A DNA stretch of 37,916 nt. Source: a virus. Shown piece after piece: positions 1-37,916 of this stretch; position 1 is the stretch's first letter; each line of letters opens with the position of its first letter. The DNA lies in IMG/VR virus record IMGVR_UViG_3300012349_000011, positions 1-37,916 of that record. One strand, given 5' to 3'. The notes beneath the pieces are model-generated. The model did not search any database, had not been told where the DNA came from, and saw nothing but the letters and a program-made list of their open reading frames with translations. The translations under genes were made by a program, and so were the position numbers.

Positions 1-12
1 GGTAATGTAGTT

Positions 13-3000
13 GTGCAAAATGGGATACTGCAAGTAGATCAAACGCCCAACGAAGAGCATCATCACAAGGGATGGAGTTTTGGTAGGGCTTTCCATGACG
101 TGACGCACAATCCGATCACGGGTGCCGGTGGTGATGTTTTAAGCGGTGTCGTAAAAGGTTGGAATGTTATTACTTCTGGCGGCCCACCAACAGTCTCAGG
201 TTCGGATGCTGACGTTCAACGATTTATGAAACAGCAGGCAGAGGCTAAAGATGCAGGTTACGATGCTGATAACCCATTCAGCATGATTGCATTCCGGGCT
301 ACTGGCCATTCGCATGGCGATACAACTGCAATCGCTAATGATTGGGATACTAAAAATGCAGGAATGTTCGGTTGGGACGGCTCGGAGGCTGTCTCCCAGG
401 CTGAGAAATTCACCCGAGACCCTAAGCAGTGGCGGCAAGACATTCTCAATGACCCCAAGTACAAAGATAATCCAGCAAGTGCTGCTAGGTCGCTCCAAGA
501 AATCGGTGGGTCACAACAATTCCATGATCTTGTTAGTCGAGTTAATAGTGAGAAAGCTACAATTGGGAACACTATCGCTAATACGTTGGGGATTGATCCA
601 GTAAAGCACCCAGCGCTTTACAATTGGTCCGCTGCTGGGTTTGATGTAGCAGCTTCATTCGCTCTTGACCCCACTGTTCTTGCTATTGGCGGTCTTAGCA
701 ATCTCCGTAAAGCACAGTTGGCTATTCACGATCTTACCGATATGAATGGCCTAGCCAGGGTCCTTGACAGATCAACAACCTCACGCATTCCTATTCTAAA
801 CGCACGGCTTAAGGCACAGAATTCGGTGAAGCAGTTCGCCGAACACTTTGGTCCTGAACTTTTGAAGGCTGAAGCTGCTGATGACACCGTGAGAATGGGG
901 CAACTTTACGGCCAGGCTAATGCTGCCAATCCAGCACTGGCTAAGCTTCTGCCAGACATCATGGGCAAGAATGCCATTCAAGTGCACACTGAAGAGACTG
1001 CGTTTCAGCATGTGCTAGAGAAAGACTATGGCGGTTCAATTGATGAGACCGCTAAGGATCTAAGTTCAGCACGTGAAGGACTTTCTTATCTTGACGCTCG
1101 TCGTCTAGTTCAAGAGAACATTCAGAAGGAAGCCTCTCATTTCGTTGGTCGTCCTATCTACAGAGCAGTTGAAAAGGGCGAGCTTCCATTTGTCTATGAT
1201 TCTGCTGAGCCTCTTAATACTTACGATAAACTCGCTGACTATATCATTTCTAAGAATGGTTTAATGCGACTTTCTATCGGTCGTAATGCTATAGAGACTA
1301 CGCTCATGCCTGGTGCTGTCAGCCAGTACGGACTAAGAGCACTGCGAGGCAATATCGCATCTTGGCAAATTGGTCGAGACATCCAGCGCGGAGAGAAGAT
1401 CACTGATCGTTTGCAAGCTCTAAAGATTGCTGACCCGATTAAGTTCAAGACACTGATTGGCGAGAAAGATCTCGCCAAGATGGACCCACAAGCAGATGAT
1501 GCTTATGATCTCGAAACCGGTGCTCGACTTTCACCAGACGAGAAGGTGGTAATTGAAGGTCTACCGTCACAGAATCGTGCTCTTACTGGCACCGAACGAG
1601 GCTTGGCAAAAATCAACATCAGGCGTTACGGAACACCGACCATCCCAACTATAGCTGGTCAGGCTATTGGCCTTGCTCATCCCGCAGCGATTGCTGCACG
1701 GTCTAGATTAGCAGCAGCACGTTTTTCTAACTTCCTTCCTCGGACCACAAACATCAATCTAATGGATGCCAGTGGCTTAGAAATTGGGAATCGTATGGCA
1801 AGGACATATCTTACCAAAGGTGATGCAGCGTTATGGACTGCGCAGTATGCACTCGGCGATGGGGGAACAAGAGAAACACTTATCCAGGGATTGATTGACC
1901 AGCTTGGTAATGCTTCTGGTATGACTCGTACAGAGCAGGGTCGTGCAATGCTTGGTGCTGCCAAGACTCCTGACGTGGGTCAAATATATACGCATACCGG
2001 TAATGAACTAACGATCAACGGTCAGAAGTTTGGATTGCACCTTGGACAAATGCGTACGAATTATCGAATCATGGGATTCGGTGAAATGCAACACGAAGCA
2101 GCCAAGGTCGGTTTAATCTCTGGCACACTTGGCCGTTTCATTGGTAACAAGTATGCAGATGCATTTGGTGCCCTTTGGCGTTTAGGTGCGTTGTCTCGAC
2201 CCACTACTGCCATTCGAGCAGCAATCGAATCTTGGCTTAATGCGACCGTTAAAGGCATGGGACTTGAGGGACTTAAGTCTAAGGCATTTTTGGTTGAACA
2301 TCGAATGCTACAAGGCCAGACATTTGGTAGAACTCGTTTTGGAAATGCCATGGGTAGCTTCTTCCCGACCGCTAAGGTAGGCGATTTCTACCGTCACACT
2401 CTGATTCGTGGTATGACGGATGAAGAGAAAACAATCGCCCTAGAAGATTTTCCTGATGTTGTTCCAGATATGGCTGCTCAGTTCACCGTAGAACACATGA
2501 GAGCAGAAATTGATCCGCTAGGCGCTAATGATGCAGGAGCTATTGCACGGGATGGTCTCAACCCAGCGCTTCTGCAATTTGACGCAGCTAAGGATTTAAA
2601 GTGGGGTAAGGGTGGAAAGATCAGAGAGGGCTACCGACTTCAGCCTACCGATGGAGTTGAGGGTGCAGACCGTTATGCCACGGCACTGGCAGTCGCGGTC
2701 AACAAGTCTCCTAATGTCTCCAAAGCTATTATCATGGCGCTTAGAAACCCTGACGATCCAGAAGGGGTTGCTGGTGTAGTTAGAGCAATGGATGCTCCTG
2801 AGATTAGGAACTTAAGGAATCTTAGTCCTTGGGGAAAGTATTACTGGAAGGATGGGGAGACTGACGGAACCCTTGCCAAAACTAAAGAACAGGTTGAGTT
2901 AGGCAAAAGGCAGTTGGCTCAGGCTCAAATTGACGATATGAAATATATGTTTCAAAGTCGCAATGGAGATACCCTTACTCTAGTTCAGCAATACATCCTT

Positions 3001-4956
3001 GACAATAACAAGGCTCCTGATGCACGTTGGCTATTGGATAACTTATCAGATGATAACCGTCCTACTGCTGCTTTAGCTCCTGTATTTGTAGGTAAGCCAG
3101 CTAATGGACTGCTTGGATTTCTAAATGGTCTTACTTCTTGGGAAGGTAAGTTCTACCAGTGGGCAGTTGAGCGACCTATTCAACGTACTACTACAGCGCC
3201 ACTTTTTGGTGCAGCATACGTTGATGAGAAAATTGCCTTAAAGGGTTTCCAGAAGCAGATAGCCGAGCAACTCGGTGAAGAGGCTGCCAATAATACGGTC
3301 AAGGGTATTGCAACTCAGCGTGCTTGGGAGCGAGTAGCTCTCATGGTGGACGATCCTCAGCTTAAATCCCAAATGGATATCATTGGTCGAAACTTCTTTG
3401 CTTTCTCGCGAGCTACAACGACCATGGTTCGACGTTGGGGCTTGACATTCTATCAGAATCCAGCAGCTGCTAGGCGAATGATGTTGGCATGGGAGGGGGC
3501 AGTACATTCCGGGATGGTCTATACAGACCAGAATGGTCAGAAGATGTTTACGTTCCCTGGCTCCGGTGCAATGATGAGCGCGTTGCAAGAGCTAATGTCT
3601 AACGTGCCAGCTTTCAAGGATGTTGCAATGTATCCAACTGCGGATATTACTGGTAAGGTTACACAGATTATTCCCGGCTCTGCAAATCCGTTCCAGTTCT
3701 CTATGTCTCCTGTCATCACAATCCCAATGACAAAGGTGACTCAGATGTTTCCCGATTCACATGCAATTTGGGACGAGATCAACACAACCATGAACGGTCA
3801 GTATGCCGCCCAGGGTATTAAAGCAACGTTGGAACCAACACTCGTACGTGGATTTTTTCAAATGGAAGATGACACCCGTAATGGTTTGCTTAGTTCAGCC
3901 ATGATGGGGACTATTGCCAACCTATCTGCTGCTGGTTTAGTTCCGAAAAAAGATGCAACTTCTGATGAGCAGGACAAGTTCCTTTCTCGTGTCAAGGATG
4001 GCACAAGGTCCGCTCTGTTTATCCGTGCAATTTTTGCTCCATTTCTGTTTGCAAATCCAGGGAATGTTCAGCAAGGGGTTCATCCCGCCGACTATCCTTA
4101 TGCAGTTACAGGCGCTAAGAACCTCGACGCTGAATACAAGGAAATCGTTGACGATGTTGGGGGTGACCTTGGTCGAGCACAGCAAATTTGGTTAGCACTT
4201 CATCCAGACGCGATTGCATACACGGTACCCAAGTCATACGCCGCTGTAAACAAAGCCTCTCTCCCGGCTACGGCGGCTTCGTTAGATTGGGTGCAACAGC
4301 ACCAAGGTTTTCTAAAGAAATATAAGTCAATTGGTGCATACTTTATTCCACCAAACACAACAGGTGATCCTTTCTCGATGCAAGCCTATCAGGCTCAAAT
4401 CGAATCAGGGTTAAGGGTTCGCAAGACGCCAGAAGAATTCTATAAGGATGTCCGCTCTGCCGGTGCTGACAATCAGTATTTTGCTATGCAAGATATGTAC
4501 CACACTGATAAGAATAATGCACTGGCTGAAGGTAACAAGCAACTAGCCGATATACTTGATGCCAAGTGGACAGAATGGAAGAGGCAATTCAGTGCTCTGA
4601 ATCCAATTTGGGCTGATAAGCGTGCAGGTGCTGAGACACTACGGCTGGACGCTCAGGACAAGCTTAACTCTTTGACCAACATGGTTAATGCCAATGAAGT
4701 ACCAAAGTCTATGCCGAAGGCCGTAGTGTCGAATATGATTCAGGCTTACAAGGATTATGAAGATTTTATTCATTCGTATGCTGGTCAGGACGACCAAACT
4801 TTAGCTATGCATTCTCAAGCTGCTAGTCGATTCATCAATTACATGAGTGGTGTTGTATCGGCTCACCCGGAAGTTACTAGCCTTTATAATGGCATCTTCC
4901 GTCAACTTGACTCGAATCTTGAAACGGTGGCTGTGATTACAGGAGGGCAAGCCTAA
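13..4956 (+). CDS. Giant virion protein, probable internal/ejection protein (5' end may lie outside window)
   Basis: A 1647-residue reading frame from a GTG at 13. It is open to the window edge with no upstream stop, so the true start may be outside. No enzymatic motif is obvious. The protein is mostly helical and alanine-rich, with a charged, histidine-containing N-terminus (EEHHHKGW near residue 15). It overlaps the next gene by one base (TAATG). The three genes behind it and the scaffold/capsid pair further on place it in the virion block. Because no tape-measure or tail-tube genes are present, its size and position suggest a large internal virion protein ejected with the DNA in a podovirus-like particle. 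A MuF-like or other head protein is possible. The virion role is fairly safe; the exact role is inferred. Confidence 0.8.
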   Translation: MQNGILQVDQTPNEEHHHKGWSFGRAFHDVTHNPITGAGGDVLSGVVKGWNVITSGGPPTVSGSDADVQRFMKQQAEAKDAGYDADNPFSMIAFRATGHSHGDTTAIANDWDTKNAGMFGWDGSEAVSQAEKFTRDPKQWRQDILNDPKYKDNPASAARSLQEIGGSQQFHDLVSRVNSEKATIGNTIANTLGIDPVKHPALYNWSAAGFDVAASFALDPTVLAIGGLSNLRKAQLAIHDLTDMNGLARVLDRSTTSRIPILNARLKAQNSVKQFAEHFGPELLKAEAADDTVRMGQLYGQANAANPALAKLLPDIMGKNAIQVHTEETAFQHVLEKDYGGSIDETAKDLSSAREGLSYLDARRLVQENIQKEASHFVGRPIYRAVEKGELPFVYDSAEPLNTYDKLADYIISKNGLMRLSIGRNAIETTLMPGAVSQYGLRALRGNIASWQIGRDIQRGEKITDRLQALKIADPIKFKTLIGEKDLAKMDPQADDAYDLETGARLSPDEKVVIEGLPSQNRALTGTERGLAKINIRRYGTPTIPTIAGQAIGLAHPAAIAARSRLAAARFSNFLPRTTNINLMDASGLEIGNRMARTYLTKGDAALWTAQYALGDGGTRETLIQGLIDQLGNASGMTRTEQGRAMLGAAKTPDVGQIYTHTGNELTINGQKFGLHLGQMRTNYRIMGFGEMQHEAAKVGLISGTLGRFIGNKYADAFGALWRLGALSRPTTAIRAAIESWLNATVKGMGLEGLKSKAFLVEHRMLQGQTFGRTRFGNAMGSFFPTAKVGDFYRHTLIRGMTDEEKTIALEDFPDVVPDMAAQFTVEHMRAEIDPLGANDAGAIARDGLNPALLQFDAAKDLKWGKGGKIREGYRLQPTDGVEGADRYATALAVAVNKSPNVSKAIIMALRNPDDPEGVAGVVRAMDAPEIRNLRNLSPWGKYYWKDGETDGTLAKTKEQVELGKRQLAQAQIDDMKYMFQSRNGDTLTLVQQYILDNNKAPDARWLLDNLSDDNRPTAALAPVFVGKPANGLLGFLNGLTSWEGKFYQWAVERPIQRTTTAPLFGAAYVDEKIALKGFQKQIAEQLGEEAANNTVKGIATQRAWERVALMVDDPQLKSQMDIIGRNFFAFSRATTTMVRRWGLTFYQNPAAARRMMLAWEGAVHSGMVYTDQNGQKMFTFPGSGAMMSALQELMSNVPAFKDVAMYPTADITGKVTQIIPGSANPFQFSMSPVITIPMTKVTQMFPDSHAIWDEINTTMNGQYAAQGIKATLEPTLVRGFFQMEDDTRNGLLSSAMMGTIANLSAAGLVPKKDATSDEQDKFLSRVKDGTRSALFIRAIFAPFLFANPGNVQQGVHPADYPYAVTGAKNLDAEYKEIVDDVGGDLGRAQQIWLALHPDAIAYTVPKSYAAVNKASLPATAASLDWVQQHQGFLKKYKSIGAYFIPPNTTGDPFSMQAYQAQIESGLRVRKTPEEFYKDVRSAGADNQYFAMQDMYHTDKNNALAEGNKQLADILDAKWTEWKRQFSALNPIWADKRAGAETLRLDAQDKLNSLTNMVNANEVPKSMPKAVVSNMIQAYKDYEDFIHSYAGQDDQTLAMHSQAASRFINYMSGVVSAHPEVTSLYNGIFRQLDSNLETVAVITGGQA

Positions 4957-5894
4957 TGGCTTATCTAAACGAACCTTCTGTCCCTGGTGTTCCTAATCCT
5001 CCACAGTTGCCACAGAATACAAGTGGCACTGGACTACCAACCTATAAGGATTTGACCCTTGCCCCGACTTCCTCACCGGTTGTCCCGGGATCTCCTGAGT
5101 GGTACCAAAGTGAACTTCCAGGTATTTTCGGTGCACCAATCTTCATTGGTATTACACCTGGACCAGTTGTGAGCGGACCACAATCTGAACACGGTGGTGG
5201 CGGCCCCATCCACATGGAAGGTGCAAGTAACTATACAAACACCGAACGGCTTTACAAGGCATTCTTGGCATTGTCTCATGCAAATAAAAACGCTTATATG
5301 ATGGTTCAAGGACAACTCTATGACGCAGGAATGTATGGTGACTCTCCAAGGACCAGTGTCCATTGGGGATTACTTGATGATGCAAGCCGCGATGCGTTCA
5401 AGAAAGCATTAGGCAATTACGTTGCTGCTTCAACGGGGGCCGGAGTTCCTCTTACTTGGGATGAGTTTATGGTTGAACAAGCTAAGCAGGGACGTATTAA
5501 TCAATCCCAGGGTGGAGTAGGTGGTGGTGTTGGTGGCGCTCCTGCGACGCCAGTCGTCCAACTTCAGGACCCGGCAAGCTTACGCCAAGCCGCTGAACAA
5601 GCGGCTCAAGCATCTCTAGGCCATGGTCTATCAGAAGATGAACTTAGTCAATTTGTGTCAGAATTTCAGACTAGACAAACGAATGCGCAAATGGCAGCTC
5701 AAACAGCAACCGGAACTTCGCCTGTAAGTGTGACCCAACCCGATATGATTGCTGAGGCTAATGCATTTGGCCAGCAAGAGAATCCACAGGGATATGCTAA
5801 TCACCAAGCTCAAGCATACACAAATGCATTCCTCAATATATTCTTGTCACCAGGTTCTCAGCGTGGCAATATTCAACCGGTCCCGAGAGCATAA
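4956..5894 (+). CDS. Proline/glycine-rich virion-block protein, unknown function
   Basis: A 312-residue protein starting at an ATG that shares its A with the upstream stop (TAATG), which implies translational coupling. The first 60 residues are rich in Pro, Ser and Thr and are probably disordered. A Gly-rich linker (GGVGGGVGGAP) lies near residue 190. The C-terminal third is Gln/Ala-rich and helical. No catalytic motif is seen. It lies between the giant protein and the lysozyme-domain protein, so it probably belongs to the same internal-protein set. I do not recognise the family. Confidence 0.75.
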   Translation: MAYLNEPSVPGVPNPPQLPQNTSGTGLPTYKDLTLAPTSSPVVPGSPEWYQSELPGIFGAPIFIGITPGPVVSGPQSEHGGGGPIHMEGASNYTNTERLYKAFLALSHANKNAYMMVQGQLYDAGMYGDSPRTSVHWGLLDDASRDAFKKALGNYVAASTGAGVPLTWDEFMVEQAKQGRINQSQGGVGGGVGGAPATPVVQLQDPASLRQAAEQAAQASLGHGLSEDELSQFVSEFQTRQTNAQMAAQTATGTSPVSVTQPDMIAEANAFGQQENPQGYANHQAQAYTNAFLNIFLSPGSQRGNIQPVPRA

Positions 5895-5903
5895 GGGGGA
5901 GAC

Positions 5904-7253
5904 GTGAGTAACTTTAGCACAATCGTCTCTTATCTCCAAAAGATGGGTCTTAACAAGGTTGCCATTGCTGGTATTATGGGTAACCTGATGGTTGAATCAG
6001 GATTCGACCCTAATAGCGGTAACCAGCGTGAAGGTGCTATTGGTATTGCTCAGTGGGAGGGTGGTCGTCGTACTACCCTTCAGGGGTTAGCGCATAGTAT
6101 GGGCTTGACAGAGAACAATCTTAAGGTCCAGCTTGAAATGCTCCGTAGAGAACTTAATGGTCGAAATCTTATTGGTGCTTTAAACCATGCAGGCAATGCA
6201 AGTAACGCGGCTGCTATTTTTGATTCTAAGTTTGAAGTATCTGCTGGTACCACTCGAACACAGCGTGTCAACTACGCTAACCAGTATTTTAAGTCAGGCC
6301 AGATTACTGGAAGTAGTGGCGGTGGGGGTGGGTCACTTCAGGGTCAGAATTTCGATGCGGTCACTGGCGGCAGTACGCGTAGCACAGCGGCAGACTATAA
6401 GAACGCAGAACCAAGCTTGGGTGGTTTGCTAACTGCTATACCAGAGCTTAAACATTTGTTAGACATTGCTATTAAGACAGACCAGCCTATAAATGACTTT
6501 ATCAATGCTATCAATAATTCGCATTGGTACAGATCCCACTCACAAACAGTCCGTAACAATCTTGCAATGCAGTTTAGTGACCCTGCGACTTGGGCTGCTA
6601 ATAACAAGTTAGCTTTTGCACATGTAGGATTATTGGCTGACCAAGTTGGAGTAAGGCTAAGTCACGCTCAGCAGGTTTATTTAACGCACCAATACCAGCT
6701 TGGAGCGTGGGACGACCAGCTACTCCAACAGCATCTTGGTTCATTCTATAAGACTGCCGAAAAGCCGACTGGTTTAGCTGCTCAATATTACCAAACTCTA
6801 GCTCAAGTATATGGAGATTATGGCGTGCCATATAATTTTGCGACATTGCAGCATAGAGTACAGCAGCTTGTCGCTGGTAACACGACTCCTGATACTTATA
6901 AGCAGCAAGCAATTGCTACAGCTAAGTCTATATATTCTGGCATAGCCAATCAAATTGATGCAGGTAATAGCGTTCGCCAAATTGCTGATCCTTATATTCA
7001 GACTAAAGCTAATCTACTTGAAGTAGCTCCTGGCAGTATCAGTTTTGCTAATGATCCATCTATCAAGCAAGCACTTCAGGGTCTTACCATGCCAGACGGT
7101 AAAGTGGATCGTACCCAAGCTACTCCGATTTGGCAGTTTGAGCAGCAAGTGCGTACTGACCCTCGGTGGCAATACACAAATAATGCCAAGGATGCAATGT
7201 CTACTGCATTAGTGCACATCGGCTCGGACTTCGGCTTTGGGCCACAAGGATAA
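5904..7253 (+). CDS. Virion protein with N-terminal phage-tail-lysozyme-like domain
   Basis: A 449-residue protein with a GTG start and a strong upstream AGGGGGAG ribosome site. Residues 1-130 resemble the phage tail lysozyme family (Pfam PF18013 type). The pattern GIMGNLMVESGFDP has a candidate catalytic Glu31, followed by GAIGIAQWEGGRR near 45-55, typical of lysozyme-fold murein hydrolases that act on the wall during DNA entry. A Gly/Ser linker (about 137-147) leads to a 300-residue helical, Gln/Ala-rich C-terminal region. Its place among putative internal proteins, away from the lysis genes, suggests an infection-stage wall-degrading protein. Family membership rests on motifs only. Confidence 0.8.
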   Translation: MSNFSTIVSYLQKMGLNKVAIAGIMGNLMVESGFDPNSGNQREGAIGIAQWEGGRRTTLQGLAHSMGLTENNLKVQLEMLRRELNGRNLIGALNHAGNASNAAAIFDSKFEVSAGTTRTQRVNYANQYFKSGQITGSSGGGGGSLQGQNFDAVTGGSTRSTAADYKNAEPSLGGLLTAIPELKHLLDIAIKTDQPINDFINAINNSHWYRSHSQTVRNNLAMQFSDPATWAANNKLAFAHVGLLADQVGVRLSHAQQVYLTHQYQLGAWDDQLLQQHLGSFYKTAEKPTGLAAQYYQTLAQVYGDYGVPYNFATLQHRVQQLVAGNTTPDTYKQQAIATAKSIYSGIANQIDAGNSVRQIADPYIQTKANLLEVAPGSISFANDPSIKQALQGLTMPDGKVDRTQATPIWQFEQQVRTDPRWQYTNNAKDAMSTALVHIGSDFGFGPQG

Positions 7254-7256
7254 ATC

Positions 7257-8102
7257 ATGCCAACTAAGCCACTTAACCCGACCCAACAATCTGCATTTGA
7301 TCTTATGACTAAGGTCTTGACTGATTGGGGTTTGGCAACCCTAGTTCCTGATCTAAAGAAATTGATCCTTAAGGGTGACCTTGCACCCGATACATTATCA
7401 TTAGCGTTATCGCAGACTAAAGCTTACAAGGAACGCTTTGTAGGAAATGAAATGCGTTCCAAGCAAGGACTGCCAGTTTTAACTCCTGCTCAGTATATTG
7501 CTCTAGAAGAGCAATACAATAACATCATGCGTGCTTATGGTTTACCAAAAGGATTCTACGATCAACACTCAGATTTCACCAAGTTCATTGGTAATGATGT
7601 GAGCCCTGCTGAACTTGAGGATCGGGTTAAAACCTACAGTGAACAATATGAGAATGCTGACCAGGCAGCTAAAGATGTTTGGCAACGATACTTCGGTCTC
7701 AGTCAAGGCGATGCAATTGCTCATATGATTGATCCTACTCGTTGGTCTAACGCCGATTTGCACAACAAGGCATTGCAGGTTGGTATTGGTACAGCTGCAC
7801 AAGAACAAGGAATCAAGGTATCCCAACAGCGTGCTCAGCAATTCCAAGAACAAGGTGTTACTCTAGCTGGCGCTCAAAAGGCTTACCAAGATATTGCTAG
7901 TGCTCAGTTTACCGATAAGTCTATTGCCCAACGATTTAGAACTACATTTGGGCAGGAAGAGGAAGAGAACGCCAGACTGCTTGGCCAGGCTGGCGATATT
8001 GAAAAGCTTAAGACCTTGCAGGGTTCGGAACAGGGACTATTTGCAGGTCATGGCGCTGCAACCGAATCTTCTAATGCACCCAATCTAAGTAATTATCTAT
8101 AA
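7257..8102 (+). CDS. Helical virion-block protein of a type seen in actinophages
   Basis: A 281-residue protein beginning three bases after the previous stop. It is helical and charged, with a central segment (YGLPKGFYD, then KFIGNDVSPAELEDRV, about residues 97-125) that I recall from proteins encoded near head genes of actinobacteriophages. The C-terminus is Gln/Glu-rich. It is the last gene before the tRNA and scaffold. It may be an internal protein or a neck/portal-associated protein. No enzymatic motif is visible. Confidence 0.75.
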   Translation: MPTKPLNPTQQSAFDLMTKVLTDWGLATLVPDLKKLILKGDLAPDTLSLALSQTKAYKERFVGNEMRSKQGLPVLTPAQYIALEEQYNNIMRAYGLPKGFYDQHSDFTKFIGNDVSPAELEDRVKTYSEQYENADQAAKDVWQRYFGLSQGDAIAHMIDPTRWSNADLHNKALQVGIGTAAQEQGIKVSQQRAQQFQEQGVTLAGAQKAYQDIASAQFTDKSIAQRFRTTFGQEEEENARLLGQAGDIEKLKTLQGSEQGLFAGHGAATESSNAPNLSNYL

Positions 8103-8106
8103 CACA

Positions 8107-8177
8107 CGCGGGATAGTGAAGGGGTATCACGAAAGGCCCATAACCTTTAGTCACGGGTTCGAATCCCGTTCCCGCTA
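8107..8177 (+). tRNA. tRNA with CAT anticodon (Met or Ile2), atypical
   Basis: A 71-base cloverleaf read by hand. The acceptor arm is 8107-8113 with 8170-8176, six pairs plus a C-T mismatch at the first pair. The D arm GTGA/TCAC encloses a loop with the GGGG of a normal D-loop. The anticodon stem AAAGG/CCTTT encloses CCCATAA, anticodon CAT at 8139-8141. The T arm ACGGG/CCCGT has the canonical loop TTCGAAT. The discriminator is A8177, and CCA is not encoded. Position 33 is C instead of the nearly universal T. The gene starts four bases after the stop of the preceding CDS. It could be elongator Met or lysidine-modified Ile; identity cannot be decided by eye. Confidence 0.85.
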
Positions 8178-8305
8178 CGGCCTCACCTAGACCGACCGGC
8201 CCTAGGTAGTGATATAAGTCCGGTAGTCGGATCGAGTTGTCCGTCCCCCTCGGATGGCTTTGGCTGACGACACACGTCCACAGTGACAAACAAAGGGAGT
8301 ATGAA
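8178..8305 (+). other. Structured leader between tRNA and scaffold gene
   Basis: A 128-base non-coding stretch. It contains ACCTAG...CTAGGT around 8187-8209 and an interrupted pairing CCGACCGG with CCGGTAGTCGG further on. These hairpins could separate tRNA processing from scaffold translation. I see no second tRNA and no strong promoter. Confidence 0.35.
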
Positions 8306-8869
8306 ATGCCTGATGAAACTGATGAATTCGGCAATGAAGAGTCGGATGGTATCAAGAATCTGCGTAAGGAATACAAGGCACGTGGCGAGGAAATCGAGAA
8401 TCTAAAGAAAACGCTCGCTCAGTTTGAGGCCCAGGCCCGAACGCAAACACTAGAAAACGCTTTGAAGGAAGCGAAGCTTGATACGAGATATGCGGCATTC
8501 TATGCCGGTGATGATGTTTCTAAGGAAGCGGTAAGTAAATGGCTTGATGCCAATAAGGAACTCTTTACCAAAACGGTCACAAAGACTGAGAGCGACGGCT
8601 CTGAGTCTAAGGGCGAAGGCGAAGAAGGCAAACAGGGCGAAGAAAAGGTTGACCAAGCTACCCGTGAGGCCGCTAGACGTGCCGCTGAATTAATGGGTCC
8701 AACCGAAGAGAGCGTCCAGCCTGTTGGAATTGCTGGGTATCGAGGAAATCCTGAAGAGCTAGCCAATCTCCTAGCCAACACTCCACAGACTCGTGAGGGC
8801 TATAAGCAATTGGTCCAACTCGGCATCATGCCAGATGTTGAGCTACAACCCGGAAGTCTCGGAAAGTAA
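8306..8869 (+). CDS. Capsid scaffold protein
   Basis: 187 residues from the ATG at 8306. This start is preferred over an in-frame start 69 bases upstream because AGGGAG lies about seven bases before it. The protein is highly acidic and charged: DETDEFGNEES at the N-terminus, a coiled-coil-like helix around 18-55 (KEYKARGEEIENLKKTLAQFEAQ in overall pattern), then a Glu/Gly/Lys-rich low-complexity stretch. Such a helical acidic protein directly before the major capsid gene is the standard position and composition of a scaffold. It would be internal to the procapsid and absent from mature heads. Confidence 0.8.
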   Translation: MPDETDEFGNEESDGIKNLRKEYKARGEEIENLKKTLAQFEAQARTQTLENALKEAKLDTRYAAFYAGDDVSKEAVSKWLDANKELFTKTVTKTESDGSESKGEGEEGKQGEEKVDQATREAARRAAELMGPTEESVQPVGIAGYRGNPEELANLLANTPQTREGYKQLVQLGIMPDVELQPGSLGK

Positions 8870-8937
8870 GTAATAGCTTACATCGCCATTTGCTTACCTC
8901 CAAAATCCGTCTAATAGAGAACTGAGGTAGACCTTAA

Positions 8938-9891
8938 ATGGTTGATGTGTTCACTACCACTACAACGTGGGCCAACCTGGTCGCGGCTGCGTATGATACG
9001 TTTGTCCGTTACCAGCTTCGCTCACGTCCTGTTTGGCGGCAGTTCGTGGACGTGCATCCCGTTGCTCCGACTATCCCACGAGCACCCTCGGTGACTCTGA
9101 ACATCATGCAGGAATACGCTGCCCTTGCGACCACGCCTCTTACAGAGAACGTGGACGTTTCGGCTGTTGCACCGCCTGCTCCTGTTCAGGTGACCGTATC
9201 CGTCAACGAGTATGGTAACTCCGACCTTGTGACTTTGCGATTGAAGGACTTGGCTTATGCCCAGGTCGATCCAATTGTGGGTAACTTGCTTGGAAAGAAC
9301 ATGCTCGACACTATTGATAAGTTGGTGCAGACAACGGCTGACACCGGCACCAACGCTCTCTGGACTCGTAACTCTGCTGTGCAGTCTACGACTGCTGAGG
9401 CTACGATGGTCCAGGCTGCCACAGATTACATTACGGCTACTTCGATTAGGAACGCCACGTCGGTCCTGCGTCGTCGTAATGCAATTCCGTATGACAATGC
9501 TGGCAACTTTGTTGGTCTAGTGCATCCAGATATTGCTAACGATATTATGGGTGATTCTAGCTGGGTTGACCCTCACCGTTATGTGGATACTGCGAATATC
9601 TACAATGGCGAGATCGGCACCTATATGGGTGTCCGATTTATGTCAACTCCTCGTACGTTCATTAACCTTACTGGTGGCGCCGGTACGATCCACGTTTATC
9701 GTACTTATGTCCTTGGTAAGGAAGCTCTCGTAGAGGCTATGATTCGTGACGGTGGAATTGTCATTGGTAACCAGACTGACAAGCTGAAGCGATTCTTCCC
9801 GATCGGTTGGTACGCCGACCTTGGTTGGGCGTTCTTCCGTCAGGAGGATGCGCAGCAGATCCGCTCCGTGTCCAGTATTGTTGCTCTCTAA
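8938..9891 (+). CDS. Major capsid protein, N4-gp56/P22-coat-like
   Basis: A 317-residue protein starting at ATG 8938 after GAGG and an A/T-rich spacer. The layout LTENVDV ... VTVSVNEYGNSDLVTLRLKDLAY ... LLGKNMLDTIDKL (about residues 60-130) matches the HK97-fold coat proteins of the N4-gp56 family, where a conserved EYGN segment is followed by a long spine helix. Codons here look more GC-rich than in neighbouring genes, as often seen for highly expressed capsid genes. It follows the scaffold directly, which supports the call. Confidence 0.85.
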   Translation: MVDVFTTTTTWANLVAAAYDTFVRYQLRSRPVWRQFVDVHPVAPTIPRAPSVTLNIMQEYAALATTPLTENVDVSAVAPPAPVQVTVSVNEYGNSDLVTLRLKDLAYAQVDPIVGNLLGKNMLDTIDKLVQTTADTGTNALWTRNSAVQSTTAEATMVQAATDYITATSIRNATSVLRRRNAIPYDNAGNFVGLVHPDIANDIMGDSSWVDPHRYVDTANIYNGEIGTYMGVRFMSTPRTFINLTGGAGTIHVYRTYVLGKEALVEAMIRDGGIVIGNQTDKLKRFFPIGWYADLGWAFFRQEDAQQIRSVSSIVAL

Positions 9892-9910
9892 GTTAGGTTT
9901 GGTGGTCTCT

Positions 9911-10159
9911 ATGGCGTGTAGTACAGGTTGTCGTACACAAGATCACAGTAGCTACGGTGCCTGTTTGCGCGCCAAGAGACTCCAAATTGAGAGCGAAGAA
10001 GCACACAAGTTTCTAATGCATCAGCGTCAAGGACAAGATGAATATCGCAAAGCGCGAGAAGCGGGTCTCCAACCCCAAAGTAATAGCTTAGAAGATGTAC
10101 GTGATGCTTACGTAATGTCAGACGTAATTGGTAGACCATTCAGAGCGGATGAAATCTAA
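9911..10159 (+). CDS. Small Cys-containing protein after the capsid gene
   Basis: 82 residues from ATG 9911, chosen over the longer upstream start that would overlap the capsid gene. The N-terminus MACSTGCRTQDHSSYGACLRAK has Cys at 3, 7 and 17, and the rest is helical and charged. Small proteins with this Cys pattern followed by DH and C-RAK are familiar to me after capsid genes of actinophages, but I know no function. It ends with one base shared with the next start (TAATG). Confidence 0.75.
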   Translation: MACSTGCRTQDHSSYGACLRAKRLQIESEEAHKFLMHQRQGQDEYRKAREAGLQPQSNSLEDVRDAYVMSDVIGRPFRADEI

Positions 10160-11034
10160 TGACGACAGCAGCCGATCTTGTTAATCTGGTCAGTGAGGAA
10201 TTGCATGGCTGGGGTATTTCCCAAGACCGCGTTACTGGTCTGACCAATTCAATTCTCTCGACCGATTTCTCGTTTACTGTAGATGCCGCGTTTGGCCCCG
10301 CCACTGGAATACAACCTGGCGTAGTCGAAATAGATTCAGAACTTTTGTATGTATCTAATGTCGATCCTACGTCACTGATTTGTACAGTGGCTCCCGGGTT
10401 CGGCAGAGGGTATCTCGGTACTGTGGCAGCAGGTCACACTGCTGGTGCTAAGATTGTTTCTCGTCCCAAATTCCCACGCTCTCAAATCTTCGCTGAAATC
10501 AATAACGTTCTAGGGTCTGTATTCCCGGAGTTGTTTAAGGTTACAACTGCAACGCTCACTGTCACTTATCCAGTTAATTCATATGTTCTGCCAGGGAGTG
10601 CAGCTGGTGTTCTTGATGTGCAATGGCAAGATTATGTTGGTAATTGGCATACGGTACGGGCATATGAACTTGATATGTACGACCACAGTTTAAAGCTAGC
10701 TGGCGGCACTCCACTTGGGCGGCCATTACGTGTCACTTATATGCAGGAACCAGCACAATTCACTACCGAGGGCGATAACTATACAATCACAGGTTTGCCG
10801 ACTAGTTGTTTAGATGTACTGACCAAGGGTGCAGCTTCTCGTATGATGATTGGTGTAGATGTTTCGCGTGCTCAATCATCTTCGGTGGAGCAGTCAGCAC
10901 GTTCCCGAGTTGTTCCTCCTCATGCCGGTATGGATGCAGCCAATTACCTTCGGGCTGAGTTTGCTGAACGACTCAAGTCTGAAGCAATTGGATTACGTAA
11001 GCTTTATCCACCTAGGATTGTCCGGAGGTTCTAA
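10159..11034 (+). CDS. Probable head-tail adaptor/connector protein
   Basis: A 291-residue protein, translationally coupled (TAATG) to its neighbours on both sides. The N-terminal half contains a beta-rich segment ([14 protein letters not shown] ... GRGYLGT, about 52-95). After residue 105 comes a helical segment ([21 protein letters not shown]), then beta strands and a C-terminal helix-rich part. The helix-beta-helix plan and the place between capsid and tail-fibre genes fit a head-completion or adaptor protein at the portal ring. Structural modelling would be needed for firm assignment. Confidence 0.6.
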
Positions 11035-11192
11035 TGCCATTGAAAAAGGGCTCATCGAATAAGGTCGTTAGCGAAAACGTTAAAGAGCTAATGGCTACGG
11101 GTCGTCCTCAGAAGCAGGCGGTTGCTATTGCAATGCGTACTGCTGGCAAGCCAAAGAAAAAGCGACCGCCAACCAAGAGAGGCCGTAAGTAA
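11034..11192 (+). CDS. Small basic DUF6496-like protein
   Basis: 52 residues, overlapping its neighbours by one base at each end (TAATG twice). The sequence begins [19 protein letters not shown] and continues with [18 protein letters not shown] and a Lys/Arg tail. This KKGSS...SxNxxxL...GxPxKQAVAIA pattern is characteristic of the widespread phage DUF6496 family, whose role is unknown. Confidence 0.85.
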
Positions 11193-12193
11193 TGGCTGAC
11201 AACTTCCTTAACGACGTTCCTCAGACAACCTCGGTCGGGACGATGACCAATTCTCAAACTACCATGACAGTCAATAGCTCAGCTGGATTTCCTACTGCAC
11301 CATTTACTGCGGCTCTTGGTTTAGACGCTAATGGACATTTTACAACTTCAACTGAAGCTATTCATGTTACAGCAGTTGCAGGAACGGTTTGGACCATTGC
11401 ACGAGGATATGATAGTACACCAGCAGTTTCCCATCCGTCTGGTGAGACAGTTACACATGTTGTATTGGCGCAGCTTGCTAATCAAGCAGCTGCACATTTG
11501 GCTGCTTCTACAGCTGTTCATGGTATTACTGGTGCTGTAGTTGGCACCACGGATACTCAAACTTTGACTAGTAAGTCACTCACTTCTCCGACAGTAACAG
11601 GAACTTTAGCTGGTGCAGCTTCAACTTGGTCCAGCACAGTGGGTGTTACTGGTCTTTTGACTTGTGTAACTCTTACCTTAACTGGTGCTCTTAACACCTC
11701 ATCTACAATTACAACTACATCAACTTCGACTTCAGCCGTTTCTGCTGCGAGTGGTACGGTAACAGCTAAGCAGGTTACGGCAACCAATAATATCAAACTG
11801 CCTATATTCACAACTGAAGCTGCTAGAGACGCTGCAATTACAGCTCCTACCGCTGGAATGGCATGTTTCTTAACAGCACCTACTGTTGCTCCAAGCGCAT
11901 GTGCAGAAGTTTATGATGGTACTACTTGGAACCCAACTCCTATTATCCAGCATGGCTCATGCACCTGGACGTTCAGTGCTAGTCCTACAAGTGCTGCTTT
12001 AGTTGTTACTTTCCCTGTAGCTTTTCCTGTAGCACCCGATGTTGTTATTACGTCTTTCTCAGTTACTGGTAATACGGTATTTTCAGCGAGTCTAAATGCT
12101 ATAACAACAACTAACTTTACTACTATTTGCCGCAACGATGCAGGCGGTAACTATACCGGCACACTCACTGGTCGCTGGGTCGCAGTTCTCTAA
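11192..12193 (+). CDS. Tail fibre-like protein
   Basis: A 333-residue Thr/Ser/Ala-rich protein. The N-terminal 110 residues contain a beta domain (TTMTVNSSAGFP, then WTIARGYDST) reminiscent of virion attachment modules. Residues 115-200 are repetitive TLTSKSLTSPTVTG-type sequence, as in trimeric fibre shafts. The C-terminal 130 residues look like a compact beta domain (CTWTFSASPTSAALVVTFP ... GRWVAVL), a likely receptor-binding or lectin-like tip. It would extend from the tail and bind the host surface. Confidence 0.75.
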   Translation: MADNFLNDVPQTTSVGTMTNSQTTMTVNSSAGFPTAPFTAALGLDANGHFTTSTEAIHVTAVAGTVWTIARGYDSTPAVSHPSGETVTHVVLAQLANQAAAHLAASTAVHGITGAVVGTTDTQTLTSKSLTSPTVTGTLAGAASTWSSTVGVTGLLTCVTLTLTGALNTSSTITTTSTSTSAVSAASGTVTAKQVTATNNIKLPIFTTEAARDAAITAPTAGMACFLTAPTVAPSACAEVYDGTTWNPTPIIQHGSCTWTFSASPTSAALVVTFPVAFPVAPDVVITSFSVTGNTVFSASLNAITTTNFTTICRNDAGGNYTGTLTGRWVAVL

Positions 12194-12207
12194 GAGAGGA
12201 TTCTTAA

Positions 12208-14778
12208 ATGCTATTACTACCTCTCTTGCTTCCTGGATCAAATATTGGAGTTGGTGGTCCAGTAGCAGGCGTTACTCATAACAGTGGCGCTTACGATATT
12301 TCCATCGGCGGTCTAGGTTTCCGTTTAGCTAACTCACCTGAGTTTCCATATAGGCGTGCGTCTGAGGAAATGACAGTACAGAAGATTTCAATTTCAACTG
12401 AGCCTTCTGAACAGAGTTTAGCCCAACTTCCATGGATTCGTTCACAATCAAGCTTTCACGGTGGTGCTGGACAGCTTAATCTAGAGACTGCATTTACTGC
12501 ATTTCAGTATCAGCAAGAACAGATCCAGCACGTTCGCTTTGATACTTCTCAGAATGTAGATGTATGGTCTCCTGGTAAGGTCAAGCGGCTTCCAGACGTG
12601 TATCATACAAATCTTGGTTCTTGGGAACATATGGTCACTGGCACAATTGCTGGTGTAGATTATGCAATTGTTGGTGGCAGCGGTGGAAACAAACTTTATC
12701 AACTTACTTGGGCAAGCGGTCCTGATGTTATTCCTACAGTGGTTCAGGTTGATTTGAATTCAGCTACTTTTGGCGGGGCTTCAAATTGTTCTGTTCAGAG
12801 TTTAGCAACTGACGGTACCAATTATTACGCATTACTTCAGCTAACTGTTGCAGGTAGCACTCCTGGAATTCTTACTTATGTTATAAGTAATAGTTTAGAT
12901 AATGCGAGTTCTCCAAATGTTTTATATGAAGTGCCCAACTATACCACATTTTTACCCCGAACGAATCTTTGCACCAACCCATCCTTCGAAACAACCGTTG
13001 CGGGTGGTTGGTCCGCCGTGGGCGCTAACCCGCCCACTGTAACTCAATCAGCAGTTCAGGCACAGAATCGAACGAACTCGGCAAAGGTTCTGTTCAATAC
13101 CTCGAACAATCTTGCGAACCACTTCGAGTATGCCCTGAGTGGGCTTACTATCGGTAAAGTCTATACCTGCTCTGCTTACGTTTTTCTGCAAACTCCGTTT
13201 ACAGGTCACGTGGGAATTGGTATTTTTAATCAGTCGGTACCTGCCGGTGGCAATACCTTCACTAGCACCACAGGCTCCTGGCAGCGTATTTCGATCACGT
13301 TTACGACCACTGCGACAATCGCTACAGTCGGAGTGTTCAGTGACACTTATGCCACCACGCAGTTTTTTTATGTGGACGCTGTTCTGATTGAGCAGGCAGG
13401 CGGTGTAGGCACTTACTTCGACGGTTCAACCGCCGCTGATGCTAACTATAATTACTCATGGTCCGGAACTACTGACGCTTCTACGTCCCTTGCTACGCCG
13501 ATCATTTCTGCACAACAGGCCCAGGGTATTGTTGGCTGGGCTAAAGAACGCCTAATTGCGGCAGTCTCAAACAGTATTTATGAATTACCAACACCGACTG
13601 CTTCACATAGCTCTCTTCCAAATGCAAAATATACACGCCCAGGTGGTACTTGGACTTGGACTGCTGTAAGCGAATCGCCTAAAGCGATTCTCGTATCTGG
13701 TGCAGGTAATAACCTATCAACAATTATTTCATTGGAACTTGACACTTCAGGTAATACGCCTACTCTAGGCGGGGGTGCAACGGTTGCATCTATGCCTGCT
13801 GGCGAGATTATCAATTCGATGATTGCAGCGCAAGGTTCCTTCCTTGCCCTTGGCACAAACAAAGGTTTGCGTATTGCCACCTTTGATACGTTTAGCGGGA
13901 CGATGAGCTTTGGCCCTCCTAATTGGGAGAATGCAAAACCAGTTCTAGGTATTGCTGCTAGAGACAGATTCTTCTATGCGGGATTCAGCCAGGGACAACC
14001 TGACGGTACTTCAGGGTTGGCGTGTCTTGACCTTGGTGTGCAAACCGATTCAGCGGGACGTTATGCATGGGCACCACACCTTAAGCCAAATACTGCTGTC
14101 GTTGGTACGGGTAACACTTATGCGGTTGCTCTATTGCCAGCTTCACAGAGGCTTGTTTTCACCACACCAGAAGGTGTGTTTACTGAAGCTAATGGTCCTG
14201 GTGTAGATGGATCTGCTTTCATCCGTACATCCCGTATTCGTTATGGGACAACCGAGCCTAAACTTTTCAAGCTAGGTCAGCTTAGAGGCGACCTTAATAG
14301 TGCACAGATTCAAGTCACGACTGAAGCTCCATACGGAAATGCAAATAACAGTGGTACATTTGGCAACACGCCAAATGATCCGGGTGACTATCGTCTAATT
14401 GATGGAACCTGGGAGTGGGTTCAGATGAGATTCACACTTCTAGGACCTACAGCTGTATTGAATAGTTATAATGTTCAGGCAATTCCTCAACAGCATAGGC
14501 AAAGACTTATCCAGTTTGCAGTTCAGTGTTTCTCGTCTGAAGTTGACAGATTTGGAATGGAAGTCACAGATCCTCAGCTGCCACATGATAGGCTCACTGC
14601 TCTTGAAGCTATCGAGCAAGGGGGTGGTGAAGTTCCTTTCGTGGAATTCACCAATAGTGGTACTTTACTCTATAAGGTAATTGTTAAGAATTTGGAATTT
14701 GTAGAAGAGGACAGACCATCGGTAGAAAATGACTTCGGTGGCGTCATTCAGGTTGTATTACGAACTACGGAGTCATAA
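12208..14778 (+). CDS. Large tail protein with inserted carbohydrate-binding-like domain
   Basis: 856 residues. Residues 1-250 and 435-856 are beta-rich, with repeated GxNKLYQL / GVDYAIVGG-type blades that suggest a propeller or tail-knob fold. Residues about 250-430 form a separate module: RTNLCTNPSFE at its start, GSWQRISITFT in the middle and GTYFDGSTAADAN...YSWSGTTDAS at its end. This is the signature of CBM4/9-like jelly-roll domains common in actinophage tail proteins. The nucleotides of this segment (12955-13497) look richer in G+C than both flanks. The gene ends sharing one base with the next (TAATG). A surface-binding tail role is likely. Confidence 0.75.
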   Translation: MLLLPLLLPGSNIGVGGPVAGVTHNSGAYDISIGGLGFRLANSPEFPYRRASEEMTVQKISISTEPSEQSLAQLPWIRSQSSFHGGAGQLNLETAFTAFQYQQEQIQHVRFDTSQNVDVWSPGKVKRLPDVYHTNLGSWEHMVTGTIAGVDYAIVGGSGGNKLYQLTWASGPDVIPTVVQVDLNSATFGGASNCSVQSLATDGTNYYALLQLTVAGSTPGILTYVISNSLDNASSPNVLYEVPNYTTFLPRTNLCTNPSFETTVAGGWSAVGANPPTVTQSAVQAQNRTNSAKVLFNTSNNLANHFEYALSGLTIGKVYTCSAYVFLQTPFTGHVGIGIFNQSVPAGGNTFTSTTGSWQRISITFTTTATIATVGVFSDTYATTQFFYVDAVLIEQAGGVGTYFDGSTAADANYNYSWSGTTDASTSLATPIISAQQAQGIVGWAKERLIAAVSNSIYELPTPTASHSSLPNAKYTRPGGTWTWTAVSESPKAILVSGAGNNLSTIISLELDTSGNTPTLGGGATVASMPAGEIINSMIAAQGSFLALGTNKGLRIATFDTFSGTMSFGPPNWENAKPVLGIAARDRFFYAGFSQGQPDGTSGLACLDLGVQTDSAGRYAWAPHLKPNTAVVGTGNTYAVALLPASQRLVFTTPEGVFTEANGPGVDGSAFIRTSRIRYGTTEPKLFKLGQLRGDLNSAQIQVTTEAPYGNANNSGTFGNTPNDPGDYRLIDGTWEWVQMRFTLLGPTAVLNSYNVQAIPQQHRQRLIQFAVQCFSSEVDRFGMEVTDPQLPHDRLTALEAIEQGGGEVPFVEFTNSGTLLYKVIVKNLEFVEEDRPSVENDFGGVIQVVLRTTES

Positions 14779-15149
14779 TGATTATTGAGTCTGTCGCGTT
14801 TAGTTGGAGTAATACACTCGGCATAGGAATTCCTATTCTTGCTAGTTGGTTTACGGCCGTTGTGGCATTTATTTATACAAAGATCAGCAGTGGAATGAAG
14901 GAACAGAACAAGGCATTAGAAGTGCAGACTCGTGCTTTGGATGCGTTGTTAGGCGAACATCATACAGTTATGGAATTCATGTCAATCGGCAAAAAGCAGA
15001 TGACAGACCTTCAAATCTCCACTGCGGTACTCGATTCTAGACTTACTGAACATGAAAGATGGTCACGACAAGAAGTAGAACGACAGCTAAGAGAAAGACA
15101 AGAGTTAGAGAGACAAATTAGAGAGAGGAAGACGGCCGATGCCTCGTAA
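14778..15149 (+). CDS. Membrane protein with cytoplasmic-type coiled coil
   Basis: 123 residues. One strong hydrophobic segment (LGIGIPILASWFTAVVAFIYT, about 14-34) is followed by a long charged helix ending in near-repeats RQLRERQELERQIRERK, a classic coiled coil. It starts inside the upstream stop codon (TAATG), and its 3' end overlaps the next tiny gene. The location between tail and lysis genes suggests a lysis-associated or virion membrane protein, but no family is recognised. Confidence 0.7.
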   Translation: MIIESVAFSWSNTLGIGIPILASWFTAVVAFIYTKISSGMKEQNKALEVQTRALDALLGEHHTVMEFMSIGKKQMTDLQISTAVLDSRLTEHERWSRQEVERQLRERQELERQIRERKTADAS

Positions 15150-15243
15150 TGGATTAGTATATTGGTTGGTTGTTATTGTCCTTGTTATGGTGGCCATTAT
15201 CCTTTTCGCTCACTTCTTTGCATTCCACCTAGCGGTGAAATAA
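15139..15243 (+). CDS. 34-residue single-span membrane peptide
   Basis: ATG 15139 overlaps the end of the previous gene by 11 bases, and its stop overlaps the next start (TAATG). The product is MPRNGLVYW followed by an almost uninterrupted hydrophobic stretch (residues 6-29) and a short basic tail. Both junctions fit the coupling style of this operon, which supports it being real. A holin-like or lysis-modulating role is possible but unproven. Confidence 0.6.
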   Translation: MPRNGLVYWLVVIVLVMVAIILFAHFFAFHLAVK

Positions 15244-15494
15244 TGTCAAAGGTCTACACTCCTCCAACCTGGCGACAGATTGAAAAGCTGGGCGAGGATT
15301 CTTGGGCACTGCGTTATGGATTTCCTGTCTACACAATCACTTTCAAGGATAGCCAGGGTGTTTGGCACAATCAAAATACCGTAGGGGTAGGAGAGGCTGA
15401 CGGTGCGACATCATTCTTCAATTGTCCTGCAACTATAAGCGATGCTCTCGCCACCGAAATGCAGGCAGCAAGTATGCCTGGCACGTATGTCTAA
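15243..15494 (+). CDS. Small protein sharing a C-terminal module with the Arg/Pro-rich protein
   Basis: 83 residues from ATG 15243 (TAATG coupled), preferred over a longer in-frame start inside the previous gene. After an N-terminal helix comes a beta module with the pattern (I/V)T(F/Y)K...GxWxN...GV...F..P.T...A.A.E. The same pattern occurs at the C-terminus of the protein at 16040-16669. This suggests a shared fold used in virion or lysis-region accessory proteins. Function is unknown. Confidence 0.7.
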   Translation: MSKVYTPPTWRQIEKLGEDSWALRYGFPVYTITFKDSQGVWHNQNTVGVGEADGATSFFNCPATISDALATEMQAASMPGTYV

Positions 15495-15509
15495 AAGAAA
15501 GGGGCTGTC

Positions 15510-16028
15510 ATGGCTCGTTATGGAACAAGAGTGGTTTCTCAAACTGCTCAACTGGCTGGTGCTCCATCTGGCTTGACAGTCAATGGTTACATTGGATATT
15601 GGGGAGCATCCGCTACCGCAGGATTTAGGCTTCGCCGTGTCAAGGTTGGCGTACGTACCACTACAGCCTCGGTGCCTATTTCCCAGCAGTTGGAAGTAGC
15701 TGTCTTTCGACAGACTGTCGCTCCGGCTGGCACTGGTCTAGTTGCTGCACAGCTTGGGGAGGCTTTTGAGATTTGGACACCGGCTGATCCTACTGTTGGT
15801 GCTATCGTTACAAATGCCACTGCTATTGGTACTACTGGTCCAACAATCAACGCTAATCCACTAGCAGCAGTTACTGCGAATACCCAGGGATATGAGGATG
15901 TTCCTTGGGAATTCATGGAAGAGATTGTGTGTAACAAGGGTACAGCTAATGGAATTGCGTTTGTAAATATCGGTCAAACTTTGCCTGCGGCTCATTTCAT
16001 TGTACTTGATATTGAGGTAGAGGTTTAA
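15510..16028 (+). CDS. Beta-rich virion-region protein, unknown
   Basis: 172 residues with a good ribosome site (AAAGAAAGGGG upstream). The sequence alternates hydrophobic and polar residues (GFRLRRVKVGVRTTTASVPIS, then LEVAVFRQTVAP), indicating beta strands, and ends HFIVLDIEVEV. It has no Cys-rich or catalytic motif; a single Cys sits near 150. Its place among tail genes suggests a structural or decoration protein. I do not recognise the family. Confidence 0.7.
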   Translation: MARYGTRVVSQTAQLAGAPSGLTVNGYIGYWGASATAGFRLRRVKVGVRTTTASVPISQQLEVAVFRQTVAPAGTGLVAAQLGEAFEIWTPADPTVGAIVTNATAIGTTGPTINANPLAAVTANTQGYEDVPWEFMEEIVCNKGTANGIAFVNIGQTLPAAHFIVLDIEVEV

Positions 16029-16039
16029 GGAACTAGCTC

Positions 16040-16669
16040 ATGGCTGCCCCACCGTTCGCCAAGCAAACACGACGGCGTGGGTTTCCATTCAAGCGTCGTC
16101 GTTACCGACAGTTTATACCTCCATCAACACCTAGGTATATTCCACGATCAAAGAGACCTACAACTAAGCCGCCATTCTACCGGCGTCGTACCTCAACTAA
16201 ACCTCTAATCACTGTTGTAGTTCCACAAATAGTTATTATACCAAGCTCACAACATACTAGACCGCGTTTTCCATTCAAGCGTAAGGCATTTAGTTCGCTA
16301 GCTCCTACCATTGTTTTAATTCCTTCACCATTTTACCTTCAACAACGATCCTTACGGCGGAGAGTACAACTCAGCAAGCGAGGCTTCAGATCGTTCGTTC
16401 CGCAGTTCGTTCCACCGTCTCCAAGATTCTTCTACACGCCCCCATTGTTCTCGTATGATTCACAATTCATTAATTCATTGCATTATCATGTACCAACAGC
16501 GACAGTAACATACAAATTATATGGGAAGTGGTACAACACAGGTTACCTCGGTGTGGACAGACCACAGGATATCGAGTACATCTTCACCAGTCCTGGGACA
16601 TTTGAGGTAAGTGCTGCGATTGCAGCTGAATTAATAGCATTCGGAATAGGAGTAGTGACAGTAGTCTAA
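16040..16669 (+). CDS. Arg/Pro-rich repetitive protein with C-terminal beta module
   Basis: 209 residues. Residues 1-135 are extremely basic and built from imperfect repeats: RGFPFKRRRYRQFIPPS, RPRFPFKRKAFSSLAP and LSKRGFRSFVPQFVPPS, each followed by a short hydrophobic/Pro run such as VVVPQIVIIPSS. Residues 150-209 form the module shared with the protein at 15243. Similar Arg/Pro-rich proteins occur near tail genes of actinophages. Nucleic-acid or wall-polymer binding is possible but unproven. It is coupled to the endolysin (TAATG). Confidence 0.7.
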   Translation: MAAPPFAKQTRRRGFPFKRRRYRQFIPPSTPRYIPRSKRPTTKPPFYRRRTSTKPLITVVVPQIVIIPSSQHTRPRFPFKRKAFSSLAPTIVLIPSPFYLQQRSLRRRVQLSKRGFRSFVPQFVPPSPRFFYTPPLFSYDSQFINSLHYHVPTATVTYKLYGKWYNTGYLGVDRPQDIEYIFTSPGTFEVSAAIAAELIAFGIGVVTVV

Positions 16670-17631
16670 TGGTGGTACTTGCTAAAGCACTTGACTATTC
16701 ACAAGCTAGGCCAGATTTGGCTCAAGTCAAAGCCGCAGGCTATGAGAGCGTTTATCGTTATGTGTGTTCTGATACTGCTGAGAATGGAATGCCAGGAAAG
16801 CGTCTAACCCCTAAAGAGCGGGACGCTATTTTGCATGCTGGTCTTGACATCGGCATCCACGGTGAGGACGAGTCTGGTGCGGTGCTTAAGGGTTACAATC
16901 GTGGACTCGCACAAGGTGCGCAATGGACAAGTTATGCTCGTAATGTTCTAGGAGCACCACAGGGAATGACTATCGTAGCTGCGGTAGATACAGATACAGG
17001 AGGATATACCTCAACCGTTGACCAGTATTTGCGTGGTGTCCAGGACGGTCTCGGTGGTTACTATAAGCTGGGAGTGTATGGATCATATAATGTGATTGTT
17101 GGTGCTCATAACGTAGGTCTAGGTAACAGCTGTTATGTTATGACTAATGCTTGGGGGTCAGACTTTCCCCCTACCATTGCTCATATGCACCAATATGGTG
17201 GAGATAATAGGTTCCAAGGTGTTGATTACAATGATGTGCTACGCATTCCGCATGGCACTTGGTTGCAAGTTTTAGGAGGAGACAATAGTATGTCCGCAGA
17301 AGATGTTCAGGCACTTAAGACTTACATTGATGCTAAGTTTACTGCTCTTATGAAGGGTGATACTGATGCCAATGGTAACAGTCTGCCAGCAAATACCAAT
17401 ACTCATCCAGTGAATCTATCGTTCGCTGACAGGCGTCAGAGGGATATTCTTGCTGCGGTTATGGCACTTCCTGATCCAGTTGTTCCTCCAACTCCTGCTA
17501 CCCCTGAAGAGATTGCGGCTGTAGTGGTGCCAGCTGTGCTGGCAGCTTTGCCCGCCTCGGTCGCCGGAGGCATTACAAAGACTGAGGTAGCGGCAGCTAT
17601 TGCTGCGGCCTCGGCAGTTCTGGGTGCGTAA
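16669..17631 (+). CDS. Endolysin, DUF1906 (Rv2525c-like) glycoside-hydrolase-like domain
   Basis: 320 residues. Residues 5-205 match the DUF1906 layout of a TIM-barrel, lysozyme-like family common in actinobacteria and their phages: LDYSQARPDLAQVKAAGY, RYVCSD, then GIHGEDES, AAVDTDTGGY, GVYGSYNVI and a terminal Q-Y-G-G...VDYNDVL. Asp and Glu residues on these strands are the likely active site. The C-terminal 113 residues hold helical segments, a Pro-rich linker (DPVVPPTPATPEE) and an Ala/Val-rich tail, probably wall-targeting or oligomerising. An AGGAGGA in front of in-frame ATG 17290 may yield a separate C-terminal product. The holin follows. Confidence 0.85.
   Translation: MVVLAKALDYSQARPDLAQVKAAGYESVYRYVCSDTAENGMPGKRLTPKERDAILHAGLDIGIHGEDESGAVLKGYNRGLAQGAQWTSYARNVLGAPQGMTIVAAVDTDTGGYTSTVDQYLRGVQDGLGGYYKLGVYGSYNVIVGAHNVGLGNSCYVMTNAWGSDFPPTIAHMHQYGGDNRFQGVDYNDVLRIPHGTWLQVLGGDNSMSAEDVQALKTYIDAKFTALMKGDTDANGNSLPANTNTHPVNLSFADRRQRDILAAVMALPDPVVPPTPATPEEIAAVVVPAVLAALPASVAGGITKTEVAAAIAAASAVLGA
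17274..17292 (+). promoter_or_regulatory. Internal ribosome-binding site within the endolysin gene
   Basis: AGGAGGA at 17274-17280 is followed after nine bases by ATG 17290, in frame with the endolysin (residue 208). It is a perfect match to the anti-Shine-Dalgarno consensus and one of the strongest such sites in the virion and lysis blocks. It sits exactly at the end of the catalytic domain. Translation from it would give a 113-residue C-terminal protein ending at 17631. Confidence 0.6.
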
Positions 17632-17633
17632 CC

Positions 17634-17822
17634 ATGTCTACCGACCTGAAGCATTACCGCAAGTTCGCGGTCACCGCACTCAATATCATCGCAGTGGTCA
17701 TAGAGCTAGGCCTGACGCACGGCGCACTCTTAAATGCTCTCGTTGCGGTCTCTGCTATTGCAACCGCTGCGGGAGTTGTCACTGTCAAGAACGAACCCTT
17801 ACCCCCAAAACCGCTTAAGTAA
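17634..17822 (+). CDS. Holin
   Basis: 62 residues starting two bases after the endolysin stop. A short basic N-terminus (STDLKHYRK) precedes two hydrophobic segments (FAVTALNIIAVVIELGL and ALLNALVAVSAIATAAGVVTV, about 11-27 and 32-52) joined by a short polar turn (THG). A Lys/Pro C-terminus (PLPPKPLK) follows. Size, topology and the place after the endolysin are those of small two-span actinophage holins. It would assemble in the inner membrane to release the endolysin. Confidence 0.85.
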   Translation: MSTDLKHYRKFAVTALNIIAVVIELGLTHGALLNALVAVSAIATAAGVVTVKNEPLPPKPLK

Positions 17823-17824
17823 GC

Positions 17825-17868
17825 CAAAGAGAGCACAGAGCCCGGTCTACGGACCGGGCTTCTCTTTG
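17825..17868. terminator. Terminator after the virion/lysis operon
   Basis: A perfect 9-bp stem AGCCCGGTC / GACCGGGCT (17839-17847 with 17852-17860, loop TACG). An outer 8-bp stem CAAAGAGA / TCTCTTTG (17825-17832 with 17861-17868) is separated from it by a six-base bulge. The outer arm supplies T-rich runs on both strands, so the element can work in either direction. Confidence 0.8.
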
Positions 17869-18011
17869 TATCAAATCAAAAACCGTCCCGTACACAGGGA
17901 ACCTCCGTGGTTCCCCGTACCCTTCCTGGATCGCTTCAGATGGCCCCTCAAGGGCCATCTTGCTGTTCGTATGCTCTTCACTCGCATACTCACAGACGCT
18001 CTAAGTGCGTA
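17825..18011 (-). ncRNA. Candidate leftward small RNA
   Basis: A transcript from the leftward promoter would start near 18011, pass three strong hairpins and stop at the bidirectional terminator (17825-17868), giving about 185 nucleotides. A T-rich run (TTTTTGATTT on the minus strand near 17882-17873) after the middle hairpins could end it earlier. This is predicted from promoter, hairpin and terminator arrangement only. Confidence 0.35.
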
Positions 18012-18016
18012 CTTCC

Positions 18017-18044
18017 ATTTTAACTCACCTTGATCTTTTGTCAA
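18017..18044 (-). promoter_or_regulatory. Leftward sigma70-like promoter candidate
   Basis: On the minus strand, TTGACA (18044-18039, perfect -35) is followed after 16 bases by TAAAAT (18022-18017, five of six to -10). It is one of the best promoter matches I found by eye in the window. It points into the hairpin-rich gene-free region and away from the replication genes. Confidence 0.5.
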
Positions 18045-18121
18045 GTCTTTGTGAGCAGTTTCACTGTCTAATTTTCTCGACGGCGACAAAAGAGCACGGC
18101 TGCACAAATCGGTCAGAAGTG

Positions 18122-18146
18122 GATAACCAACACTGTGACGGTTATC
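18122..18146. promoter_or_regulatory. Operator-like inverted repeat
   Basis: GATAACC (18122-18128) and GGTTATC (18140-18146) form a perfect 7-bp inverted repeat with an 11-base spacer. It lies 14 bases upstream of the -35 box of the rightward promoter, a typical place for a dimeric regulator to bind. Confidence 0.4.
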
Positions 18147-18159
18147 ACGGCAACTTTAC

Positions 18160-18188
18160 TTGCGACGAACCGGGCAGCGGCGTAAAGT
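18160..18188 (+). promoter_or_regulatory. Rightward promoter candidate for the replication operon
   Basis: TTGCGA (18160-18165), a 17-base spacer and TAAAGT (18183-18188). Transcription would begin near 18195, at the foot of a hairpin ACCTGAG-TTG-CTCAGGT (18196-18212). That hairpin could stabilise the mRNA 5' end. The first gene follows with an AGGGG ribosome site. Confidence 0.5.
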
Positions 18189-18237
18189 GGATGTTACCTG
18201 AGTTGCTCAGGTACTCCAACTGAATAGGGGTGAGACA

Positions 18238-19110
18238 GTGCCCGACTTCCTAAGCCATAGTCAGCTTCAGACCCTTAAGGACTGTGGAGAGAAGTACCGT
18301 TTGAAGTACATAGAGCGTGCACAACCGCAACCTAGTGCTGCTGCTATCGGTGGAACAGCTATCCATGCTGCTACTGATGCTATTGATCGTATGATTCTAA
18401 TAGGTCACAACGACTATGAGGAGTTAGCCCGAGCGGGTGCTTGGGAAGCTAATAATTCTATTGGTGATTCGTTGCAAGAGGTACAGGAGAAGTCTCCTGA
18501 TTATGTAGATCCTGCTACTTGGCATACGTATGGTCGTTGGACCAGGCAATGGCCACATGGGCAAGACCTGGCCTGGTTTCAGAAGGTTGCAATTCCTGCT
18601 GGGATTAACAACTACATCCGTTGGCGTTCTACTACTGTGGATCTTGTACCCTGGGATGCCCCTGACTTCGGCCCAGCTATCGAATTACCGTTCGAGACTA
18701 CGATCTTCGATCGTCCTGTTCATGGCAAGATTGACCGCATCTTCCAGTCCACAAGCAATGGCGCTCTTGTTCTATTGGATATCAAGAATGGCCCTAAGCC
18801 TAAGAACAGTGCTCAGCTAGGAACATATGCCAACGCTATGCGAACGGCATATCCTGATCTGACCTTCCGTTGGGGTACATTCCTGACTGGTTTGAAGTAT
18901 GATCCAAACAACCCCAAGCTAAAGACTAAGGCTGCCAAGCTCACGCTACCTATTGACTTAGACTACTGGACAGAGGATCGTCTAGCTCGTGCGAACGTCC
19001 ATGCAATCTTTGCAATCGAGAACGGAATATTCATCCCTAACCCTGGGGAGCAGTGCCAGCACTGCACCTTTACGAAGTCCTGTGACTTCTACCAAGCAGC
19101 GCTAGTATAG
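18238..19110 (+). CDS. RecB/Cas4-like PD-(D/E)XK nuclease with Fe-S cysteines
   Basis: 290 residues, GTG start, with AGGGG seven bases upstream. It opens with the FLSHSQLQTLKDC motif of RecB-family nucleases. The active site is visible as His43 (GGTAIHA), Glu149, Asp166 (GKIDRIF), Asp181-Lys183 (LLDIKNG) and Gln193/Tyr197. Cys16 plus Cys273, Cys276 and Cys282 (QCQHCTFTKSC) reproduce the one-plus-three cysteine pattern that holds a 4Fe-4S cluster in Cas4/AddB-type exonucleases. It probably trims DNA ends for recombination-dependent replication. First gene of the replication operon. Confidence 0.85.
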   Translation: MPDFLSHSQLQTLKDCGEKYRLKYIERAQPQPSAAAIGGTAIHAATDAIDRMILIGHNDYEELARAGAWEANNSIGDSLQEVQEKSPDYVDPATWHTYGRWTRQWPHGQDLAWFQKVAIPAGINNYIRWRSTTVDLVPWDAPDFGPAIELPFETTIFDRPVHGKIDRIFQSTSNGALVLLDIKNGPKPKNSAQLGTYANAMRTAYPDLTFRWGTFLTGLKYDPNNPKLKTKAAKLTLPIDLDYWTEDRLARANVHAIFAIENGIFIPNPGEQCQHCTFTKSCDFYQAALV

Positions 19111-19118
19111 GAGAGATA

Positions 19119-19550
19119 ATGGCTGAACAGGAAATGGCCTACAGTGTTACTAAGAGTTTTCATACTATTCGTGGTACTGATCCAGATAATTTCAGGACCA
19201 ATGTAGAAGCGATGCTAGGAGAAGATACGTTCGATGCTATCAAGGCGTCATTCCAAGTCGCATTCGAGATCCCAGACAGCATGGCTGAAGCTGAAAGTAA
19301 CGCCAAGGAAGGACTCCCAGGTACGGAAAGGTCTGACTATAAGAAAGCAGAACAACCAAAGTCCAAGTTCCAAAAGGGTGAAGAACCGCCTCCTACCGTA
19401 GAATATCCTGGTGATTGCCAGCATGGTCCTCGTGCTTACTTTAGCAAGAACCCTAGGGATGGTAGTCCTTGGCCTCGTTGGGAATGTGCACTTCCGTTCA
19501 CCCGAGAGAACAAGGCAGAACGTTGTCCTAACGTAAAGGTAGAGCGATGA
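19119..19550 (+). CDS. Putative Zn-binding, ssDNA-binding-like protein
   Basis: 143 residues with GGAGAG before the ATG. The N-terminal 70 residues resemble a small helical/beta domain. Residues 70-95 are a Lys/Pro-rich linker. The C-terminus CQHGPRAYF...PRWECALPF...AERCPNVKVE has three Cys and one His in a pattern I recall from actinophage proteins next to Cas4-like nucleases. It may be a recombination mediator or single-strand-binding protein. It overlaps the next gene (ATGA). Confidence 0.65.
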   Translation: MAEQEMAYSVTKSFHTIRGTDPDNFRTNVEAMLGEDTFDAIKASFQVAFEIPDSMAEAESNAKEGLPGTERSDYKKAEQPKSKFQKGEEPPPTVEYPGDCQHGPRAYFSKNPRDGSPWPRWECALPFTRENKAERCPNVKVER

Positions 19551-19732
19551 CCAGTAGATATGTTTGTCCCGAGTGTTATGCTTCGACAGATCCTCCTAAG
19601 CGTAACCAAGATGCACGGTGTCAAGCTTGCCGTGATGCATTGCCAGTAAACGGTAAGCCACAGGAGGATGAAGATGATCCTGTCCGGAACGAGGGAGATA
19701 GCAGCTTCGGCCCCAGCTATTCCATTACATAA
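19547..19732 (+). CDS. Small four-cysteine zinc-finger protein
   Basis: 61 residues starting inside the previous stop codon (ATGA). It has two CxxC pairs, YVCPECYA (Cys7, Cys10) and ARCQACRD (Cys25, Cys28), a compact zinc ribbon, then an acidic disordered tail. Its last 59 bases overlap the following ATPase gene in another frame, which is dense even for this genome. Confidence 0.65.
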   Translation: MTSRYVCPECYASTDPPKRNQDARCQACRDALPVNGKPQEDEDDPVRNEGDSSFGPSYSIT

Positions 19733-20450
19733 CACAGTCCTATCTCAATATGGAGTCAAGTTCCGTCGTGGTCAGTTTTCGATCGTTGCCGCAGCGCCAG
19801 GAGTCGGAAAGTCCGTCTTTGCTACCAACATTGTTCTTCATGCAGAAGCTGAATCAATGTATTGTAGCATTGACTCCGATGAATGGACTGTCATGCATCG
19901 TCTGCTTGGTGCTATTACCGGTGAGGATCTTGACGAGATCGACCGCAAGTTTAATGCAAGCCAGGTATGGGACGACTACTACAGTAAGAAACTGGTTGAA
20001 TATGGCAGCCATATCGATTGGTCTTTCAACCCAGCTGCCGACACAGATTACATTGTTAAACGTATCGAAGCCCACGATGCAGTATGGGGACAGTTACCAG
20101 AAATGATCGTAGTAGACAACATCATGGACATGACGACTGGCTCACATGAAGAGTTCGCAGAGCTACGTACCATCTGTCGATCTCTGCGTACGGTAGCTCG
20201 TGAGACAGACGCTCATATCATGGCATTGCACCATGTCAATGGTGAGAAAGAGAATGGTAATGTCCCGATCAACCTCAAGGATCTACAAGGGAAGTTAGGC
20301 AAGGCATCCGAGGTAGTCCTAGGGCTTAGTTTCTATGGTCAGGACAAGCTCTTGGTGACGGTTCCCAAGAACCGTGGTGGTAAGCGTGGATTGTATATCC
20401 ACTTACCAATCAATTACAGCACTGGTCAGATCGGAGGATTTAATGTCTAG
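19674..20450 (+). CDS. DnaB/RecA-like ATPase (replicative helicase-like)
   Basis: 258 residues from ATG 19674. An earlier ATG at 19668 directly abuts the AGGAGG (19662-19667), while 19674 has a workable six-base spacing. Walker A is AAPGVGKS (about residues 40-47), Walker B is MIVVDN (Asp148) and HIMALHHVNG is the sensor-like segment. The single RecA-type domain lacks the N-terminal DnaB primase-binding domain. It may be a short DnaB-like helicase or a RadA/KaiC-like recombination ATPase. Its position between nuclease and primase genes favours the helicase. Confidence 0.8.
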   Translation: MILSGTREIAASAPAIPLHNTVLSQYGVKFRRGQFSIVAAAPGVGKSVFATNIVLHAEAESMYCSIDSDEWTVMHRLLGAITGEDLDEIDRKFNASQVWDDYYSKKLVEYGSHIDWSFNPAADTDYIVKRIEAHDAVWGQLPEMIVVDNIMDMTTGSHEEFAELRTICRSLRTVARETDAHIMALHHVNGEKENGNVPINLKDLQGKLGKASEVVLGLSFYGQDKLLVTVPKNRGGKRGLYIHLPINYSTGQIGGFNV

Positions 20451-20628
20451 AGCACCTGTAATTGAGAGAGTGATTACCGTTCTGGCAGACTGGTTCAACG
20501 AGTGTGGTGAAGATGCACTCACTTGGGGCGAGGAGGAAATGTATCAAGATGCCGCAGGATTACTACTTGACATTCTCTATTTTTGGCGTACCGGAGAACT
20601 GCCCGATGAATACAAGGAACACCCATGA
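20443..20628 (+). CDS. Small acidic protein, unknown
   Basis: 61 residues from ATG 20443, preceded by GGAGG with five-base spacing and overlapping the ATPase end by eight bases. It is a helical acidic protein (WFNECGEDALTWGEEEMYQDAA). I do not recognise it. It is coupled to the next gene by ATGA. Confidence 0.65.
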   Translation: MSRAPVIERVITVLADWFNECGEDALTWGEEEMYQDAAGLLLDILYFWRTGELPDEYKEHP

Positions 20629-20780
20629 ACAAGACCGACCGAATCGGCGTGATCGCAGGCGGATGGGAATGGTCGCTAGTCGTCAACTCGGGCGCGTACC
20701 GCTTCACAAGAAAAGCCCTTCTAACTACACAGATTTCCTACCTCGTCGGTCGGCGTTTGACCGATACATACGAAAGGTGA
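20625..20780 (+). CDS. 51-residue protein, unknown
   Basis: ATG 20625 overlaps the upstream TGA (ATGA), and the gene ends immediately before the next ATG. The product begins MNKTDRIGVIAGGWEWSL and continues with a basic segment (RFTRKALL) and VGRRLTDTYER. The perfect junctions on both sides favour a real gene over a longer overlapping frame at 20504-20797. Confidence 0.6.
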   Translation: MNKTDRIGVIAGGWEWSLVVNSGAYRFTRKALLTTQISYLVGRRLTDTYER

Positions 20781-21011
20781 ATGAGCATCGTGCCTAGTTA
20801 CAAGACTATTGTTGCTCCAACTTCAGATAAGTTGAATCGTTTCTTTGAACTTCAGGACCTAGAAGAGTTCATTGATGAATGTTATGCAGCTGGTGCTGAT
20901 GCACGTTTCCGTGCTTCGATCAAGGGGAACCAATTGGAAATGGTCATGGAGGTTGATGCCAATGGTGAAGTTCGGCAACCTAAAGTACATGAACAGTATT
21001 TGGAATTCTGA
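20781..21011 (+). CDS. Small protein, unknown
   Basis: 76 residues directly after the previous stop. It is a mixed alpha/beta acidic protein (DLEEFIDECYAAGADARFRAS, then LEMVMEVDANGEV). It is coupled to the next gene (TGATG). No family is recognised. Confidence 0.65.
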   Translation: MSIVPSYKTIVAPTSDKLNRFFELQDLEEFIDECYAAGADARFRASIKGNQLEMVMEVDANGEVRQPKVHEQYLEF

Positions 21012-21355
21012 TGCCAACTCACCGCGTATCTAGAGGACGCAAGACTCAAGAACTCGTAGCTGAATACTTCCGTAAGAGAGGTTGGCCCGATGCACGGTCT
21101 AGTCCTGCTAGCATTCCTGGTAGGGATATTCTGCATATGCCTGGATTAGCACCAGAAATCAAGGCATCTAATGATAAGAACTTCTCAATGACCGGATCGT
21201 TGAAACAGGCTCGGGCTAATGCTGGTGACGATTTACCGTTCGTAATCTATCGTCCAAGAGGTTATGGTCCTGAGAAGATTGAGGATTGGGTTGTATTGAT
21301 AGACCTAGGTTGGTTCGTTAGCTTGCTGCACGACGGAGGATACAGCGATGAGTAA
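21011..21355 (+). CDS. Holliday-junction-resolvase-like PD-(D/E)XK nuclease
   Basis: 114 residues. The start SRGRKTQELVAEYFRKRGWPDA is the typical helix of Hjr/VRR-type endonucleases. It is followed by GRDILHMPGLAPEIKAS, giving the Asp ... Glu-x-Lys catalytic triad (about residues 39, 50, 52). The C-terminus contains RPRGYGPEKIEDWVVLIDL, the late strand of that fold. It probably resolves recombination or replication intermediates. It overlaps the MazG-like gene by eight bases. Confidence 0.7.
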   Translation: MPTHRVSRGRKTQELVAEYFRKRGWPDARSSPASIPGRDILHMPGLAPEIKASNDKNFSMTGSLKQARANAGDDLPFVIYRPRGYGPEKIEDWVVLIDLGWFVSLLHDGGYSDE

Positions 21356-21701
21356 CGATAGAATTTACCAGGAAATCTTGGAAGAGCGTTACCGTCAGAT
21401 TGAGAAGTGGGGTGAGCAACATCATCGACACAGTGAAGGCGTGGACTCGGTAAGCGAGTATGAGTTTTGGTCAGATATGGCAGAGAGGTACCGAAATCTG
21501 AATGATGTTAAGCATACTGACAGCTGGGATGATATACTTATGGAAGAGATCGCAGAGGCGTTTTCCGAACCTGATCTTGCTAAGCGTCGAGCGGAGTTGA
21601 TCCAATGCGCAGCGGTGATCTTCGCAGAAATCGAAGATATAGACATGCCGGGCCAACCTTTCCTATCAGAGACATTCTCGCAGAACTTGCCCCCAACGTA
21701 G
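21348..21701 (+). CDS. MazG-like nucleotide pyrophosphohydrolase-like protein
   Basis: 117 residues with a strong GGAGG upstream. The pattern EERYRQIEKWGEQHH (about 11-25), WDDILMEEIAEAF (60-72) and RRAELIQCAAVIFAEIEDID (80-99) reproduces the all-alpha NTP-PPase/MazG-like arrangement, with EExxE and E..D metal ligands. Such proteins may hydrolyse non-canonical nucleotides or modulate host signalling. The next gene starts 97 bases before its end in another frame. Confidence 0.7.
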   Translation: MSNDRIYQEILEERYRQIEKWGEQHHRHSEGVDSVSEYEFWSDMAERYRNLNDVKHTDSWDDILMEEIAEAFSEPDLAKRRAELIQCAAVIFAEIEDIDMPGQPFLSETFSQNLPPT

Positions 21702-21979
21702 AAGTACCTCAAAATGGTGGCGGTTGGATTAAGATGCATTGTCCGTTTCATGATGATACCCATACCAGCGCAGCCATCAATCATGAGGCTAATGTGTTCT
21801 ATTGCTTCACCTGTGGAATATCAGCGGGAGCTATTGGGTTGTTGATGCAACAGGAAGGACTTGATATAGGCGATGCTGTCACCAGAGCGGAAGCAATCAC
21901 TGGCACTAAAGGCCAACAGATACGCGAGCAACCTAGACGAAAGAGTTCTCTCCTATCTCGACTCACGTGGAATAACTAA
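21605..21979 (+). CDS. Primase zinc-finger protein (CHC2-type), N-terminal half of a split primase
   Basis: 124 residues. The ATG at 21605 has GGAG about seven bases upstream and lies inside the MazG-like gene. Cys46, His49, Cys67 and Cys70 (MHCPFHDDTHTSAAINHE ... FYCFTCG) form the CHC2 zinc finger that lets DnaG-type primases recognise template. The sequence continues with DAVTRAEAITG and a basic tail, then stops. The RNA-polymerase half is in the next gene, +1 frame, overlapping by 107 bases. The first 18 residues may be read from an atypical start. Confidence 0.8.
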   Translation: MRSGDLRRNRRYRHAGPTFPIRDILAELAPNVEVPQNGGGWIKMHCPFHDDTHTSAAINHEANVFYCFTCGISAGAIGLLMQQEGLDIGDAVTRAEAITGTKGQQIREQPRRKSSLLSRLTWNN

Positions 21980-22496
21980 GCAAGTAGCCAATATGTTTAA
22001 CCTAGGAACAGTACCGCAAGGTGATGACTATGCCGGACGACTTAGTATTCCTTATATGGTGCCTCACGAGGGATGTGTCGATATCAAGTACCGAACCTTG
22101 GGGGATGAGGGTAGCTCTAAGTACCTCAAAGAGCCGGGAGTTGGTTTGCATTTATTCAATGCGCAAGTGCTTAAGAACACGTCGCTCGCTATTCTCACTG
22201 AGGGTGAGTTGGATGCTATTTGTGTGCAAGCTTACTGCGGAATCCCTGCGGTTGCTTATCCGGGAACTGAAAGCTGGATGAGTGAGAAGAATGACTTCTG
22301 GCCTCTGTGCTTCGAGGGGGTTAGAAAGGTTATCGTCATAGCTGACGGTGACACACCGGGCCGCGTTGCAGCCCAAAAGGTAGCCGATACTATCGGTTGG
22401 TCAGCCCGAGTCGTTGACTTGGGAGACGGTATCGACGCTAATGAATACATTGCTTCACATGGTGAAGCAGCCTTTCGAGAAAGGATCATGAAGTAA
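21873..22496 (+). CDS. Primase TOPRIM protein, C-terminal half of a split primase
   Basis: 207 residues. Near the N-terminus is the RVLSYLDSRGITKQVANMF helix pair of DnaG-type primases. GRLSIPYMVPHEGCVDIKYRTL is the RNA-polymerase-domain entry. The TOPRIM fold follows, with Glu in LTEGELDAICV and the DxD in VIVIADGDTPGR. It carries no zinc finger; that lies in the overlapping upstream gene. The ATG at 21873 has only a weak AAGGA far upstream, so coupling or frameshifting may produce it. It overlaps the next ATG by one base. Confidence 0.8.
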   Translation: MLSPERKQSLALKANRYASNLDERVLSYLDSRGITKQVANMFNLGTVPQGDDYAGRLSIPYMVPHEGCVDIKYRTLGDEGSSKYLKEPGVGLHLFNAQVLKNTSLAILTEGELDAICVQAYCGIPAVAYPGTESWMSEKNDFWPLCFEGVRKVIVIADGDTPGRVAAQKVADTIGWSARVVDLGDGIDANEYIASHGEAAFRERIMK

Positions 22497-22810
22497 TGTT
22501 AGATTTGACTGAAGAGACTGCACACGCAGTATTCGAGAAGGCTCGTCAGGATATCACTTCCGAAGATTTGACTATTGACAACCTTGCAGTTGCTGCTCGC
22601 GCTACTGATGCTCTTCGTTACCGAGTAGTCGATGCTCTTACCAACACGCTTGCACAGGCTATCTATAGTGGAAAGTCTGACGATTATGTAGATGCAATTA
22701 CTGCTACCGGCGATGCAGTAGTAGAAGCTATGACAACTACCTCGCCAGAGGAACAGGAAGCAGTAAAGGCACTATTTGCACAACCAGAACAGGAGAATGA
22801 GAATGGCTAA
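22496..22810 (+). CDS. Small helical acidic protein, unknown
   Basis: 104 residues (TAATG coupling with the primase). All-helical, Ala/Asp/Glu-rich, with TIDNLAVAARATDALRYRVVDAL in the middle and a Glu-rich tail. No motif is recognised. A primase or helicase accessory role is suggested only by position. Confidence 0.65.
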   Translation: MLDLTEETAHAVFEKARQDITSEDLTIDNLAVAARATDALRYRVVDALTNTLAQAIYSGKSDDYVDAITATGDAVVEAMTTTSPEEQEAVKALFAQPEQENENG

Positions 22811-23153
22811 GTTTAAAGAGGGTGACAAGGTTCTTGTAGGAGGTAACCTCGTTGCTGAGATCGAGTATTACGATGACAATGAAGAGACCGGTGGTATGGT
22901 GGTCTACAAGGTAGAGTCTGGTGGCTCTGTCCGACATGCGACCGGTCGTACTGCTAACACTCGTTTGGAGAAGCTCCCTTCTTCCCGGAAGGATGAGGCT
23001 GCCGAGCTAGACGCTGTTATTGCTAGCGCTCATCCGACCGGCACTGGTGAGGCAGAACGCCCTGGGGAGACAGCAGAGGTTGGCAAGCTCCGTGTGATGG
23101 GCGAGCTTACCAACGACGATCACGGTAAGGCTTCAAACGAGTTCCAGAAGTAA
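22803..23153 (+). CDS. Small SH3-like N-terminal protein, unknown
   Basis: 116 residues from ATG 22803, preferred because AGGAG lies seven bases upstream. Residues 1-50 (KFKEGDKVLVGGNLVAEIEYYD ... GGMVVYKVESGGS in pattern) look like a small SH3/KOW-like beta barrel. A disordered Glu/Gly-rich C-terminal half follows. No catalytic motif is seen. Confidence 0.65.
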   Translation: MAKFKEGDKVLVGGNLVAEIEYYDDNEETGGMVVYKVESGGSVRHATGRTANTRLEKLPSSRKDEAAELDAVIASAHPTGTGEAERPGETAEVGKLRVMGELTNDDHGKASNEFQK

Positions 23154-23170
23154 GCTAGGAGTGGGCCTGG

Positions 23171-23227
23171 CATTTCATCACTAAGCCGGAAGGTCTTGAC
23201 AACCGAGCTATTCCCGCTGATGAAATG
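23171..23227 (+). promoter_or_regulatory. Large inverted repeat in the 5' region of the exonuclease gene
   Basis: CATTTCATCA (23171-23180) and TGATGAAATG (23218-23227) are perfect 10-bp complements with a 37-base loop. It sits in the 138-base gap between two replication genes, upstream of a tiny leader reading frame. No T-run follows, so it is more likely a regulatory or processing structure than a terminator. Confidence 0.5.
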
Positions 23228-23259
23228 GGAGCGTCAGACCAGGGAGACAGGAGGCAATG

Positions 23260-23295
23260 ATGGGAGCCTGTCATAAGAGAGAAGAGGTTCAATGA
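23260..23295 (+). CDS. Possible 11-residue leader peptide
   Basis: AGGAGG (23249-23254) lies five bases before ATG 23260 (a second ATG is at 23257). The peptide MGACHKREEVQ ends in an ATGA overlap with the exonuclease start. The ribosome site is partly enclosed in a hairpin GACAGG/CCTGTC (23246-23251 with 23267-23272). Translation could couple or gate expression of the exonuclease. It is too short for sequence evidence. Confidence 0.35.
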   Translation: MGACHKREEVQ

Positions 23296-24044
23296 ATGGC
23301 CCGCGCACCTTAATACTGGACATCGAAACCAGTCCCAATCTAGGTTACGTGTGGTCCCTATTCAATCAAAATATACATATGAATCAGCTGGTCGAGGCTT
23401 CACATGTCATGTGTTTTGCAGCCAAATGGCACGGTGACCATCCTATACAGTTCTATTCGGGTTTTCACCATGGACATGACAAGATGTTAGACAAAGCTTA
23501 TGCTTTAGTTGATGAAGCTGATATTGTAGTCCATTACAATGGACAGAAGTTTGATATGCGTCATCTAAACAGAGAATGGTGGCTTGCAGGTAAGAGTCCT
23601 CCGTCTCCTATTCAACAGGTAGACTTACTGAAAGTAGTTCGTAAAGTGTTCTACCTTCCAAGCAATAAGCTTGACTACGTAGCCTCACTAGAGGGTGAAG
23701 GGAAGTTAGACCATGGTGGATTTGAGTTATGGGTCAAGTGTCTACTCGGAGACGCAAAAGCTTGGTCGCTTATGCGTAGATACTGTAAGCAGGATGTACT
23801 TATCACCGAGCATAGGTATGATTCTATACGACCTTGGATTCCTAACCACCCACATATGGGACTGTTCTACGATGACAGCAAAGGGATACCTAGATGTTCT
23901 AATTGCGGTAGCGAGAACTTACAGAAACGGGGATTTGTTTATACAGGCTTGGGAAGGTATCAAAGGTATCGGTGCATGAATTGTGGCCATTGGTCACGTG
24001 GAGGTAAAGCAGAAGATCGAGTAGACGTGAGAGGAGCGAGCTAG
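23292..24044 (+). CDS. DEDD-type 3'-5' exonuclease with C-terminal zinc ribbon
   Basis: 250 residues. Exo I is LILDIETSPN (Asp10, Glu12), Exo II is HYNGQKFDMRHLN with its Asp near 88, and Exo III is YCKQDVLITEHRY with the Tyr/Asp pair near 164-168. Together they place it in the DnaQ-like/YprB-type RNase H-fold exonucleases. The C-terminus has a zinc ribbon: RCSNCGS (about 201-204) and RCMNCGH (about 227-230). With no polymerase in the window it may proofread in trans, process RNA primers or act in recombination. It overlaps the next GTG by one base. Confidence 0.8.
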   Translation: MNGPRTLILDIETSPNLGYVWSLFNQNIHMNQLVEASHVMCFAAKWHGDHPIQFYSGFHHGHDKMLDKAYALVDEADIVVHYNGQKFDMRHLNREWWLAGKSPPSPIQQVDLLKVVRKVFYLPSNKLDYVASLEGEGKLDHGGFELWVKCLLGDAKAWSLMRRYCKQDVLITEHRYDSIRPWIPNHPHMGLFYDDSKGIPRCSNCGSENLQKRGFVYTGLGRYQRYRCMNCGHWSRGGKAEDRVDVRGAS

Positions 24045-24658
24045 TGAGAGAGCTAACGTATGATCAAGCTATAGATACCATTCTCCCGCAAGCCGCTCGT
24101 GCAGCGGCACGTAAGTATCAACAATATGGGTTGACATTTGAGGATGCACAGCAAGAGATTTGGATTTGGCTTTATCGCACCGGTAGAGACGGACTAACTG
24201 GTGGAGAGCGAGTACGTAGGTGGCTTGAGCAATCTCCACAAAGACTGCTCAGCATTCGTAAGGCAATGGAACGCTACGCTAGTAATGAAGGGAAGGTGCT
24301 TAAGGCTGATGCGGTCGGGTACAAGGTCCACGACAACATTAGATACTCTGTGCCGATGGTTAAAGAGCTGCTATCGCTCGCTCTGGATGGGACCTTTGAT
24401 GGATCTCGGCCTCCTGATGGGGAATTCCATGGTACCTCTTGGTCAGAAGAGTTGGTCGCAATGGTCTCTGATATCCGGAGGGCTATTGAGCACTGCAAGA
24501 CGATGGATGCAAGAACCCTTGTGGACTTCCTAAACACAGAGGATTATGTAGGTCAACGACATGCCATATCCAATGTAACTGCACAAGCATTTACGGGAGA
24601 CACGGCAGAGAATGAGTTGGTAATGGGTGCTAAGTTGCACCAAAAGGAAGAACTATGA
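24044..24658 (+). CDS. Sigma-factor-region-2-like DNA-binding protein (tentative)
   Basis: 204 residues, GTG start overlapping the previous stop. Residues 15-50 (ARAAARKYQQYGLTFEDAQQEIW followed by IWLYRTG) closely follow the helix pattern of sigma70 region 2.1-2.2, where an aromatic/acidic helix contacts RNA polymerase. No clear region 4 is visible; the rest is helical with mixed charge. It could be a transcription modulator, or merely share the helix pattern. Confidence 0.5.
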   Translation: MRELTYDQAIDTILPQAARAAARKYQQYGLTFEDAQQEIWIWLYRTGRDGLTGGERVRRWLEQSPQRLLSIRKAMERYASNEGKVLKADAVGYKVHDNIRYSVPMVKELLSLALDGTFDGSRPPDGEFHGTSWSEELVAMVSDIRRAIEHCKTMDARTLVDFLNTEDYVGQRHAISNVTAQAFTGDTAENELVMGAKLHQKEEL

Positions 24659-24876
24659 ACAAGTTCATGATTACTGACGCTGCTAATGGGTTACAGCTTG
24701 TGCTTTCAAGCTCTGGTGGTTATGCTCCTGATATCATGAACGACCTTAAGAACAGAGCAATAGAGGGCTATAAGGAAGCACTCCATGCGGCAGTGCTGGA
24801 AGAGGATTTTGCAAAGTCTCTCAAAGAGAAGGGCGATGACGATGGAGACGACCCGCCAATCACTGTACCAGTCTAG
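24655..24876 (+). CDS. Small acidic-tailed protein, unknown
   Basis: 73 residues starting in the previous stop (ATGA). An N-terminal beta/helix region is followed by an Asp-rich tail (GDDDGDDPP). No recognised motif. It overlaps the next gene by about 40 bases. Confidence 0.6.
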   Translation: MNKFMITDAANGLQLVLSSSGGYAPDIMNDLKNRAIEGYKEALHAAVLEEDFAKSLKEKGDDDGDDPPITVPV

Positions 24877-25063
24877 AGCAGAGCTTGCTGCCAAGATTGA
24901 TTGGGAAGGTGGACCGGAGGAATTCCTGTTTGGCTATGGTTGCAGTCCGGAGGACATGCCAGACCAAGAACTAGAGGATTTAGTCAGAGAGATTTATGAT
25001 AAGGCTGCGCCGTTGTTAGACAAGTTTAGTGATGCGATCTCGGGGTTTTACAATGGCGTATGA
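24836..25063 (+). CDS. Small acidic protein, unknown
   Basis: 75 residues from ATG 24836, with an AAGGG ribosome site just upstream. Another ATG follows at 24842. Central WEGGPEEFLFGYGCSPEDMPDQ, then an acidic helix. Not recognised. It overlaps the DUF6378 gene by 11 bases. Confidence 0.6.
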   Translation: MTMETTRQSLYQSRAELAAKIDWEGGPEEFLFGYGCSPEDMPDQELEDLVREIYDKAAPLLDKFSDAISGFYNGV

Positions 25064-25511
25064 CGGTCCAGTGCCACCCATTATTTATGAAGATGTTAGT
25101 GGTGGTGTGACGGTGACGACACCTAAGGGTGCTATGCCTAGTCCACCTGTTCGTGCTGAGGTATTGGATGAAGCTAAGAACCTCACCACCGGCGATCGCA
25201 ACAAGGATTATGGCGATCCATTGCCCAACTTCCAAGACACTGCTGATCTGTTGACTGTTCAGTTTCGACATAAGTTCAAGGAAGGGGAACGCTTCACACC
25301 TTCAGACGTAGCTAAAATCATGGTGCATGTCAAAATGGCACGAATGATTAAGCGCAACAAGCGTGACAATTGGGTTGACATTGCAGGCTATGCTGGTTTA
25401 GGTGCTGAGTGTGACGTACGAGAGTCTGATGTGCCACCGTCAAAGAGAAAAGACCCATTTGAACCACGTGTCTTGCCGTGTGCGACCGGAAGGAAGCAGG
25501 TTTATCCGTGA
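25053..25511 (+). CDS. DUF6378 family protein
   Basis: 152 residues from ATG 25053. The stretch ITTGDRNKDYGDP-like (here LTTGDRNKDYGDPLPNF), followed by VAKIMVHVKMARMIK and KRDNWVDIAGYAGLGAE, is the signature of phage DUF6378 proteins, found near nucleotide-metabolism genes of many tailed phages. The conserved charged residues suggest a small all-alpha, MazG-like fold, but no activity is established to my knowledge. It is GTGA-coupled to the next gene. Confidence 0.8.
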   Translation: MAYDGPVPPIIYEDVSGGVTVTTPKGAMPSPPVRAEVLDEAKNLTTGDRNKDYGDPLPNFQDTADLLTVQFRHKFKEGERFTPSDVAKIMVHVKMARMIKRNKRDNWVDIAGYAGLGAECDVRESDVPPSKRKDPFEPRVLPCATGRKQVYP

Positions 25512-25846
25512 GCTTCACGATTGAACCACGCACTAACCTCATTTGGGCAGCAGTGGATTTCGATGGAACTCTGGCAGAACACGTCTGGCCAGATCCAGGG
25601 ATCGGTGAGCCGATTCAAGACAACATCGACAAGCTGGTAGAGCTGGTCCAGAATGGATATAAGATCATTATTCATACGAGTCGCGGTTGGGAAGGGTACG
25701 AGTTGATTGAGGCTTGGTTGAATCATTACTCGATACCGTTCGATCGGATTGTGTGTGGGAAGCTGCTTGCCAAGGTCTACATAGATGACCGGGCTATCCC
25801 TGCTGATGCAGAGTCCTGGATGCCAATGGAGAAGGTGCCAGCTTGA
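25508..25846 (+). CDS. HAD-like phosphatase
   Basis: 112 residues from GTG 25508 (GTGA overlap with the previous stop), preferred to an ATG 30 bases upstream. Motif I is AVDFDGTLAEH with the DxDGT nucleophile pair. Motif II is IIIHTSRGW. The acidic motif is VYIDDRAIP, preceded by the Lys of CGKLLAK. These are the catalytic elements of HAD-superfamily phosphatases, here in the compact capless form seen in phages. The substrate is unknown; a nucleotide or DNA-end phosphate is plausible from context. Confidence 0.75.
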   Translation: MSFTIEPRTNLIWAAVDFDGTLAEHVWPDPGIGEPIQDNIDKLVELVQNGYKIIIHTSRGWEGYELIEAWLNHYSIPFDRIVCGKLLAKVYIDDRAIPADAESWMPMEKVPA

Positions 25847-26199
25847 AATATGACGACAGCGGTAAACATGAGGCCGCGTTAGCCTCGGTTGGTGATCCTA
25901 GATTCTATTTGTCAACCTTCTTGGGGCCAGGCAAGCATACTCTGAGTGAGTGGGATCAGTATATTGAAGAACAACGGTTCGCAGTACAGGTTGAGGCTGG
26001 CCTAGTATGTCCAGATTGTATTGAACGAGGGCGTCGCATTAATAGAGGGTACATTTGTGAGGTTTGTGGGGATGGTTTCCAAGCCAAGAGAAGGGCTAGA
26101 TATTGTAGTTCTAAGTGTCGCCAACGAGCCTATAATAGCCGTTCTGTTACGGCTAAACGCACCCCTATGTCATGGGTTAGGGATGCTGAAAACCAGTGA
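25843..26199 (+). CDS. Treble-clef zinc-finger protein
   Basis: 118 residues from a TTG start (TTGA overlap; AAGG upstream). The C-terminal half has CPDC (about 56-59), then CEVCGDGFQAKRRARYCSSKC, a treble-clef type finger, followed by RQRAYNSR. Such fingers bind nucleic acid or partner proteins in phage replication regions. HNH catalytic His residues are not evident. Confidence 0.6.
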   Translation: MKYDDSGKHEAALASVGDPRFYLSTFLGPGKHTLSEWDQYIEEQRFAVQVEAGLVCPDCIERGRRINRGYICEVCGDGFQAKRRARYCSSKCRQRAYNSRSVTAKRTPMSWVRDAENQ

Positions 26200-26204
26200 A
26201 TATA

Positions 26205-26282
26205 CCCCAGTGTTTCTGGGGGGTTCAGAGAGCTAAATGTAACATGGAGAGTGTTGGAGACTTCGATCCAACACCGTTCCAT
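26205..26282 (+). other. Two hairpins between coding genes
   Basis: CCCCAG-TGTTT-CTGGGG (26205-26221) is followed by a longer stem: GTGTTGGA (26251-26258) with TCCAACAC (26267-26274), loop GACTTCGA, and a further ATGGA/TCCAT pairing outside it. No T-run, so it is more likely an mRNA processing or regulatory structure than a terminator. It fills the 107-base gap before the next gene. Confidence 0.4.
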
Positions 26283-26306
26283 ACAAGGTAAGAAACGGTA
26301 GGAGAA

Positions 26307-26546
26307 ATGGATCTAGATAGGTTGTTTGATAATTGGGCACACGATAACTTTCCAGAGGATGTTTATGACGTTACCTCAACCTCCAAAGAGGAGAGAGACC
26401 GTAAGCTTCAGGTATGGGACCTAGCACGTCAGGCATATACAGAAGCCTACGAAGCAGGCTATGACGAGGGTTCTAATGATGGATACTCGGAGGGTTATGA
26501 TGATGGTCATGCTGACGGGTATGCAGAAGGAGAATCTGGAGAATGA
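26307..26546 (+). CDS. Acidic protein with DGY repeats
   Basis: 79 residues with GGTAGGAG upstream. The C-terminal 35 residues are a repeat array of the form AGYDEGSNDGYSEGYDDGHADG, i.e. (A/E/D)GY(x)EG units four or five residues apart. Aromatic, Gly and acidic residues repeat with helical periodicity, as in Yae1-like or metal-binding repeats. Function is unknown. It is ATGA-coupled to a tiny reading frame. Confidence 0.6.
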   Translation: MDLDRLFDNWAHDNFPEDVYDVTSTSKEERDRKLQVWDLARQAYTEAYEAGYDEGSNDGYSEGYDDGHADGYAEGESGE

Positions 26547-26605
26547 AAACGATTCGATTGAGCAACAATCGAAGCATCATCACTTTACGAGGTGACGTAA
26601 AGTGA
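26543..26605 (+). CDS. 20-residue basic peptide, possible coupling ORF
   Basis: ATG 26543 overlaps the upstream TGA (ATGA), and its own stop overlaps the next GTG (GTGA). The peptide MKTIRLSNNRSIITLRGDVK is basic. AGGAG lies about ten bases upstream. The two junctions favour a real coupling ORF but give no function. Confidence 0.4.
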   Translation: MKTIRLSNNRSIITLRGDVK

Positions 26606-26814
26606 AGACTCCTGAACTAATGACTCCTAAAGAGTTTGAGGAATGGATCAAGGGAGATTGGTTTAGGCACGCGCGCGTATGCAGATACTGCAACGGTAAG
26701 ATCAATTCTCAGATTTTTATTGGCGAGGACTATTGCTGCGAGTTGTGTAGGAAGGCTTTGTATGACAGGCACACGGAGGCTCAACCCCAACGAGAGGGAG
26801 CGTTACCGGGCTAG
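26602..26814 (+). CDS. Small zinc-ribbon protein
   Basis: 70 residues from GTG 26602. Cys27 and Cys30 (RVCRYCNG) and Cys45, Cys46 and Cys49 (DYCCELCRK) form a zinc ribbon in a basic context. This suggests nucleic-acid or protein interaction. It overlaps the next small gene by 53 bases. Confidence 0.6.
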   Translation: MKTPELMTPKEFEEWIKGDWFRHARVCRYCNGKINSQIFIGEDYCCELCRKALYDRHTEAQPQREGALPG

Positions 26815-26914
26815 CGGACGAAAAGAGCCCGCCCTAGGTTCCCAAAAGGAACGACTTGCAATTATATCCGCGCGACATCCAAAAGCGAAGAAACCGAAAC
26901 GGCGCTCCAAGTAA
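26762..26914 (+). CDS. Small very basic protein, end of the rightward operon
   Basis: 50 residues from ATG 26762, six bases after AGGAAGG, overlapping the previous gene. It is rich in Arg and Lys (RRLNPNERERYRASGRKE, C-terminal KAKKPKRRSK) and may bind nucleic acid. Its last 53 bases are antisense to the end of a leftward gene. Confidence 0.45.
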   Translation: MTGTRRLNPNERERYRASGRKEPALGSQKERLAIISARHPKAKKPKRRSK

Positions 26915-27098
26915 CTTTCATTGGAGAACCCGAATCGTATGAGCCCTTGAAAGTGAACATCCCTCCTCCGCCGGATAGACTAAGAGGTCTAAATGGAAAA
27001 GCTAGATATCTGATAGACCCATCAGAGTTCTTATCTTCAAAATACATGACATGTTCTTCTAGCCACGCTATTGCTGGTGTGTATTCCCAATTTCTCAT
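26862..27098 (-). CDS. Small TPA[I/V]xWLE-family protein, copy 1
   Basis: 78 residues from the ATG at 27098, which overlaps the stop of the upstream gene (ATGA) with GGGAGG about nine bases before it. The N-terminus MRNWEYTPAIAWLEEHVMYFE aligns with the upstream neighbour at the same offset from the start, so the two are paralogues. Function is unknown. Its end converges with the rightward operon and overlaps it by 53 bases. Confidence 0.6.
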   Translation of the reverse strand: MRNWEYTPAIAWLEEHVMYFEDKNSDGSIRYLAFPFRPLSLSGGGGMFTFKGSYDSGSPMKVTWSAVSVSSLLDVARI

Positions 27099-27361
27099 GG
27101 AATCCATTCCTCCCATCCTGGGTGTGCAAAAGGTCCATAAAAAGATGGGGTGCCACTTTCGAGGTCATCTTTAAAGGAGATCATGGGATGATGGCGTCTT
27201 AGTAAAACCACTTGATACTCTGCCGAAAAGACGGGAGCTATTGAGTCAGCAGACCAGCGATAGATGGGTGTGCCGCCGTCCTCATACCATAATATTGGTA
27301 GTTTGTATATGACTTGATTCTCTAACCACTCGACGGCAGGAGTTATTTGGAATATAGCCAC
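27095..27361 (-). CDS. Small TPA[I/V]xWLE-family protein, copy 2
   Basis: 88 residues from GTG 27361. This start, with GAGG upstream, makes the N-terminus MAIFQITPAVEWLENQVIY line up exactly with copy 1. A longer upstream extension would run through a terminator hairpin and is rejected. The remainder is mixed alpha/beta with YEDGGTPIYRW. Function is unknown. Confidence 0.6.
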   Translation of the reverse strand: MAIFQITPAVEWLENQVIYKLPILWYEDGGTPIYRWSADSIAPVFSAEYQVVLLRRHHPMISFKDDLESGTPSFYGPFAHPGWEEWIP

Positions 27362-27420
27362 CAGTGCCTCACAATTGGGTAGCTGGTATATCCAGCGAGG
27401 AATATAAGAACGTATAACAT
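27343..27420 (-). CDS. 25-residue membrane peptide
   Basis: ATG 27420 has AGGAG five bases upstream. The product MLYVLIFLAGYTSYPIVRHW plus WLYSK has a hydrophobic N-terminal half long enough for a short membrane span and a basic/aromatic end. It overlaps the next gene by 19 bases. It lies directly after a terminator hairpin, as the first gene of a small leftward unit. Confidence 0.55.
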   Translation of the reverse strand: MLYVLIFLAGYTSYPIVRHWWLYSK

Positions 27421-27440
27421 AGCAACTCCTAAGAGTAGAG

Positions 27441-27468
27441 AAGCCCCGGGCACCAAAGCCCGGGGCTT
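27441..27468. terminator. Strong bidirectional hairpin terminator
   Basis: AAGCCCCGGGC (27441-27451) and GCCCGGGGCTT (27458-27468), an 11-bp perfect stem with loop ACCAAA, followed by pyrimidine-rich sequence on both strands. It would stop leftward transcription from the accessory block before the three-gene unit at 27420-26862, or act as an attenuator for it. It would also stop rightward read-through. Confidence 0.75.
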
Positions 27469-27480
27469 TCCTTGTGTGCA

Positions 27481-27495
27481 TCCCACGGCGTGGGA
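27481..27495. promoter_or_regulatory. Short palindrome, possible operator
   Basis: TCCCACG-G-CGTGGGA is a perfect 7-bp inverted repeat around one base, just outside the terminator. It lies upstream of the small rightward island and the leftward three-gene unit. A binding-site role is speculative. Confidence 0.3.
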
Positions 27496-27621
27496 GGTAC
27501 GCGAAGACTTACGCACACACTACTGTCTTACAACGGTCTAGCCCCAGCTGTGACCTTTGGTCCAGATTACTCCGTCCAATGTACGCCTCCTTTCTATAAC
27601 CAGACGACAAGGAGGACCAGA

Positions 27622-27738
27622 GTGAGCCACAGAGCCCAAAAGATGACGACAAACCAGGGGAAGTCTTTCCACCATGGAGTTATCCGCAGAGTGCGAGCAG
27701 AAACATCACTGCGACGATTGCGACGAGAAAGAATGTGA
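27622..27738 (+). CDS. Possible 38-residue basic peptide
   Basis: GTG 27622 follows AAGGAGGA (27609-27616) by five bases, one of the best ribosome sites in this region. The product is Arg/His-rich (VSHRAQKMTTNQGKSF..., ending SLRRLRRERM). It overlaps the zinc-type gene at 27674 in another frame, so it could be a coupling ORF or spurious. Confidence 0.3.
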   Translation: MSHRAQKMTTNQGKSFHHGVIRRVRAETSLRRLRRERM

Positions 27739-27814
27739 CGCTTCGTTGTATATCCCTTCGGGAGAGAGGGTCGTTGTTGTTAACCACCCGAACCTTCACA
27801 TCTGGACAGTGTGA
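27674..27814 (+). CDS. 46-residue Cys/His protein, rightward island
   Basis: ATG 27674. MELSAECEQKHHCDDCDEKE carries Cys7, two His and Cys13/Cys16, with another Cys five residues on. Then ASLYIPSGERVVVVNHPNLH follows, an ordered beta-like segment. Cys/His spacing suggests a zinc site. It is the only plausible rightward gene inside the leftward block, and its end overlaps a leftward gene by 19 bases. AGGGGAAG lies about 11 bases upstream. Confidence 0.5.
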   Translation: MELSAECEQKHHCDDCDEKECDASLYIPSGERVVVVNHPNLHIWTV

Positions 27815-28119
27815 GGAGGTAAAGGACCGTCTGGCATGATGAAAGCACCTTCAGGATTATCTGGCAGTTGATCCATGAAGTCTTGGACCATTGCTGTCTC
27901 GTCCTTCCAGATGACCGGTTCGTGGTGGCTACCGAACATCAGGGAAGCTTGACTCATTGCATTTTTTATGGCGTTGTTGAGTGCTTTTTCATCCTCTGGC
28001 CAAGGAATGTCGGCTTGTAGGGCTAGATGGAAGTGGTCACCATGCTTAGTGGCAACGATTGTGAGAGTTGCCCCATCCGGAGCTTCGCCTACCAGCATCT
28101 TATGGATCGACGGTTTCAT
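27796..28119 (-). CDS. Small xTI(V/M)AT-family protein, copy 1
   Basis: 107 residues with AGGAG just upstream. The core GATLTIVATKHGDHFHLALQA followed by an amphipathic helix (ALNNAIKNAMSQASLMFG) matches the protein at 29563-29829 (EITIMAT...YVIVFQA...ALELANNLAKQAELALG). The two are diverged paralogues. A beta-hairpin plus helix fold is likely. Function is unknown. Confidence 0.65.
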   Translation of the reverse strand: MKPSIHKMLVGEAPDGATLTIVATKHGDHFHLALQADIPWPEDEKALNNAIKNAMSQASLMFGSHHEPVIWKDETAMVQDFMDQLPDNPEGAFIMPDGPLPPHTVQM

Positions 28120-28124
28120 TTCTC

Positions 28125-28487
28125 CTACCCTTCATAGTCCTCTAGGTCCGGATATGCACCATCATCGAAATCACTGATGAAGTTAGAAATTGCTGGGCTG
28201 ATGAAATGGATTTTGTGTGTGTACTCATCATTGTCGTTCCAGGTTAAGTAACTTCCCATTACATCCACCTCCACGCCGCACATTTGTTTCAGGTATTGAG
28301 CGACAGGGCACTTGTTTGAGTCCTCTCTGATACCTGTGATGTGTAGCTTTATCAGCGTTGCGAGAATCGCATGTTTGGTATTTCCTAGTCGTACCAAGGC
28401 ACGACGGAGACATGCCTCCACGTTCCGATCTCTACGGAACAGATTGAGGAATTTGCGGAGTGTTGGGTTATAAAGAATCCTATCCAC
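28125..28487 (-). CDS. CPVAQY-family protein, copy 1
   Basis: 120 residues from GTG 28487 with AAGGAG upstream. It shares with the neighbour at 28543-28965 the ordered pattern C(L/I)R(R/K)AL..LGNT, G.R.D...CPVAQY, C, W.D...Y, P.A...FI..FD.G..P, ending EG. These are tandem paralogues. I recall CPVA(Q/N)Y-type proteins in other actinophages, but no function is known to me. Confidence 0.65.
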   Translation of the reverse strand: MDRILYNPTLRKFLNLFRRDRNVEACLRRALVRLGNTKHAILATLIKLHITGIREDSNKCPVAQYLKQMCGVEVDVMGSYLTWNDNDEYTHKIHFISPAISNFISDFDDGAYPDLEDYEG

Positions 28488-28526
28488 GAGAATCTCCTTA
28501 TATAGAAAATGATTTAAAGGCCGGGA

Positions 28527-28544
28527 AAATTTTCCGGAAAATTT
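28527..28544. promoter_or_regulatory. 18-bp perfect palindrome between the CPVAQY paralogues
   Basis: AAATTTTCCGGAAAATTT is a perfect 18-bp palindrome with no loop. It lies in the 55-base gap between two leftward genes and overlaps the stop codon region of the upstream one. A TATATAAG sequence and ribosome site follow on the leftward strand. It looks more like a dimeric protein site than an RNA hairpin. Confidence 0.45.
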
Positions 28545-28965
28545 ATCCCTCTAATTCCTTCTGATGTGGAGCAGTTCCGTGATCGAAGGAAGCAATGAAA
28601 TCACGTACTGCTTGTGGATTCGACACACGCAGATTCACATAATTATGTGAATCTGCCCAACCGACGCGGATCGTTGACGACGAGGACAACCCCTGTGTTT
28701 TACAGGTGAGATTAATGTATTGGGCGACAGGACACAGAAGCGGATCTCCCCTTTTCCCCTTGACACCCATGCTGATAAGCTTCTCGGCTACGGTTGTAAG
28801 GGTATTTCCAAGCGCAATCAATGCCTTACGAATGCAGGTTTCCATGTCTTGTGCTGCCTCTTCGTCCGATCCTTCAATTGGTGCCAAGGTTTTTGGATAG
28901 TATGGAAGTTCTAAATTGACTGGTTCATTGAACCAGTCTTTGACTGCTTTGAATGGGTTCCACAT
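28543..28965 (-). CDS. CPVAQY-family protein, copy 2
   Basis: 140 residues. Begins MWNPFKAVKDWFNEPVNLEL and then enters the family core (TCIRKALIALGNT, RGDPLLCPVAQYINLTC, VGWADSHNYVNLRVSNPQAV, FIASFDHGTAP). It is better preserved in the middle than copy 1 and has a longer N-terminus. An intact start follows the stop of the previous gene by three bases. Confidence 0.65.
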   Translation of the reverse strand: MWNPFKAVKDWFNEPVNLELPYYPKTLAPIEGSDEEAAQDMETCIRKALIALGNTLTTVAEKLISMGVKGKRGDPLLCPVAQYINLTCKTQGLSSSSTIRVGWADSHNYVNLRVSNPQAVRDFIASFDHGTAPHQKELEG

Positions 28966-28968
28966 GAG

Positions 28969-29121
28969 TTATTCACCCTTTCCCGAAACGCGACGTACGG
29001 TCTTTTCGCTTTCGCGACGGCGTAAGTCAGCTCTTGTGGGCCGAATTGGTCCATCCCCCCTCTTTGCACGTTTGATGGTTTTCTTGTGCTGCTTTGCAGC
29101 AGACGATTTGAAGAATCCCAT
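28969..29121 (-). CDS. 50-residue basic protein, unknown
   Basis: ATG 29121 directly follows the upstream stop (TAA-ATG). MGFFKSSAAKQHKKTIKRAK followed by further Arg-rich sequence, pI clearly high. It may bind nucleic acid or be a structural accessory. No family is recognised. Confidence 0.5.
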   Translation of the reverse strand: MGFFKSSAAKQHKKTIKRAKRGDGPIRPTRADLRRRESEKTVRRVSGKGE

Positions 29122-29259
29122 TTATTTGCCTTTCTTGGTCGATTTGGTCCTTTGTATTGTCCCGTTCCTCTTGATTATCTTTTGCGGGACATGTGGTTTC
29201 TTCTGTGCTGGATTTGGCCCCTTTATAGGTTTGGGAATCTTAGGGGTCTTGTCTGCCAT
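29122..29259 (-). CDS. 45-residue Lys/Pro-rich protein, unknown
   Basis: ATG 29259 follows GGAGGAAGCGGAGAAG on the leftward strand. The product begins MADKTPKIPKPIKGPNPAQ and continues with Lys, Pro and Thr. It is low-complexity, likely disordered and basic. Coupled directly to the next gene. No family is recognised. Confidence 0.5.
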   Translation of the reverse strand: MADKTPKIPKPIKGPNPAQKKPHVPQKIIKRNGTIQRTKSTKKGK

Positions 29260-29277
29260 TACTTCTCCGCTTCCTCC

Positions 29278-29364
29278 CTAAAGGAAGATAAAGACGAGTA
29301 CAGTGACCAGGATAGCCACTGCTAGAACTTGCTTTTGGAGTCTGGTGAAACCAATATATTTCAT
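29278..29364 (-). CDS. 28-residue membrane peptide
   Basis: ATG 29364 with AAGGGAA upstream and ATGA overlap with the previous gene. MKYIGFTRLQKQ then VLAVAILVTVLVFIFL, a basic N-terminus followed by a 16-residue hydrophobic end. This suggests a single membrane span with the N-terminus inside. Confidence 0.6.
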   Translation of the reverse strand: MKYIGFTRLQKQVLAVAILVTVLVFIFL

Positions 29365-29570
29365 GCGTTCCCTTCTATCCGTCGCCTGTCTTGTCTCTTG
29401 TCGTATCGTTGACTTCCTTTGCATCGAGCTAGATGTTCGATCAAGGGTCCACCGCCGTTCTTGACCATGCGACCACAACCCATAGGACACTTGCTTGATT
29501 CGCGCTTAACTCCCATTTTCTTGAGCCAAGCTGCCATGCGTTTGTTTTTGTTTCGGGTTTCGTCACTCAT
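29361..29570 (-). CDS. Small C2HC-like zinc protein
   Basis: 69 residues from ATG 29570, overlapping the previous stop by eight bases. Basic N-terminal helix (NKNKRMAAWLKKMGVKRES), then KCPMGCGRMV...LIEHLARCKG, a Cys-x3-Cys ... His-x3-Cys arrangement like a small zinc finger, then a basic tail. Nucleic-acid binding is plausible. Confidence 0.55.
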   Translation of the reverse strand: MSDETRNKNKRMAAWLKKMGVKRESSKCPMGCGRMVKNGGGPLIEHLARCKGSQRYDKRQDRRRIEGNA

Positions 29571-29829
29571 CTGTGAGTCCGATCTTCCGATCCATTTCAT
29601 CGAAGTAAGTTTGGACCTTTTGAGAGGCATCTTCAAATTTGAGACCCAGAGCCAACTCTGCTTGTTTTGCCAGGTTATTTGCTAGCTCCAACGCAGCATC
29701 CAAGTCCTGTGTATCATAAGCCTGAAAGACAATGACATAAGACCCATCGGTATCCTGAGTGGCCATAATGGTTATTTCACCGCTAGTACTACGTAGAGCT
29801 TTAATTACCTTCCGGTGACCAAGTTCCAT
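29563..29829 (-). CDS. Small xTI(V/M)AT-family protein, copy 2
   Basis: 88 residues from ATG 29829 (AGAGGAAGAG upstream), preferred to a longer start. The core SGEITIMATQDTDGSYVIVF and helix LDAALELANNLAKQAELALG match the protein at 27796. It overlaps the previous gene by 29 bases. Unknown function. Confidence 0.6.
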   Translation of the reverse strand: MELGHRKVIKALRSTSGEITIMATQDTDGSYVIVFQAYDTQDLDAALELANNLAKQAELALGLKFEDASQKVQTYFDEMDRKIGLTDE

Positions 29830-30085
29830 TGTTCTCTTCCTCTCTGTCTGCTTTGTCGAACGCTCCTTCGATAGCATCCGTTGCTTCTACCCACTCCAAA
29901 GGTTCTCCCTTGAATCGGGTACCTGCTTTTGCGCCTTGGAAAACACGGTTTGCGTAGTCCAATGAATCGCTAAAGACAGTTGTATACACACTGACACGAT
30001 ATGTGGTGCCAGTAACTGACTTTATAACGGCTAGAATAACACCGTCTGCTGGGAAGGCTTCATAAGCTTCAAGTACTGTGCTCAC
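29801..30085 (-). CDS. Small protein, possibly a distant member of the xTI(V/M)AT family
   Basis: 94 residues from GTG 30085, with AAAGGA five bases upstream, overlapping the previous stop by 17 bases. ADGVILAVIKSVTGTTYRVS and SLDYANRVFQGAKAGTR follow the same beta-hairpin-then-helix plan as the two better matched paralogues, but identity is low. Function is unknown. Confidence 0.55.
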   Translation of the reverse strand: MSTVLEAYEAFPADGVILAVIKSVTGTTYRVSVYTTVFSDSLDYANRVFQGAKAGTRFKGEPLEWVEATDAIEGAFDKADREEENNGTWSPEGN

Positions 30086-30263
30086 GTCGATCCTTTCGAT
30101 CGTAGGTAAACCAAGGTTGAAATACCCATCTGTCGCTTGCAACAGGTGATGTATGTTTGTAGACGTGGTATCCGAATTGGAGACGACCCAATTGGCCGCT
30201 CATTTGCCAAGATGCACTGTTGCCGAATCGGTCATCTTCTGGTTTGACGTGCCAAAATCTCAT
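30069..30263 (-). CDS. Small protein, unknown
   Basis: 64 residues from ATG 30263, with AGGAGG about six bases upstream. Aromatic-rich and polar (MRFWHVKPEDDRFGNSASWQ, later WVFQPWFTYDRK). It overlaps genes on both sides. Not recognised. Confidence 0.5.
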   Translation of the reverse strand: MRFWHVKPEDDRFGNSASWQMSGQLGRLQFGYHVYKHTSPVASDRWVFQPWFTYDRKDRREHST

Positions 30264-30483
30264 CAAGTTCCTCCTGGTAAACAAACACTCGTTTGCCTGT
30301 CGAGGCTATGACAAGCACTTTGATACGTGGCACTCCGTATAGCTTCACGTGTTTGTCGTAACCGATTTTCTTTCGCTTGTGCTTACGATGACGTACGTCA
30401 TCGTTATGGCTAGAGCGGAAGCGTCCATGAAAAGCGTGAGTGTATTTCTCTTTCAACCAGGTTACTGGTTCATTCTCGCTCAC
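30232..30483 (-). CDS. Small basic protein, unknown
   Basis: 83 residues. Central cluster DDVRHRKHKRKKIGYDKHVK is strongly basic. The C-terminus VLVIASTGKRVFVYQEELDE looks like a beta-alpha unit. It may bind nucleic acid. It overlaps the previous gene by 14 bases. Confidence 0.55.
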   Translation of the reverse strand: MSENEPVTWLKEKYTHAFHGRFRSSHNDDVRHRKHKRKKIGYDKHVKLYGVPRIKVLVIASTGKRVFVYQEELDEILARQTRR

Positions 30484-30763
30484 TTAGCCCCAGCCTGATC
30501 TCGATTAGATTGGAAGCTTTTGGAGTAACAAAAAGTGACCCTGAACCGTCGATTTTCAATACGCCATTATGGACACTCACAGTAACGTAGTCACGGTGAG
30601 TAGTCGAGGTAGGGTGACTCTCTGTAGCAGGGAAAGTTCGTACCTGTTCGCTCATTGCAAAGCGAATATGTTCGCCAGAATGGAGAGGTTGTCCATCGGT
30701 GCGCCAATCCATTAGCTCGATCCACGTGTCTGTTAGTTCATCGTAGCGTTTTGGATCAGTCAT
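30470..30763 (-). CDS. Small protein, unknown
   Basis: 97 residues starting in the previous stop (ATGA). Helical N-terminus (PKRYDELTDTWIELMDW), then beta strands (RDYVTVSVHNGVLKIDGSGS). No family is recognised. Confidence 0.55.
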   Translation of the reverse strand: MTDPKRYDELTDTWIELMDWRTDGQPLHSGEHIRFAMSEQVRTFPATESHPTSTTHRDYVTVSVHNGVLKIDGSGSLFVTPKASNLIEIRLGLSERE

Positions 30764-30939
30764 GATGTCCTCCGTTCTATTTTGCGTTTAGCTCTCTTGA
30801 TTTCTGGTTCATTGTTCATATGAATAAACAAGTTTGCGTGGGTCTGTGCTTCCATGGCATACAGAAGTCGCTTACGAACGTTTCTGCGGCTGTGTCTTGG
30901 ATAATGCCTGTAGTTCCACCAAGCGGCAGAGATATTCAT
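30760..30939 (-). CDS. Small basic protein, unknown
   Basis: 59 residues from the ATG at 30939, which forms an ATGA overlap with the stop of the clamp-like gene. An ATG four codons earlier abuts its ribosome site and is less likely. Arg-rich (YRHYPRHSRRNVRKRLLY; KRAKRKIERR). Possibly nucleic-acid binding. Confidence 0.5.
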   Translation of the reverse strand: MNISAAWWNYRHYPRHSRRNVRKRLLYAMEAQTHANLFIHMNNEPEIKRAKRKIERRTS

Positions 30940-31673
30940 TCGGGGAACCATCCTTCTAGGACTGCGTTGAGCCCTTCTCGCTGTGTCAGACCAAGAATAG
31001 CACCGTGGAAATCTGTGCCAACAGCTATTGTCGTATAAGTGATTCCTTCTTCATCCTTGGTGATGTGGTTAGGTCGCATTCGCAGACGATCCCCCTTAAT
31101 ACGTCCTGCATGGCCAGTGAATCTATCCAACAGGTCCGGATCAAAAGTGTATTCATCTGGCTCTATAGCCTGAGCTTCGTATAGATGCATTAAATCCATG
31201 AGGGCTTTTAGGTCAATCTTTCCCTCTGTGAGAATAAATGCAGAATTATCTAACAGATCGTTAGATTCCCTTAAATCTCCCTCCCTGATACCAACATGAA
31301 GAGCGGCCAGTGGCTCTTCCTCGCTTAGCTGATCCACAACGAGAAATACTTGATGCTCTTCCTCGGCCTTCCTATGGGGACGTATCCACTTCTGTAGTGA
31401 TTCGGCTTCTCCATTGGTAGGCAGATAGAATGGTGCCCAAGTTGATGATTCAGACATAGTAATTCTTGCTATGCCTATTGTGTGTCCATCTGTGGCATAA
31501 AGATAGAGCCTGTTGGTATGTTCCCACTCAGAGATACGATCGGAACGTACTTCCATACCAATGTAGGGTGCCTTACCGGGCACCTTCCCTCTTGCCTTGC
31601 CAGCATGTGGAAGTACGGCGTCTAAAGCCCAGGACAGATCGTCACGTTTGACATGAGGAAAGGTCGTGTTCAC
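30936..31673 (-). CDS. Sliding-clamp-like (DnaN/PCNA-fold) protein, tentative
   Basis: 245 residues, GTG start coupled to the previous gene (GTGA). N-terminal DDLSWALDAVLPHAGKARGK and RLYLYATDGHTIGIARITMS echo the first helix and the LxATDxxxLAxxxI strand of beta-clamp domains. Later segments (LVVDQLSEEEPLAALHVG, RLRMRPNHITKDEEGITYTT) show clamp-like alternation. The size fits a two-domain clamp of the T4 gp45/PCNA sort rather than three-domain bacterial DnaN. It is the largest leftward gene. The call is based on pattern only. Confidence 0.45.
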   Translation of the reverse strand: MNTTFPHVKRDDLSWALDAVLPHAGKARGKVPGKAPYIGMEVRSDRISEWEHTNRLYLYATDGHTIGIARITMSESSTWAPFYLPTNGEAESLQKWIRPHRKAEEEHQVFLVVDQLSEEEPLAALHVGIREGDLRESNDLLDNSAFILTEGKIDLKALMDLMHLYEAQAIEPDEYTFDPDLLDRFTGHAGRIKGDRLRMRPNHITKDEEGITYTTIAVGTDFHGAILGLTQREGLNAVLEGWFPE

Positions 31674-31882
31674 TCTAGTCCGAATGCTGCTCGGACAATC
31701 TCTCGTGCGTAGTAGACGCCACCTGCTCTACCACGATATGAAGCGGAAGCTGAGCTATCCGCATTTAAGGCAGTCAGTCCGGTCGCGATTTTGTCCTGTT
31801 CGGCAATCGCGATATCTAATTTCGCCAGAGCGTCGTCTCGCTGGGCTCGTAGTTCGGTAAGTTCTTCGGTAGGTTCGTTCAT
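31670..31882 (-). CDS. Small coiled-coil protein, unknown
   Basis: 70 residues, ATGA-coupled to the HTH gene and GTGA-coupled to the clamp-like gene. Residues 4-35 (TEELTELRAQRDDALAKLDIA in register) form a heptad-rich helix. The C-terminus GRAGGVYYAREIVRAAFG is also helical. Function is unknown. Confidence 0.6.
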   Translation of the reverse strand: MNEPTEELTELRAQRDDALAKLDIAIAEQDKIATGLTALNADSSASASYRGRAGGVYYAREIVRAAFGLE

Positions 31883-32409
31883 TGTTTCTCATCCCTTCTT
31901 CTGTATCTTTGGATATTGCTATGCAAAGTGCTTGGCTGGATTCCAAGACGATGAGCGATTTCATCTTCGCTGATACCAAACCTGACAAGGTGATGGTACT
32001 CTTCCATGATGTATTCCCATTGTCTCTTTCTACCTTCTCGCGAGAGAGGATTATGCAGAGAGATGGGAGCTTCATCATTCTCGATATCAACCCAACGATC
32101 GACAGGCAGCCAACCATTACGCTTGGCATATCTAGACCGACGCATACTAGCTAGCGTCCTTGATGGAGTGCGGTCAATGAACGCCTCAAAGATTAGGTCA
32201 ATGGTGTCAGCTAGATCCTTTCGGATATAGGTTCGCCTTTCACCACCCATCTGTAGAACCTTGTCTATTCTCCCTCTTCCGATGCCAGCCCACCTGGCAA
32301 GCTCACCATTCCCCCACCCTAGACAAGCCAGAGCTTGCAGCTTTCTACGTGAACCAACTACAGACACATTATACGGGTCCAGTCCTAAGTAGGATCTTGA
32401 GTAGGTCAT
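31879..32409 (-). CDS. Helix-turn-helix DNA-binding protein
   Basis: 176 residues from ATG 32409 (an ATG four codons upstream abuts the ribosome site). Two HTH-like units are visible. One is near the N-terminus (RKLQALACLGWGNGELARWAGIGRGRIDKVL in outline). A clearer one is at the C-terminus (FGISEDEIAHRLGIQPSTLHS then NIQRYRRR). A basic middle carries TLASMRRSRYAKRNGWLPVD. It is the best candidate for a transcriptional regulator in the window. Confidence 0.65.
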   Translation of the reverse strand: MTYSRSYLGLDPYNVSVVGSRRKLQALACLGWGNGELARWAGIGRGRIDKVLQMGGERRTYIRKDLADTIDLIFEAFIDRTPSRTLASMRRSRYAKRNGWLPVDRWVDIENDEAPISLHNPLSREGRKRQWEYIMEEYHHLVRFGISEDEIAHRLGIQPSTLHSNIQRYRRRDEKQ

Positions 32410-32566
32410 GATTTGCAACATCCTCGATCAGATGTTCCGCACAGAAATCTTCTAGCGGAATCGCCCTTTCTTCACATTGACCAAAAGAAAGGAAGAGGCT
32501 AGGTGCCTCTTCCCATTGGAATATCCACTTGCAACGTTGTTTATTCGTTTCCTGTTGGTGGTCCAC
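32369..32566 (-). CDS. Small Cys/Trp-containing protein, unknown
   Basis: 65 residues from GTG 32566 (AAGGG upstream). RCKWIFQWEEAPSLFLSFGQCEER, then FCAEHL, gives Cys and His in a spacing that could hold a metal. It overlaps both neighbours. The start is uncertain. Confidence 0.5.
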   Translation of the reverse strand: MDHQQETNKQRCKWIFQWEEAPSLFLSFGQCEERAIPLEDFCAEHLIEDVANHDLLKILLRTGPV

Positions 32567-32780
32567 CGATTGCCCTTCCTGTGAAATAGAAAGTTGCAGC
32601 AGTCCACCAAAAGAAGCTGTATTGGTCTGGTAGCCCCTGAGAGAATGTGTCGTTTACTTCCTCGGCTGCCTTGTTAATTGCGTCTAACACACGCGACATA
32701 TCGAGTCCACCCCTGGGTGGGGTATCCTCTGTCACATCAGCAGTCCAGGATGAACCTTTAGGGGGGAGTGGATTTGTCAA
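32541..32780 (-). CDS. Small protein, unknown
   Basis: 79 residues if the TTG at 32780 is used. An ATG at 32699 with GGGTGG upstream gives 52 residues. The N-terminal part is Pro/Ser-rich, then a helix (MSRVLDAINKAAEEVNDTF) and an aromatic/hydrophobic end (YSFFWWTAATFYFTGRAIGG) that might touch the membrane. Start unresolved. Confidence 0.5.
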   Translation of the reverse strand: MTNPLPPKGSSWTADVTEDTPPRGGLDMSRVLDAINKAAEEVNDTFSQGLPDQYSFFWWTAATFYFTGRAIGGPPTGNE

Positions 32781-32982
32781 TGTTCTTCGCTTCCTTAGTA
32801 GATGCCTCTAGCCTTGCTTTCCACATAGCATCACGATCGGCATGGTGTTTCTTATGCCATCGGAGCCGAGCAGGCGAGGAACGGCGAGGCTGGAAAAGTA
32901 AGTCATTCACACTCTCCCAATTGGAGTTCATGTGTCGCTTATCTTCTACAACCTCGCCACGACGATTAAATCTCATTCTCAC
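32758..32982 (-). CDS. Small basic protein, unknown
   Basis: 74 residues from GTG 32982 (GAGG eight bases upstream). Basic helix (RRSSPARLRWHKKHHADRD) with several His. Overlaps both neighbours. Not recognised. Confidence 0.5.
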   Translation of the reverse strand: MRMRFNRRGEVVEDKRHMNSNWESVNDLLFQPRRSSPARLRWHKKHHADRDAMWKARLEASTKEAKNIDKSTPP

Positions 32983-33286
32983 GGGGAGTACCTCGATGAG
33001 TTCTGCGTGACTTGGCAGTTGCAGTTGCTCCCCTACGTACTTGCTGACGTTGTATGATCTTTGCCTTGTAATGTTTGCGCCATTTGCGATGAAATGCCTG
33101 CACTACGTAACGAAGATACAGCAGAACAAAGACCACTATGGCGACGATCGCCCATTCGGGTAGATCGTGGAAGATACTCAAGTTTTCTCCTAGCGGATGA
33201 GCGCTGGCAGCGCCGCTGGTAATTACTCCGTTGTCGATTGTCTTATCGACGAATTCGTCTTTGAATTCCTCTAAGATTAACCCCAT
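32966..33286 (-). CDS. Single-span membrane protein with basic cytoplasmic tail
   Basis: 106 residues from ATG 33286 (AAGGG six bases upstream). Polar N-terminus, a hydrophobic segment (WAIVAIVVFVLLYLRYVV, about residues 45-62), then a strongly basic C-terminal 40 residues. Predicted single span with the basic tail inside. Function is unknown. Confidence 0.6.
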   Translation of the reverse strand: MGLILEEFKDEFVDKTIDNGVITSGAASAHPLGENLSIFHDLPEWAIVAIVVFVLLYLRYVVQAFHRKWRKHYKAKIIQRQQVRRGATATAKSRRTHRGTPRENEI

Positions 33287-33304
33287 TACCATCCCTTACC
33301 CCTC

Positions 33305-33637
33305 CTAACTTGTGCTGCCCCATTCTGGATGTTCGGGGTACTGAATGGAAACAGCGCCTGCGTTTGGTTGACCGAAGTCATCCAGGGGTTTGAACTGAGT
33401 AGCATAATCCATATTGTCTGCGATTATTCTACCAGTATAGTACAAGATGCCGTCGTCGTCAAACATCTCGAATGAGTGAATTTGGTAGCCTGTGAGCTTG
33501 ATGGGTCCTTCGTTCTTTAATGCGGCCAGCATCCAGGGTGGAGCATCCCATGGACCTTCGATGCCAGCCTCGTTAAAGTCGAGAGGGTCACCTGTTTCAA
33601 ACAGGACATCCTCATCGATAATCCACGCATAGGTCAT
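33305..33637 (-). CDS. Acidic protein, unknown
   Basis: 110 residues, ATGA-coupled to the previous gene. Acidic N-terminus (IIDEDVLFETGDPLDFNEAG), beta-rich middle (IKLTGYQIHSFEMFDDDGIL). No recognised motif. Confidence 0.55.
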   Translation of the reverse strand: MTYAWIIDEDVLFETGDPLDFNEAGIEGPWDAPPWMLAALKNEGPIKLTGYQIHSFEMFDDDGILYYTGRIIADNMDYATQFKPLDDFGQPNAGAVSIQYPEHPEWGSTS

Positions 33638-33858
33638 GCTTCTCTCTTCTTGTTGCCTCGACGTAGAGTCTCGAATAACATGTCACTAGTGACATATTCA
33701 TGGAGGCTGTGATGACCTGAGTAATTTCTGTCCCATTCGACAACGTAAACATTGCCGTCGTGAGACTCATACTCATCCTGAAGAGTTTTCCGCACTGTTC
33801 CGTAGTGACGGAATATATGCAGTGTGCACTGGACACGATCGCCTCTGTGAAGAGGCAT
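33634..33858 (-). CDS. Small protein, possible SH3-like barrel
   Basis: 74 residues from ATG 33858 (TAATG coupling). MPLHRGDRVQCTLHIFRHYG and NVYVVEWDRNYSGHH suggest a small beta barrel. The long upstream extension in the same frame lies over two other genes and is rejected. Function unknown. Confidence 0.55.
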   Translation of the reverse strand: MPLHRGDRVQCTLHIFRHYGTVRKTLQDEYESHDGNVYVVEWDRNYSGHHSLHEYVTSDMLFETLRRGNKKREA

Positions 33859-33938
33859 TATTTGGTAGCCCAATAAATAAATAAACCAACAGTTAGTACA
33901 AAAGACCACCAAATTATCATGAAAAACAATAAGGCCAT
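33858..33938 (-). CDS. 26-residue membrane peptide
   Basis: ATG 33938 overlaps the upstream stop and its own stop overlaps the next start (TAATG on both sides). MALLFFMIIWWSFVLTVGLF then IYWATK is hydrophobic almost throughout, a membrane span with a short polar end. The exact junctions support it as a real gene. Confidence 0.6.
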   Translation of the reverse strand: MALLFFMIIWWSFVLTVGLFIYWATK

Positions 33939-34324
33939 TACCGCCTCGACTCGTATCTTGCTGCTCTTGCAGCATCCTGAACGGCAAAGTCGTGCAACTT
34001 TGCCGTGATTTGTTCGTATGTCTCTCCTGCTTCATTGGTATATGGTTGCCCACCCCGTTCGTTGGAGTGGTTGGGAATGTCCACGATGCCCTGGGTTGTG
34101 ACTTCATGGACTAGCTCGTCTGCGTAGATTTGCAGAAGTTTCTCGCAGACCTCTTCGAGGTCATTACGGACTTCTTCGACCTTTTCCACCAAAGAAAGCT
34201 CACCCCGTGCATCCATTAGAGGAATGAGCATGTTCATGTCGTTCACAACAGTGGAACTGTTGTGTAGCAATGCTTGAACCATCGTGCAAGCATGCTGACC
34301 GGGGTGAATTTCCATAATGCACAT
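33938..34324 (-). CDS. Helical acidic protein, unknown
   Basis: 128 residues directly after the previous tiny gene. All-helical with an acidic coiled-coil-like middle (SLVEKVEEVRNDLEEVCEKL) and a C-terminal helix (QITAKLHDFAVQDAARAARY). Not recognised. Confidence 0.6.
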   Translation of the reverse strand: MCIMEIHPGQHACTMVQALLHNSSTVVNDMNMLIPLMDARGELSLVEKVEEVRNDLEEVCEKLLQIYADELVHEVTTQGIVDIPNHSNERGGQPYTNEAGETYEQITAKLHDFAVQDAARAARYESRR

Positions 34325-34414
34325 TTACTTTCCTCTCTTCGATTGCCAGTAGCTGATAATGATGCTTGTTGTGATAAGAATTGGGAAGTAGGCAATTGTG
34401 GCAGCAGATAGCAT
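34325..34414 (-). CDS. 29-residue membrane peptide
   Basis: ATG 34414 after AGGTAGGTGAA. The stop is followed at once by the next ATG. MLSAATIAYFPILITTSIII then SYWQSKRGK: a hydrophobic span followed by a basic tail, giving a clear inside-positive orientation. Confidence 0.6.
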   Translation of the reverse strand: MLSAATIAYFPILITTSIIISYWQSKRGK

Positions 34415-34438
34415 TAATTCACCTACCTAAGTAGAACA

Positions 34439-34488
34439 CCGCTGTGTCTAGATGTCTAGTGACTAGTCCAGTGAGCGTGACACAGCGG
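34439..34488 (-). other. Long-stem inverted repeat in a leftward intergenic gap
   Basis: CCGCTGTGTC (34439-34448) and GACACAGCGG (34479-34488) are perfect 10-bp complements. The 30-base interior contains the palindrome GACTAGTC. Further short stems (GAGGG/CCCTC, GTCCC/GGGAC) follow to 34540. It may act as a terminator after the Pup-like gene or protect the downstream mRNA 5' end. Confidence 0.45.
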
Positions 34489-34538
34489 GAGGGTTGTCAT
34501 CCCTCAGTAAATGTCTCTTTGTCCCCTGGGGACTGGTC

Positions 34539-34805
34539 TTATAAATCTTCTACATTCCCACAGGTGGCACAGACGTGGTAGTAACCACGACAACCACCGC
34601 CCATGGTCTTGCCGTAGGCGTGGATGTGTTGTTCTTGTGTTTCAATTGCCGCGTTCTCTGCCAAAGCTTCGTCAACGTCGGCGAGGATGGCATTTACATC
34701 TTCTTGTGTCTGTACGGGAATGACTCGGGTCTGTCGATCGTCCATTGCATCCGCTTCGGACCGGTTGTCCCGTACTCGTTGCTTCTGTACTTGCTTTTGA
34801 GTCAT
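34539..34805 (-). CDS. Pup-like core-helix protein with C-terminal zinc motif
   Basis: 88 residues. The N-terminal 30 residues are polar and charged (KQVQKQRVRDNRSEADAMDD), like disordered Pup N-termini. Residues 40-52, ILADVDEALAENA, align with the Mpa/ARC-binding core LLDEIDDVLEENA of mycobacterial Pup as I recall it, with six identities in 13 and mostly conservative changes. Where Pup ends in a Gly-Gly-Gln/Glu tail, this protein reads HAYGKTMGGGC and then has His/Cys residues (HIH, CATCG) resembling a zinc site. It may mimic or block host pupylation. This could also be a chance helix. Confidence 0.6.
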   Translation of the reverse strand: MTQKQVQKQRVRDNRSEADAMDDRQTRVIPVQTQEDVNAILADVDEALAENAAIETQEQHIHAYGKTMGGGCRGYYHVCATCGNVEDL

Positions 34806-34818
34806 AACTTTCCTTTCA

Positions 34819-34876
34819 GACAGAGAGACGGCTACCCCAAAGGCGGGAGGTAGTGAAGAGCAGCCGTCCCCCTGTC
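34819..34876 (-). other. Two-part hairpin upstream of the Pup-like gene
   Basis: GACAG (34819-34823) pairs with CTGTC (34872-34876), and inside it GACGGCT (34827-34833) pairs with AGCCGTC (34862-34868). It lies in the gap between the acidic protein gene and the Pup-like gene. It could be an attenuator or RNA-processing structure. Confidence 0.4.
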
Positions 34877-34896
34877 AGCTTGTAAACGCGGTGAAC

Positions 34897-35445
34897 TTAG
34901 AGTCCGGGACCGCGCTTGTTGGCGAGCATGTCGTCCTCGATCTCGCTGATCGGCTGGCCGGTGAGAGCTGCGACAACCTGTGCGTCATTCTCTTCGGCTT
35001 CGGTCAGTCCTTCACGTACAGGACCGTCGAGACCGAAGCCCTCATCGGCTTCACCATCAGCACCTAGGAGAGCGCCGAGGAAATTGCCGCTCATGGTCGC
35101 ACCGGAACCGAGCATCGTCTCGAACAGCTGCTCTTCCTGTTGGTTCTGGTAATCGATCCATGCCAGATGTGCTGGCCCGTTGCTGATGTTGTTGACGATC
35201 TCGTTGTGGACTTCGGCGAGGTCGTAGTTGGTGACGTTGGCGACGTACTGCTCGAATGCCGCTTCGTCAGCCACCGCAACATTGGTGACTGGATTGATTT
35301 CCGCTCCCTCGGGCGGGGCGTAGGTGGTCCAGTCGATTTCTCGTTTGGTTCCCGAGACCTTCTTTGTAGTTCCCACTGGTATTCCTTTCTTTGTATCTGC
35401 GGCTGGCTTACCGCAGAAACTTGGACTACGGATATGTCCTGTCAT
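34897..35445 (-). CDS. Acidic protein, unknown
   Basis: 182 residues from ATG 35445, overlapping the secreted-protein gene by 20 bases. Lys-rich N-terminal 45 residues (VGTTKKVSGTKREIDW), then a long acidic region (NYDLAEVHNEIVNNIS...) with Gly/Met-rich GSGATMSGNFLGALLG and an acidic C-terminus. No motif is recognised. The codons are somewhat more GC-rich than in the tiny genes further left. Confidence 0.6.
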   Translation of the reverse strand: MTGHIRSPSFCGKPAADTKKGIPVGTTKKVSGTKREIDWTTYAPPEGAEINPVTNVAVADEAAFEQYVANVTNYDLAEVHNEIVNNISNGPAHLAWIDYQNQQEEQLFETMLGSGATMSGNFLGALLGADGEADEGFGLDGPVREGLTEAEENDAQVVAALTGQPISEIEDDMLANKRGPGL

Positions 35446-35953
35446 TCGTCCAAGTGCAGCAGACCGTGAAATGGTCCAAATACAGGTAGCCGTTGGCGTC
35501 ATTGCCAAGCTTCATTCGCTCCCCGGTAATATAGACCGAGGAATGGTTGGTTCCTGACGCCCACACTGCATGACCGCTGCCGTCGTAAAGCACGAAGTTT
35601 AGGTCAGGTTGCCAGTTGATATGAGCGGCTGTACCGGCATTCGGTGTGTGCCACCTTGCCGTGCCCCACGATGTGCCGACACACGACGTAGTGAAACTGT
35701 ACCGCCGATAGAGAGCAAGTGTGCCAGACGGCCAGAATTCGAGCTTCTCTTCGGCGCAGGAATTCGTGCCATAGACGTAACTGACACGAGTGAAGTTGGC
35801 CGATGCGTACTGAACAGTGACACCGCTACCGGTCTTGTCCCACTGATGAACCCATGTATAAGCGGTTGTCGCAGAAGCTTGCGGCATATTGACAGCAGTC
35901 ATTAGACCCACTGCCATCAACAAGGTGGCGATTAGTATTCCGATTCTTTTCAT
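35426..35953 (-). CDS. Secreted bulb-type-lectin-like protein
   Basis: 175 residues with GGAG before the ATG. A Sec signal peptide is clear: MKRIGIL, hydrophobic ATLLMAVGLMTAV, then a cleavage site after PQASA (about residue 28). The mature part contains three beta-prism-like repeats: LEFWPSGTLALY (71-82), INWQPDLNFVLY (112-123, followed by DGSGHAVWASGT) and MKLGNDANGYLYL (147-159). This resembles the QxDxNxVxY repeats of bulb-type lectins. Four to five Cys could form disulfides. It is likely exported by the infected cell. Confidence 0.7.
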   Translation of the reverse strand: MKRIGILIATLLMAVGLMTAVNMPQASATTAYTWVHQWDKTGSGVTVQYASANFTRVSYVYGTNSCAEEKLEFWPSGTLALYRRYSFTTSCVGTSWGTARWHTPNAGTAAHINWQPDLNFVLYDGSGHAVWASGTNHSSVYITGERMKLGNDANGYLYLDHFTVCCTWTNDRTYP

Positions 35954-35969
35954 GCTGCTCCGATTCTTG

Positions 35970-36182
35970 TCAGCTGCGGCTGGGCTGTTCGTTCAGCCAC
36001 TCGGCCATGTGAACGGCGTGCTCGTACTGAGCACAGGTTGCGATCACCTTGTTGGTGATCTCGTCGTATACCTCCCATCCAAATGCTGGCATTCCCAGGG
36101 TCATCGCCCTGAGCCGAGTGCTGTCCGTGGTCTCACGGACAGCGAATGTGTGGATCTGGATTTCGGTGACCTGATCTGACAT
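35970..36182 (-). CDS. Small protein, unknown
   Basis: 70 residues with GGAAGGAAAAG upstream. Beta-alpha pattern (EIQIHTFAVRETTDS ... GWEVYDEITNKVIATCAQYE) ending in an amphipathic helix (HAVHMAEWLNEQ). Not recognised. Confidence 0.55.
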   Translation of the reverse strand: MSDQVTEIQIHTFAVRETTDSTRLRAMTLGMPAFGWEVYDEITNKVIATCAQYEHAVHMAEWLNEQPSRS

Positions 36183-36196
36183 TTGACTTTTCCTTC

Positions 36197-36421
36197 CTAC
36201 TCAGCCAAATCACGCTCTGTGACTGGCGTTGGGATCGTGTAGCCATATTCATCCAAGTTACACTCGGCATAGAAACCCTGAATGTTGAAATCAGGATTCT
36301 CTGTCTTGAATTCACGGGCTACATGACGTGCAACAACCGCGATGTAGAAGCGGCCATTTTCATCTCGGTCGTGGATTTCTTGGCGTACGCGCGAAGCAAC
36401 GCGCTTGATGAATTCAGGCAT
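36197..36421 (-). CDS. Small protein, unknown
   Basis: 74 residues. N-terminal basic helix (FIKRVASRVRQEIHDRDENG) then beta-like segments and an acidic end. Overlaps the next gene by eight bases. Not recognised. Confidence 0.55.
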   Translation of the reverse strand: MPEFIKRVASRVRQEIHDRDENGRFYIAVVARHVAREFKTENPDFNIQGFYAECNLDEYGYTIPTPVTERDLAE

Positions 36422-36692
36422 GGGCTTGTCGATCTTTCATGACTTTGAGGATATCTTCGACACTAACCCGCACTTCGAAAGTGTTGGTTATGCGAAAGCC
36501 GGTAAACGCAATGCGTACTTCGGCCTCTGTGAAACACGGGTCCGTGGGAGCGTGTTCAATACGGTTTTCTAGGTCCTGTACTTTGTTCCGCCACTCAGGA
36601 CCTTTGCCAAAACTCTCGGTTATTGCGTCCTTGAGAGCTTCAGCTAAACGCATGATGTCATCATCATGCAAGCGGACGTAATGGTCAGCCAT
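36414..36692 (-). CDS. Small helical protein, unknown
   Basis: 92 residues. Amphipathic helices (DDDIMRLAEALKDAITESFG; EWRNKVQDLENRIEH) followed by beta strands (VRIAFTGFRITNTFEVRVS). No family is recognised. Confidence 0.55.
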   Translation of the reverse strand: MADHYVRLHDDDIMRLAEALKDAITESFGKGPEWRNKVQDLENRIEHAPTDPCFTEAEVRIAFTGFRITNTFEVRVSVEDILKVMKDRQAHA

Positions 36693-36695
36693 CAG

Positions 36696-36893
36696 TTACA
36701 TGCCCATGGAGCCGTCGACGAAACGCCCCTCTTGAGCGTCGTTTCCTTGCTTACTGAGCGCTTTGGCCAGCATGGTGTTGTTCTTTTCGAGCCGCCGGTT
36801 CTGGGCGACGAGGGAGTCGATCTGGCGTAGTGCTCGTGTGTACGATGCAGATAGCTGTGCGACAAACTCGTTACTGAGGACGGTCTTTGCCAT
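36696..36893 (-). CDS. Small coiled-coil protein
   Basis: 65 residues. Residues 8-45 form a heptad-type helix (FVAQLSASYTRALRQIDSLV, then QNRRLEKNNTMLAKAL). Gly/Met-rich tail. Oligomerisation is likely; function is unknown. Confidence 0.6.
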   Translation of the reverse strand: MAKTVLSNEFVAQLSASYTRALRQIDSLVAQNRRLEKNNTMLAKALSKQGNDAQEGRFVDGSMGM

Positions 36894-36905
36894 GGTCGTA
36901 CCTTT

Positions 36906-37022
36906 CTAGGGGGGAGGGCTGAGCAGACAAATCATTCCTGTTATGAACATGATCCAGAACAGGAAACACCACGCCAGAAATCCTGGCGCAGATATGAGTC
37001 GCTTGAAAAGAATCTCACTCAT
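36906..37022 (-). CDS. 38-residue membrane peptide
   Basis: ATG 37022 forms an ATGA overlap with the upstream stop. MSEILFKRLISAPG then FLAWCFLFWIMFITGMICLL and a Pro tail: one long hydrophobic span of about 20 residues. The longer frame upstream lies over another gene and is rejected. Confidence 0.6.
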   Translation of the reverse strand: MSEILFKRLISAPGFLAWCFLFWIMFITGMICLLSPPP

Positions 37023-37192
37023 TTGTTCACTTCGACAAACGAGTAGCGACGAAGCTCTTGCATGTCTGGCTTGGACCGAATGAATTCGACTACTTGAACG
37101 CCAGACAGATTGCCAACGTGATCTCCTACTGGCTTGCGCATGTCCTCTTGGTACAGCACGTCGTAGCGCTTCCACGCCTTGATTTCGTTCAT
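37019..37192 (-). CDS. 57-residue protein, unknown
   Basis: ATG 37192 with GGGAG seven bases upstream. MNEIKAWKRYDVLYQEDMRK then VVEFIRSKPDMQELRRYSFV: a small helical protein coupled to the membrane peptide that follows. Not recognised. Confidence 0.6.
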   Translation of the reverse strand: MNEIKAWKRYDVLYQEDMRKPVGDHVGNLSGVQVVEFIRSKPDMQELRRYSFVEVNK

Positions 37193-37629
37193 GACATTCT
37201 CCCTGTCTTCGAAGCTTGGTAGCGTTTTATTAAGCCCAAGGTAGGTGACTAGCTACCTTGGGCACTTGCAACGCCTCTCTTCCAGCCGAACCCGGAATGG
37301 TCGGCTTAGTCACGGACGCTTGTCCCTTTCCACGGGGACGTTTGCATGACGGGTTCGGGATGCCGCCCGACTTAAAACCTACGGCGATAGGTACGCTGCC
37401 GTCCCAGCGTTGTTAAGAGCGTGAGAGTTGTGCACTGCCCTCATCACCGATTGAGTACCTGTTTCCACTCAACTACCCACCGGGCGGACTTACATGCGGC
37501 TGGCGCTCAGCGAAACTACCTGATGTGTGCCTCTCTGCCAGGACACTCTTAATCAAGCAATTGCGAACTGTCAGCACGATTGGCTCTCACACATTGGAGT
37601 TGGTTAAGCTCCAATGTCCGCTGTCCCCA
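37193..37629. other. 437-base gene-free structured segment
   Basis: No reading frame with a ribosome site. Perfect local hairpins: CCCAAGGTAG/CTACCTTGGG (37235-37244, 37253-37262) and ACATTGGAG/CTCCAATGT (37592-37600, 37610-37618). Others include ACGCTG/CAGCGT near 37397-37410 and GCCGA/TCGGC near 37286. Long-range pairs: CCGCCCG (37363-37369) with CGGGCGG (37481-37487), and TTAAGAG (37412-37418) with CTCTTAA (37545-37551). It lies upstream of the leftward accessory genes and probably holds their promoter and a long structured leader or non-coding RNA. Confidence 0.45.
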
Positions 37630-37908
37630 TCAGACAGCGGGCTCGTCTTTGGGTACGAGGAATAACTCCTCTCTTGACTCTAGGTCGTAAATGGAGGCTT
37701 GCCCGTTGTCACGGGCCAGTTTGATAGCCTCTTTGCATGACTCTGCAATGAGGAATACGTCAAAGACGTAATTGCCGTCTGTGTCGATGCCACCCTCAGC
37801 ATAAGCAGCGTTACGCTGCGCCTCGGCACGGTTATAGAGGATCTGACCTCTGATCCTGTCGGCCTCGGCAGTAGCTGGCAGGAAGCGCTGCATGTATGCT
37901 AAATGCAC
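37630..37908 (-). CDS. Small protein, unknown; start may lie beyond the window
   Basis: 92 residues from GTG 37908; the frame is open to the window edge. ATG 37893 is an alternative start. Helical (ATAEADRIRGQILYNRAEAQ), then beta-like (GNYVFDVFLIAESCKEA; SIYDLESREELFLV). Its stop lies within a hairpin CCGCTGTC/GACAGCGG that may end transcription. Not recognised. Confidence 0.5.
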   Translation of the reverse strand: MHLAYMQRFLPATAEADRIRGQILYNRAEAQRNAAYAEGGIDTDGNYVFDVFLIAESCKEAIKLARDNGQASIYDLESREELFLVPKDEPAV

Positions 37909-37916
37909 AACAAACC

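Follow-up and report, generated by a model that had tools for sequence, protein, structure and literature searches.

Why would a phage carry a gene for a secreted lectin? The question arises from a gene near the right end of a linear viral contig that has 37,916 bases and lacks end repeats; this whole stretch of DNA is called the window here. A first-pass annotation had placed at 35426-35953 a phage-encoded, secreted, bulb-lectin-like protein with a clear signal peptide. These coordinates are exact, and the strand, which the annotation did not state, is minus. The gene and its parts are as follows.

35426-35953, minus strand: gene encoding a secreted B-lectin-like protein with one domain, 175 aa (ORF, phmmer, B-lectin profile)
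35958-35961, minus strand: ribosome-binding site GGAG, 4 nt 5' of the lectin ATG (read from the sequence)
35870-35953, minus strand: Sec signal peptide, residues 1-28, predicted cleavage between ASA and TT (sequence and hydropathy)
35708-35869, minus strand: mature N-terminal region, residues 29-82, with about 40 aa that have no clear counterpart, followed by B-lectin subdomain 1 (alignments A3 and A4)
residues 74-82: subdomain 1 motif WPSGTLALY, degenerate, with the final Y alone kept (A4)
35585-35611, minus strand: subdomain 2 motif QPDLNFVLY, residues 115-123, with all five QxDxNxVxY positions invariant in A4
35480-35506, minus strand: subdomain 3 motif GNDANGYLY, residues 150-158, with D, N and Y kept

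The gene starts with ATG. As judged from sequence and hydropathy, its leader, MKRIGILIATLLMAVGLMTAVNMPQASA with the cut before TT, has a positively charged n-region, a hydrophobic core of 18 residues and an AxA-type site. This is a textbook leader of the Sec/signal-peptidase-I type with a predicted cut after residue 28, in agreement with the signal peptide claimed before, and leaves a mature protein of 147 aa. When the ORFs of the whole window were scanned crudely for a ribosome site combined with a Sec-like leader, only the lectin ORF and one antisense ORF overlapping it showed both. A lipobox is absent from the lectin (the cleavage site is ASA/TT and the first cysteine is residue 66), and the protein bears no lipid or wall anchor. 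Its four cysteines (66, 91, 164, and 165) have no clear counterpart among the aligned lectins.

The mature protein corresponds to one B-lectin domain, predicted to be of the beta-prism II type, and we are highly confident that the gene encodes a secreted B-lectin. Searching the PDB with phmmer matched gastrodianin at E=7.3e-11 and a further 10 lectin sequences below 0.001. A B-lectin profile made from 16 bacterial sequences, with the window protein left out, scored this protein at 45 bits overall and 43 in the best domain (residues 49-161), a match that covers the whole three-subdomain repeat. With the same profile, the best of 1000 shuffled sequences reached 7.2 overall and 6.4 for the best domain, and the runner-up among the 706 stop-to-stop frames of the window 4.7. 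At the sequence level, the B-lectin similarity is far above chance and the bulb-lectin assignment of the first-pass annotation holds. The Pfam model PF01453 gave no match to the lectin at its gathering score. This absence says little because the model misses ordinary bacterial relatives too: the clear Streptomyces B-lectin L040 stays below the cut-off as well, and the B-lectin part of a viral lysin (L136) goes unreported. The annotation had further described three QxDxNxVxY-like repeats. Three repeats are indeed present, and their motifs are one intact, one partial and one degenerate. In A4, the intact motif of subdomain 2 is followed by a WASGTN segment, so that the lectin is predicted to have a single intact sugar site.

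A single-sequence AlphaFold model of the lectin had a pLDDT of only 38. We rebuilt it on an alignment of 27 sequences, 26 of which were B-lectins from fetched loci, and obtained an AF2 model with a mean pLDDT of 62; its best parts are at ~85, and values are low for the first 23 and the last ~35 residues. Foldseek matches to the PDB were weak (best E 0.017) and were led by pyocin L1, a mushroom lectin, LlpA, and garlic lectin. VIA-align gave Z scores of 9.6-6.1 for pyocin L1 (the best, at 9.6), the bluebell, daffodil and snowdrop lectins, and an M. smegmatis lectin; the top 32 rows were B-lectin proteins throughout, and unrelated folds started at 5.3. The best matches in a viral structure library were giant-virus lectins, two of them named mannose-specific. 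This moderate-confidence model resembles bulb-type lectins best. Because its input alignment consisted of B-lectins, we treat it as supporting evidence only.

The description of the gene as phage-encoded is also borne out. The major capsid protein of the window is 37% identical to its counterparts in the Streptomyces Beephvirinae, and a large tail-region protein is about 30% identical to theirs. Matches to the Beephvirinae phage FlowerPower comprise the ORFs from 5895 to 22493 and a DNA-binding gene at 24008-24655, with 26-42% identity; the head and tail genes are collinear with this phage and the replication part is inverted. The virus is a distant relative of the Beephvirinae, and we do not claim membership of the subfamily itself. 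Judging by G001, a 16-kb contig with 79% identical DNA, terminase and portal sit just left of the window, which lacks this end of ~6.5 kb. The full genome is therefore probably near 45 kb, a Beephvirinae-like size.

The annotation had spoken of an infected cell or lysogen. In the subset of window ORFs whose proteins were searched, the terminase/portal end lying outside the window, we recognised no integrase or repressor. The nearest named relatives are reported to be virulent and to have no lysogeny genes; one member of the Beephvirinae, the podovirus Abafar, lacks such genes and has a predicted virulent lifestyle (PMC11536984). A lysogen is unlikely on this sequence evidence. The virus is apparently virulent, and our best guess is an actinobacterial host.

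Elsewhere in the window, a single tRNA-Met gene lies at 8107-8178 on the plus strand, 5' of the capsid gene; at this place FlowerPower has a tRNA array. The frame at 1-4956 on the plus strand encodes 1651 aa or more of a protein whose start is cut off and that has no PHROG match; the gene occupies the place of the 4.9-kb hypothetical gene 9 of FlowerPower, and a relative of the protein in L002 has 1783 aa. At 24044-24658 on the plus strand, a 204-aa protein is weakly similar to a sigma factor family (phrog_354), and the same frame also matches the FlowerPower DNA-binding gene 66.

The lectin gene is one of a series of small genes, most of them unknown, that run leftward at ~27.8-37.9 kb, at a distance from the genes for head, tail, and lysis. 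Its immediate neighbours are:

35970-36182, minus strand: upstream neighbour, unknown, 70 aa; runs in the same direction, its end separated from the lectin gene by 16 nt
34897-35376, minus strand: downstream neighbour, 159 aa, unknown; GTG start, AAAGGA ribosome site, same direction

Defence-system models matched neither the lectin nor nine other window proteins, four of which are its neighbours, and promoter patterns in the lectin region did not exceed chance. The different composition noted in the first-pass annotation is real: GC content is 0.51-0.55 over the last ~4 kb (34000-37916), ~0.47-0.48 just before, and 0.43-0.52 elsewhere. Recent acquisition and a misassembled contig end are the candidate explanations for this rise.

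Relatives of the lectin are distant. Searches with the protein as query through phage, plasmid, viral-contig and genome-contig collections turned up no close relative. Two partial relatives of the virus, G001 and G398, gave no match either; G001 does not reach this end of the genome. This lack of close relatives in the collections searched, together with the degenerate state of two of the three sugar-site motifs, fits a decaying or nearly neutral passenger gene that is losing its sugar sites. Such a passenger is improbable in our view, given that the frame is intact, the ribosome site good, the leader clean, and the second site with its WASGTN segment fully conserved.

In build, the window lectin comes closest to small lectins that Streptomyces secretes, which are up to 31% identical to it. 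L040, L052, and L059, from bacterial genomes, consist like it of a leader and one domain (152-154 aa) and are 28-31% identical to it in A4, but their three motifs are intact or near-intact. The gene may have been captured from an actinobacterial host and serve adhesion, aggregation or phage spread among cells or hyphae without contributing to exclusion; Streptomyces lectins of the same size and build (152-177 aa) and a block composition unlike the rest of the phage are consistent with this. On the other hand, identity to bacterial lectins is just 22-31%, and among 396 actinobacterial genomes weak matches occurred in only two, which argues against a recent capture from a sampled host. We consider this origin and use unlikely. 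The gastrodianin/monocot mannose-binding lectins (PF01453) share with the window lectin the predicted beta-prism II fold and the order of QxDxNxVxY and WASGTN. They differ from it in having up to three intact sites as against one, and the window lectin has ~40 N-terminal aa and four cysteines that are peculiar to it, and lies below Pfam detection.

The annotation had called a phage-made lectin of this type unusual. As far as phage B-lectins in general are concerned, this does not hold, since 394 candidate stretches in viral contigs encode such domains and pyocin-L-like proteins occur in Pseudomonas phages. Phages are already known to carry B-lectins in tail proteins, in lysins, as leaderless single domains and as LlpA/pyocin-L-like proteins. 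We dropped the idea that the lectin forms part of the virion, because a leader precedes it and its gene sits outside the structural module, whereas B-lectins inside phage tail-type proteins are leaderless and belong to proteins of ~500-1150 aa. Stand-alone single B-lectin domains from viral contigs, as in L096 and L145, differ from the window lectin in their size of 114-117 aa, the absence of a signal peptide, and their intact motifs. What remains is an unusual variant, a divergent, free-standing single domain with Sec export in an apparently virulent actinophage. We applied a simple but strict leader test to 76 viral loci that had been picked for resembling a Streptomyces lectin. One passed, a two-lectin protein of 311 aa that also has an Excalibur domain. 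Other phage lectins with a leader do exist, because certain Pseudomonas phage proteins have a leader-like start.

Lysins with a C-terminal B-lectin were seen in the viral contigs L136 (3275-4294), L117 (3542-4363), and L125 (3548-4378). The lysin types fused in this way are Rv2525c-type (L136), NlpC/P60-like, and phage lysozyme, which suggests that B-lectins can serve as cell-wall binding modules in lysins. The lysin of the window (16669-17631) has the Rv2525c glycoside-hydrolase domain only. The lectin could then be a lysis helper or wall-targeting subunit that binds the wall and assists this lysin, in place of the B-lectin that L136 fuses to the same lysin domain. Its gene, however, lies 18 kb from the lysin gene, on the opposite strand and in a different block, and we regard such a function as very improbable.

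Many viral B-lectin proteins have 270-295 aa, and two of them, L106 and the Pseudomonas phage protein P0001, proved LlpA/pyocin L-like on closer reading. The P. aeruginosa phage loci L083 (2536-3408, Pseudomonas phage Pacha_bin_1) and L082 (2563-3435) encode tandem-type 290-aa proteins with a leader-like start that are related to putidacin L1 and pyocin L1; in the records they are hypothetical or unannotated. Like the window lectin, the LlpA/pyocin L proteins, including these Pseudomonas phage copies, are stand-alone B-lectins that phages can carry, and the copies in L082 and L083 share its leader-like beginning. The window lectin might be a bacteriocin of the LlpA/pyocin-L type, encoded by a cargo gene and directed against bacteria that compete with the host. 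For the Pseudomonas phage proteins, the best solved relatives are putidacin L1 and pyocin L1; pyocin L1 is also the top VIA-align match of the window lectin model, and in P. fluorescens Pf-5 genes of the llpA type are located close to repressors of prophages (PMC2647930). In contrast to the tandem B-lectin architecture of known LlpA proteins (~270-290 aa, PMC6240691, PMC6465234), the window lectin is a single domain of 147 aa in an actinophage without recognised lysogeny genes. In addition, the best-known targets of these bacteriocins are Gram-negative surface structures while this phage looks actinobacterial, and protecting the host pays less for a probably virulent phage. A bacteriocin is therefore quite unlikely.

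In the four Beephvirinae examined (FlowerPower, Kumquat, Treat, and Stella), the right-end block is also leftward and holds small genes, with an ArdA-like antirestriction gene in Kumquat and Stella. In each of the four, this block encodes one small predicted exported lipoprotein with leader and lipobox. The lipoprotein genes lie at 41141-41530 in L087, 12874-13134 in L088, 12037-12462 in L089, and 12767-13192 in L090, and are annotated as hypothetical only. We consider their products candidate superinfection-exclusion proteins. Since no homologs of the lectin or of the proteins of its block were detected in the right-end blocks of the four phages, the likeness is one of position only. One exported accessory protein is a recurring feature of this block and a clue to function, by analogy only. 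The lipoprotein Llp of phage T5 blocks re-infection as well as adsorption to fragments of lysed cells and is expressed early (PMC9586334). The window lectin resembles Llp and the Beephvirinae lipoproteins as a predicted exported accessory phage protein, but has a predicted lectin fold and no lipobox.

As the likeliest of these readings, though possible rather than probable, we tentatively propose that the lectin gene is an accessory gene of an apparently virulent actinophage, whose exported product binds host envelope glycans and blocks re-adsorption. Receptor blocking, as already suggested in the first-pass annotation, is plausible. The infected cell would export the lectin, which would bind a mannose-like sugar in the host envelope itself (a wall glycopolymer or lipoglycan) through subdomain 2, perhaps also through subdomain 3. 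Coating of infected cells, their neighbours, and lysis debris would then spare further phages and the phage's own progeny unproductive adsorption. The working principle would be that of T5 Llp, yet with a soluble protein directed at a sugar rather than at a protein receptor. The more specific idea of a 'receptor mask', a soluble and sugar-directed protein secreted by a virulent phage, so that superinfection exclusion is brought about by a lectin and not by a membrane protein or lipoprotein, is rather doubtful.

In favour of masking are the combination of a leader with a single-domain lectin and the position in a leftward block of small genes away from the virion module. The use of B-lectins by other phages at the host envelope, in lysin fusions and tail proteins, points in the same direction by analogy. 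Against masking, just one of the three predicted sugar sites appears intact, and without an anchor the lectin could diffuse away.

If masking turned out to be false, the protein would still be a divergent, exported addition to the phage-carried B-lectins. If it is true, actinophages would have a soluble, glycan-directed form of superinfection exclusion, and the ligand of the lectin would point to the receptor of the phage.
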